A DNA stretch of 64,000 nt from Meandrina meandrites (lineage: Eukaryota; Cnidaria; Anthozoa; Scleractinia; Meandrinidae), in assembly GCA_963693305.1 (NCBI GenBank), contig OY855908.1, positions 35,962,305-36,026,304 of the forward strand. The letters run 5' to 3'. Each line of letters starts with the position of its first letter. Positions within the stretch are counted from its first letter, which is position 1. Position numbers and translations under genes: made by a program. The notes beneath the pieces were generated by a model. That model saw only the letters and a program-made list of their open reading frames with translations, ran no database searches and was not told where the DNA came from. Positions 1 to 64,000 of this stretch are shown piece after piece.

Positions 1-214
1 AACTGTAGGACTCGTATACCATTGATTCACGACTCGTACGGGTCGTACCACTTGTAATACACCCTAAGTCTCAAAATGATATCCAATTCACCAACTGCAC
101 GACTCGTAAACCATTGTTTCACGACCCGTATGACTCGTACGACTCGTACCGGTAGAATGATGCCATTTACCACTCTTTTGGTTCCCAGTTCAAATTTGTT
201 GAAAGAGTGGTGCA
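1..214. repeat. Degenerate GACTCGTA-type repeat
   Basis: The words GACTCGTA, GACCCGTA and GGTCGTACC recur at irregular spacing. A related stretch lies at about 21,110-21,180 (CATACCACTTGCAATTG then CACCGAATGTCTCA), also on the 5' side of a GPCR copy, so this is probably part of the duplicated GPCR-flank sequence. The word GGTCGTAC also dominates the terminal repeats of the large transposon at 35.7-46.4 kb, but long homology between the two was not seen. The small open frame on the minus strand has no protein-like features. Confidence 0.4.
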
Positions 215-215
215 T

Positions 216-630
216 AAGTGTCTATCGTTATTCCATAATTACTACTTAACTATTCATTTACGTTATGTTCCTTGATATCCCTTTAATGTCGATAGCCATA
301 CTTCACACTATCATCTGTTTAAGGCTAAAGTCACTTGCGATTTCAGGCGAGCAATCGGTCAACGCGAGACAGCAACGCGAGAAAAGGGAACAAAATGTGT
401 CGATGATGGCCATTGCTATTGTGTTAGGGTTTGCAGTATGCTGGCTGCCCTTCAGTATCGCGTGGATTCTGTCCCTTTTTGTATCAGACATATGGTCGTG
501 CGACTTCGAGTACTTCTGGTCAATTGCCTATATTTTGGCTCACGCAAATTGTGCTATAAATCCTTGTGTCTGCTTTATTTGCAGTGGAAATTATCGCCAA
601 GCACTAAAGAATCTCCTTAAATGTTTTTGA
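216..630 (+). pseudogene. Class A GPCR, 3' half only (TM5-TM7 fragment)
   Basis: The readable part (from 265) covers TM5 (FLDIPLMSIAILHTII), the third intracellular loop, TM6 with the CWLP motif and TM7 with NPCVCF, ending in the same QALKNLLKCF tail as the three complete paralogues. Homology to the copy at 21.7 kb starts near 216, in the second extracellular loop. TM1-TM4 are absent and replaced by a GACTCGTA-rich repeat, so a functional receptor is impossible. Substitutions such as LSL for LSH are conservative and the remaining frame has no stop, so the truncation is probably not ancient. It may be the edge of the tandem array broken by a rearrangement. Confidence 0.85.
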
Positions 631-633
631 TCA

Positions 634-1250
634 CTCCAAATAATCAGGCCACACAAAGTAGTCAAGGTAGTAGTGGTTCATTAAAACAATCATCTGAAAT
701 CACTTCTTCATTAAAGTATTCATACTTGATCAAACAACCAAATAACATGTGATTGACGCGAAATATTATTTTATTACATCTGTTACGAGAGTAGAATTTT
801 CCGTAATTGAGTCATTTCTGTGTTTATCCTTATTCATCATTCTAGCTCCTTTTGAAAATTCAGCAGTAGTTTCTCTCGATTTAGAGATCTCGTTATTTTT
901 GAATTTGTACTTTAACATTTTCTTCATTTGCACATTGGTACATCTGTATTTGGTTGATATCGTAGTTTAATTTACCATAGTTAAACACCGTAGGTCTTAA
1001 TTGAAAAATCATCTATCTAGGATTCATTCCCTCGGAAGTTTGCCACTTGAACATATAATTTCCATTTAGCTTTATTTGGTTTTAAGCAATTTCCGTAATA
1101 CCTAAAAATTGTAATTTACATTTCCACTTTTAAGCTACTAAGTTTGCTTTATCATAATTAAATAAAGTTTGTTATTTCCATTTTCAAAGTTGTGAAATTT
1201 AATTTTAAGTCCATTTTATGAATTAGGAAAGTTCCGGTCTCAATATCCTG
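634..1250 (+). other. Non-coding 3' flank shared by all GPCR copies
   Basis: AT-rich sequence beginning TCACTCCAAATAATCAGGCC. It recurs behind the GPCRs at about 22,620, 28,090 and 32,060. I see no gene. The shared words (for example CAGTAGTTTCTCTCGATTTA) show that the duplication unit included at least 0.6 kb of 3' flank. Confidence 0.7.
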
Positions 1251-1672
1251 TACTTGCCAGTGTTTGCGATGATGTAAGACGTAAAATGACATAGGCTTGC
1301 GCACTCAAATATAAGCAAGCAATATTGCAAAACACGTTTGATTACATCGACGATTACGATTGTGGAAGAATAAACTACTGTCTCATCCTTGATGTCCGTA
1401 AGAGGACCATTGAAGTAGATCTCCGTGTACCAGGAATTTGTGACGAGATCCCGTCTTGCAGGCCACAGAGGAGATAAATTACCCCATATTCATGGTATTT
1501 CAGAGCGTTTGCCGCGCAAACTTACCGTCATAGTGATTTGAAACCAAGGCAAGGAGAGAAGAATAAAAGCCAGCAGACGATGGTGCTAATCGATGTAATC
1601 CCACGAGCGTGGAGAAGAGAAAAGGACCGCCCAAGTAACGTTAACGTGAGTAAACAGAAAGTACAGAGATAA
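1251..1672 (+). repeat. LTR-like segment (retroelement U3/R/U5-type remnant)
   Basis: Contains GCACTCAAATATAAGCAAGC, an AATAAACTACTG polyadenylation-like word and a following CGTCTTGCAGGCCACAGAGG-type segment. Related blocks lie at about 23,215-23,664 and 28,741-29,115. In position and composition it resembles the R-U5 end of an LTR next to BEL/Pao coding debris, but no complementary second LTR was located, so the assignment is tentative. Confidence 0.4.
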
Positions 1673-1897
1673 ATGAAGTCTGTGAAGAGAGTTGTAAAGA
1701 GAAGTTTTCAACCGAGATATAATTTAAGAAGTAGAAAGCTTGCCAATACAGCCGTTAAAACAAGAACGCCTAAAGTCGATACATCCGTTCAAGCCGATTT
1801 ATCAGAAGAAGAGAGTTACGAACTGCTTCACGAGTTAACATTTTGTCCGTCTACTGGTCAAGTCCAGCCGCATCAAGCGAACGCAGAGTTACAGTGA
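1673..1897 (+). pseudogene. Basic protein fragment, probably retroelement-derived
   Basis: A 74-residue open frame starting MKSVKRVVKRSF, with a RYNLRSRK motif and an acidic LSEEESYELLHEL segment. A homologue at 23,665 keeps the same order of motifs with about one-third substitutions and a longer N-terminus, so the frame was once constrained or was recently duplicated. The open frame stops, and similarity to the paralogue continues in another frame (SESETEES). It lies between LTR-like sequence and BEL/Pao integrase debris. A gag-like origin is plausible. I do not recognise a family. Confidence 0.4.
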
Positions 1898-1925
1898 ATC
1901 AGAAACCGAAGAGTCGAGAAGAATT

Positions 1926-2150
1926 TCAACAGCAATTTTCAGTCCAGATCCAGCCAACAGTACCAACCGAGAAGCAATAAGTATCAGCATCGACCCTAAC
2001 GAAGGACCATTCTTCGTTATGCTTAAGGCTAAGGTATTTCATTCGCTTACTCAGTCCTTTCATGGAATTTTCATCTTCATTATGAAATGAGCGATAAGGC
2101 GGTAGCATTGTCAGTCGTCTTCCATGCATCAGATGTGACGGCTAGCGAGG
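1926..2150 (-). pseudogene. BEL/Pao integrase C-terminal (DUF5641-like) remnant
   Basis: Minus-strand frame with LMHGRRLTMLPPY and LSKRMKYLSLKHNEEW, the pattern of the region after the integrase core in BEL/Pao Pol (HLLTGRRL ... KRMRYL ... W). A longer paralogue is at 24,274-24,060. Both copies break at the same place just after the Trp, so the truncation predates their duplication. On the upstream side this copy ends near 2,150, whereas the other continues for 2 kb. Non-functional. Confidence 0.7.
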
Positions 2151-3060
2151 AGTTAACGACCAAAAAAACCCATAAAATCGCAAAATACCTCGCAAAAGAA
2201 AAAAGCTAAGTGAACTTTATTTATCTGGCTTACAGTAGATCACAATTTGGGATTAAAAGATGCAAAATCCAGTATTTTATGGAGCATTTCTCACGATCAG
2301 TAGGATCAAGCCGAAGTCAGTCGTTACAAATTACAGTGAATGTATGAGATCAAATAGCGCGTACCGTGACGCTTACGTCACACGGTCTCAAACACAGAGC
2401 CTTGTCTGCATGTGGAAAAACATTCAGAACATTTTGCGAGCTACATCTGCGCATACTTTAAGAAACCACGTTTATAAGTTATTCAGTACAGGTGTTTCGA
2501 AGATATTTTCAGTTGAAAAAACTTTATCTAACTGTCTCTGACTTCAAGATTTTACGGTAGTTCTGTTTTCAGTCCGAGACGCATCCAGCCGTTGTTAGAA
2601 TAACCGTGAAAGGAGGCACTGAAGCTGAACTGTTACCGCTTCTGTGACCAAGTATTGTAGAATTAGCTAAAGGTTCTTTAAGCTTTTCAATTACTTGATT
2701 ATCAAATTGACCCATCTACATGTTGTAGCCATCATTTTGATTTTAAAACCCGCGAGCGCCTTCCATATCCAGCGAATCAAACGAGTGACTTCCAACAAGC
2801 GAGCAACTTGGTCTTGATTGATTAATTATACGACAGTACTAAGACTACTAATGATCCCCTTCCCCTCCCACTAAATATCTGATTATCCCAGCCGGTACCC
2901 ACCTGTGTGAAGAAAGCACTGTACTGTGAGGGTGAACTGCTTTCTATTGATTTTACCCAAAAACATAACGCTGCGATTGACCCCTAGTTGGATTAAGCAT
3001 AAGATAGCAGGGAATGGGGCGAGCAGTGGGTGAGCCCATCTTTTCCTGCGCCCGCACTTA
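2151..3060. other. Intergenic, no gene seen
   Basis: The longest frame (2,260-2,541, 93 residues) has no family resemblance and no flanking splice signals. No repeat boundaries could be fixed. I see nothing else here. Confidence 0.5.
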
Positions 3061-3064
3061 TCGC

Positions 3065-3290
3065 GGGTTAATTGCCTCGTCCCTCACTCGTCTCTAGTCA
3101 CGCCTCGTTAACTGCCTTGTCCCTCCTTCATGCATCCCTCGTCCCTAGTCGCCTCGTTAATTGCCTCGTCCCTAGTCATGCCTCGTTAACTGCCTCGTCC
3201 CTCTCTCGTCCCTAGACACGCCTCGCTAGTTGCCTCGTCCCTCCCTCGTCCCTAGTCGCGCCTTGTTAATTGCCTCGTCCGCAGACGGTC
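3065..3290. repeat. Minisatellite, CCTCGTTAA/CTCGTCCCTAGTC type
   Basis: Imperfect tandem copies of a roughly 30-45-bp unit built from GCCTCGTTAACTGCCTCG and CTCGTCCCTAGTCACG. Copies differ by small deletions, so the period is irregular. No coding sense. Confidence 0.75.
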
Positions 3291-3419
3291 ACCCCGTGAA
3301 ATATTGTAAAAAGAATAAGATATTTGATGCATCTATTGTATTATACTCCACTGTACTTATAAGCATAAATGATAAGAACCACAAAATGAACGTAGAAATT
3401 CAGGGCCCGCGCAGAGGGA

Positions 3420-3775
3420 GGGGCTGGAGGGGGGGGGGGGGGGGGCACTTTTTCATAGTAAAAGGAAAAATAATAAGAACTAAGTAAATCAAGAAAAAAA
3501 AGAAAGAAACGAACAATTACTAAAAGTATTTCATTTGAACGCCTTTCCGGAGGCTAGTGATAACCTGTGTTTTTGATTTCATTCTATAATGGTAAATCCA
3601 GGAAAGAGGTTATCTGGTGAACGATCATTCAGTTTCCACTGTCCAAAGACTGAGAAAATTTTCTCAACAATGACACAAGAGAGATTTAGCAACCTGAAAA
3701 ATGACTTTTTGACAACGCTAACGAATTTGCAAATCATAGCAATAACAAAAAGAGAAATTGGATAGTGATTTATCC
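3420..3775 (+). repeat. Decayed hAT transposase fragment, repeat copy 1 of 3
   Basis: A G-run and short GAAA tract precede a segment that recurs at 17,101-17,470 and 19,349-19,750. Read in one frame it gives ERSFSFHCPKTEKIFSTM followed by TQERFSNL, which matches the hAT C-terminal dimerisation pattern (ERSFS..RRLKTYLRSTM...RLSNL) with decay. The downstream word GACTTTTTGACAACGCTAAC is also shared by all three copies. Confidence 0.6.
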
Positions 3776-3787
3776 TGTGGACAGCGT

Positions 3788-3945
3788 TATCCCCCCTTTG
3801 AACCAGGCCCTGGGTGAAAAGAGGCTCTATGAGAGTAAAGTGTCTTGTTGTCCAGAAATACAACACAATGACCCCGACCAGAGCTCGAACCCAGACCGCT
3901 GGATCCAGAGTTCAGCGCGTTAACCATTAGGATACCGCACCTTGG
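3788..3945 (-). repeat. tRNA-derived SINE (tRNA-Gln(CTG)-like head)
   Basis: On the minus strand the head reads GGTGCGGTATCCTAATGG, then an anticodon arm whose loop is CTCTGGA (anticodon CTG), then box-B-like GGGTTCGAGCTC. The anticodon stem has one mismatch and the acceptor stem is not intact, so this is not a working tRNA. The body (ATTGTGTTGTATTTCTGGAC then AAGACACTTTACTCTCAT) is the tail I recognise from a SINE family common in coral-type genomes. No target duplication was resolved. Confidence 0.7.
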
Positions 3946-4819
3946 AACAAGTACAATTTTACCGATCTCGTAATATAAACAGCGATTTTTGAGAAACGTT
4001 GTCGGAAAAAAGCACACAAGTGCACGCAATAAGATCAAAAGTTAGTATGGATAGAAGTATTGAGCTTCTGCAAGTGTTGAATACTAATGATATACAACGA
4101 CAAAATAAACGCGAATTTTTCTTCAGACATGTGGAAACAATATACGTTTAGCCACCTTGAATTTTCCTCAGAAGAAGAATTTTCCTCACTCAGAGACATG
4201 TGACAGTAAAAGTAAAGCTACAGATAAAGGCCTCCTGAGAGGAAAAACAAATTCTTCAGGTGAAAAAATTCAAACTTGTACATTTCCGCCAGCCGATATG
4301 CAAAATTCCAGTGAATAGCCAGACCACCTATCGGTCTTGTCGCGTGCACCAACAACCTTTCTCGAACTAGCTGTATACGCTCATTTTCACACTGAGTCTT
4401 CGCGTTCTGAGAGGTTTAAAACAGTAGACAGAACTAAGGTGCAACAGCAAGCTTTACTGCTTTTCTGAACTAACAAGCACTCAAGTTTTTACAGATTTAC
4501 ATTCAACATTACAATCTCAGTAGTAGATAGCCTATTGAATTAACTAGAAAATAGCAATTTTGCTGTTGGGTTTTTGCAATAATATTTTTAAGCGCGTAAA
4601 TGTTTACAAGCAGAAATCAATTGAAAAAATACAAAGATTATTTCCCCTTTTCTTTGCTATGGCACAAAACCAGTGCAAAAGGTCGTGCCAACAATCATGT
4701 ACAATTCTTTCATTCTCTTGATGCATGCTTTTCAAATTATTGTATACCGTACGTGGTATGACCGTGCCTTGAACCGCGGCATATCACCGAGCAACCTTAA
4801 AATATAACGGCCTCGGGGG
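3946..4819. other. Intergenic, no gene seen
   Basis: No open frame above background and no repeat with definable borders. I see nothing specific. Confidence 0.5.
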
Positions 4820-4827
4820 CTCAAAAT

Positions 4828-5495
4828 CATAGGCGTACGGGCCGGGGGGGCTGGGGGGGCTGCAGCCCCCCCAAATTTTGGGCAACTCAGATTTTTTGGG
4901 CAGCAAAAGAAATTTGGGCAAAGCCAGTTTTAAAAGAAGTTTCCATGTTTTTTTTTTTGAAGAGATAGATATTTTCTATTTTAACCTGAAGTCGGCGTGG
5001 TAAAGCCAGTTAAATTCACACGAGACAGTGGTTGCCCAGCACGTGATGAGTTTCTGGTTATTAATGTAGTACATATCCTTGCAGTGATACCTGCTACATC
5101 GTGTTCAGCAGAACGATCATTCAGTGCGTTGCGCAGATTGAAAACTTACCTGCGCAGCACCATGGGGCAACAACGTGTCAGTAATGTTCATCGCACTTAT
5201 TAACATTGAAAGGGCATATGCCAACTCTGTAGTCAACAATGACATGGATCGTATCATTGATATCTTTGGCCGTCGAAATGGCCGAGACAGCTATTTCTTT
5301 TAACGTGTTTTAGGAGCTCATATGATAGATTCATTTGTAAGAATATTTTCACTTCATAAGTAGGCCTATGTTAGAGCATCGTATATGACCCTCGTTTCTT
5401 TTCGACTTTTTCGTAAAAAATTTGGGCAACTTGCGAGAATTTTTTGGGCAAATGGTTCACCGCCCCCCTGGTAAAAAATTGCCCGTACGCCTATG
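4828..5495 (+). mobile_element. Short non-autonomous hAT element with perfect TIR and 8-bp TSD
   Basis: The ends are perfect 15-bp inverted repeats, CATAGGCGTACGGGC and its complement. They are flanked by CTCAAAAT at 4,820-4,827 and again at 5,496-5,503, the 8-bp duplication expected of hAT transposases. Subterminal sequence is also loosely inverted (TTTGGGCAA words and G/C runs on both sides). Inside lies only the C-terminal end of a hAT transposase, so the element is an internal-deletion derivative that would depend on an enzyme supplied elsewhere. Intact TIRs and TSD suggest a fairly recent insertion. The three bases CAT also follow the right TSD, so the exact border could shift slightly. 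Confidence 0.88.
4997..5310 (+). pseudogene. hAT transposase C-terminal dimerisation domain, frameshifted
   Basis: The first frame gives AVIPATSCSAERSFSALRRL then KTYLRSTMGQQRVSN, the hallmark of the hAT C-terminal dimerisation domain. After about residue 64 the frame is lost, and a neighbouring frame continues with ALINIERAYANSVVNNDMDR and GRRNGRDSYFF before a stop. The catalytic core and BED finger are absent. It is the internal remnant of the surrounding hAT element. Confidence 0.85.
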
Positions 5496-5503
5496 CTCAA
5501 AAT

Positions 5504-5867
5504 CATCTCTTTTAGCTGAGATAGAGCGGTTTTCAAATGAGTGTCGTAAAATCAAAACCAATCACAAAGGACACAGATAATCCAGGAAACCAATCAAAAC
5601 TCGAAGCAAATACATGTAGCCGGCACGAAGCGCGGGAAAACGTGCGCGAGCGAGACACGATTGGTTTTGGTTTCACTTCTTATTGGTTGCGGAAGTGGCG
5701 CGAGATTTTAAAACCGATCGATAAGCGTAGTGATGCAAAACAAAGAAAACGCAAGTTACTTTCGATAGTCTTAAAGAAATTTCTCTTTTACGGTAACATG
5801 AGAAATTAGAGAGATAGCGGCCAAAATATATCGTTCAAGATCAGTTATAATAGTCAGTTTCTACATT
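5504..5867. other. Intergenic, no gene seen
   Basis: Contains a CGCGAGCGAGACACGATTGG stretch that looks like old interspersed repeat. The 90-residue frame here has no recognisable domain. Confidence 0.45.
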
Positions 5868-6006
5868 TAAATTCATTTCCTCGTGTCATCTCCCATATCT
5901 GGAATCAATTGCCGCTATCTGAAAAATCCGCAATCTTGCTGTCAATCTTCAAACAGCACGTTTCCATGTTAGCTTTAGATGGATGTCAATGTGAAAAAAA
6001 TGCCTA
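5868..6006 (+). pseudogene. LINE (CR1/L2-type) ORF2 extreme C-terminus
   Basis: One frame reads FPRVISHIWNQLPLSEKSA then ILLSIFKQHVSML and a stop. This fits the common end of non-LTR retrotransposon ORF2 proteins, W N x L P ... S L x x F K x x L. Upstream RT is missing, consistent with 5' truncation. Clade assignment is uncertain. Confidence 0.55.
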
Positions 6007-6042
6007 GCAAATACTTCTTAAATCTCATTTACTTAGTTCAAA

Positions 6043-6089
6043 GTGCCATAAAAATAATAGTTTAATTCAAATTGCTATTTTTATGGCAC
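6043..6089. repeat. Small perfect hairpin
   Basis: GTGCCATAAAAATA... is answered by ...TATTTTTATGGCAC, about 15 bp per arm with a loop of about 16 bases. It lies just 3' of the LINE remnant. It may be part of that 3' end or a tiny inverted-repeat element. Confidence 0.6.
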
Positions 6090-6235
6090 TTTCTACTCTT
6101 ATGAAAAAAAAAAAACACTTTGATTAACTTGTTATGTTTAATATTGTCAAGCACTTCACAGGACGGCCTTCACATAAAATTGGAGGACGAATACTGCAAA
6201 CGCCTCTTTTGTTTTGTGGATGCAATACGCGCTCT

Positions 6236-6462
6236 GCTGGTAGGAGGCCTGGAACGGAAAAATTATACGCGGTCAACGGGTGGGAGGTCTGGAACTAAGA
6301 AATCTTCGGAAACCGCTTGGACTCTTGGAATAAGGCCCTGTCGCTTTATTGATCTCGGTTCGCGATCGGTTGTCGCCCCGAGTCCGTCCCGAGAATTTTC
6401 GAATTTTCTTCGCCGTCCCAGACCCCAGAATGTTTTATTTCAGACCTCCTACCAGGAGACCG
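6236..6462. mobile_element. MITE-like element with ~20-bp inverted ends
   Basis: GCTGGTAGGAGGCCTGGAAC at the left is mirrored by CAGACCTCCTACCAGGAG at the right. Target duplications were not resolved. The open frame of 119 residues that runs across it has no family features and is treated as chance. Confidence 0.5.
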
Positions 6463-6479
6463 CGCCTATTTCGAAGTGA

Positions 6480-7172
6480 AAATGGCCGATACAAACAAAA
6501 TCTCTGTTAGTACAAGACATTGTCCTTTATTCATCCTCCGATTTGATGTGAGGACGCCCTGCGGGACCATTAACATTATGAACCTTTGGCTCGGGAGATT
6601 GCACTCCCCGTGTTATTAATTAACATAAATAAAATACCTATCACCCAGCATCCACAGGACGATAGAGGTCTGAGATTCAAAAACAAAAATTGATATTGAT
6701 GACGTAGAACTCAATGGCCACACGACCCGTCATAGAGATCTTTGCACTATTACATCCGGGACCAGTATTATCTATTTTTCTGCTTGAATCTAATCCGTCT
6801 CTCTTTCAGGGGATGTCGGGGTGGGGCGTTATGCCTGTCTAGTCAAGCTGGACGTATCGATATAATTTATTCTATTGATTTGATTTGTTTTAGAAGCAAC
6901 TTTTGAATATCATTTCATTACATAAAGCGAAGCATTGTGTATTGTGTGTTCATACTATAATTTGTTTCGTTGACTTAAGTTCTCCCATACCCACCGAATG
7001 TTACCGAGAAAACAAAATTAATAGATTACAGTTTAATACTGAAAACAACTGCTAATCGAGACCGACCATATCTTCGGCGCGCTAAAAGTCATATTCGTCG
7101 CGCTCAAGTCACCCATATATAGTCATACAGCGCTTACCACTGAATACTCGCTGATTACATCTCAGTTCTATC
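6480..7172. other. Presumed 3' flank of the lectin-ApoL gene
   Basis: No coding potential seen on either strand. The minus-strand gene ends at 7,173, so its 3'UTR and polyadenylation site should lie here, but I could not pick a convincing signal. Confidence 0.4.
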
Positions 7173-10100
7173 TTATTGAAGTTCTTTATAAAGTGCAATC
7201 AGCTTGGCAGACTCCTCTTTCAAACGCTCGGAAGACTTGTGGAACTCTTCGGCCAATTCACTGCCGTTTGTTATCTTCTTTGCGCCTCCAATGACGTCCC
7301 AGATGCCGAACGCTATTGCAAAAGCCGCCATCGAACCGGATATGGCTTTCGCAGCCGTTGTTCCAGCAGCCACGATAGTTTTCCCGAACATTCTGATTCC
7401 TGGTGCTGCGGCTTGTGTGGCAAGGCCGACTCTTGCCGTGTCTACGGCCTCGGTGGCATAATAATCGGCCTGAATCAATTTCACGAGCGCTGTTATTTGC
7501 TTGGCCTGTTTCAGGTTTCTTACTCCTTCTGCTAGGTTGTAGCCGGCTTTGGCGGTGTTGGCGGCAGTGAGCATGGCTTCCCCAGCCAACTTTATATGGG
7601 TGTGTGCATCTGTTGCTACAGCTTCTCCCTTGGGTGTTTTCAGAAATTCAGCCGCTTCTTTTAAGTTGTTAATATACTCGTTGAGAAATCCTTGCAGGCT
7701 AAAGGTTGCACGGAAAAGAGGTGCTGTGGTTTTAGTTATTTTCTTTTTCCTTTTCCTATCCCAGACATGGTTTACCAGAAAACTAGAAAACGATGTAACA
7801 CCCCCGGCGGTACAAGTGGCAACTCCCGCTATAGTGAGGCCAATGCTGGCGCCAGCTGTAACTGGTGCTAACGCAAGACCAGCTATAGCCAACCCACCAC
7901 CAATGATCTGGGCACTTCCACCAACTGTTCTTGCAATACCAGTGTCTTTTGCCACCTTGTTCAGCTCGCTGGAACACTCTTCCATGGTTTTAAAAGCTTT
8001 GTGAACTTTGTCCTCATAATCGTCAATAGTGTAACCTATGATGACGTCAAGGTAATTGTCAGCCAGGGTTTTCCAAAACTGTGCCTTGTTTAGAGGGTTT
8101 GGGTCAGCTTGAACGAGTTGTAAGTCGTCCCAGGCGTTTTCGGGAAAAAAGTGCCATTTTTGTTTCAGTGTTGGGGTGTCTCTAACTTCATGCATGGAAA
8201 CCGGCTGAGTTACGGCATCAATAACAAGGTTACTCAAGTTGCTCTTTATCGCTCCTTCTTCAACCCGCCACTTTTGATTCAGGCCATCGTGAGCATCCCA
8301 GGCATGGCACACAGCCCCTGCTTTCTTGCTCTTTCCTTTGATATCAGCTACCAGACCCAACTTGCTGACAAGCCTGCAATCTTCATCCCATCTCCACAGT
8401 TGACTGGACCCACTATGCGCTTTACTCAGGACGAGATTTCCGTCTTTCTCACCAGTAGAAATATCAAGAACTAATCCATTATCCTGGCTGACTATGAAGA
8501 AATACTTTACTGAAGGCACAATCAGCCGGCCATCTGGCCATTCGTTTTCGGGAACAAAATACCACTTCTGTGTTGGGGAGCCATTAACCTCATGCATGGA
8601 AACCGGTTCAGTTACGGCATCGATAACAAGGTTATTGAAGTTGCTCTTTATTGCTTTGTCTTCAACCCGCCACTTTTGATTCAGGCCGTTGTGAGCATCC
8701 CAGGCGTGGCACACAGCCCCTGCTTTCTTGCTCTTTCCTTTGATATCCGCTACCAGGCCCAACTTGCTAACAAGCCTGCCATCTTCATCCCATCTCCAAA
8801 GATGACTGGACTCTCCATTCACTTCACTCAGGACGAGGTGTGCACCTTTCTGAACAGTAGAGATGTCAAGCACCAATCCATTATCCTGGCTGACTACGAA
8901 GAAATACTTTACTGAAGGCACAATCAGCCGGCCATCTGGCCATTCGTTTTCGGGAACAAAATACCACTTCTGTGTTGGGGAGCCATTAACTTCATGCATG
9001 GAAACCGGCTGGGTTACGGCATCAATAACAAGGTTACTGAAATTGCTCTTTATTGCTTCGTCTTCAACCCGCCACTTTTGATTCAGGTCATCGTGAGCAT
9101 CCCAGGCATGGCACACAGCCCCTGCTTTCTTGCTCTTTCCTTTGATATCAGCTACCAGGCCCAACTTGCTAACAAGCCTGCCATCTTCATCCCATCTCCA
9201 AAGTTGACTGGACTCTTTATTCACTTCACTCAGGACGAGATGTGCACCTTTCTGAACAGTAGAGATGTCAAGCACTAATCCGTTATCCTGGCTGACTACG
9301 AAAAAGTACTTAACTGAAGGTACAATCAGCCGGCCATCTGGCCATTCGTTTTCGGGAACAAAATACCACTTCTGTGTTTGGGAGCCATTAGCTTCATGCA
9401 TGGAAACGGGCTGAGTTACGGCATCGATAACAAGGTTACTCAAGTTGCTCTTTATTGCTTCGTCTTCAACCCGCCACTTTTGATTCAGGCCATCGTGAGC
9501 ATCCCAGGCGTGGCACACGGCCTCTGCCTTCTTGCTCTTGTGTTTGATATCAGCTACCAGGCCCAACTTGCTGACAAGCCTGCAATCTTCATCCCATCTC
9601 CAGAGTTGACTGGGTTTTTCATCTGCTTCAGTGAGGAGGAGATTTCCGCCTTTTTCACCAGTAGAAATGTCAAGAACTAATCCGTTATCCTGGCTAAGTA
9701 TAAAGAAATACTTTACTGAAGGCACAATCTGCCGGCCATCTGGCCATTCGTTTTCAGGAACAAAATACCACTTCTGTGTTGCGGAGCCATTAACCGCATG
9801 CATGGAAACCAGCTGAGTTACGGCATCGATAACAAGGTTATTGAAGTCGCTCTTTATTGTTTCGTCTTCAACCCGCCACTTTTGATTCAGGCCATCGTGA
9901 GCATCCCAGGCGTGGCACACAGCCCCTGTTTTCTTGCTCTTGTGTTTGATATCAGCTACCAGGCCCAACTTGCTGACAAGCCTGCAATCTTCATCCCATC
10001 TCCAGAGTTGACTGGGTCTTCCATCCGCTTCACTCAGGAGGAGATTTCCGCCTTTGTTACCAGTAGAAATGTCAAGAACTAATCCATTATCCTGGCTGAG

Positions 10101-13100
10101 TATAAAGAAATACTTTACTGAAGGCACAATCAGCCGGCCATCTGGCCATTCGTTTTCGGGAACAAAATACCACTTCTGTGTTGGGGAGCCATTAACCTCC
10201 TGCATGGAAACCGGCTGAGTTAGGGCATCGATAACAAGGTTACTCAAGTTGCTTTTTATAGCTTCGTCTTCAACCCGCCACTTTTGATTCAGGTCATCGT
10301 GAGCATTCCAGGCATGGCACACGGCCTCTGCTTTCTTGCCCTTTCCTTTGATATCAGCTACCAGGCCCAACTTGCTGACAAGCCTGCAGGCTTTATCCCA
10401 TCTCCACAGTTGACTAGGTTTTCCATCCGCTTTACTCAGGAGGAGATTTCCGCCTTTCTCACCAGTAGAAATATCAAGAGCTAATCCGTTATCCTGGCTG
10501 ACTACGAAGAAATACTTTACGGAAGGCACAATCAGCCGGCCATCTGGCCATTCGTTTTCGGGAACAAAATACCACTTCTGTGTTGGGGAGTCATTAACCT
10601 CATGCATGGAAACCGGTTCAGTTACGGCATCGATAACAAGGTTACTGAAGTTGCTCTTTATTGCTTCGTCTTCAACCCGCCACTTTTGATTCAGGCCATC
10701 ATGAGCATCCCAGACGTGGCACACAGCCCCTGCTTTCTTGCTCTTTCCTTTGATATCCGCTACCAGGCCCAACTTGCTAACAAGCCTGCCATCTTCATCC
10801 CATCTCCAAAGTTGACTGGACTCTCCATTCACTTCACTCAGGACGAGGTGTGCACCTTTCTGAACAGTAGAGATGTCAAGCACCAATCCATTATCCTGGC
10901 TGACTACGAAGAAATACTTTACTGAAGGCACAATCAGCCGGCCATCTGGCCATTCGTTTTCGGGAACAAAATACCACTTCTGTGTTGGGGAGCCATTAAC
11001 TTCATGCATGGAAACCGGCTGGGTTACGGCATCAATAACAAGGTTACTGAAGTTGCTCTTTATTGCTTCGTCTTCAACCCGCCACTTTTGATTCAGGTCA
11101 TCGTGAGCATCCCAGGCATGGCACACAGCCCCTGCTTTCTTGCTCTTTCCTTTGATATCAGCTACCAGGCCCAACTTGCTAACAAGCCTGCCATCTTCAT
11201 CCCATCTCCAAAGTTGACTGGACTCTTTATTCACTTCACTCAGGACGAGATGTGCACCTTTCTGAACAGTAGAGATGTCAAGCACTAATCCGTTATCCTG
11301 GCTGACTACGAAAAAGTACTTAACTGAAGGTACAATCAGCCGGCCATCTGGCCATTCGTTTTCGGGAACAAAATACCACTTCTGTGTTTGGGAGCCATTA
11401 GCTTCATGCATGGAAACGGGCTGAGTTACGGCATCGATAACAAGGTTACTCAAGTTGCTCTTTATTGCTTCGTCTTCAACCCGCCACTTTTGATTCAGGC
11501 CATCGTGAGCATCCCAGGCGTGGCACACGGCCTCTGCCTTCTTGCTCTTGTGTTTGATATCAGCTACCAGGCCCAACTTGCTGACAAGCCTGCAATCTTC
11601 ATCCCATCTCCAGAGTTGACTGGGTTTTTCATCTGCTTCAGTGAGGAGGAGATTTCCGCCTTTTTCACCAGTAGAAATGTCAAGAACTAATCCGTTATCC
11701 TGGCTAAGTATAAAGAAATACTTTACTGAAGGCACAATCTGCCGGCCATCTGGCCATTCGTTTTCAGGAACAAAATACCACTTCTGTGTTGCGGAGCCAT
11801 TAACCGCATGCATGGAAACCAGCTGAGTTACGGCATCGATAACAAGGTTATTGAAGTCGCTCTTTATTGTTTCGTCTTCAACCCGCCACTTTTGATTCAG
11901 GCCATCGTGAGCATCCCAGGCGTGGCACACAGCCCCTGTTTTCTTGCTCTTGTGTTTGATATCAGCTACCAGGCCCAACTTGCTGACAAGCCTGCAATCT
12001 TCATCCCATCTCCAGAGTTGACTGGGTCTTCCATCCGCTTCACTCAGGAGGAGATTTCCGCCTTTGTTACCAGTAGAAATGTCAAGAACTAATCCATTAT
12101 CCTGGCTGAGTATAAAGAAATACTTTACTGAAGGCACAATCAGCCGGCCATCTGGCCATTCGTTTTCGGGAACAAAATACCACTTCTGTGTTGGGGAGCC
12201 ATTAACCTCCTGCATGGAAACCGGCTGAGTTAGGGCATCGATAACAAGGTTACTCAAGTTGCTTTTTATAGCTTCGTCTTCAACCCGCCACTTTTGATTC
12301 AGGTCATCGTGAGCATTCCAGGCATGGCACACGGCCTCTGCTTTCTTGCCCTTTCCTTTGATATCAGCTACCAGGCCCAACTTGCTGACAAGCCTGCAGG
12401 CTTTATCCCATCTCCACAGTTGACTAGGTTTTCCATCCGCTTTACTCAGGAGGAGATTTCCGCCTTTCTCACCAGTAGAAATATCAAGAGCTAATCCGTT
12501 ATCCTGGCTGACTACGAAGAAATACTTTACGGAAGGCACAATCAGCCGGCCATCTGGCCATTCGTTTTCGGGAACAAAATACCACTTCTGTGTTGGGGAG
12601 TCATTAACCTCATGCATGGAAACCGGTTCAGTTACGGCATCGATAACAAGGTTACTGAAGTTGCTCTTTATTGCTTCGTCTTCAACCCGCCACTTTTGAT
12701 TCAGGCCATCATGAGCATCCCAGACGTGGCACACAGCCCCTGCTTTCTTGCTCTTTCCTTTGATATCCGCTACCAGGCCCAACTTGCTAACAAGCCTGCC
12801 ATCTTCATCCCATCTCCAAAGTTGACTGGACTCTCCATTCACTTCACTCAGGACGAGGTGTGCACCTTTCTGAACAGTAGAGATGTCAAGCACCAATCCA
12901 TTATCCTGGCTGACTACGAAGAAATACTTTACTGAAGGCACAATCAGCCGGCCATCTGGCCATTCGTTTTCGGGAACAAAATACCACTTCTGTGTTGGGG
13001 AGCCATTAACTTCATGCATGGAAACCGGCTGGGTTACGGCATCAATAACAAGGTTACTGAAGTTGCTCTTTATTGCTTCGTCTTCAACCCGCCACTTTTG

Positions 13101-16100
13101 ATTCAGGTCATCGTGAGCATCCCAGGCATGGCACACAGCCCCTGCTTTCTTGCTCTTTCCTTTGATATCAGCTACCAGGCCCAACTTGCTAACAAGCCTG
13201 CCATCTTCATCCCATCTCCAAAGTTGACTGGACTCTTTATTCACTTCACTCAGGACGAGATGTGCACCTTTCTGAACAGTAGAGATGTCAAGCACTAATC
13301 CGTTATCCTGGCTGACTACGAAAAAGTACTTAACTGAAGGTACAATCAGCCGGCCATCTGGCCATTCGTTTTCGGGAACAAAATACCACTTCTGTGTTTG
13401 GGAGCCATTAGCTTCATGCATGGAAACGGGCTGAGTTACGGCATCGATAACAAGGTTACTCAAGTTGCTCTTTATTGCTTCGTCTTCAACCCGCCACTTT
13501 TGATTCAGGCCATCGTGAGCATCCCAGGCGTGGCACACGGCCTCTGCCTTCTTGCTCTTGTGTTTGATATCAGCTACCAGGCCCAACTTGCTGACAAGCC
13601 TGCAATCTTCATCCCATCTCCAGAGTTGACTGGGTTTTTCATCTGCTTCAGTGAGGAGGAGATTTCCGCCTTTTTCACCAGTAGAAATGTCAAGAACTAA
13701 TCCGTTATCCTGGCTAAGTATAAAGAAATACTTTACTGAAGGCACAATCTGCCGGCCATCTGGCCATTCGTTTTCAGGAACAAAATACCACTTCTGTGTT
13801 GCGGAGCCATTAACCGCATGCATGGAAACCAGCTGAGTTACGGCATCGATAACAAGGTTATTGAAGTCGCTCTTTATTGTTTCGTCTTCAACCCGCCACT
13901 TTTGATTCAGGCCATCGTGAGCATCCCAGGCGTGGCACACAGCCCCTGTTTTCTTGCTCTTGTGTTTGATATCAGCTACCAGGCCCAACTTGCTGACAAG
14001 CCTGCAATCTTCATCCCATCTCCAGAGTTGACTGGGTCTTCCATCCGCTTCACTCAGGAGGAGATTTCCGCCTTTGTTACCAGTAGAAATGTCAAGAACT
14101 AATCCATTATCCTGGCTGAGTATAAAGAAATACTTTACTGAAGGCACAATCAGCCGGCCATCTGGCCATTCGTTTTCGGGAACAAAATACCACTTCTGTG
14201 TTGGGGAGCCATTAACCTCCTGCATGGAAACCGGCTGAGTTAGGGCATCGATAACAAGGTTACTCAAGTTGCTTTTTATAGCTTCGTCTTCAACCCGCCA
14301 CTTTTGATTCAGGTCATCGTGAGCATTCCAGGCATGGCACACGGCCTCTGCTTTCTTGCCCTTTCCTTTGATATCAGCTACCAGGCCCAACTTGCTGACA
14401 AGCCTGCAGGCTTTATCCCATCTCCACAGTTGACTAGGTTTTCCATCCGCTTTACTCAGGAGGAGATTTCCGCCTTTCTCACCAGTAGAAATATCAAGAG
14501 CTAATCCGTTATCCTGGCTGACTACGAAGAAATACTTTACTGAAGGCACAATCAGCCGGCCATCTGGCCATTCGTTTTCGGGAACAAAATACCACTTCTG
14601 TGTTGGGGAGTCATTAACCTCATGCATGGAAACCGGTTCAGTTACGGCATCGATAACAAGGTTACTGAAGTTGCTCTTTATTGCTTCGTCTTCAACCCGC
14701 CACTTTTGATTCAGGCCATCATGAGCATCCCAGACGTGGCACACAGCCCCTGCTTTCTTGCTCTTTCCTTTGATATCCGCTACCAGGCCCAACTTGCTAA
14801 CAAGCCTGCCATCTTCATCCCATCTCCAAAGTTGACTGGACTCTCCATTCACTTCACTCAGGATGAGGTGTGCACCTTTCTGAACAGTAGAGATGTCAAG
14901 CACCAATCCATTATCCTGGCTGACTACGAAGAAATACTTTACTGAAGGCACAATCAGCCGGCCATCTGGCCATTCGTTTTCGGGAACAAAATACCACTTC
15001 TGTGTTGGGGAGCCATTAACTTCATGCATGGAAACCGGCTGGGTTACGGCATCAATAACAAGGTTACTGAAGTTGCTCTTTATTGCTTCGTCTTCAACCC
15101 GCCACTTTCGATTCAGGTCATCGTGAGCATCCCAGGCATGGCACACAGCCCCTGCTTTCTTGCTCTTTCCTTTGATATCAGCTACCAGGCCCAACTTGCT
15201 AACAAGCCTGCCATCTTCATCCCATCTCCAAAGTTGACTGGACTCTTTATTCACTTCACTCAGGACGAGATGTGCACCTTTCTGAACAGTAGAGATGTCA
15301 AGCACTAATCCGTTATCCTGGCTGACTACGAAAAAGTACTTAACTGAAGGTACAATCAGCCGGCCATCTGGCCATTTGTTTTCGGGAACAAAATACCACT
15401 TCTGTGTTTGGGAGCCATTAGCTTCATGCATGGAAACGGGCTGAGTTACGGCATCGATAACAAGGTTACTCAAGTTGCTCTTTATTGCTTCGTCTTCAAC
15501 CCGCCACTTTTGATTCAGGCCATCGTGAGCATCCCAGGCGTGGCACACGGCCTCTGCCTTCTTGCTCTTGTGTTTGATATCAGCTACCAGGCCCAACTTG
15601 CTGACAAGCCTGCAATCTTCATCCCATCTCCAGAGTTGACTGGGTTTTTCATCTGCTTCAGTGAGGAGGAGATTTCCGCCTTTTTCACCAGTAGAAATGT
15701 CAAGAACTAATCCGTTATCCTGGCTAAGTATAAAGAAATACTTTACTGAAGGCACAATCTGCCGGCCATCTGGCCATTCGTTTTCAGGAACAAAATACCA
15801 CTTCTGTGTTGCGGAGCCATTAACCGCATGCATGGAAACCAGCTGAGTTACGGCATCGATAACAAGGTTATTGAAGTCGCTCTTTATTGTTTCGTCTTCA
15901 ACCCGCCACTTTTGATTCAGGCCATCGTGAGCATCCCAGGCGTGGCACACAGCCCCTGTTTTCTTGCTCTTGTGTTTGATATCAGCTACCAGGCCCAACT
16001 TGCTGACAAGCCTGCAATCTTCATCCCATCTCCAGAGTTGACTGGGTCTTCCATCCGCTTCACTCAGGAGGAGATTTCCGCCTTTGTTACCAGTAGAAAT

Positions 16101-16307
16101 GTCAAGAACTAATCCATTATCCTGGCTGACAATGAAGAAATACTGGGGTGACAGCTGGTCATCTAGGGTGGAAACTAATTTACTCATTTTGAATATTTGC
16201 AAGGATTCGTTTTCAATTAATTTGCCACGTTTAACGCATCGCTGGGTAACGGTTGGGTCCAATCTTGTCCTTAGTTTTCGATCACCTATGAAAGCGTCAC
16301 TCTTGGC
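7173..16307 (-). CDS. Giant 20x ricin-B-type beta-trefoil lectin fused to apolipoprotein-L-like domain
   Basis: One uninterrupted frame of about 3,045 residues fills the last exon. A consensus acceptor (TTTTTGTTCTTTCAG) ends at 16,308, so an upstream exon exists. Translation probably starts at the internal Met at 16,187 (A at -3; MSKLVSTLDDQLSPQ), giving about 3,004 residues. From 16,142 come 20 modules of 134 residues. Each has three QxW repeats (SQLWRW, NQKWRV, TQKWYF), the beta-trefoil signature of ricin-B-type lectins, which typically bind glycans. The last ~305 residues resemble the ApoL family: a Gly/Ala-rich hydrophobic hairpin (GGGLAIAGLALAPVTAG), a second hydrophobic stretch (AFAIAFGIWDVIGGAKKI), and an amphipathic helix ending KLIALYKELQ. 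ApoL proteins are membrane-active. No signal peptide is visible from Met16187. Glycan-targeted membrane binding is inference. The repeated antisense open frames are shadows of the modules. Confidence 0.85.
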   Translation of the reverse strand, partial: AKSDAFIGDRKLRTRLDPTVTQRCVKRGKLIENESLQIFKMSKLVSTLDDQLSPQYFFIVSQDNGLVLDISTGNKGGNLLLSEADGRPSQLWRWDEDCRLVSKLGLVADIKHKSKKTGAVCHAWDAHDGLNQKWRVEDETIKSDFNNLVIDAVTQLVSMHAVNGSATQKWYFVPENEWPDGRQIVPSVKYFFILSQDNGLVLDISTGEKGGNLLLTEADEKPSQLWRWDEDCRLVSKLGLVADIKHKSKKAEAVCHAWDAHDGLNQKWRVEDEAIKSNLSNLVIDAVTQPVSMHEANGSQTQKWYFVPENKWPDGRLIVPSVKYFFVVSQDNGLVLDISTVQKGAHLVLSEVNKESSQLWRWDEDGRLVSKLGLVADIKGKSKKAGAVCHAWDAHDDLNRKWRVEDEAIKSNFSNLVIDAVTQPVSMHEVNGSPTQKWYFVPENEWPDGRLIVPSVKYFFVVSQDNGLVLDISTVQKGAHLILSEVNGESSQLWRWDEDGRLVSKLGLVADIKGKSKKAGAVCHVWDAHDGLNQKWRVEDEAIKSNFSNLVIDAVTEPVSMHEVNDSPTQKWYFVPENEWPDGRLIVPSVKYFFVVSQDNGLALDISTGEKGGNLLLSKADGKPSQLWRWDKACRLVSKLGLVADIKGKGKKAEAVCHAWNAHDDLNQKWRVEDEAIKSNLSNLVIDALTQPVSMQEVNGSPTQKWYFVPENEWPDGRLIVPSVKYFFILSQDNGLVLDISTGNKGGNLLLSEADGRPSQLWRWDEDCRLVSKLGLVADIKHKSKKTGAVCHAWDAHDGLNQKWRVEDETIKSDFNNLVIDAVTQLVSMHAVNGSATQKWYFVPENEWPDGRQIVPSVKYFFILSQDNGLVLDISTGEKGGNLLLTEADEKPSQLWRWDEDCRLVSKLGLVADIKHKSKKAEAVCHAWDAHDGLNQKWRVEDEAIKSNLSNLVIDAVTQPVSMHEANGSQTQKWYFVPENEWPDGRLIVPSVKYFFVVSQDNGLVLDISTVQKGAHLVLSEVNKESSQLWRWDEDGRLVSKLGLVADIKGKSKKAGAVCHAWDAHDDLNQKWRVEDEAIKSNFSNLVIDAVTQPVSMHEVNGSPTQKWYFVPENEWPDGRLIVPSVKYFFVVSQDNGLVLDISTVQKGAHLVLSEVNGESSQLWRWDEDGRLVSKLGLVADIKGKSKKAGAVCHVWDAHDGLNQKWRVEDEAIKSNFSNLVIDAVTEPVSMHEVNDSPTQKWYFVPENEWPDGRLIVPSVKYFFVVSQDNGLALDISTGEKGGNLLLSKADGKPSQLWRWDKACRLVSKLGLVADIKGKGKKAEAVCHAWNAHDDLNQKWRVEDEAIKSNLSNLVIDALTQPVSMQEVNGSPTQKWYFVPENEWPDGRLIVPSVKYFFILSQDNGLVLDISTGNKGGNLLLSEADGRPSQLWRWDEDCRLVSKLGLVADIKHKSKKTGAVCHAWDAHDGLNQKWRVEDETIKSDFNNLVIDAVTQLVSMHAVNGSATQKWYFVPENEWPDGRQIVPSVKYFFILSQDNGLVLDISTGEKGGNLLLTEADEKPSQLWRWDEDCRLVSKLGLVADIKHKSKKAEAVCHAWDAHDGLNQKWRVEDEAIKSNLSNLVIDAVTQPVSMHEANGSQTQKWYFVPENEWPDGRLIVPSVKYFFVVSQDNGLVLDISTVQKGAHLVLSEVNKESSQLWRWDEDGRLVSKLGLVADIKGKSKKAGAVCHAWDAHDDLNQKWRVEDEAIKSNFSNLVIDAVTQPVSMHEVNGSPTQKWYFVPENEWPDGRLIVPSVKYFFVVSQDNGLVLDISTVQKGAHLVLSEVNGESSQLWRWDEDGRLVSKLGLVADIKGKSKKAGAVCHVWDAHDGLNQKWRVEDEAIKSNFSNLVIDAVTEPVSMHEVNDSPTQKWYFVPENEWPDGRLIVPSVKYFFVVSQDNGLALDISTGEKGGNLLLSKADGKPSQLWRWDKACRLVSKLGLVADIKGKGKKAEAVCHAWNAHDDLNQKWRVEDEAIKSNLSNLVIDALTQPVSMQEVNGSPTQKWYFVPENEWPDGRLIVPSVKYFFILSQDNGLVLDISTGNKGGNLLLSEADGRPSQLWRWDEDCRLVSKLGLVADIKHKSKKTGAVCHAWDAHDGLNQKWRVEDETIKSDFNNLVIDAVTQLVSMHAVNGSATQKWYFVPENEWPDGRQIVPSVKYFFILSQDNGLVLDISTGEKGGNLLLTEADEKPSQLWRWDEDCRLVSKLGLVADIKHKSKKAEAVCHAWDAHDGLNQKWRVEDEAIKSNLSNLVIDAVTQPVSMHEANGSQTQKWYFVPENEWPDGRLIVPSVKYFFVVSQDNGLVLDISTVQKGAHLVLSEVNKESSQLWRWDEDGRLVSKLGLVADIKGKSKKAGAVCHAWDAHDDLNQKWRVEDEAIKSNFSNLVIDAVTQPVSMHEVNGSPTQKWYFVPENEWPDGRLIVPSVKYFFVVSQDNGLVLDISTVQKGAHLVLSEVNGESSHLWRWDEDGRLVSKLGLVADIKGKSKKAGAVCHAWDAHNGLNQKWRVEDKAIKSNFNNLVIDAVTEPVSMHEVNGSPTQKWYFVPENEWPDGRLIVPSVKYFFIVSQDNGLVLDISTGEKDGNLVLSKAHSGSSQLWRWDEDCRLVSKLGLVADIKGKSKKAGAVCHAWDAHDGLNQKWRVEEGAIKSNLSNLVIDAVTQPVSMHEVRDTPTLKQKWHFFPENAWDDLQLVQADPNPLNKAQFWKTLADNYLDVIIGYTIDDYEDKVHKAFKTMEECSSELNKVAKDTGIARTVGGSAQIIGGGLAIAGLALAPVTAGASIGLTIAGVATCTAGGVTSFSSFLVNHVWDRKRKKKITKTTAPLFRATFSLQGFLNEYINNLKEAAEFLKTPKGEAVATDAHTHIKLAGEAMLTAANTAKAGYNLAEGVRNLKQAKQITALVKLIQADYYATEAVDTARVGLATQAAAPGIRMFGKTIVAAGTTAAKAISGSMAAFAIAFGIWDVIGGAKKITNGSELAEEFHKSSERLKEESAKLIALYKELQ
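8103..16142 (-). repeat. Higher-order coding repeat: four 2,010-bp units of five 402-bp modules
   Basis: Modules run A-B-C-D-E four times from the N-terminus. Unit boundaries are at 16,142, 14,132, 12,122 and 10,112. Module types differ from each other at many positions (A has STGNKGGNLLLSEADGRP, C has STVQKGAHLVLSEVNKES), yet the same type in different units is almost identical. By eye units 2 and 3 show no difference. Unit 1 differs at a few bases, for example Arg for Gln in module C and Lys for Glu in module B. Unit 4 keeps A-C, has a diverged D, and replaces E with a distinct end module (EKDGNLVLSKAHSGSS, TLKQKWHFF). The pattern shows an ancestral five-module block amplified as a unit very recently, or homogenised by conversion. 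Confidence 0.93.
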
Positions 16308-16636
16308 CTGAAAGAACAAAAATTAATAGAATGATGTCGTAAGAGAAAAGGGAACAGCTGAAGCATACCCAGCATTATTAAGTTTTGGCTCAAGGGTATT
16401 TTGGCTCGACTGCGTCTCACTAAGTGGCTTGACCAAACTCGCCCGGCTGATAGGCTGCCGAAGCGCCGGAGAAAAGGTTGATTAGGTATAAAAATGTTCA
16501 AGGTGTCTGAATGCATTCTTTTTTCAACTGGCCGTTTAGCGGTCTTTCCGGACTCGGGTCGAGTGGGGGTGAAGTTTGGACCAGATTTGGGAATTGGATT
16601 GAAGTTTGATATAATATAATTATAAGTAAGGAAGTA
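16308..16636 (-). other. Intron upstream of the lectin-ApoL terminal exon
   Basis: Minus-strand sequence ends in a pyrimidine tract plus CAG directly before the exon. The upstream exon (5'UTR or a short N-terminus) was not found with confidence in this stretch, and beyond it lies a long GAAA array. A start TTG at 16,319 lies inside the intron and is not used. Confidence 0.6.
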
Positions 16637-16639
16637 AAT

Positions 16640-16675
16640 AAGCAAGTAAAGAAAAGAAAGTAAGAAAGAAAGAAA

Positions 16676-16707
<32 letters not shown>

Positions 16708-16709
16708 AA

Positions 16710-16741
<32 letters not shown>

Positions 16742-16745
16742 ACGA

Positions 16746-16829
<84 letters not shown>

Positions 16830-16843
16830 AAAAGAAAGAAGGA

Positions 16844-16919
<76 letters not shown>

Positions 16920-17019
16920 AAAAGAAAGAAGGAAAGAAAGAAAGAAAGAACGAAAGAAAGAAAGAAGGGAAGAAAGAAAGAAAGAAAAAGAAAGAAGGAA
17001 AGAAAGAAAGAAAGAAGGA

Positions 17020-17091
<72 letters not shown>

Positions 17092-17098
17092 AGGGAAA
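16640..17098. repeat. Long (GAAA)n microsatellite
   Basis: About 460 bp of nearly pure AAAG/GAAA with scattered interruptions (GGAAG, AAAAAG, CGAAAG). It is purine-only on + and capable of triplex/H-DNA in principle. The minus-strand frames rich in Ser-Phe-Leu are artefacts of the repeat. Confidence 0.97.
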
Positions 17099-17532
17099 AA
17101 ATCAATAACTATTATTTGAACCAACAATTACTTATAGTATTTCATATGAACGCCTTTTCAGAAGCAGGTGATAAATTGTCTGTGTGATTTGTTCCATATT
17201 GGTTAATTCAGTAACAAGTGCATCTGGTGAATGATCATTCAGTTTCCACCGCCCGAAGATTGAAATTTAGCAACCTGACATTGATAAACAGTCTAAAAAA
17301 TGACTTTTTGACATCGCTAATGAATTTGCAGATCGTAGCAATAACAGAAAGAGAAATTTCGACACTAAACTTTTAGTCTTCTTTCTCTTCAATTGAAATC
17401 GGGTGGCTGTGATCAGAAACCAAATTCTGATTCCAACATTGATCGGCGCTTCTATTTTTAACAACTGCATTCTTGAAATTGACTAGCACATTCAAATTTC
17501 GAATAATCAATTCATTAACGTACGTACTCTAA

Positions 17533-18351
17533 GGGCCGATTCGTACTAGCGGACAAGTTTTAAATGTCATAACATTTTTGAGAAAAAAAAATTGTCGCGA
17601 CAAGTCAGAGACATTTTAAAGAAAACAAAAGGTGTAATTATTCGAACAATAGCTCTATACGTGCTTCTGGCATTCTAGCACATTTCTCGGCACGGTCGTC
17701 TTGTGCAAACATCAAATAATCAGGCAGGTCCACGTGGTGAAAAACTTTAAAACGATTTGCATTTGAATTGCGCGTGTAGTGATGTTTTTGTGCTGACCTG
17801 CGAGGAAAATGTGGCAAGTAAACTATTTCTTTTCCCCTTTATTTATCGGCACAAACTGGTTCCCTCCGCATTCATTTGTTCCAACCCCGGTATTACCATC
17901 CTTCCACGACCTCACCTCGGCACACAAACGTGTTTTGCCGCCTATCGCAGAAAAATTTCGCGTGTTGTTTTTTAGTACAATCCAGACCAACCACAATGGC
18001 CAATCAACAACGTATTGTTATCTGGCATTACGAGGGGCGTTGGAATGCGACTTGTCATGACTTGTCCTGCCTTGAGGCAGGACATCGGCCCCTTTGAAGA
18101 TTTGTCCGTTTTGACAAAATTTGCCCTTGTCCAACAAGTCGTTCGCACTTGTTTTTGCGATTGTTTGACAAAATGTATCGCGCGTGCAACGCGGACCAAT
18201 CATAAGACAACTGCTTCTTTGTTTTCCTGAATTGTTTGACAAGTTCTAGGTCTCATAAAACGTATTCGCACTTGTTATCTGTAACAAGTGACACATTAAT
18301 GATGAAATATACCAATTGTTACAAAATTTGTCCGCTAGTGCGAATTGGCCC
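17533..18351. mobile_element. PIF/Harbinger-like MITE with TAA target duplication
   Basis: Ends match as inverted repeats for about 25-30 bp: GGGCCGATTCGTACTAGCGG at the left and GGGCCAATTCGCACTAGCGG on the opposite strand at the right. TAA flanks both sides (17,530-17,532 and 18,352-18,354). The tandem sister block at about 19,820 has the uninterrupted sequence TACTCTAGGCAG, an empty site that supports the borders. A 3-bp TWA duplication and GGGCC-type end fit PIF/Harbinger. No transposase is encoded. The small internal frames are not gene-like. Confidence 0.85.
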
Positions 18352-18483
18352 TAAGGCGGACACGGTTTCCTTGGCACGGCTCTAATAACTACAAACTGGT
18401 GCAACTGCAAAAACGATAAAATTCAAACGAGTACTTGCCTTGGTAACTGAGTAGATATTTGTTCTGCAATTTCTCAAGTTTAG

Positions 18484-18625
18484 ATGAACGTTTTCGGCGA
18501 GTATTTACGACAATTTGCCAATATTCGCAACTGCTCAACGACTATTCGTCGCTGTTCGCGACTATTCGTCACTATTCGCGACTATTGGATGACCATTCGC
18601 GACTATTCGCACTGTTCGCTTTTCG
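18484..18625. repeat. Minisatellite of CGACTATTCG words (copy A)
   Basis: Short units such as GCGACTATTCGTCACTATT and GGATGACCATTCGCGACTA repeat with 10- and 20-bp spacing. The matching array in copy B lies at 19,960-20,116 and differs in unit number, as expected for slippage after the block was duplicated. Confidence 0.85.
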
Positions 18626-19212
18626 GATTTTCCAGACTCCCAGCCGTAATCTGCATGAAACGATTTTATTGTCTTCTCTCTTCTCTGTCTGCCTCAATCT
18701 TGAATTCCACGAATTTATGCGAGCCTTCCCAGAACAAAAACTACCATGCCAGTTGCAAAGACGATTCATGGATGGAGAATGCCACGTAATTTGATCACCT
18801 TATACCCCGATGTTTTAAATGCATTGACCATCGTTTGGAGCATGCACCTTCAAACTTCAGGTACGGAGCTCCCTCTGTACGCTAACGGGTGCTGCAATAT
18901 TTGATGCGCGATAAAACGTTGCGAAATGCAAACAAAAAACCTAACTAAACTACAACTTACATGTAATTAAGTTGATTGGTGAAAACGAATACGTACTCGC
19001 CTGTTTGGAGGATTACAAAACCTTGAATTACACTGCCTATTGATTCTCAGCTAGCAATCTCACATTTCGATTGAACGTATCACAGAAAGAAGAGTTTTAC
19101 TCTTCCAGCAGCAAAATGCAAATCAAATTCCTAGATTGCGGTTTATTTGCTGATCTACTGTGGAGTGTGGACACTGCATCTATTATTAAAAGCGTTTCAC
19201 GTGAAAGAGAAT

Positions 19213-19343
<131 letters not shown>

Positions 19344-19348
19344 GGGAA

Positions 19349-20545
19349 AAAAATCAATAACTATTACTTGAACGAACAATTACTTATAGTATTTCATATG
19401 AACGCCTTTTCAGAAGCTGGTGATAAATTTTCTGTGTGATTTGTTCCATATTGGTTAATCCAGTAACAAGTGAATCTGGTGAATGATCATTCAGTTTCCA
19501 CCGTCCGAAGATTGAAAATTTTGCTCAACAATAACGCAAGAGAGATTTAGCAACCTGACATTGATAAACAGTCTAAAAAATGACTTTTTGACGTCGCTAA
19601 TGAGTTTGCAGATCGTAGCAATAACAGAAGAGAAATTTTGGCATCTTTAAAGAAACTAATTTACACTAAAATATTAGCCTTTTTTCTCTTCAATTCAAAT
19701 CGGGTGGCTGTGATCAGAAACCAAATTCTGATTCCAACATTGATCGGCGCTTCTATTTTTAAGAACTGCATTCTTGGAGTTGACTAGCAGATACGAATTT
19801 CGAATAATCAATTCATTATGTACTCTAGGCAGACACACCTCGCTTGGCACGGCTGTAATAACTACAAACTGTCCTGGAACTGCAAAAACAATAAAATTCA
19901 AACGAGTACTTGCCTTGGTAACAATAAATATTTGTGCTGCAATTTTTCAAGTTTAGATGAACTTTTTCGGCGATTATTTACGACTATTTGCGACTATTCG
20001 CGACTGTTCAACGACTATTGGTCGCTATTCGCGACTATTCGTCGCTATTCGCGACTATTGGATGACCATTCGCGACTATTCGTCACTATTCGCGACTATT
20101 GAACGACCATTCGCGATGCCAGTTGCAAAGACGATTCATGGATCGAGAATGCCACGTAATTTGATCACCTTATACCCGGATCTTTTGAATGCATTGACCA
20201 TCGATTCGAGCAAGTGCCCTTTGTACGCTTACGGCAACTGCAATGGCGCGTGATAAAACGTTGCGAAATGCAAACAACAAACCTAACTAGACTACAACTT
20301 ACATGTTATAAAGTCGATTGGTGAAAACGAGAACGCACTCGCCTGTTTGGAGGATTACAAAACCTTGAATTACACTGCCTATGAATCTGATCCTCAGCTA
20401 GCAATCTCACATTTCGATCGAACGTATCACAGAGAGCAAATTTTACTATTCCAACAGCAAAATGCAAATCAACTTCCAAGATTTAGGTTTATTTGCTGAT
20501 CTTCTGTGGAGCGTGAACACTGCACAGCGTATCACGTGATTTCTG
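19349..20545 (+). repeat. Tandem duplicated non-coding block, copy B (empty site)
   Basis: Same landmarks as copy A: hAT-derived copy 3 (GTTTCCACCGTCCGAAGATT), the CAAATTCTGATTCCAACATT segment, the CGACTATTCG minisatellite and the GCAAAATGCAAATCAA end. It lacks the Harbinger-like insertion. No gene seen. Confidence 0.85.
19960..20116. repeat. Minisatellite of CGACTATTCG words (copy B)
   Basis: Units GCGACTATTCGTCGCTATTC alternate with GGATGACCATTCGCGACTA. It is longer than the corresponding array in copy A. Confidence 0.85.
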
Positions 20546-21313
20546 GGAAATTCCACTGTCCGTAAACTGAACCATGCTAAGCTAGGCTAACACTTCGGCA
20601 GAATGTAGTCTACGTAATTTGGACTCCATACATATACCTTATTCGATGGTTTAACATCTAATACTCGCGGATACTTTGAGAGTTACGTAGTATTTTTCAA
20701 TGAGTAAAATACTTTTGGATGGAAATTTACGTCTCAAATATCTCAAAAAGTTGGGCTTATTTTCGGAAAGAATTTTGCGTCTCAAAACTACGATCGATAT
20801 ACCGGTAAATCCTTGAACAACGTCAGCTCTTCATGTTACATTCCGGTAACAGTCGTTATTGCAACGTTAAAGTGATAACATCAAGTTTTGTCTTTACACC
20901 TAATATTAGGGACATTAAGATACACTACGGCGATGCGCTACTGCGGCTGCCTGATGCCGGTAGTAAAATTTCACACAAGATAAGACACTGCGTATGTCAG
21001 TCGGTTGAGTCCGGCCGTATAAGACGTATAAGCGTGAAATCTGACTACCTGAGCTGGGAAGTTTTACCGTAGTGGCTAGTTCGTGGATTTAATTCGCTGT
21101 GTTTGGGCCATTACGGTTCGTACGAGTCATACCACTTGCAATTGTAATACACCGAATGTCTCACTAACTCGCGTAAATTAAGGCATGGGTCAACAGTTAT
21201 TTCCCACAAAAAGTGAGGGGGTGGTCTAGCTCCTAAGGCGTTGTTCATAACAACATAAAATTGTCGTAGACAAATACGTTCCCAAAAGTGACGAGTTTTT
21301 GACAGGTCGAAAT
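20546..21313. other. Intergenic, no gene seen
   Basis: The segment near 21,105-21,180 resembles the GACTCGTA-type repeat at the start of the window. The frame at 20,833-21,072 (79 residues) has no recognisable features. Confidence 0.45.
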
Positions 21314-21711
21314 TATGCAAATTAGGTCACGTGACTTGATACGCCAAATAATCGTGGAAAATCTTTAAGCAAAAATGGGAACAGTTTATAGTAAGAGTGA
21401 TTCAACTGAACTGGTACAAGACAAGTCCTAATAGCAACAGCAAAGAAACTGTGCTTGGCAATTGTTGAATATTTGATTATTTTTTGAAATAAACGGTTTT
21501 TGCTACTAGTACCCAGTCTCCCCATAAAAGTGATTTGTCTTTTCAAACGTCTCTTTTAAAATATCTTAACGTTTCCAAGCACATAAACGATGTAACTAAT
21601 TGCCTTAAAGTTATAAAACTAACAACAATTGTAAGGAAGCAAGAAAAAGTGTTCCTATTTTACATAAGATAGTTTTTGGCCTCTAAGATGTCACGTGACC
21701 TAATTTGCATA
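21314..21711. mobile_element. MITE immediately upstream of GPCR copy 1
   Basis: TATGCAAATTAGGTCACGTG at the left is mirrored by CACGTGACCTAATTTGCATA at the right, a perfect inverted repeat of about 22 bp enclosing about 350 bp with no coding frame. It ends 16 bp before the ATG of the GPCR at 21,728. Each end carries an E-box/CACGTG palindrome, which might act as a transcription-factor site next to the gene. That is speculation. Confidence 0.8.
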
Positions 21712-21727
21712 TTTTAGACATGATAAA

Positions 21728-22618
21728 ATGACAACAATTGACACTCCATGGATCTGGCAAAGTTTCATGCTGCTACAACTAAAGCTTCACTGCCTGATCT
21801 TTGTTGTTTCGATGGTTGGAAACATCTTCATCGGAATAATTGTCTACAAGACGAAAACCATGAGACAACCCATCAACTTTTTGATCGTAAACATGGCCAT
21901 GTCCGATCTGCTGTATCCTATTTTCCAATTCCTGCGTGTTCTTACAAGGTTGCACGTCTCGTCCTGGCTGCTCCGTGGTCCTCCTGGCCAGACCGTGTGT
22001 AAGCTGGTTGCTTTTTTGCCAGAAGTCTCTTGTGCTGTGTCAATTCAGAGTCTGGTTCTGATAGCAGTGGATCGATTTGGAGCTGTGGTATTTCCCCTCT
22101 GTCCCCCACTCATCAGTTCAAAGCTGTGTCCCTTCTTCATTCTCGCCACTTGGATCGTCGCCATTGCTATGTTATCTCCAAACTTTTTCGTGCATAGTTG
22201 TCTATCGCCGTACTCTCCGTCATTCGACAATTACTATTTAACAAAATACGTTATATTCCTTGATATCCCTTTAGTGGTGATAGCCATTCTTTACACTATC
22301 ATCTATTCCAAGCTTAAGTCACAGACGATTCCAGGCGAGCAATCGGTCAACGCGACACAGCAACGCGAGAAAAGGGAACGGAATGTGTTAAAGATGGCCA
22401 TTGCTATTGTGTCAGGGTTTGCAGTATGCTGGCTGCCCTTCAGTATCGCATGGATTCTGTCCCATTTTGTATCAGACATATGGTCATGTAGCTTTGAATA
22501 CTTCTGGTCAGTTGCCAATATTTTGGCTCACGCAAATTGTGCTATGAACCCTTGCATCTGTTTTATTTTCAGTGGAAAGTATCGCCAAGCACTAAAGAAT
22601 CTCCTTAAATGCTTTTGA
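21728..22618 (+). CDS. Class A (rhodopsin-like) GPCR, tandem copy 1, altered N-terminus
   Basis: 296 residues, intronless. TM1 VVSMVGNIFIGIIVYK, TM2 with NMAMSDLLYPI, Cys of TM3 in VCKLVAFL, VDRF in place of DRY, TM6 with CWLP, TM7 with NPCICF in place of NPxxY, and a short tail QALKNLLKCF. From FVVSMVGN onward it parallels the copies at 27.2 and 31.1 kb. The first 24 residues (MTTIDTPWIWQSFMLLQL...) are unrelated: the usual N-terminus (MSANMNTTTNGTQ) has been lost at a break within TM1, and a MITE lies just upstream. TM1 can still form, so function is possible, but promoter and ectodomain differ. Ligand unknown; the pattern suggests a peptide-type rhodopsin family member. Confidence 0.85.
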   Translation: MTTIDTPWIWQSFMLLQLKLHCLIFVVSMVGNIFIGIIVYKTKTMRQPINFLIVNMAMSDLLYPIFQFLRVLTRLHVSSWLLRGPPGQTVCKLVAFLPEVSCAVSIQSLVLIAVDRFGAVVFPLCPPLISSKLCPFFILATWIVAIAMLSPNFFVHSCLSPYSPSFDNYYLTKYVIFLDIPLVVIAILYTIIYSKLKSQTIPGEQSVNATQQREKRERNVLKMAIAIVSGFAVCWLPFSIAWILSHFVSDIWSCSFEYFWSVANILAHANCAMNPCICFIFSGKYRQALKNLLKCF

Positions 22619-23214
22619 TCACTCCAAATAATCAGGCCACACAAAGTAGTCAAATGCAAGGAGTGGTTCATTAAAACAATCATCTAAAATCGAGTCTTCA
22701 TTAAAGTATTCGTACTTGATCAAACGACCGAATAACATGTGACTGATGCGAAATATTATTACATTATTATATTACATCTGTTATGAGAGAATTTTTCGTA
22801 ATTCAGTCATTTCTGTGTTTATTCTTCTTCAGCGTTTTCGATGCTTTTGAAAAGTCATTAGTAGTTTCTCTCGATTTAGAGATTTTGTTTTGTTGTTTGG
22901 AATTTGTACTTTACTTGTGCATTTGTACATCTGTATTTGGCTAATATCGTGGTGTAATTTACCATAGTTTTACATGCTAGGTCTTAATTGGAAAATTAAA
23001 ATTATCTATCTAGGATCCATTCCCTCAGAGGTTTGTCACTTGAACATATAATTTCCCTAAAGCTTTATTAGGTTTTAAGCAATTTCCGTAATATCTAAAA
23101 ATTGCTATTTACATTTCTACTTCCAAGCTTCTAGGTTTGCTTTATCATTATTAAAGTTCGTTGTTTCCAACTTCAAAATTGTGAAATGTACTTTTAAGTC
23201 CATTTTATGTTTTA
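22619..23214 (+). other. GPCR 3' flank (duplicated)
   Basis: Non-coding, parallel to 634-1,250 and 28,090-28,740. No gene seen. Confidence 0.7.
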
Positions 23215-23664
23215 GGACGGTTCCGCTGTCGATATCCTGTACGTGGCTGTGTTTGCTATGATGTAAGACTTAAAAATAACAAAGGCTTGTGCACTCAAAT
23301 ACAAGCAAGCAATATTGCCAAAGGTTTTTGATTACATCGACAATTACGAGTGTGGAAGAATAAACTACTGTTGGAACGAAGTTCTGTCTCATCCTTGATT
23401 TCCACAAGAGGACCATTGAACTACATCTTCGAGTACAAGGAGTTTGTGACGAGATCCCGTCTTACAGGCCATAAGGTGCTCTACTGAGCTAAATTTCCCC
23501 GTATTCAGCGTATCTCAGAGCGTTTCCCGCCAAAATCCAGAAGTTGCTCATATAGCCCGAAAACCCAGTGTCACGTGAAAAACCTATCGTCAGAGTGATT
23601 GGAGATCAAGGCAATAAGAGAAGAATAAAAGCCAGCCAACAATAACGCTAATCGATGTAATCCC
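23215..23664 (+). repeat. LTR-like segment, second copy
   Basis: Corresponds to 1,251-1,672 with the insertion TTGGAACGAAGTTCTGTC after the AATAAACTACTG word. The same longer form occurs at 28,830, so the first copy has a deletion. Confidence 0.4.
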
Positions 23665-24061
23665 TTGAGCGCGGAGAAGAGAAAAGGACCGTTCAAGTAC
23701 CGCATTGACGAGAGTAAACAGAAAGTAAAGAGATTAATAACGTCTGTGAAAAGAGTTTTAAAGAGAAGTTTTCACCCAAGATATAATTTTAGAGGTAGAA
23801 AGCTTGCCAATACAGCCGTTAAAACAAGTACGCCTGATGTCGATACATCCGTTCGAGCCGATTTGTCAGAAGAAAAGAATTGCGAACTGCTTCACAAGTT
23901 ATCATTTTTTCCGTGTACTGGTCAAGTCCCACCGCAACAAGCGATCGTTCAGAGTTACAGTGAATCAAAAACCTAAAGGCGAGAAGAATTTCTACAGTTT
24001 TTTCCAGTCCAGATCCAGCCGAGAACAATACCAACCGAGAAGCAATAGGTATCAGCATTGA
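23665..24061 (+). pseudogene. Basic, probably retroelement-derived protein (longer copy)
   Basis: 103 residues starting MSAEKRKGPFKYRI, then VKRSFHPRYNFRGRKLANTA and an acidic LSEEKNCELLHKLSF. It is the paralogue of the frame at 1,673 and runs into minus-strand BEL/Pao debris. The opposite coding directions of the two pieces mean the retroelement region has been rearranged. Function unknown. Confidence 0.4.
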
Positions 24062-26262
24062 CCATAACGAAGTCCATCCTTTGTTATGCTTAAGGCTAAG
24101 GTATTTCATTCGTTTATTCAGTCCTTTGTAGGAATCTTCTCCTCCATCTTGAACTGAGAGATAAGGCGGTAGCATTGTCAGTCGTGTTCCATGCATCAGA
24201 TGTGCCGGAGGCAGTGCTTCTCCCTGATCACCTTCGTCATCGACATACGTCAAGGTACTCACATTAGGGTACATTCAACTTAGGTCACTAAAGCCAGGAG
24301 GTCATCATACGACAGCCTTGCATTTTTAGGGTCTTTCGAAGTCCTCGTTTTACCCTCTACATCATTCTCTGGGAAAAACTTTGCCAACACGGGGCTTTCT
24401 CAAGTTAAATCTCCAGGTGATTCTCTTCTCTGTTAGAAAGGCTTCCACATCAGGATGATTGTAGTGTGTCTCAAACTCCTTTGCAGCCGTTTTGAAGGTC
24501 TTCGCACTAATATTATCAGCTGTTGGGTTCCTTTCCTGCAATGAACCTTCTAAGACATCTGAGACAGGTTCCTGTCTCCAAATCCCCTATGACGTTGAAA
24601 TGTATAGCTGTAGTCACTGCACACGTGAATAGGGCTATGTGCACCCTCATTTGCGCACCAGCTGTTTTCACATCCAACGGTCCTGCAAAGCCGTCTATGC
24701 GAACCTTCGAGTATGGAAGAGCTACTTGGGTTCTAATGCTTGGTGATTGAACAGTTATTGGAGCTGATCGTCTTTTTCACTACTTGTTTTCCCTTGCTCA
24801 CTCAATATCGTCTCTCGTACGTCATGATTAGGAACTCTATGATAGCATTGATCAATAAAGTGATTGGTTAAATGATGATCTCTAGGCAGTAGTATTGGAT
24901 GCTTTGCCTCGTATTCCAAGACTGTTTCAGTGAGTCTACCACGGCATGGAATCATACCATCTTCATCAGTAAACGGACCTAGATCAACCTTTAGCTCTTT
25001 GGAGTTCTCCTTCTCCTTATTTTAAAAGCTGGCCGGCACCTTTCTCACTTATAAATTTAACTCTCCGCTCCCTCTACTTCCGCTTTCTCTACCTTCAACT
25101 AGAGGTTTCTTCATCAAATCTGCACTGTTTGAGCTCCATTTCGTCAATCTGAAATTTGCTTCTTGAAGCCTAGTTTTTATCTTTTGATAAACTGAAAAAC
25201 CTCATCGACATTATCTTCTCAAGAGTTGAAGTCGTCCACATTAAACTCGTTGACGAACTCTGGATCTTTTTGCTGAAAGTATCAAGATGATGTCTGAGGG
25301 TCGCACTCTACAGGAACGGAGAGGAGCTTACACCAATACCACTCTGTAGAATCCGAAGACGATAGTCTCACCAAACTCTTCCTTCTGTAAGTCGTCAACC
25401 CATAGGGATCGTGAGCAATCTCTGTCCCCTCTGTCCCTTTCGATGGCATGGAAGGCCCTTTCAACGTCTGCAACCCTCGCAACAACTATTTTCCATCTAA
25501 AACGCAGCAGAATGTCAAACGATAGTTGCGTAAGGTATGGTTTCACACATAAGCAGTCATTTACAGAGTGTCCCTTTCCATTGGCTCTCGATGACCGTCA
25601 TAAATCACTCCCAACTTTGTTGTTTTTGCTCAATTCTTATAACAGCATGATGCAGTAAGAAGTGGGTTTCTCCATCGTCAGAAAGTTCTAGTTCACTCAC
25701 TGCTTTAATCACACCATCTCTTTCTTGCTCTCGAATCACAGAATCACTGGGACTTTCTTCCATCTTCTCAGTTGACTATTCATTCTTTGTAGACTGGTGT
25801 TGCGTTAATTAGGATGCACACTGTCTCTCTAACGGATTTCTATCGAATCAAGGTCCCACAACCTTTTAAATTCCACTGACAAAGATTCTTGCACTGGCAA
25901 TTGCACTTCTCGGTCTTGAATCTCCAGAGCGTGTGTTACCAGATTGGTCCCAGCTGTGGTCTTTCGTTGAGGGATCTTCAAGGGTGCTGAAAACACCCAT
26001 CCCAAAAAGTTCGAGATAGCAACAGACTCACCTTTCTACCCCTTACCACCTCGCATTTCATGAGTTCCTACAGTTAATCGGCAGCGATTAGCAAGTCAAC
26101 CTCCAAATCCTCTTGCCATGGAGAAATCTCCGAAAACCACAATATCTTCAAGGATGGATGCACCATATACGCCTCTACCTGGAAAGTCCCCTCCTCAAGG
26201 AAATGTCCTTGACATTCTCTTGCAGTGCGTTCATTAAGGTGTCTCAAAAACTTTGGCATACA
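24060..26262 (-). pseudogene. Decayed BEL/Pao retrotransposon pol
   Basis: Reading the minus strand from high to low coordinates gives parts in BEL/Pao order. DLEVDLLIAAD near 26,090 is the segment after the aspartic protease. VADVERAFHAIERDRGDRD with SLWVDDLQKEEF near 25,440 is RT. NVDD near 25,230 stands where YVDD is expected, followed by RLQEANFRLTKW. EAKHPILLPRDHHLTNHFI with CYHRV near 24,860 is the integrase zinc finger. TFKTAAKEFETHYNHPDVEA near 24,450 is the integrase core. LTYVDDEGDQGEALPPAHLM and NKRMKYLSLKHNKGW at 24,274-24,060 are the DUF5641-like tail. Frames shift many times and stops are frequent, so it is dead. Confidence 0.85.
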
Positions 26263-27177
26263 GCGACGGATCCATAGAACCTTTTCAACAATTTAAACAA
26301 TAATCTAAAATGCGTCAGTTGGAAAGTGAATTAATCAGAAATTGAACTTTGTCAACCAAGTCGATTTGGTAAATTGGTCACTGGAAAAAAGTTTCAAAAC
26401 TGAACTTTGCAATTTAATAGCTCATTCGCTCTGACGAATTAATGTATGATGGCTAATTTACCACATGAACCCAGTTGATGCATCCAAATTTTGCGCATCC
26501 TTTTGTTGCCGTTGAGAGTATTTTTTTATCCTGAATTTCAATAAATACGAATAATTTTAGTTACACAAGTCAAACGATGTGTCTTGATTTATAAATACGT
26601 TACCATCTAGTAGTCTGCAAACGTTTTTATTTTCTTTCCTTCTCGTGTCTACAACAGAATTTTTCAAGATTTTTTCACCACTCCCCACCCTCTTCCAAAA
26701 CAAATATGATTCGTCTTTAATTAATAGCGAGCTACAAATGGCAATCAAGCGTTCAATTCAATGAAGAATTAAAATCGACCAAACTAAATATCTCGAATGT
26801 CACGCGCAAATATATATATTGTGGTTTAATCCTTTGGGTTTAATTTTTTTTACTTTCTATGGTGTGAAAATTTTTGAACCATACAAAGATGAAATTAAAC
26901 CACATGTACTTGATTTTTTTGCCAATCTAATTGCAATTACGACGTCTGTGGCAAACAGCCTAAAAAGCTGTTTGAACAGGTGTTTTGAACTAAAATGCTA
27001 TCAGTTAGCTTTTAAATCATAAATTGCTTGGGGGCTTGCGGATTTAAGACCTCAAGACAAATGATTTTAAGGCCTTTAGTAGAACAAAAATAACGTGTCC
27101 TAGCAGGTTAACAAACCAGATATAGAGAAAACATCATTTGTGAGAAAAACAACTGAATAAGAACCTGAACTACGAGG
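26263..27177 (+). other. 5' flank of GPCR copy 2
   Basis: Paralogous to 29,820-31,110 (shared ACTTAGGCATACAGCGACGG-type start, ATGTGTCTTGATTTATAAAT, and GAAAACATCATTTGTGAGA just before the gene). This should hold the promoter. No reliable TATA box was picked out. No gene seen. Confidence 0.6.
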
Positions 27178-28089
27178 ATGTCGGCAAACATGAACACAAC
27201 GACGAATGGTACACAGCCAACGAGTTGCATCAATCCTACAGCAGAAAAAATCGGAGAAACCGTCGCTTATTCCGTGATGTTTGTTGTTTCGATGGTTGGA
27301 AACATCTTCATCGGAATAATTGTCTACAAGACGAAAACTATGAAAAAACCCATCAACTTTTTAATCGTAAACATGGCCATGTCCGATCTGCTGTTTCCAA
27401 TTTTCCTAATCCTGCGTGGTCTAACTAGGTCATACGTCGACTCCCGGCTGATCAGTGGCAAGGTCGTGTGCAAGCTGGTTGCTTTTCTGTCACAAGTCTC
27501 TTGTGCTGTCTCCACTCAGAGCCTGGTTCTGATAGCAGTGGATCGATTTGGAGCTGTGGTATTTCCTCTCCGTTCCCCACTCATCAGTTCAAAGCTGTGC
27601 GCCTTCTTCATTCTCGCCACTTGGATCGTCGCCATTGCTATGTTATCTCCAAACCTTTTGTCGCATAATTGTCCATGGCCTTACACCGCGTCATTCGATA
27701 ACTTTTCTTTAACAAAATACGTTATATTCCTTGATATTCCATTAGTGGTGATAGCTATTCTTTACACTATTATTTATTTCAAGCTTAAATCACAGACGAT
27801 TCCAGGCGAGCAAACGGTCAATGCGAGACGGCAACGCGAGACAAGAGAACGAAATGTGTTGAAGATGGCCATTGCTATTGTGTTAGGGTTTGCAGTATGC
27901 TGGCTGCCCTACAGTGTCGCGTGGATTCTGATCCTCTTTGTATCAGACATATGGTCATGTAGCTTTCAATGCTTCTGGTTAGTTGCCAATATTTTGGCTT
28001 ACGCAAATTGTGCTATAAATCCTTGCATCTGCTTTATTTTCAGTGGAAATTATCGCCAAGCACTAAAGAATCTCTTTAAATGCTTTTGA
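27178..28089 (+). CDS. Class A (rhodopsin-like) GPCR, tandem copy 2
   Basis: 303 residues, intronless, all seven TMs. The N-terminus MSANMNTTTNGTQPTSC has Asn-glycosylation-type sites and one Cys. TM1 GNIFIGIIVYK, TM2 NMAMSDLLFPI, TM3 starts after VCKLVAFL and ends VDRFGAVVFPL, the second extracellular loop carries the partner Cys (SHNCPWPY), TM6 CWLPYSVAW, TM7 NCAINPCICF, tail QALKNLFKCF. DRF and NPxxC replace DRY and NPxxY in every copy, so they are family traits, not decay. The short tail ends in Cys-Phe. Ligand unknown. Confidence 0.92.
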   Translation: MSANMNTTTNGTQPTSCINPTAEKIGETVAYSVMFVVSMVGNIFIGIIVYKTKTMKKPINFLIVNMAMSDLLFPIFLILRGLTRSYVDSRLISGKVVCKLVAFLSQVSCAVSTQSLVLIAVDRFGAVVFPLRSPLISSKLCAFFILATWIVAIAMLSPNLLSHNCPWPYTASFDNFSLTKYVIFLDIPLVVIAILYTIIYFKLKSQTIPGEQTVNARRQRETRERNVLKMAIAIVLGFAVCWLPYSVAWILILFVSDIWSCSFQCFWLVANILAYANCAINPCICFIFSGNYRQALKNLFKCF

Positions 28090-28203
28090 TCACTCCAAAT
28101 AATCAGGCCACACAAAGTAGTCAAATGCAAGGAGTGCGGTTCATTAAAACAACCGTCTAAACGGGAAAATAAGAACTCACAATTGACCTCGCTCCCAATG
28201 TGT

Positions 28204-28242
28204 GGCTTTATAGCTCAGTTGGTAGAGCATCGCACCGGTATC

Positions 28243-28276
<34 letters not shown>
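28204..28276 (+). tRNA. tRNA-like gene, Thr(GGT)-type anticodon; possibly SINE head
   Basis: Acceptor GGCTTTA pairs with TGAAGCC (one G-U), D arm GCTC/GAGC, T arm ACGGG TTCGAAT CCCGT is perfect, and T7 follows at 28,280. The anticodon loop reads CCGGTAT, putting GGT at 34-36, but position 33 is C instead of the near-universal U and the anticodon stem contains an A-C mismatch. Good A and B boxes and a pol III terminator suggest it can be transcribed. The loop defects and the characteristic tail suggest a tRNA-derived repeat, not a decoding tRNA. Confidence 0.6.
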
Positions 28277-28350
28277 TGATTTTTTTCAGGCTTCTTCATT
28301 CCAATTGCTTAAAATTGGAAATTCACTGCGACGATCACTTATTACCTTCA
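28204..28350 (+). repeat. tRNA-derived SINE (head plus short body)
   Basis: After the tRNA-like head the sequence continues TTTTTTCAGGCTTCTTCATT, then CAATTGCTTAAAATTGG and CACTGCGACGATCACTT. I recognise this tail as recurrent after the same head in coral-type genomes. It interrupts the GPCR 3' flank, whose similarity to the other copies resumes at TAACATGTGATTGACACG. Confidence 0.6.
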
Positions 28351-28740
28351 TAACATGTGATTGACACGAAATATTGTTATGTTACATCCGGTACGAGAGA
28401 ATTTTCGGTAATTCAGTCATTTCTGTTTTTCTTCTTATTCAGCATTTTAGATCCTTTTGAAAAGTCAGTAGTAGTTTTTCTAGAATTAAAGATTTCGTTT
28501 TATTGTTAAGAATTTGTACTTAAACATTTTCTTCATTTGCTCATTGGTACATCTGTATTTTGTTGATATCGTAGTTTAATTTATCATAGTTAAACATCGT
28601 AGCTCCAAATGTAAACGTAAGTTTGCCACTTGAACATTGAATTTTCATATAGCTTTAATTATTTGGTTTTCGAGCAATTTCCGCAATATCTAAAAATTGT
28701 AATTTACATTTCCGCTTTCAGGGTACTAAGTTTGCTTTAT

Positions 28741-29115
28741 CATAATTGTGCACTCGAATAGATGTAAGCAAGCGATATTGGAAAAGTTTTTTGACTACAT
28801 CGACGATTACGACTGTGGAAGAATAAACTATAGTTAGAACGAAGTTCTGTCTTATCCTTGATTTTCGTATGAAGACCATTGGAGTAGATCTCCGTGTACC
28901 TGGAATTTGTGACAAGATCCCGTCTCGCAGGCCATAGAGGTGCTCTACCGAGCTAATTCCCCCCATATTCGACGTATTTCAGAGCGTTTCCCCCCAAAGT
29001 CCAGAAGTTTCCTATGTAGCCCGAAAACCCAGTGTCGTGCGAAAAACCTTTCGTCACAGTGACTGGAGATCAAGGCAATAAGACTTCAACAGGCTTGACT
29101 ACTTTTTTTTACAAT
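28741..29115 (+). repeat. LTR-like segment, third copy
   Basis: Contains the same ordered words as the other two copies (GATGTAAGCAAGCGATATTG, GAATAAACTATAG, GTTCTGTCTTATCC, CGTCTCGCAGGCCATAGAGG). The adjoining basic reading frame is missing here. Confidence 0.4.
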
Positions 29116-29219
29116 CAACAAGGTTGTGTGGCTCCAAGTAGATGGCACAGCTATTTTTAGACTCACCCCTGTCAGGTATGAGGAATGTACTTATCGTTGG
29201 TCCGGCAGGTTTCTAGGGA

Positions 29220-29860
29220 TCAAAGGGAACGGAGGAATTGACGGGCGTGATAACACCCCTCCCTAGCAGCTATCTCAGCAATCAATTTCTTTAACAACTT
29301 ATCTAGTTTCCACTTACAATCTTCAACTCCCCGAGAGATTTCGAGTGTGAAGCCATCAGGCAGTTTAGAAAGGAGAGCAGGTACTAACAGTGCCCCATAC
29401 GAGTTCGCATAAAATCCCCAGTTTATCACTTTCTCTCCCGTTGTACACCGGGCGGCCGGCACCTCATTTGAATTTCCATGTGGGCGCTGATAATTTTTTG
29501 CTTGTCCCCGAATTCAGTAGTGTAGCAGCTCTCATAAGCTTGTAATTCTACTGGTCCTCTAGTTAGCTGCTGCTATTGTTTTGGGGGCTAGGGGCATTGT
29601 TCTTGTTGTTTGTTCTATTGTTCTCTCAGCCACAATTCGAAGCGCTTCTTCGAAATTTCAATCGCTGCCCCATAATTCCCTTCTGTCAAAGACAAACCAG
29701 CAATGGCGGCACTCGCTTCACCTCCCAAAAAACCTTTCAAATACGTAAATGTTTCGATTTTCGATACCTGGACATTGTCGTGCAGTGCGTTTATGAAGAT
29801 GTTCCAAAAACTTAGGCATACAGCGACGGATCCATAGAACCTTTTCAACAATTTAAACAA
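29220..29860 (-). pseudogene. BEL/Pao gag remnant (DUF1759-like)
   Basis: Two minus-strand frames match the Gag-like region at the start of BEL/Pao polyproteins. NIFINALHDNVQVSKIETFT with YLKGFLGGEASAAIAGL is at 29,860-29,615. SYGALLVPALLSKLPDGFTL and KWKLDKLLKKLIAEIAARE follow at 29,462-29,220. The two lie in different frames with stops between. Pol is absent here, while the copy at 24-26 kb has pol and no gag, so the two are complementary leftovers of related insertions. Confidence 0.8.
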
Positions 29861-31117
29861 TAATCTAAAATGCGTCAGTTGGAAAGTGAATTCATCAGAA
29901 ATTGACCTTTGTCAACCAAAGTTTCAAAACTGAGCTTTGTTATATAGTTATTTAATAGCTCATTCGCTCTGATGACTTAATATACAGATACATGATGGCT
30001 AATTTTCTACATGAAACCAGATGACGCACTCAAATTTTGCACGTCATTTTCTTGTTGTTGTTGTTGTTTTTATCTTGAATTTCATTCAATAAATGGGAAT
30101 AAATTTACTTACACAAATCGAACGATGTGTCGTGATTTATAAATACGTTACCATCTACTACACTGCAAACCTTTTTATTTTTTATTCTGATGTCTGTATT
30201 GTTATTTACCTGTGTTCCGCTGTCTTTTTGGGTCCTTTTGAAGCGGTTTGAATCAGTTTCAAATATCATCTGAAGTTTCCATTATTATTCTGATTATTTA
30301 CTCGAGTTTCTATTACCACTAACTATTAGCTCTCCTCGGATGGGAATCTCGTGTTTCAATTTAACTGCCACGAGAAGAGAAAAGAGACCCTCTCTTTTCC
30401 TCTCTCTCCCCAGAGTTAATAGTTAATAATAATGAAAACTTGAGATGTAACACGCGCGTCGTATTTACGAAGCGACGCGACAGACCAGATGATATTAGAA
30501 ACTTGCAAGGTAAACCGTCTTCGCTCTCATTCAAACCGCCTCAAAAGGACCCAAAGAGACACCTTAACAATGGTAAATAATAATATTCTTGTTTTAAAAA
30601 TGACTACGCACGTAATTGCTAAAACAGCGTTTGGGTACCCTGTGCAGGATTCTTATCAACATAAATGTCTCGAATGCACTCGCAAATGTATATGCTGGGG
30701 TTTAATTTTTTTTTTGGCTTAAAATTTTGTCAAACCAGTTTGATTTTTATTTGATTCTTCATTGTCCCATATTCATTATCATAATCTAAAACAAGGGGAA
30801 ATAAATATTAAACTGTTGAGCAAAAATTTTAAACGAGATATCAATTTAAACCACAGACGTGATTGACAACTTAATTGCGACAGCGACTTTCGTGACAAAC
30901 AGCTTAAAAGGCTGTTTTACAGGTGTTTAAACTAAAATGTGATCAGGTAGATTTATTTCATAAATTGCTTGGGGGACACAAGATTTTGAGGTCTTCAGTA
31001 GAACATAAATAACGGGTGCTTGCATGTTAACCAAACGGGTGTAGAGAAAACATCATTTGTGAGAGAAACGGCTGAATAAGACCCTTAGCCTGTGTACAAC
31101 CGTCTCGCTCCTGAACT
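29861..31117 (+). other. 5' flank of GPCR copy 3
   Basis: Parallel to 26,263-27,177 but longer, mainly because of an inverted-repeat insertion at about 30,193-30,595. The last 100 bp (GAAAACATCATTTGTGAGAG then GGCTGAATAAGA) match the flank of copy 2. Confidence 0.6.
30193..30595. mobile_element. Inverted-repeat MITE, ~0.4 kb
   Basis: Left arm contains TTTTTGGGTCCTTTTGAAGC and the right arm its complement CCTCAAAAGGACCCAAAGAG. Inner arms CTCGAGTTTCTATTACCACT and ATAATAATGAAAACTTGAG also pair. The paralogous flank of GPCR copy 2 lacks it. Target duplication not resolved. Confidence 0.7.
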
Positions 31118-32059
31118 ATGAGAATGTCGGCAAACATGAACACAACGACGAACGGAACTCAGCCATTGAGTTGTATCAATCCTACAGCAGAAAAAATCGG
31201 AAAAACCGTCGCTTATCCCGTGATGTTTGTTGTTTCGATGGCTGGAAACATCATCATTGGAATGATTGTCTACAAGACGAAAACCATGAGAAAACCCATC
31301 AACTTTTTGATCGTAAACATGGCCATGTCCGATCTGCTGTTTCCGATTTCCCTTTTTCCACTTGTTCTAACAGAGTTGCACGTCGACTCCTGGCTGATCA
31401 GTGGTCCTCTTGGCCAAGCCTTGTGTAAGCTGGTTGCTTTTTTGCCAGAAGTCTCTAGTGCTGTGTCTATTCAGAGCCTGGTTCTGATAGCAGTGGATCG
31501 ATTTGGAGCTGTGGTATTTCCCCTCCGTTTCCCACTCATCGGTTCAAAGCTGTGCGCCTTCTTCATTCCCGCCACTTGGATCGTCGCCATGGCAATAGTA
31601 GCTCCAAACCTTTTGCGTTCCCAGTTAAAATTTGAGTGGTGTCTATCGCCGTACTCCGCGTCATTCGATTATTTCTATTTAACGAAATACGTTATATTCC
31701 TTGATATCCCTTTAGTGGTGATAGCCATACTTTACACTATCATCTATTTCAAGCTAAAGTCACAGGTGATTCCAGGCGAGCAATCGGCCAACGCGAGACA
31801 GCAACGCGAGACAAGGGGACGAAATGTGCTGAGGATGGCCATTGCTATTGTGTTAGGGTTTGCAGTATGCTGGCTGCCCTACAGTATCGCGTGGATTCTG
31901 TCCCTTTATGTATCAGACATATGGTCGTGTAGCTTCCAGTACTTCTGGTTAGTTGCCAATATTTTGGCTCACGCAAATTGTGCTATAAACCCTTGCATCT
32001 GCTTTATTTTCAGTGGAAATTATCGCCAAGCACAAAGGAATCTCCTTAAATGGTTTTGA
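31118..32059 (+). CDS. Class A (rhodopsin-like) GPCR, tandem copy 3
   Basis: 313 residues if the first Met is used. A second Met two codons later (MSANMNTTTNGTQ) matches the start of copy 2 and is probably the true start, giving 311. It is about ten residues longer than copy 2, through PLGQA before the TM3 Cys (ALCKLVAFL) and RSQLKFEW in the second extracellular loop. VDRF, CWLPYSIAW and NPCICF are kept. The tail is QAQRNLLKWF, where the penultimate Cys is Trp. Differences cluster in extracellular loops, which would fit ligand diversification. Confidence 0.92.
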   Translation: MRMSANMNTTTNGTQPLSCINPTAEKIGKTVAYPVMFVVSMAGNIIIGMIVYKTKTMRKPINFLIVNMAMSDLLFPISLFPLVLTELHVDSWLISGPLGQALCKLVAFLPEVSSAVSIQSLVLIAVDRFGAVVFPLRFPLIGSKLCAFFIPATWIVAMAIVAPNLLRSQLKFEWCLSPYSASFDYFYLTKYVIFLDIPLVVIAILYTIIYFKLKSQVIPGEQSANARQQRETRGRNVLRMAIAIVLGFAVCWLPYSIAWILSLYVSDIWSCSFQYFWLVANILAHANCAINPCICFIFSGNYRQAQRNLLKWF

Positions 32060-32388
32060 TCGTCACTCCAAATAATCAGGCCACATAAGGAAGTCAAATG
32101 CAAGGAGTGGTTCATTAAAACAATGATCTAAAATCAAAGAGTATTCATAACCGATCAAACGGCCTAGTAACGTGATTTACGCGAATAATATTATATTGCA
32201 TCTGTTGCGAGAGAATTTTCCGTAATTCAGTCATTTCTGTGTTTATCCTTATTCAGCATTTTTGTAAAGTGAGCAGTAGTTTCTCTCGATTTAGACATGT
32301 TAGAGATCTCGTTATTTTTGAATTTGTACTTCAACATTTTCTTCATTTGTACATTAGTACATCTGTATTTGGTTATTAATATACAATC

Positions 32389-32850
32389 TCAAATTTAAGA
32401 GCTTTTCAGTACAAACTGCTGAACCGTATTGTGTATACAAATGACAGACTTTATAAATTTAAGATTGTAGATACGCCTCTATGTGCCTTCTGTAAGTCTG
32501 AAGAGGAATCCCTCGAGCATTTATTGTTTCACTGTAAAGACACTGAGGTTTTCTGGAAAGAGGTATTATCGTGGTTGGCCATCCATAGAAAAGAGATATT
32601 AAATTTTTCACTAATAGATGTTTTGTTTGGCAAATTCGATATCGAAAGAGACTTAATGGTAATTAACCATGTCCTTTTGCTTGGAAAATTATTTATTTAT
32701 AGGTGCAAGCTAGATATTGTTAAACCATCTTTGGAAGTTTTTAAGGCTAAATTAAAAGCTACTCTAAATTTAGAATTTTACATTGCCAGAAAAAACGGCA
32801 CACTCGCACAACATTACAGAAAGTGGGATCCCTTTATTTCAATATTATAA
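32389..32850 (+). pseudogene. LINE ORF2 C-terminus with zinc-binding (zf-RVT-like) motif
   Basis: From about 32,390 the frame gives LRAFQYKLLNRIVYTNDRLY, then TPLCAFCKSEEESLEHLLFH with Cys, i.e. CxxC...HxxxxC, typical of the end of L1/Tx1-like ORF2. The frame is open to its natural stop at 32,850 (WDPFISIL). The RT and endonuclease are missing through truncation. Confidence 0.85.
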
Positions 32851-35077
32851 TGTAGATAATTTCTCTTTCCTCTTTCCTCTCTAATATTTTATTAATTCAA
32901 TAAGTATTATTTTAGGTCACTCGTATTTCAAAACCTGCTTTTTAGCTACATCCGATTTGAAAGCTGTTTTCTGTTATTTTTCTAACTTTTTTCATCGCAC
33001 CCCATAGCATAATGTTCACTTTATTGTATCTTTAATTTATTGTAATGTGCAATTTATTTTCTTGTAGTAATTTTAAGTAGTGCTAGTAATGTTAGTCTTG
33101 TAAGTAACTTAAGGTGACTCGATCGAAATAAATGACGCGCTGTATGCCTGTCTAAAAGCTCTAATAGCTTCTCCATTTCTGACTCGATTTCCCGGAAACT
33201 TTCGCATTTTATACGAAATTTATCGTGGAATAATATTTATGTCAATATGTTGATCTAATATTCGTTAGTTTTGCGCGATGTTACATTTATTGAACACTAC
33301 TTTTGGGATAAAATTGCTATTTACAGATAACTGAGCGCTAAGATTTCGTTTAAACTTCTGCAGTTAGCTCGTAATACAATCTTGTCATGACTGTTCAAGT
33401 TTCCGCAAAATCGTCGGAACAGAAACCCCTGTACAATTTGGACATCAAAATATTAACTCCGGGCGAACTTCGAAGTTTCCAGCGCTTCCAAATCTCACCT
33501 AAACGTACAACAACCGTAGAAAAAGAAGGTTCAATGTATCAGTTTTATTAGCTCCAAATCACATTCGGCTATTTGCAACGATGACAAAGTTTGAGCTAAT
33601 GTTATAAACTCACCTTTTTCGTTAAAATGTAGCGAAGTAGCCAAATTTACGTTTTCCTGAATTATATGAAAACTAACCGGACGAATCGAATAAAACTACT
33701 GGAACATAAAAATGAATATCTTACACACACTTTGCGCTATTTTACGTTGCTGGTGCTGCCTTGATTTGGATGAAATATATTTTTAAAGTGGAGCACTGCT
33801 GCAACTCTGTTGTGAACACGGCCATGTTGTTATTTGAATTCTACAGCTGACGTTATGTAAATTTTTTAGATTTCATGAGAATTTGAGGAATTTGCACATG
33901 GACTAGGGGGATGCATTGACAGTGTTCCGTCGCTACATGCTTTGGTTTTCCATCCAAACCATGTCAAGGAAAACAATCCTTACACAGACTTTAAAACAAG
34001 AAATGGGAAAAATCAATAAATCAATGCATATTTTGACAAAATAGCTATGCTATTAACGATGCTGACGTCGCTGATTACCCTTGCATGGCCTCAGAAATCA
34101 GAGCATATAGTGACTAAGCACTGTCAATGCACCCCCCTAGTCCATGTGCAAATTCCTCAAATTTTTATCAAATCTAAAAAATTTGCATAGCGTCAGCTGT
34201 AGAATTTAAATGACAACAAGGACGTGTTCACAACAGAGTTGAAGCAGTGCTTCACTATAAAAATATATTTCATCCAAACCAAGGCAGCTCCAGCAACGTA
34301 AAATAGCGCAAAGTGTGTGTAAGATATTCATTTAAATGTTCCGGTAGTTTTATTCGATTCGTCCGGTCAGTTTTCATATAATTCAGAAAAACGTAAATTT
34401 GGCGACTTCGCTACATTTTAACGCAAAAGGTGAGTTTATAACATTAGCTCAAACTTTGTCATCGCTGCAAAAAGCCGAATGTGATTTGGAGTTAATAAAA
34501 CTGATTCATTGAACCTTCTTTTTCTACGGTTGTTGTGCTTTTAGGTGAGATTTGGAAGCGCTGGAGCGTTCCAAACTTCGAAGTTCGCCCAGAGTTAATA
34601 TTTTGATGTCCAAATTGTACAGAGGTTTCTGTTCCGACGATTTTGCGGAAACTTGAACAGTCATGGCAAGATATTATTACGAGCTAACTGCAGAAGTTTA
34701 AACGAAATCTTAGCGCTCAGTTATCTGTAAATAGCAATTTTATCCCAAAAGTAGTGTTCAATAAATGTAACATCGCGCAAAACTAACGAATATTAGATCA
34801 ACATATTGACATACATATTATTCCACGATAAATTTCGTATAAAATGCGAAAGTTTCCGGGAAATCGAGTTAGAAATGGTAAAGTTATTAGAGTTTTTAGA
34901 CAGGCATACAGCGCGTCATTTATTTCGATCGAGTCACCTTAAGTACTGTTAGTAATGTTAGGATTGTAAGAAAGGATTTATATTGTAAGTGTCGGTATTT
35001 CTTGTAATATGTGTGTATTATAAATGGTGTTAAATAATGGCAAATAAATAAAAAAAATTCCAAAAAAAAAAAAATTG
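32390..35077 (+). mobile_element. 5'-truncated LINE with 11-bp TSD, carrying a nested fold-back element
   Basis: ATATACAATCT lies at 32,379-32,389 and again at 35,078-35,088. Between them are the end of a LINE ORF2, a 3'UTR with repeated TAGTAATGTTAG words, and an A-rich 3' end (AATAAATAAAAAAAATTCC, then an A-run). This is target-primed insertion with 5' truncation. 1,826 bp of the interval is a later fold-back element. The insertion site is the duplicated 3' flank of GPCR copy 3. Confidence 0.88.
33113..34938. mobile_element. 1.8-kb fold-back element (near-perfect ~820-bp arms) with TTAA target duplication
   Basis: From GGTGACTCGATCGAAATAAA at the left end to its complement TTTATTTCGATCGAGTCACC at the right end, the two halves are complementary for roughly 820 bp with scattered mismatches, around a unique centre of about 170-180 bp (~33,936-34,110). 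TTAA lies at 33,109-33,112 and 34,939-34,942. No transposase frame is present. A related, twice-interrupted copy of one arm lies at 47.7-50.9 kb. TTAA target choice suggests mobilisation by a piggyBac-like enzyme, which is inference. Confidence 0.92.
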
Positions 35078-35088
35078 ATATACAATCT

Positions 35089-35473
35089 TCGTTCACTGTC
35101 CAAAATTCACGCGCGCAATTTGTTTAAATCGAGCACGTGATTTTACTTTACCTGACGTCAGCAAACTCCAACAGTGCTTTATTGACAATAACGCATAAAA
35201 ATCGTGCATTATTGACAATGGCTTCAGCTGACAGATTTGCAGAAATAGTGGAAGAACAAATATGAACTTATGAACGATTTTGTGAATGATTTAAGCCTCA
35301 CTTATATTTGATTAATCTATGGCTTTTTGTGATTTCTATATCCTTAAACTACGCCAGTATAATTTTGTGCTACTTAGATACAACTGAATTCTTAGTCTAT
35401 TTATTAAAAATTCTTGTTCAAAGTTCGCGAAATTTTGTATTGCGTGCAGTGTACTCAGATTGTATATTAAAAA
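35089..35473 (+). other. Intergenic; short MASADRFAEIVEEQI frame
   Basis: At about 35,220 a Met frame reads MASADRFAEIVEEQI and stops. It resembles the first residues of a family of coral-type recombinase/zinc-finger proteins that begin MAS.RFAE. As a 15-residue fragment it cannot be more than a relic. Nothing else seen. Confidence 0.3.
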
Positions 35474-35632
35474 GGTTAGAGGCTGTTTGTTCGTGTTTTG
35501 TTTACAAACACACGCACTTGCTGGCAGCACAATGAACTCGGCTACGCCTCGTGCAGTATTGAAAATTTCTCGTTCATTGTGCGGCCAGCGCGTGCGTGTA
35601 TTTGTAAACAAAACACATCAGTCTCTAACCCA
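35474..35632. mobile_element. Hairpin MITE ~160 bp
   Basis: Left arm GGTTAGAGGCTGTTTGTTCG... with TTTGTTTACAAACACACGCA; right arm TGCGTGTATTTGTAAACAAA... ending AGTCTCTAACC. Arms of about 60 bp pair with several mismatches. It lies 40 bp outside the large transposon. Confidence 0.7.
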
Positions 35633-35672
35633 TAAATATCGTATTAAGATTCTGCGCACTAGGGTTATAAGT

Positions 35673-36150
35673 TATGGAGGGGGATTTGGGACAAAAATCG
35701 GAACTGGGTCGTACCAGGACAACAATGAATCGTGTCCGCTGTCAATTTGATCATACCTCAAGGAAAATAGGTCGTACCATAAGGGAAATGGATCGTACTT
35801 CAAGGGAAACGGGTCGTACTTTTAAGGAAATGGGTCTTACCTTAAGGGCAATTGATCGCTCCTACAGAGAAACGATCGTACTTAAGGGAAATGGGACGTA
35901 CTACCAGGGAACTTTGGGTCGTACATGGAAATGTGTCGTACCTCCAGATAAATGAATCGTACTTCGGGGAACTGCAATGGGTCGTACAGAGAAATAGATC
36001 GTAACTCCGGGGAAGAATGCTCGTACCCTAGCATAAAGGAAAATGGATCGTACTTCAGTTGAACTGTACAGACATGTACGGGAAAATTGTGTCGTATCTC
36101 TAGTCTAGGAGAATGGATCGTAACGAAGAGTTATTGGGTCAGCAATCTGA
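35673..36150 (+). repeat. Left terminal inverted repeat of the 10.7-kb transposon
   Basis: Built of about twenty degenerate ~18-22-bp units of the form AAGGGAAATGGGTCGTAC with variants GATCGTAC and GGTCTTAC. The inner end is marked by TATTGGGTCAGCAATCTGAA. The open frame through it (FDHTSRKIGRTIREMD...) is a by-product of units whose length is often a multiple of three. The HECT gene's first Met may lie at its inner edge (36,113), so the repeat may also serve as promoter. Confidence 0.88.
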
Positions 36151-39100
36151 ATCGCAGGCTCGTTTTCCCTTACAACACGTGATTTCTCACCCGAGAAGAA
36201 TGCTCGGTCGATGGCGCCATGTTTTCCTGAGTTTCTGGAAGTTCGTTCTCCGATCTTACAGAAAAGTGTTCTGGACAATGTCTAAAGAGAATGATCTTGT
36301 GAGAAAAACTTCTGAGGTTTTAAGAAGGGCTCTAAGTGAGCTAGAAACAAGCGCCGAACAGAGTTGTGGAAGCGAGCAAAATGAATGCCAAAACCGCGGG
36401 CAAAGTAATCAGAGCAGTGCTACAGATGAATTTAGGTAAGTGCCCATTTATATTTCACTATTTAGACAAGCCGGCTATTTTAAGTTTGCGTAAATAAATT
36501 AAGGTAGCTCATAGCAAATCTTGCCATTCAGTAAACCTAGAGAGATGCTTATAGAGCACTATGATGTAAGCTTACAGGCAACTACAATATTCATGAATAT
36601 TACAGCTTCATACTGCATTTGCAGGAGGGCTTTTCCAGGACTTTGTTCTCGAAATGTTTCACGGCCAAGCACGTCAAGACAAAGGTCCTTGACACCACCT
36701 GTTGGAAACCCAAAGAAGAAAAAGGTTACAGGCTACAATGCACTGCACTTCCAGCCAGCGGAGACTTGGACTCATGACATATGTATTCTGGGAAGAAGAG
36801 ATGAGGCCACAACACCTGACAGAGCAAGAAGTGAGACTTTGTGCAGAGCTGGATTGGGCAGGTTACGTGTAGTTTTCCCCAATAAGAACGCTTCTCATGA
36901 TGAACTCCAAAGGTTTCTTGAAGAGAAATTCCCAAAGCTCAAGGCTGGTGGAGGTTTTGAAGTTCTTAGGGCTGTAGGTGGAGGTGGAGGGCAGAGAAGT
37001 CTCATTCCAGTACTGCCAACACGAGAGGGTTACACAGTGCCTCGCCTAAAAGAAACCTTAAGCTCGGCTGTAGGATACTTTCGACCTCTACAAGCAGATC
37101 TGGATGAATCCCCAATGGAAGTAGCTGAAGTAAGAAGTAATTAATTTCTGGATTTTTAATCTTTTGGAAAATATTTTAGAATGGCAGTTAATATTTTTCT
37201 GAGCTACTAACCATGCATGAATTTTAACCCACGTGAATATGTTTGAAGCCCACCCCCCTCCCCACCCGATTCCTCCCCACCCCCTCATTCCCTGGAATTT
37301 TGAAGTCCATGGGCATGCAGTTACAGTACATGTGCAGTACTCTGTAGTTAATAAAATTTAAATTGTTAATTTTAAACTTGTGCAAAAACTCTTTAAATTT
37401 CTCATGTGCAAATGTATAATAATGATAACTGTACACATCACAGATCACAGCACCAAATCAGCTCTCATGCTTTTATACACAGTGAATTAAATACACAATG
37501 GACAAGCAAGACTAGTGTCTTGTAAATAAAAGGTAACTCATTGTTGATTAAATGTATTCTTTAACATAGGATAAGTGTGGTGGTCCTGCTGTCAAATGCA
37601 TCCACTGTGGTGAGGATTTTCATTGGATGGAAGTAAAGGACCATGTTGATGTTTGTAGCTCTAAGCCAAACAGGTATAGTGTGAAGTGTTCATTGTTTTT
37701 GCTTTAGGAAACGTTTTTTCTTTTGGTTCTGATTTGGAGAATCTTGTGTTTACAAGAAAGAACAGATTGAAATAATTCTCAAATTGTGCAAAAATGTGGT
37801 TAGAGATTTTATTTGAATTGCATAAACAGGCACAAGCAGTTTACTTTTGGCAAAGAAACAGTTAAAAAATATATTTAAATACACTAGAAACATATTTTTG
37901 GTACTTTTTTTGCCATCCTCCAGGAGGAGGAGTAAACAAATATATTGAATTATAATTACTCTTCTTTTCAGCCAAAACAAAGGAGGCATGGCTGTGGAAA
38001 TCAAAGGGGAAAAGATTGTAGAGGTAAGGTTTGCATTTTAGTTTATTTGTTCCAAAAATGTCCCCAAATCTTCAATGCTTAGGGACCGGTCATTATTTAT
38101 GTAGGGGGGGGGGGGAGGGGGAAGGTCAAGGCTGTTTTAGATTGGCTAGAGAGGGGCTCTTTTTTTCATAAAGAATTAATAGGGGTCACAATTTTTTTAG
38201 GTTTTGCAAGGAACATGAAGGAATCGTTTGACAGGAATCTGACGGCCCTACAAACTGAATTATTTGTTTCAATATGTTCATGTCTTATTTAGATCATGTC
38301 AGGGAACTCATATGCCGTGTACATAAGTTTATCTAAATGGATTTTTGATAGCTACAATGCTGTGTTGATAATCCATGAGTTGAACTGCTGCTATATCTTA
38401 CCCAAAGTATAAGCAGGATATATCAAGTCATTGGAGCCACAAGCATTGAATCTCAAACACTGGTACAACTTCTATTCTGGTTTATATTATAATACATACA
38501 AAATACAACAAACAGCATCAGTTTCATCTCACCAAGTTTTATAGGGCTGTTTATATTCTGATTACAAAAAGACTGTTCACCTGAAATTTTTTTCGTGGCT
38601 TCTTCAATCTCCTGGCATCATAATCATTCACATTATTTTTCTTGTCGACACAAAAGTGACACTCACATGGAAGGAAAACTTCCTTTTTTCTTACTGAATA
38701 CTACAAATCTTAGTGATTTATATGATTTTCAGTGGTCAGATAAAATATGACTTTCGTTGTCCTTTTTAAAGATGTAACCTTTTTCTCATTTTTTTATAGT
38801 CAGATGATTCATTCTTAGTGGAATGTTTAAAGTGTTGTAAACTCATTCCTTGCAATAAGTTCAGAGCTCACCAGAACAGCTGTGCACCTTGTACAGTAAC
38901 AGGTCATCCCACCTCATCATCAACAACAACTCGTACAGGTGAGTGCAAAAAGCAGATTGAAATACACCAATCACAGCCCACTAGCATGACCTTCTGAACT
39001 TGGGGGCTTATTTGTGACAAACACTGGTATGCATCGTTTTTGATTGGCTCCTGTCAAACAGTACATCGAAAGGCGATGCTGAAAGATGGACATATAGTAG

Positions 39101-40636
39101 TAGGATAGCAGCTTTGCATGTGACACTGAAAGCGAGTGTGAATGACCTTCTTTCTGGTAAGAAGTACTTGACACTCATCAACTGAATTGGAAAAATGGCA
39201 ATAATGTTGGATTAATAATATGAAATGTTTTACTTAGTCAGTGTAGCTCTTCAACTTTTATTTAAAATTAAAAAGCTTATGTACCAAAAAATATTACTTT
39301 TGTAAAATTATATCACATAGATTCTCAAGACACTGCAGTGGCAGAACAGATAAGACGTGACAGAGACCTTGCAGAACAACTGCAGAATGAGGAAGTCGAA
39401 GATGATCAAGTACTTTTTCACTGTGCAGAAAAATATACACCAGATACTCCTCCCACAACACTTCTGGAGGCTCTGCAAAACATCAAGAAGTCAGTGACTT
39501 CAAGTAATCCTGGTGACATTAACTTCTATGTCCAGCGGTCAAGAGTGTGGAAAAATGTGGTGGAAGAGTTGAAAACTAGTGAGCTTTCAACCTGCAAGAT
39601 TTCTGTTGAGTTCATTGGAGAGTGTGCTGTGGATACAGGAGGGCCAACAAGAGAGTTGTTTTCTTTAGTGTACCAGCAGGTGATGGGTGGTAAGCTGACT
39701 AGAGGATCGCCACCAAATATAACATTGTCACACAACCAAGAAGCTCTAGATGCTGGTGAATATAAAGCTCTGGGACAGCTGATAGCCCTAGCATTACTAA
39801 ATGAAGCCAGTGGCCCACATTTTTTCAGTCCTACCTTTGCACACTACATTCTGGGTACAAAGTGCAACACTGACCCTTCCAACCTGGTAAATGAAATACC
39901 TGACGATCAGTGGCAGTTAAAGGAGAAGTTGAAAGTCCTTTTAAACTGTGAAGATGCTGCCAATTGGGATGATGCCATTCTACAATTTGAGGAACGGTTT
40001 GACATGGGGATCACCAAAGCAAAGATAAATATGGAGGAGAGGAATGATGTCATTAAGGCCACCAATAAGCACATCATGATAAGCAGTGTTGCAGAGGAAA
40101 TCTTCAGTTTCCAAGAGGGACTGGGAACGTTTGGAGTTTTGGATGCCTTGAGGCAATACCCAGACGAGAGTGTGAAGCTCTTTATTTACTCACCGGTGAC
40201 CATCCAAGATATCAGGAAAACATTCATTCCAGAGTTTTCCATTGTTGGATCATCCAAACGGCAGTGTGAAGAGACAATAGTCTTTAACTTCCACCAGTTC
40301 CTTAAGCAGTGTGACAAAGGAAGTGTCGAACGAAGTTTCATTGATGTTACCTCCTTGGAATCCCTAGTCACTGAGGAGGATATCAAGGAAATTCAACTGA
40401 CCTTACCAGATGTCCTACAGTTTCTGACTGGTGCCAGAAACATACCTCTAGGAGGACTAGACGGAAGCATAGTTTTTAAGCATGATGCTTTTAAAGGTGC
40501 CAGAGTTAGAGCCAATAATTGTGCACTACAACTGATCATTCCTGTAAATGAAAGATATTATTGTGAGGAGCCTGCAAAATTCGTTTCAAATTTTGCTGAT
40601 GACATTTGCGATGGCCAAGGCTATGGCCAAGTTTAA
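36113..40636 (+). CDS. Zinc-finger/HECT E3 ubiquitin-ligase-like protein, six exons, inside the transposon
   Basis: Exons 36,113-36,435, 36,625-37,129, 37,570-37,673, 37,972-38,023, 38,800-38,938 and 39,321-40,636 join in frame to 812 codons. All introns are GT-AG (GTAAGT, GTAAGA, GTATAG, GTAAGG, GTGAGT donors). Exon 2 encodes a conserved-looking block (NASHDELQRFLEEKFPKL, GGFEVLRAVGGG). Exons 3 and 5 each carry Cys/His zinc-binding patterns (CIHCGEDFHWMEVKDHVDVC; CLKCCKLIPC...HQNSC). A charged UIM-like stretch follows (RRDRDLAEQLQNEEVEDDQ). The HECT domain starts with VEFIGECAVDTGGPTRELFS and ends with RVRANNCALQL, keeping the catalytic Cys (about residue 775). It would transfer ubiquitin to unknown targets. 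The start is uncertain: Met at 36,278 is an alternative. Confidence 0.85.
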
Positions 40637-41603
40637 CACTGAACATGTAGAACATGAAGTTTATCAGCAGCGTCAGTTGTGTTAGGTATTTTCTTTTGTG
40701 AGCAATCAGACAGTAGTTTCATGTAGTCTGTAGCAACAGTTTGTTGTTTCAGGTTTCAGTAACAGAGGATCGATGTACCTGTTTTGAGTTTTGCTATCAA
40801 GTATTTATGTTGAAGGTTAAATCAATTCTTAGGCTGAATCTGTTTTCAACGTAGGTTTATCTGTTTCGACATGAAGATAACAGTCTTTGTATCAGTTAAA
40901 CAATTTAAGTTTAACTATTGTGATTTCTTTTAATGAATTGTTTTAAGTGATTAAAAGAGTGTTATTGACATTTTCAGAATGAAACAGATAAACCTAGGCT
41001 GAGAACATTATTTCACCTGAAAACACCTGACCCACAACATGTATTTCTATTGATGTTTAATCTATTGTTGTTAAAAGAATTGATCAATTTAAAGGCTGTC
41101 AAGTTGTTGTTGCCAAGATAAAATACTTTTGATAGTTTTAGTGAAAATTGTTCCACAACATATATCTTTAATGATGTTTTTAATGTATTGTTGTTATAAG
41201 AATTGATAAGTTGTTGTTGTCAAGACATAATACTTTTGATGAGCAAAAGAAAGCAGTTGTTAGTTCTATCACTTTTAGTATTGCCTAGAAATCACCACTA
41301 GTACTTTAAAAAGTGCATTTAAAGATAATGAGTACTTGGATCTGGAATCTGTCTTCAGTTGGCTCTTATGGAATTGTTCATGTTTGCCATGGATAAAGTT
41401 ATTCTGTTGTGCTCCCACCACCTACCCCACCTTGCATGCTTTTCTTTGGTTGGTATTCTTCAGGACTTGCCAGAAATATAAAAAGCCTTACTGTTACAGC
41501 ATTCTGGTGTACACAAACACTGAACCCCTCAAACAGCCATGTGTAATTTTCCCCAGGTATAAAAAATATATTATTTGCAAACACAGCAGTTGAGAAGCTA
41601 CTC

Positions 41604-44108
41604 TTCATCTATTATTTGCTACAAAGCAGCAAGCATCAATGTATAGTTCAATCCCAAATCCATCAGCCTCCTGAAGTGGGTCAATGTTTTCTTTGAGATC
41701 ATCCAATTTCTCATCTGTGAGTGGGCATGAAACATCATCTATCCAAACATTACTTTCTGGCTGTGGCTCAGTGATTTCTTCAGAACAATCTATCCCATAT
41801 TGACTCCAGTCCTGGTGAAAGACAATACCAGGGTTGATGTCATGCACTTGTTTTTGACTCCCATGGTGACTCCCATGCAACTTTTTGCAAAGTTTAAAAA
41901 AAATTCCTGGAGCTGTTTCAGAGCCACCTTAAATTTTCGAAAATTTTAGGCAGCTCCAAAACACCTCCACGGAATATTTTAAACTTTGCAAAAAGTTGTA
42001 CCTTAACATGCTGATGATTATTCAATAATAAAACATGGGGGTCACTGTACTCATTTTTGAGTTATGCACACTTAAAGCTAAGATTAAGGGTGTTTTTAGC
42101 AGGTTATACTGTTGCTATGTTTACCAGTGACCCAAGAAAATAACTACAATTTGTTTATCAATGATTGGGCACTGACCCATCAACGTATGAGAGCTGAAAA
42201 GTGCTGAAAACATTGTGATCCTCCTTATGTTAATACAACCAATTGAAAGAGGTTGTCATACCTGTGGTGGTTGTTGTTGAATTTCCCTTGCTGAAGAGTC
42301 GAGACTTTGTGAAATGTCATACAGACCTCTTAACCATAGTTGGTTTGGAGATTTGTTCCTCTCTGATCTTATGGGATGATTATCCCAGCCACTTACAAAG
42401 TGTTCGAGGTGTCTGTTGATCCGGGGCAAAAACACATACTGTAGGCAGAACATGTGGATATCATTTCCCAAATCCAAATAGCCGGCTTCTTCCAAATAGC
42501 AAAATAGAGAATAATAGATATACAGGCAGCCTACAAAGAGATCACGCCAAAGTCTTTCAATGCGTTGATTGTGTACACTAGGCCCAGTGATAAAACTCCC
42601 ACGGTTTGGTCCTCGCAAAGGATGTGTCAACATGTACCAAGCACTGTCAACATTTTCTACTCCTTGATCAGCCCTGACCCTAGAAGGCAATCCATGAATT
42701 GAAACAGCTCTCTCAAACACCTTTAAGACTGTCCCTGATTTGTTGTTACAGTTGCAAGAAAGATACATTATTTTTCTTGAATAGCCATCAATGGCACCGT
42801 GTATAACAAATCCCCATCTGAAAAAGATGGAGAGAGAGATATTGAATAACCTGATTAAAAAAAACACAATGTCTACACTTGGGTATCAAAATTCCTGGAC
42901 TTAAGAGGATGATGCTTTTCCTTTTTAAAAAACAGAATTTTACAAGAAAAGCCATTGCTAACAAATTCTTTATACACCAGGGAGTTCATTAAGGTGCGCA
43001 GAAAAGAGCACAAGGTAGCAAATTTCTTTATGTTCTATTTGAATTATGAAAGTAGGCGGGTGCTGACTCTTGTATATCCTATGCTGTTACCCAGGTCCCG
43101 CCTTCTAATGAGAACCCTAAATACACTACAGTAGAATCCTGTTTTCTCAGACCCTTAGTTTTGCAAAACACTGGACTTCTCAAGCCAATTTTCGCTTCTC
43201 TTGGATAGTACTTCTCTGTAACTTTACCCCGATTTCTCAAACCTTTCGATCTCTCCAACCAATTTCTACTGTATTAATACTACAAAAAAAATATGAATTG
43301 GGGATTATACATCAACCCAAACTGAATTTTTAATTATCAATAGATTAGTATTATAATGTAGTTGTTCCAACCTAATAAGCTTATGGTTCCCATCCATATG
43401 CCACAATGCCAAGGGTCCTCTAACATTATAGACTCTTCTATGAGTGACTTTCAGTTGAAGGGCTCGAATTACAATACCATCTGGATCCACTCTCCTCATT
43501 GATTCTCTAACTCTGTATTCCTGTATTTTAATACCTTTGGAAAGCAGATGACCACGCATCATTTTGTAGCCACAGTTTGGAAATTGCTGACAAATGTCTC
43601 TTACAGTAATGTCAAGAGAAGTGTCACTTATATCAGAGTAGGTGCTCCTTACTGAAATACCAAACTCTTGGAGACGTCTGTGGATAGTTTTTTCACTGAC
43701 ACACAACATCTTTGCTATATCACTTGCTTTGAAACCATAGTCCAAAAATAACTCCAGCTGGTCTTGTGGTATGTAAAACCTTGGCCTCCCTCTTTGACAT
43801 GATCTATCTAGGCCGGGTAATCTTAAATTGTTGGGCTCAACATTATTCTCAAATTGCATGAGAAGATGCCTAGCATCTTGCAGAAGTTCAAGTAACCTTT
43901 CTTCTCTGCTGAAGCTGCTTGCAAAACGTACTATCAAAGAAATTAACCAGTCTATTTTGTAAGTTGCATAGTCAATGATGTTTCCACAGGTCTCATTATT
44001 CTCTATGTGTCGCAGAACATCTTGAATTACTTGTCTTGAGTTATTTGAAAGTAACTCCTGTGGGCTATTATTTTGACCTTCACCCTGAAAACTTGTGGAA
44101 GACATCAC
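41604..44108 (-). CDS. DDE integrase-type transposase of the 10.7-kb element (split, 2-3 exons)
   Basis: Exon 1 (44,108-43,372) has an N-terminal helical region, a helix-turn-helix ([19 protein letters not shown]) and the first catalytic Asp in [11 protein letters not shown]. Exon 2 (42,817-42,262) continues across the splice as [19 protein letters not shown], then VRADQG with the second Asp and [10 protein letters not shown] with the Glu, giving D-D-E. The join restores KLIRWGF exactly (acceptor TTTTTCAG; donor GTTGGA is weak). A likely third exon ends at 41,605 ([40 protein letters not shown]). Its acceptor is unclear because a ~120-bp hairpin element sits there. The catalytic triad is intact. 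Confidence 0.8.
41878..42000. mobile_element. Hairpin element near the transposase last exon
   Basis: CAACTTTTTGCAAAGTTTAA is mirrored by TTAAACTTTGCAAAAAGTTG at the other end, about 120 bp in total, with inner complementary GGAGCTGTTTC/GGCAGCTCC words. It lies where the acceptor of exon 3 of the transposase is expected and may disrupt it. Confidence 0.7.
43129..43274. mobile_element. Short TA-flanked MITE in the transposase intron/flank
   Basis: TA-CAGTAGAAT at the left and TTTCTACTG-TA at the right make ~9-10-bp inverted ends with a TA duplication. The interior has repeated TTTCTCAGACC/TTTCTCAAACC words. This resembles Tc1/mariner-pogo-type MITEs. It lies within the intron between transposase exons 1 and 2. 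Confidence 0.6.
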
Positions 44109-44181
44109 TCCTGTAGTATAGAGATTAAAAGTTTAGAAGTAATTTGTGGTTAAACTTTTTAAATCCTCAATTAACTGTTTC

Positions 44182-44182
<1 letters not shown>

Positions 44183-44257
<75 letters not shown>
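44183..44257. repeat. (ATCA)n microsatellite
   Basis: About 18 copies of ATCA/CAAT immediately upstream of the transposase start. Confidence 0.97.
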
Positions 44258-44258
<1 letters not shown>

Positions 44259-44259
44259 C

Positions 44260-45640
44260 AAAAAACCATTAACTCAAAACCTTTTCAAATTAACACAATG
44301 AGGGTAAAAGCAAGATTGCTTGATGGACTGTGTATAAATAGAGTGACTAAGGTAAAAAAATGCTAAACTAATCCCTAGATATTCTAAAAATACTAGTAGA
44401 TATAATCTGTTCTTGGTAAAAAAAATCTTAAACCAATGTGTTAATTATTTCCTTTGTCCCAGATTGTAATGATCACATACAGATAAAATTGAAACTTCCA
44501 ACATCCATCCCCAGGCAACCCTTGGGCATTTGAACTTTTGGTTGATCAAATTCCCATCCCTAGGGTAAAAAATTGTGTTCAAATGCCCTAGCTAATGGGC
44601 AAATTTGTCGATCAAATTCCCCTGCCCCGGCTTGGGACATACAGTATATGGGAAAAATAAGCAATAGGACAGAAGTGTATTTCTTTTCAGAGTTTGACTT
44701 ACATGTACTTGCAAAATATTCATAACTAAACAATATATTTGACTTTAAATGCAGAACACACAGGCCATGATGTCACAAGAGAAAAATCCTCTACCTTCTC
44801 ATCTCCACCATGATTTAATTTAGGAGCTGCCTCTAATGTAACAGTAAAAACCGCAAGAAATTATAGACACAAAGTCGAGGCAATTTGCTGAAATCCCCAC
44901 CACCCCTTCACATATAATTTAAAATTCCCCACCCCAATAACAACTATTGAGGTCAAATTCCGACCCCCTGGGCACAATGATGAGTCAAATGGCCACAGTA
45001 TGCCCTCCGGTAGGGGGATGTTGATTGATTGGTTAATTGACAACTTTATTGAGAGAGGGTGGCATGTAACAGAAAATTTCTGATGAGCTTGTGGCCCTCT
45101 ATTTTAAAACAATTACAATGTGATTTGATCAGTACATGAAAGTATAAAGCAGTTAGAAAACAGATATGCAGCAAAGAAATAAATTGTGCTATTCCAGAAA
45201 ATATCCATACCCTACTACCAAAGGTTTTTTGGTTTCAGTCCCCCACCCCTCTGGAAATTCCAGTTAAGCCCCAATGCTGGTTTGTGGCTGAGGTCACAGC
45301 AGCCATTGTGGTGAACTAGAACAAAGCACTTTCCTCCGCTGGGAACTTAACTCTTTTATCATGCAAATTCTGCAAAACAAATTGATCTTCCATGGGATGG
45401 GGATGGATATTTTCTGCATTTCCCTTCACGCACTGTAATTGACCCTTTTTGGGAAAACTGTGTCGATGTAAAAGCCTATATATCACGGGTTAACAAATCA
45501 CACAGAATACAGAGTACAAGTATAATACAGTAAATACGCCAAAAAGTGGGCATATAATGTTTTACACAGCATATTAAAGTGAAATTATCAACGAGTTATT
45601 ATTTGTATTCCTGAAACTTTCACCTCTCATCTTTGGAAAA
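44260..45640. other. Inner region of the transposon, no gene seen
   Basis: Non-coding on both strands. It contains the word GGGCATTTGAACTTTTGGTTG and related repeats that I could not delimit. It would hold the transposase promoter. Confidence 0.45.
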
Positions 45641-45745
45641 ATTAAAATTTTGAACTGTTTCAGGAATTTCCCGAGGTTAAAATTTTTCAAAACTCGACGT
45701 TTCGACCAGTTTTAGTAGTCTTCCTCAGGTTGTTGTAAAATGTTT
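45640..45745 (-). ncRNA. Hammerhead-ribozyme-like motif
   Basis: On the minus strand: CCTGAGGA, a hairpin GACTA-ctaaaac-TGGTC, then GAAACGTC. This order (CUGANGA, stem II, GAAA, GUC) is that of a minimal hammerhead. The stem is short with a G-U pair, and stem I/III pairing cannot be checked with confidence. Penelope-like elements and related repeats are known to carry such motifs, and this is probably a remnant of one inserted in the transposon. Confidence 0.4.
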
Positions 45746-45999
45746 TCAATATGGCAGATCGTTTCAAATAATTGAAAACAGTTATTAAGCTTATTTGTTT
45801 ACTGATATTGAAACATTGAATAATCCGCAATTTTCTACTTTTGTTTGTTTTTCAAATTAAAGACATGAAGAGCAAGCAAACACATATAAATGTTAATCTC
45901 AAACGGACTTACCTAGATTGTGCTTTCTTGAAGAGAACTTCGACTCGAAACGCACTCGAAACGACTCGAAACAGCTACTCGAAACAATATGGCGACGAG

Positions 46000-46386
46000 A
46001 GGCAGAGAGCCTGCGGTTCTGACTGCTGACCCAATTCCTCTCCGGACGCTCCATTCCCCTTGAGGTACGACCCATTTCTCTTCTAGGTCCGCTGTATTAT
46101 GATCCATTTCCCTGGCGTTACGATCTATTAACCCGTACGACCCAGTTCCCCTGAAGTACGATACATTCTATTCGGCGGTACGACACATTTCCATGTACGT
46201 ACCATTTCCTTATTTGATGATCGACCCATTTCCCTAAAAGTACGACCCGTTTCCCTTGAAGTACGATCCATTTCCCTCATGGTATGACCTATTTTCCTTG
46301 AGGTATGATCAAATTGACAGCGGACACGATTCATTGTTGTCCTGGTACGATCCAGTTCCGAATTTTGTCCCAAATCCCCCTCCATA
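46000..46386 (-). repeat. Right terminal inverted repeat of the 10.7-kb transposon
   Basis: The minus strand repeats the left end nearly base for base for the first ~150 bp, then with fewer GGTCGTAC units than the left arm (one block of about four units is missing). It ends at AATTGGGTCAGCAGTCAGAA, the counterpart of the inner mark on the left. Arm length therefore differs by unit gain or loss. Confidence 0.88.
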
Positions 46387-46597
46387 ATAAGTTTGCGTTA
46401 CATCTGTCAAAATTCTATTGTTTCGCGCCGTAATACGATAAGAAACAGGACGCGACAGCACGTAGGTAAAACAAAAAAATATCCTTGGTATCGAACTCTG
46501 TGCTAAATAGGCTATGAAGAGCGAGCAAAATTAAATTCTACAATATAGAACGACTAGAACGAGCGGATATGTTTCGACCGACAAAGCCTACCGTTAA

Positions 46598-46957
46598 AGG
46601 CGCAGTATCGCGAGATTTCTTCTAAGTTTTTGTGTAAACTACGCTAGAATTGTAAAGGTACACCCACTGATCAACACAATTACCTGAAAACGACAAAAAG
46701 GCACACTTTAACTCTCTAAGATGTAAACAAACCTTAATCAACGTTTTTTTCAGTGATTATCCTCCAAGAAGCACTTTTTAACTTGGTTTTAGACCACTTC
46801 TTCCCTACCTGTCCGTCACCACACCAGTTTTAAACAACTTTCTTGATCAGTACAGTGCACTTTAGCAAGGTTAGGCAACTATTTAGTGGATTTGCAATTA
46901 ATACCAACACCTTCATTGGATTTTCAAGTAGCACTAAATCTTGGTGAGACTGCCCCT
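46598..46957. mobile_element. TTAA-flanked MITE, 360 bp
   Basis: TTAA at 46,594-46,597 and 46,958-46,961. Ends AGGCGCAGTATC and GAGACTGCCCCT are imperfect inverted repeats. A related right half recurs at about 58,478-58,766, ending CTTGGTGATACTGCCCCTTT. Non-coding. Confidence 0.75.
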
Positions 46958-47059
46958 TTAAAATGCACTGACGTTAAAGTAAGACAAACACGACAGTACG
47001 AAGTTTTGCGTCTCTCGCTGTGTTCGTTCAGAACCGGCATCACTTGCAAACGGCTGATC

Positions 47060-47550
47060 TTTCCTCCAGAGTACGGACGAATTAAAAGTTAAAGCATGCT
47101 TTTGATTAGTATCTCTGGGTTATTCCATACTGTTGGGTGCGTCACCTTACAGTACGGACGAATAAAAAGTTAAAGCGTGCTTTTCATTTATATCTCTGGG
47201 TTATTCCATACCGCTGGGTGCACCACCTTACAGCAAAGACTAATAAAACGTTTAAAGCGTGCTTTTGATTAGTATCTCTGGGTTATTCCATACCGCTGGG
47301 TGCGCCACCTTACAGTTCGGACGAATAAAAAGTTAAAGCATCCTTTTGATATGTATCTCGATGTTATTCCTTGCCGTTGGGTGCGCCACCTTACAGTTCG
47401 GACGAATAAAATGTTAAAGCATGCTTTTTATTAGCAACTCTGGGTTATTGCATACCGTTGGGTGCGTCACCTTACAGTACGAAAAATTATGAAGAGCTTC
47501 TGATTAGTACCTATGGGTGCGCCGCCTCACGGTACGGACGAATAAAAATG
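47060..47550. repeat. Tandem satellite, ~81-bp unit, about six copies
   Basis: Each unit runs TACGGACGAATAAAAAGTTA, AAGCATGCTTTTGATTAGTA, TCTCTGGGTTATTCCATACC, then GTTGGGTGCGCCACCTTACA. Copies start near 47,070, 47,151, 47,232, 47,315, 47,396 and 47,474. The last is degraded and shorter. No coding content. Confidence 0.9.
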
Positions 47551-47557
47551 ACAGTCA

Positions 47558-47700
47558 ATTACAGTCGCCTCCCGATAACTCGAACCCTCGCTAACTCGAG
47601 CCAAAATCGATTTCCCCTGGATTTCCGTCATACATTTACTGTAATTTTACCCTCGATAACTCGAACCTCCCGCTAACTCGAAGCAATTAATTTTCGTTTC
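47558..47700. mobile_element. pogo/Tigger-like end fragment
   Basis: TACAGTCGCCTCCCGATAAC followed by repeated CGATAACTCGAACC and GCTAACTCGAAGC words, the subterminal style of Tc1/mariner-pogo MITEs with TA target sites. A matching opposite end was not found. Confidence 0.5.
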
Positions 47701-47721
47701 CGTTCAGGTCATTTTTTTATT

Positions 47722-47925
47722 TTGCAAATAGGCGAATGTGATTTGGAGCTAATAAAAGTGATACATTGAACCTACTTTTTCTTTGGTTGTTGTGCTTTTG
47801 GGTGAAATTTGTAAGCGCTGGAGCGTTCCAAGCCTCGAAGTTCGCCTGTAGTTAATATTTTGATGTCAAAACTATACCGGGGTTTCTGTTCCGAAAGAGT
47901 CCGGCATAGCAAGATGTTATTACTT
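47722..47925. mobile_element. Fold-back element, arm fragment 1 of an interrupted copy
   Basis: Collinear with the right arm of the 33.1-34.9 kb element from GGCGAATGTGATTTGGAGCT to about GCAAGATGTTATTAC. It continues at 49,590 and again at 50,742. Divergence is clearly higher than between the two arms of the complete copy. Confidence 0.85.
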
Positions 47926-49588
47926 GTTGTACCTTTCGGCAAGTGCCAACGCGGTGAAATAATTTGTTTTCTATGGAACGTGTGGAAAGCTACCTTTTTG
48001 TGTCTTGCAGATCCTGGAACATTACACAGAGGGTATTTTGATTTCTCTGTATTCTTCGTAGAAGAGGGTTGAAATAAAATGAAAAGGAGCCTGTTTAATA
48101 AGGAGCAATTTTTTTTTTTTAAACAGGAATGTTGAGGAGCTATCACCAAATTTGGAGGGTATATTTTGCGATGTTCCCCTTATGAGTTTGTTGGTCTGAT
48201 AGATATTCTTTTCTCATGGGGTGTGGGGAAATGAGGTCTCAGGGTCTTTATGGGATGGTCTGTGGGTTTCAGGGCCGTTATATCTGTGGGTGTTCTGGTT
48301 TCTGCGGCTCCTTGCCTCTGGTTATGTGGATTTAATTTGAAGTAGTTTTCAAAGTAGGTGTTTGTCGTTTTTGGTGAATATTCTGTGCTATATAATAAGG
48401 GACTGGTCAATAAGTACGAGGGGGGGGGGGGGGGTGGGGGAGGGGCGGAGCAATTGGAAAAGTGGTGGCTCGAAAATTTGTGACCCACCCCTTCCTTCTG
48501 GTTCAAAACTGATGGCCCACCCCCTTCCTGCTTTGGCCCACTCCCCCCTTTAAGCAGTAATTCTTAAAATGCATTTGCGCTGCTGGGAGGTTTGAAGAAC
48601 ACAATGGCTCCGATAATTCTTTAGCAAAACATTTCTGAAACTGTGGTTTGTGTGGTGAAGTTTTATGGCCGTCGGATTCCTTTGATCCTACTGGATTGCC
48701 ATTAACCATATGGGCTTCCTTATTTGTTATTATATATGGATTGAAACTGCCATTTGAAAAATAAGGAATTCTTCTAAACATACATTTTCGTTTGAAATGA
48801 AAAATGTATAATTCACGGCGACAAAAGGCGAACGTAAATGAGCATAGACTGCACGATCTAAATTGCCCTAGCTGTGAATCTTCTGTAATACGAGAACACG
48901 AAGGTTTGATTATTGACCAACTGGTTCCATAAAGGGAAAGTGACAAAAAAGCATGTTACAGTAAACGTAAAACATGGCAAAATAGTACGGTGAAAGTGTC
49001 CATTAGTTATGGACTTTAGCTTAATTTTGACAAAGTTTCGGTAATCACGTAGTGACTGGAACGTGTTTGAACGGCGTATTAAATCTTGACAAGCGGCTGG
49101 CAAAGACAACACTACATGAAACATTGAAAGTCCTGACTGGCTCAAAATTGAGAAGTGAACACGCTGGTTCAGTTCAGGCAATAAATCGAAGAGCGAAGAA
49201 CACGCTGGTTCTAACCAAAATTTGTGCGTATTGATCAGCTGCTTCTGCGACGAGAAGCAAGTTCCAGCACACAACGGCTCGAAGACGAGGAGCAAATTCC
49301 AGGACACAACGGCTCGAACATCGCGCGAGGAGCAAATTCTTACACACAACGGCTTGAACTAGCACTACGAAAAGCAAATTCTTGCACACGACAGCTCGAA
49401 CGACGAGGAGCAAATTCTTGCACACAATATGGGGTGTGACTTCACTGCCCAAATATGGGGTTTACTTACACCCAAATATGGTAAAAAAAAGTCCCTTACG
49501 CAGAAGTTGAGATTTTTTCTGCTATACACGCGGCACTATGATTCTGCCGCCTCGGTCAGCCTCGCCTCTTGGCTCGGCTGCCTCGTTG
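47926..49588. other. 1.66-kb insertion into the fold-back copy, no gene seen
   Basis: Contains a G-run repeat (about 48,405-48,560, starting AGGGACTGGTCAATAAGTAC) that resembles 38,085-38,115 (AGGGACCGGTCATTATTTAT), and a minisatellite at 49,238. The frames at 48,503-48,946 and 48,858-49,349 show no family features. Confidence 0.5.
49238..49432. repeat. Minisatellite, ~38-bp unit, five copies
   Basis: Units contain GACGAGGAGCAAATTC then TTGCACACAACGGCTCGAAC, with one unit shortened and one diverged (TAGCACTACGAAAAGCAAAT). Confidence 0.85.
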
Positions 49589-49589
49589 G

Positions 49590-49706
49590 CAATAGTTTAA
49601 ACGAAATCCTAGCGCTCAGTTGTAAATACCAATTTTATCCAAAAAGTAGAGTTCAATAAAAGTAATATCACACAAAGCTAACGGACATTTCATCAACATA
49701 TTGACT
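49590..49706. mobile_element. Fold-back element, arm fragment 2
   Basis: TTTAAACGAAATCCTAGCGC to ACATTTCATCAACATATTGA continues the arm from fragment 1, offset by the upstream insertion. Confidence 0.85.
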
Positions 49707-50741
49707 AGGCCCGTAGCCAGGATTTTTGCTGGGGGGGGGGGGGGGGGTGCGTATGAGCGTATGAGCGCCTCCTCCCCCAGAAAAGTTTGAAAAAATGGAT
49801 TATCTGAGGCCGCATTTCGTGCGTTTTGAAGACAGTTTGTTAGGAAACAAGCCATATAAAGGTAAAGGTAGCAAGGACAATAATTCTGGTACATTTTTAA
49901 ATTCAAAACGTAGTTTTAGAAACAGAACCTTGTAAACATAATTTACAATTTATTTAACTAACAATGACGGCAGTTCTTTTAAACGAAGACTGGAAAAAGA
50001 TAGATATATTTATTTCGTTGTCAAGTGGTAATTAAAAAAATCAGCCATAGTCGGTTTGCTGACTATGAACGGCATTAGTTAGAATGTATCGTTGAAGTTA
50101 GAATCCTAGAATCACACAATTTGGTCAAACATATGCCACACGAATCTTCAAATGGTGGACCCATTAAGGTGGGGGTAAAGGTGAATTTGAGTGAAATTTC
50201 AAGAGTTTTAAAGAAGGGATAGAAGAAAGAAAATTATTTTTGGAACACCACCAGACAGTTGACCCCAACGCAAGAGCACCCCAGGTTGTCAGGGGACTGT
50301 TTGGGTGTCCATCTACTAATTTTTAACTTCAAACTCTAATTTTAAAATCACACTAAAAATCTAATATTTCTAATTTCTCCAAATTTTACTAATCCTTTGA
50401 GAAAAACTATCGCTTCCCAAACATCCCAAAAATCACCCAAAAGTTTACAAAACACCGCTAAACATAGCTTTGTGAGATGAGCTGAGGGTTTTGGAAATGC
50501 TTGTAACGGGAGCGAGATATTCGCATTAAACCCATTTGACCCAAGTTAAGCGGCGGAAAAACGGGCTTCAGGTTTACCCCCGCCTTAAATGTAAATAGAC
50601 TAAGTACAGAAATACCATTTCCCTTTATTTATTTATTATTTATTATTTTTATACTTTTTTCACAAGGAGCGGACTTCCAAGGCTCGTGGATGGGGGGGAC
50701 GCACCCGTTGCACCCCCTCCCCCCCGGCTACGGGCCTGTTT
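49707..50741. mobile_element. hAT-like non-autonomous element with GGCCCGTAGCC ends
   Basis: Left end TAGGCCCGTAGCCAGG followed by a G-run; right end a C-run then CCGGCTACGGGCCTG. The fold-back sequence ATATTGACATACATATTATT is split by it, leaving ATATTGAC at the left and TTTGACATGCATGCATATTA at the right, consistent with a short duplication that has mutated. Such CAGGCCCGTAGCC ends are typical of a widespread hAT MITE group. The interior is non-coding; the proline-rich frame is the G-run. Confidence 0.75.
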
Positions 50742-50860
50742 GACATGCATGCATATTATTCCTCGATAAATTGCGAAAGTTTCAGGGAAATCGAGTCAGA
50801 AATGGTGAAGTTATTAGAGTTTTTAAACAGGCACACAGCGCGTCATTTATTTCGGAAGAG
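50742..50860. mobile_element. Fold-back element, arm fragment 3
   Basis: CGATAAATTGCGAAAGTTTC to GCGCGTCATTTATTTCGG, the outer part of the arm. The terminal GATCGAGTCACC is replaced by unrelated sequence, so the end is lost. Confidence 0.85.
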
Positions 50861-50997
50861 CCGTAGACTGTACAGTTATCTCGACATATTAGACTCCTTC
50901 CTCCTTACAAGGCACGGGAGCGGAACACTCACTTCAAGTCAATGAGTTCTCTAATAAAATCAAAGAAAAATGGTTAGAGAGAAAGATTTATTTAGAG

Positions 50998-51140
50998 AAT
51001 TCGAACAATATTTATTTCCCTCATGTTCAATTCTGTTCCAAAACGTACGTTAGCTAATCAGATTTATTTAAGGAATCCGATCGAACATGATTTATTTCCC
51101 TCATGTCAATTCAGTTCCGAAACGTACGTTACCCAATCAG
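50998..51140. repeat. Two-copy tandem repeat upstream of the ZIP gene
   Basis: TTTATTTCCCTCATGTTCAA with CCAAAACGTACGTTAGCTAA and TTTATTTCCCTCATGTCAAT with CGAAACGTACGTTACCCAAT, about 75 bp apart. It lies 130 bp before the first exon and is a candidate duplicated promoter element containing the ACGTACGT palindrome. Confidence 0.6.
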
Positions 51141-51272
51141 CGTTCGCTACTAGTAGTGGTCATGGCTCAACACACATATTTGTACAAAATATTTCGTGTA
51201 CCCCGCTACAAATAGGAGAGTATAGGAGAGTGGCGTTGCTTTGAAGTTAAACTTTTTTACACCATCACAGAA

Positions 51273-54200
51273 ATGCGTTGCCGGAAACTCATTTTACTTC
51301 TGTGTTTAAATTTCTTTTTCTGCTGTTTTGTACTTTCGCATGAACTCCCGACGCAAGGCCACGTTCACTATAGTTTTGAAGTGTTAAAAGAAGAAGTAAA
51401 CAGCGACTCCCTGATACCTGATGAAGTTCAGAGACTTCTTTCCAAGCTTCATTTCTGGAACTGTTCCGACGTAAATGAAGGCGCAGATAACCGAAAGGTA
51501 GGGTCCGATTTTCCTCAAGAATTATTTTTGGCCCTCCGGTTCGCGGGTGATACTGAACTATTGATCTTCTGTACGAAAACGATCTCTTTGGCGAACAAAC
51601 ATCACACCATCGCTGGAATAAATTTGCTCTGCGCCAAAACGCTGGATATTGAAATGAACAGTGCGGATAAATGATTGATGATGATTGGTTTACGTAGCGC
51701 GTATTCGGAACGGTGTACGCGAACGTGAAGAATCAACTCGCTGTTCCAAGATATACGCTGTCTCTTTTGTGTATCTGTTGACTTTGAGTTTTGTTCTCTC
51801 TTTCAGTGTCTTTCACCGTCAGATCTCTACAGCTTCGCTGGATCATCGTCAAATCTGCTAAATTCCACAGAATTTGCGCGAGCGAGTCCATTGATTGTTT
51901 ACTGCCTGTTGCCAGCGCCTGAAAAGAACGCTGGTCGATGTGAAGTTTCTCCCAAGCACCACAGCGAACTGTTCAGCTCGTTCGCAAGGAATTTCAGTCA
52001 ACATGGCGAAGAGGGAAACATCACACTTGAAGCGCTGGGCCACATCCTGGAAGAGGTCAACAAAACTATCGGGCAATTTTTAACACGAAAGAAGGTAGGA
52101 GAAATTAAGAAAATCCTTTTTACTTTTTCATTCGTAGTTTTAGCTCCGTTGTGGACAGTATTAAAGTTCTTGTTTGAACTCGTTGGCTGCCATGAAATTG
52201 AAAATATATTTTCATCAATACTTGGATGGTATGGCCTTATAGATATCAACAGTGTTTCATTAGCATTTGAGTGCAGAGCAAGGGAAAACTGTTCACAATT
52301 CAAAATTCCGGTCGATTTTCTTCAGTATTCAATTCACATTGTACGACTCCTCCCTATTTCGTTTGTTGTGCCTATGATATAAAGAAGTTCTTTGAAAGTC
52401 ATTTGCATTCCACGAGGCCGTCTCGATTCATTATTAGTTATCTGCGCTGGTTTGTCTGCACGCATGCATGCATGCACGCGCCTGCATGCAAAAATAAACA
52501 GTGAGTTATCTATCAGTTGATTCATGATTGCTGAGTGTAAACAACAGCTTTAAGGTGGCTTACTACAGTATTAAGAGACTCAAGAGCGCGCGCTACGATT
52601 TTCTGCCTGTCGTCAATATTGCTCGCACGGGTAAAAATTGCGCGAGCAACTCTAAAAAAGCACAAACAAGTTTCAGCAGCACTTAAATCGCGTTAAACCA
52701 AATTGAAATTTCCAAATACTTTCAGAAATGTTTTGTTACCTAGGACTGAAAAGAGTTAAGACCAGGAAGGTTGATAAATAGCCCGGTAGAGGAGTTCTAA
52801 TTTTGTCTTTCTTTATCGCACGCGATGCATTGCGTCACACGAGTGCGCGCTAAATGAAAAGGCATACGCAATTCGGATCCTGTCGGAGGTTGTGCAAACT
52901 TTTTTTTTGACATCAAATTACTCAAAAACCTACCGTACGACCCATAATGAAATTTTCACAAATTATTCATAGGGCTGAAACACGTCCGCGGCCAAAATTT
53001 AAGAAAAATCTGTAAGACCGATTTCGAGCTATTTTTAAAATAGCGAAAATACGACATTTTCCTATTTTGCGAAAAATCTATCTTACAGATTTTTGTTTAT
53101 TTTTGCATGAGTGTTCAATCAAAGGTAATTTTTAATTTATGAAATTTTGAGGTAGGGTCATACGGGTAGATTTTGAGTAAAACGCTATAGAAACTGCTAG
53201 TGCCCAGTCCCCTCTTAAGCACTCGGTTGCTTATTTTGGCTATCTTTAGCACCTATATGGTTGGAATGTCGCATATGATGGTTGTATACTGTAACAAACA
53301 GTAATTAGAGACAAAGAAAAACATTTTTGAGCATTTAGCAAAAAAGTTCAAAGTTGGGCAATTTTATCCCTCAAAACTGTAGTAAGCCACCTTAAACAAG
53401 GAAAGACAGTTTGTATCTCAGTTGCACGGACAATTTTATTACCTGTAGATATCTAAAGGTAACTTGGTAAGGGGAGGGGGGGGGGGGACACATGAGGAGG
53501 AACCTGGGAGCAGAGGGGGGCAGGTCTGTAGGAGGCAGGATGTGTAAATGAACATGCACAAAAAAAAATCTTGTAACTATATATCTAAAACATAAAATAA
53601 AGTTGAGTTGAGCAGACTACTTAACTTGGAGTCTCTACAATTTGGATCTTATCAAGGAGCCCTGCAGGGTTCAAATCCCAACAAGCAACAAGTCATTGAG
53701 ACAGCGATTTGGGGGCTGATGAATGAGAAGACTTTTAATGAAATTCGAACAGCAACGAACGGATCTTTCAATGTTGCAACTGTAGGAAAGTTGGAAATTC
53801 AGATGGGGGATCAGATCTCAGTCATATTCCAAAATTCTGATTCTTGCCTATCAGTATTCATACATTGGTGTACCAGCTATGGATTTAAGTAATGGTCCGT
53901 GCAAGAACTAGGCAAAAGAACAATAGGCCAGGGAAATAGCGTCAGTTAGGCTTCAGGCGCTAATTTCTCTAATCAAATTAAATCTGAACGAACTGATTGG
54001 CCCATACGCTAAAAGCGCGAATTTTGAATTTACAATTTAAATTAAGATAACTTGTAAACCATTTGAACAACATTTTATTTCGACAACCCATTCAATACAT
54101 TCAAAACTGTAACATACCTAAAACTTGGACAATTTCTACGTGCCAAAAGGGAGAAAGATACAATGATATAAAATAACATCGGGATTAGCTCAGCGATACA

Positions 54201-57200
54201 TCAATCAGCGACCTTGCGAAAAACATTTCGGTCGGATTTCACAAAGAAACTGTCAATTTGTGATCCAAGACAGCAACAACTCACGCGGATATTGGGAACG
54301 CGCCAAAGTCGCGCGAAATATCACCAACAGCAACAAATACATTCTAAATACAGAAAGTAAAAATACCTCGATGTAAACGTTCGGTAATGCATTCAAAACA
54401 AGTCTTCTAATACATCTAATGCCGAAGTAATGTCCACCACATCAAAAAAACTAACAATCCTGTCGTGTCGGTTTCCAGGTCGAGTCCATATTTTCCGAGC
54501 CATGGAAGGTTTTTGATAAAAACAGACTCTGTGTACTCCAAATCGATTTCCCTGGCACAAATTTCTTTCAGACTTTCCAAAGAACAGATACAAGCGATTA
54601 CGAGAACGCCGAAATGTTCATTATTGTACAATGTTTATACTGTCTTATCAATCGAAGAAGAGGAATAGAAGCGACGGTTCCGCTTTGAACAGCGCTTGTT
54701 CTGCAATAATTTCCGGCACCAGGCCTATGTGTTCAATTCCTGGAGTGGCGTAGTAGTTGAAAATTTCAGAAGCAGCCTAGAAAAATAATAAAAGGTATGA
54801 GAGAAGAGTAAAGATCGACATATGTTTCGAAAGAAACAAACAAGCCAGACGTAAGAAGTAACACGTGCGGACGTGACAAAATACCTCCACTGCCCAAGTT
54901 CAGCTTACCTCAAGTGCTAATTCGCATCTCGTTTGGAGCTGTATTCTCTCCCTGCAAAAGCAAGATATCTTCTACTTTCACTCCTTGTGCCCAGTTAGAC
55001 TCCAACTACCAGTGCCACAAAACATTTCTTCTCGGTAGGCGACAGCAAACAACTGTTGCAGACAAACATTTCCTAATCTGTCGCCCCTCGTGTCGTGGAT
55101 AGCAGCAGTCACTCTTGAAGGGCAGTTTCATCGATTCTTTCGACGTAATATACTTTACAATTATAATATATAATATGTATGTATTCGAAAAATATATAAT
55201 AAATAGGTTTGTTGAAAAATACGACAAGACTCGCTCATAAAAGGGCCAGAAAGTTCAGAGCTCCGATCGCAAATCCAAGATGGCGCCGCATGAAGGTCGC
55301 GCTTGCTACAAGTTTTCCGTTCTAACTTTTGATTGGCGCATAGGACAATGCTAAAATTTGGCCGTGAGGGGGATAACAGGGGCATGGGGAAAACTACGTG
55401 AAAAAATGTTGTTTATGTCGAGATTTTCTTGTTTTTTTCGGCGATTTTTTGATATTGACCAATCACATGCGCCGATTTAATTGAAATTAATCATTAAGAT
55501 TTAACACCTTTTAATCGATTTTGCCGTTGGCCTGCCTAGTTCTTACGCGGATCATAACTTAAATTATAAATACACACGAATAACCTTAAATGCAATATGA
55601 GAGATTGCAAACTGAAGTGGAGAAAAATATCATTGATTTACACAGCTTTTACAAGATATGCTTTTGAATGACATTTTATTATCAATCTTGTAAATTGTAA
55701 ATTTGTATGATAAATCTGTACAACTGGTTAAACTTGTTTGTATGACCACCTGTCATGATACAATGCCTTGGTCGACCTGAAGGGACTATCAAGAAAGGCA
55801 TCAAAAATTGTTAATGCAAGTAGCTATTCATGCAATGTCGTTTTATGAGCATTTGACTGAAAAACAAGGCAGACTGGCAAGTAAGTTGAGGGGGGGGGGG
55901 GGGGGGGGATTTTCGTGATGCCGTGATCCATTTTTTTTGTGCTCTGTGAATCGTGATTTGATGAAAAATTGTTCTGTGAATCGTGATTAAAGCGTATTTT
56001 GTAAGGCATGCACTCACTTATCAACAAAAAACCTTTAAAAATTGAACTGTAACCAGGGTATGACATGTTAAAAGAGTAAAAAAGCGTTCTCTGGTTAAAA
56101 AGTTTAAGAAAATATAAGCTTTCGGCTATTCTACTATAGCCTTTAACGAATATGAAGAATAGTAAGCGCGTGGTTGGAAATATATGCAGGGGAGGGTGTG
56201 AAAAGATTAAAAACTAAAAATACAATAGAAGTGTGAAAAGCTAAAAAATGGACTAACGAACAAGTAAAGATTACAATAAAATAGAATAACAAGTAAAAAT
56301 TACAATAAAATGGAATATTGTCTTGGTAATGGTTTAGAATTGTTATCGGCGCCGACAGTTTTGGCAGTATGCCAAGATTCTAGAGTTCTTCGAACACGGT
56401 GATTGCCTTTGTCTATCACAGTAGCACCCTCAAAGTCAATAGAATGATTGTTATGCCAAGCATGGTTGGCAATGTTCGAGCCTCTCGTATAGTTTTTAAG
56501 ATTTCGCTGATGTTCCTTTCTTCGGGTTTTAAAACATCTGCCAGTTTCTCCTACATAAGACCAACTGCAGTCAGCGCACGGAATTTTGTAGACAACATTG
56601 CATTGGAGATCCAGGGGCTGCCTGAACTTAGGAGAAGGAAATTCTTGTTGCAAGGTTTTAGCTGGTTTACTTACAACACGAATGTCATTTTTTTGCGGAG
56701 TAATCTGGTAAGAGGTTCAGACAGTCCGCGGATGTAGGGAAGACATGCGAAACCCATGGATGTGTCTGATGGATCGGCCCATTTGAAGAACATGGACACC
56801 AATTCTTCTGGTGGAGGAGTTGTTGGAGCTGACTTCTTTTTTAAAATGTTAGAAATAACTGTTGATGGATAGCCATTGGCTGTCAATGCTTCCGTAACGT
56901 GACTAGTCTCGCGCGCTTTTCCTTCACAGGTGCTAGGTAGGTTGGCTGCGCGGAATAAGAGAGTCGAGGCCGCACTGACTTTATGTTTTGTTTCATGATG
57001 TGAGGAAAAATCCAGATATCTATCTGTGTGTGTCGGCTTCCGGTGAACGTCGATGACAGCAACACCATTTTTCCTGGAAACCAGGGTGTCCAAGAAAGAG
57101 ATTTGGCCATTGTTTTCTTCTTCGATAGTAAAAACGATTTTGGAATCAATGGAGTTTAAGGTGTCATGAAAGGAGGAGACAGCGTCTTTCTTAATGATGA

Positions 57201-60200
57201 CGAAGCTGTCGTCAACATATCGTTTCCAAACCCTTGGTGCAACTGTAGAAGTATTGATGGCTAATTCTTCAACAACCTCCATGCAGAGATTAGCGACAAT
57301 AGGGCTTACAGGGCTGCCCATAGCACAACCGTGAACCTGCTTATATACACAATTATTGTAAACAAAATAGTTATTGGAGAGGGTAAAGTCCAATAAAGAA
57401 ATGATGTCGTCGGTAGTAAGGCTTGTTCTAGACGGTAAAGTACTATCATTGTTCAACTTGTTGCGAATGTAATCACACGCTTTATTGACCGGGATAGCTG
57501 TGAAAAGCGACACAACGTCAAATGACACCATAACTTCGTCCTCGGAAATTTCCATATTGGCTACTTCTTTGGCAAACTGTGAAGAGTTGAGAACTGAATA
57601 GCCATTGAGGTTCTGAATCGGCGATAGGATGTCAGAAAGAAACTTTGATGTGTTGTAAAGGGCAGACCCGATACTCGATACAATCGGTCGAAGCGGGAAT
57701 CCTGGTTTGTGGTGCTTAATGGAACCCCGGATGGCAGGCGGAGAACCGTCTGTAGAACGAAGTTTTTGATAGACAAAGGCAATCACCGTGTTCGAAGAAC
57801 TCTAGAATCTTGGCATACTGCCAAAACTGTCGGCGCCGATAACAATTCTAAACCATTACCAAGACAATATTCCATTTTATTGTAATTTTTACTTGTTATT
57901 CTATTTTATTGTAATCTTTACTTGTTCGTTAGTCCATTTTTTAGCTTTTCACACTTCTATTGTATTTTTAGTTTTTAATCTTTTCACACCCTCCCCTGCA
58001 TATATTTCCAACCACGCGCTTACTATTCTTCATATTCGTTAAAGGGACAGTTTCACGGTTCGGCGCATGTCCATATTATATATTCGCCTGTGCACGCTTT
58101 ATTGCAAGGCCCGCTTTTTCATTGTTTATGAACCAGTCGGAAGCGAGTTGCCTAATTTCGCATGCAAATAGCCATGAAATCATCAACCGTGGAATAAATC
58201 CTACGGGCCAAAACTAAATTCAACGGTCCACTAAGCTTGTAAAATCCACTAAAATCTTCTCACAATTTTGGTCATCCGTCATTTTGGTACGTCTAATCAT
58301 AGTATGTGATTACTGAACTACATGTGAGTGGGGTTTACTAAGCGATAACATTGATAAAAAGCGAAAAAAGTATTTGATTTATGGACATGCGCCGAACCGT
58401 GAAACTGTCCCTTTAAAGGCTATAGTAGAATAGCCGAAAGCTTATATTTTCTTAAAAAACCTTTAAATGACAAAAAAGCATAACCGCAGTCTATAAGATG
58501 TGAACAAACCATAATCTATGATTTTTTATTCACTAAAACAGATTTTTCTCCTTAAGTAACATGTTATTTCAAAATTGAAAACGTCGGCCCATTACGTTTT
58601 CAAGTTTTAGACCTGTCCGTGTAGCCATACCAGTTTTAAAGAAATTAGTTTCGTGACTAGTACAGTGTGTTTTAGCAATGCCAGGCAACTATTAGTGGAG
58701 TTCCAATTAATACCAACACCTTCACTGGATTTTTAAGTAGCAATAAATCTTGGTGATACTGCCCCTTTAAAGATGAGAATTTTCAGGGGAGAGCTGATTG
58801 TAAAACCACTTTGAGTTAAAGTATTTTTTTACTATTAAGTGAGGGCAGTTAAGATTGACTTGTACTCATGGTGAGTGAGTGTGCGCATGTGAGGTCCCTT
58901 GTTTTATGAGTCAAATGAGTCTATGAGTCATGAGTCAATGAGTCAGGGTTATTCAATATTGAACCATCGTTTGCCTGTACTCAAGTTAGCTTAGAAGCAC
59001 TCCACTTTGCGTATACGGTTAGTTCTACTCTGGTTTACTTGCAGTTAGTTCCACTTCAGTGTGCTTGCGGTTAGCTAAGTTCCACTTCAGTGTGCTTGCG
59101 GTTAGTTCCACTTCAGTTTGCTGGCAGTTAGTTCCACTCTGGTTTGCTTGCGGTTAGTTCCATTCTGGTTTGCTTGCGGTTAGCTTTTATAAGTAGGGGT
59201 ATAGAATGGTCCTTGAAAAATCATGGGTCTTGCAAAATTTTAGGCGAGTCTCAAAATCTCGGCATAGCAAGCTAGAGTCTCGGAATCTCGAGCTTGCAAA
59301 AAACAATGCTCGTCTCGGAATCTCGAATTTTGAAATTGAGTCTCCGAGTCTTGCAAACCAAGCGAAAGATTTGATCAGTTTAAACCATCACAAAACAACG
59401 GCAATAACAACAGCAAAGCAGAGAGCCACAGAGTGTGAGACTAGCATTGTAATAATCTCGCGCTGGGATTTCTAGATCATGGTGTCTCGCGCTCGGATTT
59501 TTGAATCGCGGTGTCTCGGGCTCGGATTTGAAAAAAATTGCAAGTCTCAGTCTCGGATTTTAAATGAGGGTCTCGGCGTCTCGGCGAGTCTCGGATTTTA
59601 CCATTCTATACCCTTATATTTATAAGTTAGCAAGGACAGCACTATTTTCAAATTAATAACCATCATTTAAAATTTGACTCATGACTCGTGACTCATTGAC
59701 TCATTTAACTCATAAAAGCTTTACTCTCTGTGCATGTATATATGTGTGTGTAGGGTACGTAGTGATTGGGAGAGGGGGAGGGGAATAGCTGCTGCCTGGG
59801 TTGTACATACATGTAGGCATGAGTCATAACGGTTACCACTTGCATCCTTTGATTTTGTTCACATTGTGATTAAAAAGATAAACATGCAGCCATTTAGCCT
59901 GTGAAAATACACAGCTCACTTCATGCGTTAGGAGAGCCACCCCAGGTTTGACCAAGGAAATTCCATACACAGTACGCATTGTATAGATCAGCTACACCTT
60001 TGATGTTAAATTTTTTGAGTCAAATTCTAGGATCTGATCTTGAGCAGGGGTAACCATGCATCGCTGATAAAAAAAACAAAATTGATCATTTATATTTGTG
60101 ATCTTTTTGTAGTGTTTTTCTGCTGAAAGCATATTTGAGGAAATTAAAGAACAAGAAGAAGATGAACATCATGAGGAAGAAGGAGAGCACCATGAAGAGG

Positions 60201-61280
60201 AGGAAAAGGTTCTTCATCAAGAAGAATTTGAAAAGGCTTGCGCTAGCATTGTTTTACATCTGGTAAAAGGATTCTGTATTGAGAAGGCACATGGGTACGA
60301 GGAAACACAGTCGTACCTACTTGGAAAAGAATTCTTCGTCAATGACCTCTTCAAGAAAAAGAAACATCTATCTGAAGAGGACTTGGAGGAGATTATGAAA
60401 ATTCTTAACATTGGCAAGAAAAAAGACAGTCATAACCACAATGATCACAATGATCACAGTGGTCATGATCACAGGCGCAGAAGGTCAGCTGCATCAGTCT
60501 TGTTGCCGCAGAGAGCATCAGGTGCACCCAATGGTGTTCATCGCCGTGCAGTTGTTGATCATGATCATTCTAAAGCTAATGGTGAAAGTGGCAGTGTAAG
60601 TTAACTAGAGATGTTTCACAAGTCAGTAGATAAAATAGGAGCGGGAGATCTGAATGGGTGTTTACAATGGAGAGCCGATAGGCGAAGCTGCCATTAAAAA
60701 CGGCTATACAGATCGGACGTGGATATTTTATTCTACTTGTGAAATGAAAATAATAAATTGAATGCAAAGTATTGTTATGCGATTCGGTAGAGATCTGTAT
60801 CAAAAGTTAATGAATACTAATTAGCTGAGCAGGAGTTTGTATCAAAAGTTAATTCTATTGTTTGATTTGTATTGGGGTTTACAGTTGTGTACATGTGATC
60901 TGAATATTGTGTTGGGATTGGTTTGCACCCTCATTAATAGTTAATGAATTTTACAATCATAAATATTCATTGTTGCATGAGGTTTCTTTAAGGTTTCAAA
61001 CCTGTTTGTGCTAAAAATAAGTGTAAAGAGTCCATTTTCTTATGAAAAGCTGCAGTAAAGTGCTAGCTTAAATAAAAAGAAACCAATTTGACCTTTGTTA
61101 TATTTCAGTGTTACTCACTGGATGCCTTGTTGACAATTTTTGGCATTGATCATGAAGTTGGTGCAGATATGTTTGACTTCAAGGAACTTTGTCCTGCATT
61201 TATTCAACAAGCCAGAAGTGGAGCTTGCAGCAAAACAAAAGAAACAAAAAAACCTGCCTCAGAAAAGAACATGGGAAAAA
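51273..61280 (+). CDS. ZIP-family (SLC39) zinc transporter, N-terminal ectodomain exons, partial
   Basis: Four exons: 51,273-51,497, 51,807-52,094, 60,113-60,595 and 61,109-61,280, the first three ending in phase 0 with GT-AG borders. Exon 1 gives a signal peptide (MRCRKLILLLCLNFFFCCFV) and VQRLLSKLHFWNCSD. Exons 2-4 each begin with Cys (CLSPSDLYSF, CFSAESIFEE, CYSLDALLTIFG), a repeated C-x-S pattern seen in long ZIP ectodomains. Exon 3 carries a His-rich segment (HNHNDHNDHSGHDH), the metal-binding type. Exon 4 has FKELCPAFIQQARSGAC, close to the LCPAL..Q..SGAC motif of ZIP4/ZIP12-type proteins. That makes 389 residues, all extracellular. Transmembrane exons with HxxxD/HExPHE motifs were not seen before 64,000. 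Confidence 0.78.
52554..53391. mobile_element. TTAA-flanked element, 838 bp, in the ZIP intron
   Basis: GGTGGCTTACTACAGT at the left and ACTGTAGTAAGCCACC at the right are perfect inverted ends, with TTAA at 52,550-52,553 and 53,392-53,395. The GGTG(G/A)CT start resembles that of the 1.8-kb fold-back element, so one enzyme might move both. Non-coding. Confidence 0.9.
53608..53892 (+). CDS. Small open frame, unidentified
   Basis: 94 residues containing GKLEIQMGDQISVIFQNSDS and ending HWCTSYGFK. The GDQISVIF strand pattern is faintly like the end of C1q/TNF-like domains, but no full domain is present and no splice acceptor is clear. It could be a decayed exon inside the ZIP intron. Low certainty. 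Confidence 0.2.
   Translation: MSRLLNLESLQFGSYQGALQGSNPNKQQVIETAIWGLMNEKTFNEIRTATNGSFNVATVGKLEIQMGDQISVIFQNSDSCLSVFIHWCTSYGFK
54648..54951 (-). CDS. Two terminal exons of an unidentified gene nested in the ZIP intron
   Basis: Exon at 54,951-54,909 (acceptor CTTGCTTTTGCAG, donor GTAAGC) reads ERIQLQTRCELALE. It joins in phase with 54,776-54,648 (acceptor TTATTTTTCTAG), which reads AASEIFNYYATPGIEHIGLV, PEIIAEQALFKAEPSLLFLF and FD, then stop. Two consensus introns in the same frame and compositionally protein-like sequence argue for a real gene or processed remnant of one. Upstream exons were not found. I do not recognise the family. Confidence 0.45.
55100..56100. other. ZIP intron sequence, no gene seen
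   Basis: Includes AAGATGGCGCCGCATGAAGG near 55,280, a promoter-like ATGGCGCC word, and a G-run at about 55,890-55,908. No coding frame is supported. Confidence 0.4.
56300..56653 (-). pseudogene. GIY-YIG endonuclease domain of the Penelope-like element
   Basis: NVVYKIPCADCSWSYVGETG then RCFKTRRKEHQR is the GIY-YIG core with the Cys pair typical of Penelope-like elements. KNYTRGSNIANHAWHNNHSI follows with the His residues, and the Glu-containing TLESWH end. It is in the -1 frame relative to the RT frame. The shift maps to an A7 run at the junction (minus strand CGCAAAAAAATGACATTCG). Confidence 0.85.
56671..57786 (-). pseudogene. Reverse transcriptase of the Penelope-like element, 5'-truncated
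   Basis: 371 residues open: RPIVSSIGSALYNTSKFLSD, motif A VSFDVVSLFTAIPV, motif B HGCAMGSPVSPIVANLCME, motif C RYVDDSFVII, and downstream ISFLDTLVSRKNG with RKPTHTDRYL. The frame starts inside the inverted repeat with no Met of its own and lacks the N-terminal domain, so it is truncated. It ends RKKMTFVL at the A7 run where the endonuclease frame takes over. Confidence 0.88.
58043..58412. mobile_element. TTAA-flanked MITE, 370 bp, inside the Penelope arm
   Basis: AGGGACAGTTTCACGGTTCG at the left and CGAACCGTGAAACTGTCCCT at the right are perfect inverted ends (about 30 bp in all). TTAA lies at 58,039-58,042 and 58,413-58,416. The opposite arm of the Penelope element (near 56,150) has the uninterrupted GCCTTTAACGAATATG, an internal empty site proving the insertion. 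Confidence 0.93.
58478..58770. mobile_element. Right-hand part of a second AGGCGCAGT-type TTAA MITE
   Basis: GTGAACAAACCATAATCTAT through ACCAACACCTTCACTGGATT to CTTGGTGATACTGCCCCTTT parallels 46,700-46,957. The left end is missing. Confidence 0.7.
59020..59185. repeat. Minisatellite, ~30-33-bp unit
   Basis: Units CGGTTAGTTCCACTCTGGTT and TGCTTGCGGTTAGTTCCACT, about five to six copies, with one unit extended by AGCTAA. Short GAGTCAATGAGTCATGAGTC words precede it at 58,910-58,945. Confidence 0.85.
59195..59625. mobile_element. Inverted-repeat element with GGGTATAGAATGGT ends
   Basis: GGGGTATAGAATGGTCC at the left and ACCATTCTATACCC at the right. Subterminal GAGTCTCGGAATCTCGA-type words are inverted on the other side. 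The target duplication was not resolved. The open frame at 59,206 is part of the repeat. Confidence 0.75.
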
Positions 61281-63200
61281 GTAAGTAACCCCCCTTCCCT
61301 CCCTCCTCCCCCCCCCCCCCCCCCCAGGAAAAAGAGAATTACCTACCTGAAGGACTGCATGTGGATGAAGTCGGCACTTAAGGATTAAGGGCTTAAGTAG
61401 TCTTGTAGGAATCTTTCTACTTTCTCTTAAATGAGCTGCTAATGTCCATTCCCCCTGGTACCTTTTATATGTGCCTGGGTGGAAAGAGACACTAAGGCCT
61501 TATGAATTCACACCAAAGCTAAAATGTGAACATGTTTAAAAGCTGTTTAGTTGTTTTCTTGGTTGCAGTTGCAAACTGATGTTTGTCGACTTAAAACTAA
61601 GCAAAATGAAAACATGATTAAGATCTTAATTATTTTTACCCTATGAAAATGCACTATCACAAATTGTATGAACAATTCAATTAAAACTCTTTGAGTGCAG
61701 CTGAACTAAACAGTTTTTTTTTTCATTTTTTTTTGTTTGAGATGACTGCTGCCAAATCAGACGCGTATCAAAACTGATATGGAAAGATATGTTGCATTAA
61801 TAGACCTAAAATAGAGATTAATTAGGTGGGGTTCAGAGACAAAATAACATAGCTTTGAATCCTTACAACAATATTTTATGTTCCTTTTGGTGGTTAGGTA
61901 AAAATCTTTCAAAAATAAGAACTTTCACTGAGTAGGTTATGAGTCATTGGCCTCAAAAGGTCCAAAATGTAGGTTAGCTTTGACCTCTTATGTCATGTGA
62001 CACTGACAGTGGGAATAAATTTTTCCGCCACAATGACCTCAGTTTGCTTATTAGTAAAACTTTCACAAGTCTGTAACTAAAACAGCATACACTGTAGCTG
62101 CAAAAGGAAGATTTTACAAGACACTTAAAGCTATGTAGCACCCACCAAGTAAATATATAGATTTAGCCAAGCCTAAAAGTGGAGCTCTACACATGCTGGT
62201 TCTAAATAATTTTTTACATAGGGGTAAGAAGAGATGTCATTCACCTGCCTCAGGACTCCCCTCCCCCTCCCCAAGAGTCTGTAGGTGTGGGGGGGTGGGC
62301 ATACTCAACCAAATTTTTTTGGCCTCATGTGTTTGCCGAAAATCCTTACCCATGGTGTTCCGCAGGAGCTCCTCTGCTATTAACAACTGTTTGCCAAGGT
62401 GAAGGTGGCTAGAGGTAGATATGTACCCAGATGTGATGTGGCATGATGAAAAGCCACCACTGACCACTGACACTGAGGTGAATAGTTGTATTAATTAGCA
62501 TATACTAGGACGGTGTGATGATATACACAGAAAAGGGTCATTTAACCTCATTTATTCCTGTCAACAACTACAACTTTTTGCCTGTGAGTTACTCAGAGGT
62601 GAATAGCAAAGGTCATCTGGAGTTTAATTAGCCAATCAGGGCGTGCCAACATTAGCCACTGTTTTAGTATATACCAATCAGGGATGTTAAGATAACCTTG
62701 AGCTGACTCTCAATCATCATTTCCACAACCACCATAACGCACCTTGTTTGCCCCCCAAAATTTTGCAAAAGTTTTGTTTAAAATTTCTCTTGGGGTGATT
62801 GCAATTGTCCATCCCATGGGAAATTGAAAGCAATGCCTATGCAAAACTTTGGTGGGCTAACAAAGGTGTGATAAGAAAGTGGCAAATTCATGTTAAAAAA
62901 GCTCCACACTATTTGTCTGTACCCTTTTGAATGGAATAGTACCGCTTTGGCTTCCACAACCAACTATCATGCAAAAAACCATCTTCACAGTGAAACGTGA
63001 CTCGGTTTGTTTATCCACCAATATGGCGGCGTGACAACGGTTGCTAAGCTTATGGTCACGTGAGTGAAAACGATCTATAACCTCCACTTTTGCTATCTGA
63101 TTACACCCTACATTGTAATCCAATTCCGTTAATGGTTCAATTACCATAACGTAGTGCTTTTCATTCACTAAATGAATATATTTTTGAGACTGAGAAAGAG
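61281..63200. other. Downstream of ZIP exon 4, no further exon recognised
   Basis: A C-run follows the exon 4 donor. I searched for transmembrane ZIP exons (HxxxD, HExPHE, long hydrophobic frames after AG) and found none. The frame at 62,237-62,473 on minus has no family resemblance. Confidence 0.45.
62739..62872. mobile_element. Small hairpin MITE
   Basis: CACCTTGTTTGCCCCCCAAA with ATTTTGCAAAAG at the left is mirrored by GCAAAACTTTGGTGGGCTAA then CAAAGGTG at the right. The interior has a second, inner inverted pair around CCCATGGGA. Confidence 0.6.
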
Positions 63201-63227
63201 AGTCAGATCAAGGTTATCTCAATAGCC

Positions 63228-63622
63228 TCATTCCTGAGAAGATAGATGGGACTCAGAGACAAAAAAAGGGTCTGGGGGCGATGGCACTGTTTCGGGCTTG
63301 TGGGAAGGCACATTGGCCTCAGCCAACTTCAGCAAATCAGCCACATAAAGTTGGCTGCTGCCAGGCCTTTCCACAGCCTCAAGCAGGATCTGCCCCATTA
63401 CCTGGCGGGCACCAGCAACCGCCCTCGCCTTTTGTAGAAAAATCCTTCTTCTTAGTACCAAAGTCTTGTTTTCTCTCTTCATCATTGCTGTCTGCGATGG
63501 CTTTTACTTCTTCTTTGCCAAGTGGTGCAATTAACAATCTCTTTTTGTTAATTTGCTTTTTAGACATTGCTTCAAGGAGTTCCTCCCTTTTGGCCATGCT
63601 TATTTCCTTGTATCTTTTCTCC
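63228..63622 (-). pseudogene. C-terminal exon of an unidentified minus-strand gene (possible frameshift)
   Basis: After a good acceptor (TTCTATTGATTTTCAG at 63,623) the frame reads EKRYKEISMAKREELLEAMS, KKQINKKRLLIAPLGKEEVK and AIADSNDEERKQDFGTKKK, a charged helical sequence. A second frame on the same strand continues ARAVAGARQVMGQILLEAVE, RPGSSQLYVADLLKLAEANV and PSHKPETVPSPPDPFF to a stop at 63,228. Both look protein-like and swap near 63,430-63,440. One reading is a frameshifted exon. The other is a donor in between (CCAG-GTAATG). Family unknown. Confidence 0.4.
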
Positions 63623-63639
63623 TGAAAATCAATAGAAGG

Positions 63640-64000
63640 AAGACATGCATTAACATAATACTTTGAAGATAACCACCAAGTACAATGCCAAGCTGTGAAC
63701 ATTGCAAGCAATCAGTGAATAGAAAAACACAATAACAACATAATTAAGCTTTAATTAGACTTAGTGCTATGGCAATTATAATACAGAAGGTGTAAGAAGA
63801 AGGTGTGAGAAATGGCTAAAAAACATCATAGACATAAGCAAGCTTTGAAGAAGAAATACAAGGATAATTATTATTCCTGACAGTAACCCAATCTCTCGCA
63901 CCAAACTGGTTTGTTTTGATAATTGTAAATGAAATGTTACCCCTTAGCTTAATCATGTGCTTGAGCCCCAGGCAGCTATAATTTTATTCAGTTCGCTTTT
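63640..64000. other. Window edge, no gene seen
   Basis: AT-rich, no exon-like frame. It should be intron of the minus-strand gene if that gene is real. Confidence 0.4.

Follow-up and report, generated by a model that had tools for sequence, protein, structure and literature searches.

An intact IS3EU-type DNA transposon with a resident HECT gene in the genome of Meandrina meandrites

The element and its two genes

Positions 35673-46386 of the window (the whole stretch of 64,000 nucleotides that was analysed) are occupied by an intact IS3EU-type DNA transposon of 10,714 bp, which carries two convergent spliced genes: one for a DDE integrase, the other for a protein that combines C2HC fingers with a HECT domain. 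The element has the termini TATGG..CCATA and sits between two copies of the target-site duplication ATAAGT (35667-35672 on the left, 46387-46392 on the right). Its left terminal inverted repeat (TIR; 35673-36161, + strand; TATGGAGGGGGATTTGGGAC...) contains 21-bp-spaced repeats and 14 TCGTA motifs, every one of which points inward, as do all eight in the right TIR (46007-46386, - strand; TACGA on the + strand). Over their outer 165 nt the two arms show 97% complementarity, the gapped inverted repeat spans 489 and 380 nt, and the 21-nt terminus, at up to three mismatches, occurs twice in the 64 kb as against none in 100 shuffles; the exact 6-bp duplication and matching TIRs proposed in the first-pass annotation are thus borne out.

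The integrase gene, on the - strand, has three coding exons that together encode 498 amino acids: exon A (43372-44105) supplies the HTH region and the first catalytic Asp, D238; exon B (42262-42817) the rva_4 core with D295 and E332; and exon C (41605-41811) the C-terminus and stop. A putative 5' exon on the same strand (45913-46060, its upper end being arbitrary) has a donor, AG/GTAAGT, at 45913 and an acceptor before 44110. The protein matches Pfam rva_4 with E=6e-79, no HHCC motif was reported for it by the Pfam scan, and the D238-D295-E332 triad agrees with the intact D-D-E set, in a spliced gene convergent to that for HECT, described earlier. Across a 28-row alignment the first Asp is kept in 26 rows (one gap, one Asn), the second in all 28, and the Glu in 27 (one Lys); the modelled structure of one relative, P0003, matches retroviral intasomes and IstA.

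The HECT gene, on the + strand, comprises six exons with GT-AG introns, and its 812 codons contain no internal stop. Exon 1 (36113-36435) offers three candidate start codons (36113, 36200 or 36278), and overlaps the left TIR if the first is used. Exon 2 (36625-37129) encodes a conserved N-terminal domain (GGGFEVLRA...GYFRPLQADL) that has no Pfam match. Exon 3 (37570-37673) and exon 5 (38800-38938), on either side of the short exon 4 (37972-38023), each encode one C-x2-C-x11-H-x3-C finger, and two such motifs together occurred in none of 2000 shuffles. We take this spacing to be that of UBZ4-type ubiquitin-binding fingers; the Pfam scan gave no match to the fingers, and a search of solved structures returned nothing firm.

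Exon 6 (39321-40636) encodes the HECT domain, the candidate catalytic Cys775 and the C-terminus GYGQV, followed by the stop. It matches Pfam PF00632 with E=2.8e-10 (40.8 bits, curated cut-off 23.9), and all 13 rows of the family alignment match HECT (E up to 0.01). Weak second-domain profile alignments place the candidate Cys at the position of the catalytic residue of TOM1, AREL1 and HUWE1, and this Cys is kept in all ten rows that reach it, the window included (the other three lack the region). The residue before it is Asn in the window and Thr in only five of these ten rows, Thr being the residue in the solved HECT structures (TOM1, AREL1, HUWE1), and the fold predicted for the exon from the 13-row alignment is a poor model (mean pLDDT 42). 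The earlier description of a zinc-finger/HECT protein with an intact catalytic Cys and an 812-codon frame stands, resting on the PF00632 match and on the register of the Cys in those weak alignments.

Copies, divergent relatives and recurrence of the pair

A search of the same 551-Mb genome, whose count is a lower bound, recovered at least ten TIR-bounded elements of this family, the window element included, each flanked by a different exact 6-bp duplication (10/10). Eight are of about 10.7 kb, one of 8.56 kb and one of 1.35 kb. The seven other full-length copies differ from the window element by 0-3 substitutions over some 10.7 kb (each copy's two pieces summed), with all three integrase exons exact in 7/7; because such near-identical copies lie at different sites, we infer that the element moved recently. 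Each of the nine long copies (again counting that in the window) retains an open HECT exon, at a rounded identity of 100%, and eight have an intact integrase: the 8.56-kb copy has lost its integrase but retains HECT. Both genes are missing from the 1.35-kb copy, and HECT is accordingly not needed in cis. The check that had been suggested, whether HECT and integrase are found together inside these TIRs at insertions whose 6-bp flanks differ, was run with a positive outcome, and HECT did not prove to be a single-copy orthologue, which would have counted against residence; there are many HECT loci in the genome. Outside the near-identical copies, the closest HECT relative in the genome has 35% identity.

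The same arrangement recurs in two divergent elements, both with convergent pairs and their own 6-bp duplications. The second element (C12:24236047-24245823) has the duplication AGTGAT, the termini TATGG..CCATA, the TIR TATGGAGGGGGATACTGG and 28 and 20 inward TCGTA motifs at its two ends; the third (C10:4196381-4202413) has the duplication TACCAG, the termini TACGG..CCGTA and a 316-nt TIR of 97%. Their HECT proteins are 35% and 25% identical to that of the window, and integrase identities among the divergent pair-bearing elements run from about 30 to 66%. The HECT protein of the second element has one C-x2-C-x11-H-x3-C finger and a CUE-like stretch, and shares 53% identity over 186 residues with the N-terminal domain encoded by exon 2. 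Throughout the HECT family of these elements, the Cys is retained and the reading frames stay long and open.

Genome-wide, an integrase lies no more than 8 kb from 24 of the 31 HECT relatives, convergent in every case, and the remaining seven show no integrase match within that distance. When HECT relatives and Pfam HECT matches are merged into 80 loci, 43 have an integrase match within 8 kb, all 43 convergent, against a random expectation of 0.109 on average and two at most (1000 shifts). Seen from the other side, and among the matches listed, a convergent HECT lies within 8 kb of 43 of the 130 merged integrase loci, which means that the partnership is not universal; the unpaired loci may reflect decay, divergence or HECT-less lineages. 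Since the pair recurs in copies, in divergent elements and at 43 of the 80 HECT loci, HECT is an old resident gene in part of the IS3EU-type group, as the first-pass annotation had proposed in calling it a resident component.

Beyond this genome, the protein database yielded 2203 integrase relatives and, among the candidates scored, 12 HECT relatives. The viral contigs scanned held no relative and the prokaryote genome contigs scanned held no HECT; the latter did contain integrase on three short contigs catalogued as a sponge symbiont, but at that length they can neither reveal TIRs nor exclude a HECT partner. An open-frame integrase on a short sponge-associated contig had no HECT frame in the available 1.0 kb downstream.

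A working model and its alternatives

Synthesising these observations, we consider the window element to be an IS3EU-type DNA transposon that moves autonomously by cut and paste, and the recurrence of HECT makes us close to certain that it is a resident second gene of this lineage; for the overall explanation we would put the probability at roughly 0.8. Judging from its family, TIRs and duplications, the integrase would use its HTH region to bind the subterminal array of inward-pointing TCGTA motifs, excise the element and reinsert it by a 6-bp staggered strand transfer. HECT would most likely serve as a ubiquitin ‘read-and-write’ helper, with either the transpososome or host factors as its target. 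We suggest, tentatively and with some doubt, that its C2HC fingers read ubiquitin and its HECT domain writes it at the element's own chromatin, such that the bound integrase/strand-transfer complex might be cleared, or a host silencing or repair factor removed, with the effect of helping the element to move. More broadly, it is plausible, if at somewhat short of even odds, that one entire lineage of animal IS3EU transposons operates with two genes, a HECT specific to these transposons and equipped with ubiquitin-reading modules serving as working partner of the transposase by clearing the transpososome or disarming host defence.

HECT could instead act on the host, removing silencing or DNA-repair factors. 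There is a precedent in the TET/JBP genes of fungal IS3EU elements, which PMC12730594, in the part available, proposes as a means of evading silencing, and the possible ubiquitin-reading modules N-terminal to HECT would suit such a role; the evidence is, however, equally compatible with the transposase as target, and we regard a host target as rather unlikely.

Self-limitation is common among transposons, and an E3 encoded beside its would-be substrate makes a natural feedback; HECT might, then, ubiquitylate the integrase for degradation and so limit copy number, with which the finding of at least ten TIR-bounded copies would be consistent. Near-identical copies at many sites point instead to recent activity, and on the sequences at hand we judge restraint of this sort unlikely.

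Decidedly improbable is that HECT is a host gene captured once by the window family, with no role in transposition. Passive exchange of TET/JBP passenger genes between fungal transposons has been described (PMC12730594, in the part available), and two thirds of integrase loci lack a HECT partner at the search sensitivity used; a single capture nevertheless sits poorly with the same convergent pair in elements so diverged in both proteins, each with its own TIRs and duplication, with the one orientation common to 43/43 linked loci, and with the maintenance of long open frames and the Cys across the HECT family.

A spurious pairing, in which two chance repeats happened to enclose a host HECT gene of no relation to the element, has a negligible probability given the TIRs, duplications, multiple copies and two divergent elements, and a chance or host-gene origin of the pairing is ruled out by the copies with TIRs and 6-bp duplications together with those divergent elements.

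Were the two-gene reading true, a transposon-borne ubiquitin system would have long evolved alongside its transposase. The recurrence points to HECT ubiquitin ligases as an enzyme class that animal cut-and-paste transposons carry as a conserved accessory, and the near-identical, apparently recent copies provide material for testing its role. Some of the isolated ‘HECT’ gene models annotated in animals could be transposon genes, and transposon HECTs may be a source that hosts could domesticate into HECT genes of their own.

Relation to known systems

The window HECT resembles the HECT E3 ligases E6AP, HUWE1, AREL1 and TOM1 in its N-lobe sequence, the register of the catalytic Cys and an aromatic residue near the C-terminus, but is distant from the solved enzymes (best relatives at E of about 1e-5 to 1e-3), is transposon-encoded and has its own N-terminal domain. 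In RAG1, a RING E3 part is fused to the transposase and is not a separate HECT gene. The open-licence literature searched, which probably does not extend to Repbase Reports, contained no HECT-bearing transposon of this kind.

As described in the accessible parts of the respective sources, RAG-like transposons (PMC7204232) also place two convergent genes, one of them the transposase, between TIRs, but their transposase is of a different type and its partner is RAG2-like; Intons (PMC3520738) are likewise IS3EU-derived transposons that have gained conserved extra proteins, but encode five to six proteins and occur in fungi, ‘HECT’ appearing nowhere in the part available. The IS3EU/GingerRoot superfamily (PMC10045372, as far as its available text goes) shares with the window element the TA..TA termini (here TATGG..CCATA), the 6-bp duplication and an integrase-like DDE transposase, and lacks the HHCC motif; it is presented there without a HECT gene, the main text containing neither ‘HECT’ nor ‘ubiquitin’. 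IS3EU elements carrying passengers are already known, with alpha-kinase and TET genes in fungi, from the available part of PMC12730594, a source whose main text likewise contains neither word. The rust families described there have TAYGG..CCRTA termini and 6-bp duplications, and the TET-positive IS3EU elements of rust and truffle fungi, like the window element, set the transposase opposite a second enzyme gene; they differ in that this gene is an alpha-kinase, accompanied by a TET/JBP dioxygenase, and in that their hosts are fungi where ours is an animal.

Architecture of the element and its genes

The first-pass annotation had placed a complete transposon at window positions 35673-46386 with ATAAGT on either flank, and these boundaries proved exact. 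Its termini are TATGGAGGGGGATTTGGGACAAAA; the outer 165 nt of the left and right ends are 97% complementary, and a gapped inverted repeat reaches 489 nt into the left end and 380 nt into the right. Both ends carry repeats, spaced by 21 bp and centred on the word TCGTA, which occurs 14 times on the left and 8 on the right, always pointing inward (0 in the opposite orientation), and once in the interior; when each 500-nt end was shuffled 1000 times by mononucleotide, the highest counts were 3 and 4. These inward repeats are predicted binding sites for the integrase.

The HECT gene (+ strand) has 6 exons, GT-AG introns and an 812-codon frame, its first exon overlapping the left terminal inverted repeat (TIR) if the start lies at 36113. 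The N-terminal domain of the protein draws no Pfam match. The protein also carries a pair of C-x2-C-x11-H-x3-C fingers, a stretch that we take to resemble the ubiquitin-interacting MIU motif and a HECT domain, supported by Pfam at E=2.8e-10 and by PDB matches to E6AP, TOM1, AREL1 and HUWE1. Cys775 aligns with the active-site Cys of TOM1, AREL1 and HUWE1 in profile alignments, although, taken alone, these second-domain matches are weak. The integrase gene (- strand) has 3 coding exons encoding 498 aa (rva_4, 6e-79; triad D238-D295-E332), and the model of a related integrase, P0003 (mean pLDDT 80), finds retroviral intasomes and the IstA transposase as structure matches. The two genes are convergent, with 968 nt from stop to stop.

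Database relatives of the integrase number 2203; the named ones among the best 120 include octocorals, stony corals, hydrozoans, sponges, acorn worms and fish, and the best named hits point to a cnidarian as the source of the window. For the HECT protein there are at least 12 (47-98% identical), the scored set being the 7,996 candidates with the most shared words; in a 13-row alignment that includes the window, the catalytic Cys is kept in all 10 rows reaching its position, and the same 10 have Tyr or Phe as the fourth residue from the C-terminal end. A Stylophora pistillata protein named as a PIF1 helicase (P0002) shares the N-terminal domain, at 65% over 111 residues. It also has a CUE-like stretch that falls short of the cut-off and, by eye, a HECT-like motif, and it resembles a gene model in which transposon pieces were fused. 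Short contigs of a bacterial MAG filed as a Cycloclasticus symbiont of a sponge (L001-L003) also carry IS3EU-like integrase genes, of which one has an open frame of 441 aa; these contigs are probably sponge DNA.

Elsewhere in the window, positions 7173-16322 (- strand) hold an uninterrupted 3049-aa stop-to-stop frame that includes about 20 tandem 402-bp units; Pfam recognises Ricin_B_lectin in 20 places along it, and its C-terminal part is apolipoprotein-L-like. Three rhodopsin-like GPCR frames that resemble one another lie at 21704-22618, 27169-28089 and 31115-32059 (all +). A long inverted repeat at 33107-34944 (arms 380 and 480 nt, 92-96%) has inverted matches at 47722-47894, 49621-49705 and 50766-50854, and a perfect 279-nt inverted repeat at 56140-58045 has arms that mostly enclose a reverse-transcriptase frame (56671-57801, -; RVT_1 3e-7).

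Copies and divergent relatives

In the 551-Mb assembly of 56 contigs that contains the window, the left TIR has at least 20 matches, pairing into at least ten elements. An exact 6-bp duplication (TSD) flanks 10 of 10, every one different: ATAAGT in the window, and ACTTTG, AGTCGC, TAAAGC, CTTGGC, CCTCTC, CATGTG, GAGAAC, AAAGCC and CGTGTC at the others (for AAAGCC, the left side was read directly from the sequence, since one TIR base deviates there). Eight of the ten, including the window copy, are ~10.7 kb long; the other seven of these differ from the window copy by 0-3 substitutions and by indels, which reach 20 gapped bases in a single piece; all seven have identical integrase exons, and the HECT exons are all exact in four, with 1-2 substitutions in the remaining three. 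Since the copies are near-identical, we infer that the family has moved recently. An 8.56-kb copy has lost the integrase, and kept HECT, through deletion of about element positions 6013-8159, and a 1.35-kb copy (in locus L040, C14:6821330-6823280; TSD CGTGTC) is a fold-back of two inverted right ends, possibly the seed of a non-autonomous family.

The first-pass annotation had held that a resident HECT gene would be contradicted by other copies consistently without it, or by its being a single-copy orthologue in species without the element; this is answered by the HECT exon (437 aa), whose frame stays open in all nine long copies, each with a different TSD, the remaining HECT exons being checked for stops only via identity to the window.

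The best HECT match outside these copies (35% identical) resides in a second element of 9,777 bp (C12:24236047-24245823; TSD AGTGAT; ends TATGGAGGGGGATACTGG). Its TIR is perfect over 476 nt (a 477-nt match includes one flanking base), with repeats that differ from those of the window element and TCGTA again inward, 28 and 20 times. Its integrase segments are 66, 51 and 45% identical, and its HECT gene, again convergent to the integrase, encodes an N-terminal domain 53% identical to the window's over 186 residues, one C2HC finger and a CUE-like stretch whose score of 17 bits (E=0.0046) is under the Pfam cut-off of 21.1. A third element (C10:4196381-4202413, 6,033 bp; TSD TACCAG; ends TACGG..CCGTA; 316-nt TIR, 97%) pairs a 692-aa HECT frame, whose HECT part is 25% identical, with a convergent integrase (31% identical; rva_4 2.6e-29). 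On C1, a fourth locus has a HECT frame with stops and, convergent to it, an integrase fragment of just 51 residues (E=2e-5).

Genome-wide linkage of HECT and integrase

Among the 31 genome matches to the window's HECT exon, 24 have an integrase within 8 kb, convergent in 24 of 24; the seven unlinked relatives include the integrase-deleted 8.56-kb copy and the C1 fragment locus. The integrase rows number 144, from 150 scored of 186 candidates, and are a lower bound. The 101 genome rows of the Pfam HECT family, among which HECT genes of the host itself should be present, were then added. Once rows up to 8 kb apart were merged, there were 80 HECT loci, with an integrase within 8 kb at 43, all 43 convergent; in 1000 random shifts the number of linked loci averaged 0.109 and never exceeded 2. 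Seen in reverse, a convergent HECT partner within 8 kb accompanies 43 of 130 merged integrase loci. TIR and TSD inspection was confined to the ten family members and the two divergent elements. HECT is thus a standing gene in part of this transposon group; from the other two thirds it may have been lost, be hidden by decay or always have been absent.

The same genome has other sets of equally scoring integrases, such as seven sites that share E=5.3e-44 and have 266-aa frames; six of the seven lie no more than ~0.4 Mb from an end of C9 or C10. This suggests further recently multiplied families, which perhaps favour contig ends.

A possible role for HECT, and known systems

The structure of the element, its recurrence, the near-identical copies and the kept catalytic Cys are directly supported. 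We infer that the integrase would move the element by cut-and-paste, that the HECT protein may ligate ubiquitin, and that this activity could benefit transposition; we favour a ‘read-and-write’ helper that might act at the element's own chromatin, through either turnover of the transpososome or transposase or removal of a host factor. As one copy kept HECT without the integrase and another has neither, the protein, if it acts at all, is suggested to act in trans.

In Repbase, IS3EU forms a superfamily whose ends are TA..TA and whose TSDs are usually 6 bp long (PMC10045372). PMC12730594 gives termini of TAYGG..CCRTA for rust IS3EU families; in TET-positive fungal IS3EU it places TET/JBP in the interval that separates the transposase from an alpha-kinase gene of opposed orientation. 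A 2012 meeting report (PMC3520738) mentions ‘Intons’, which derive from IS3EU and have five to six proteins, as well as transposons with host-derived conserved proteins. The open-licence literature searched yielded no HECT-bearing transposon of this kind.
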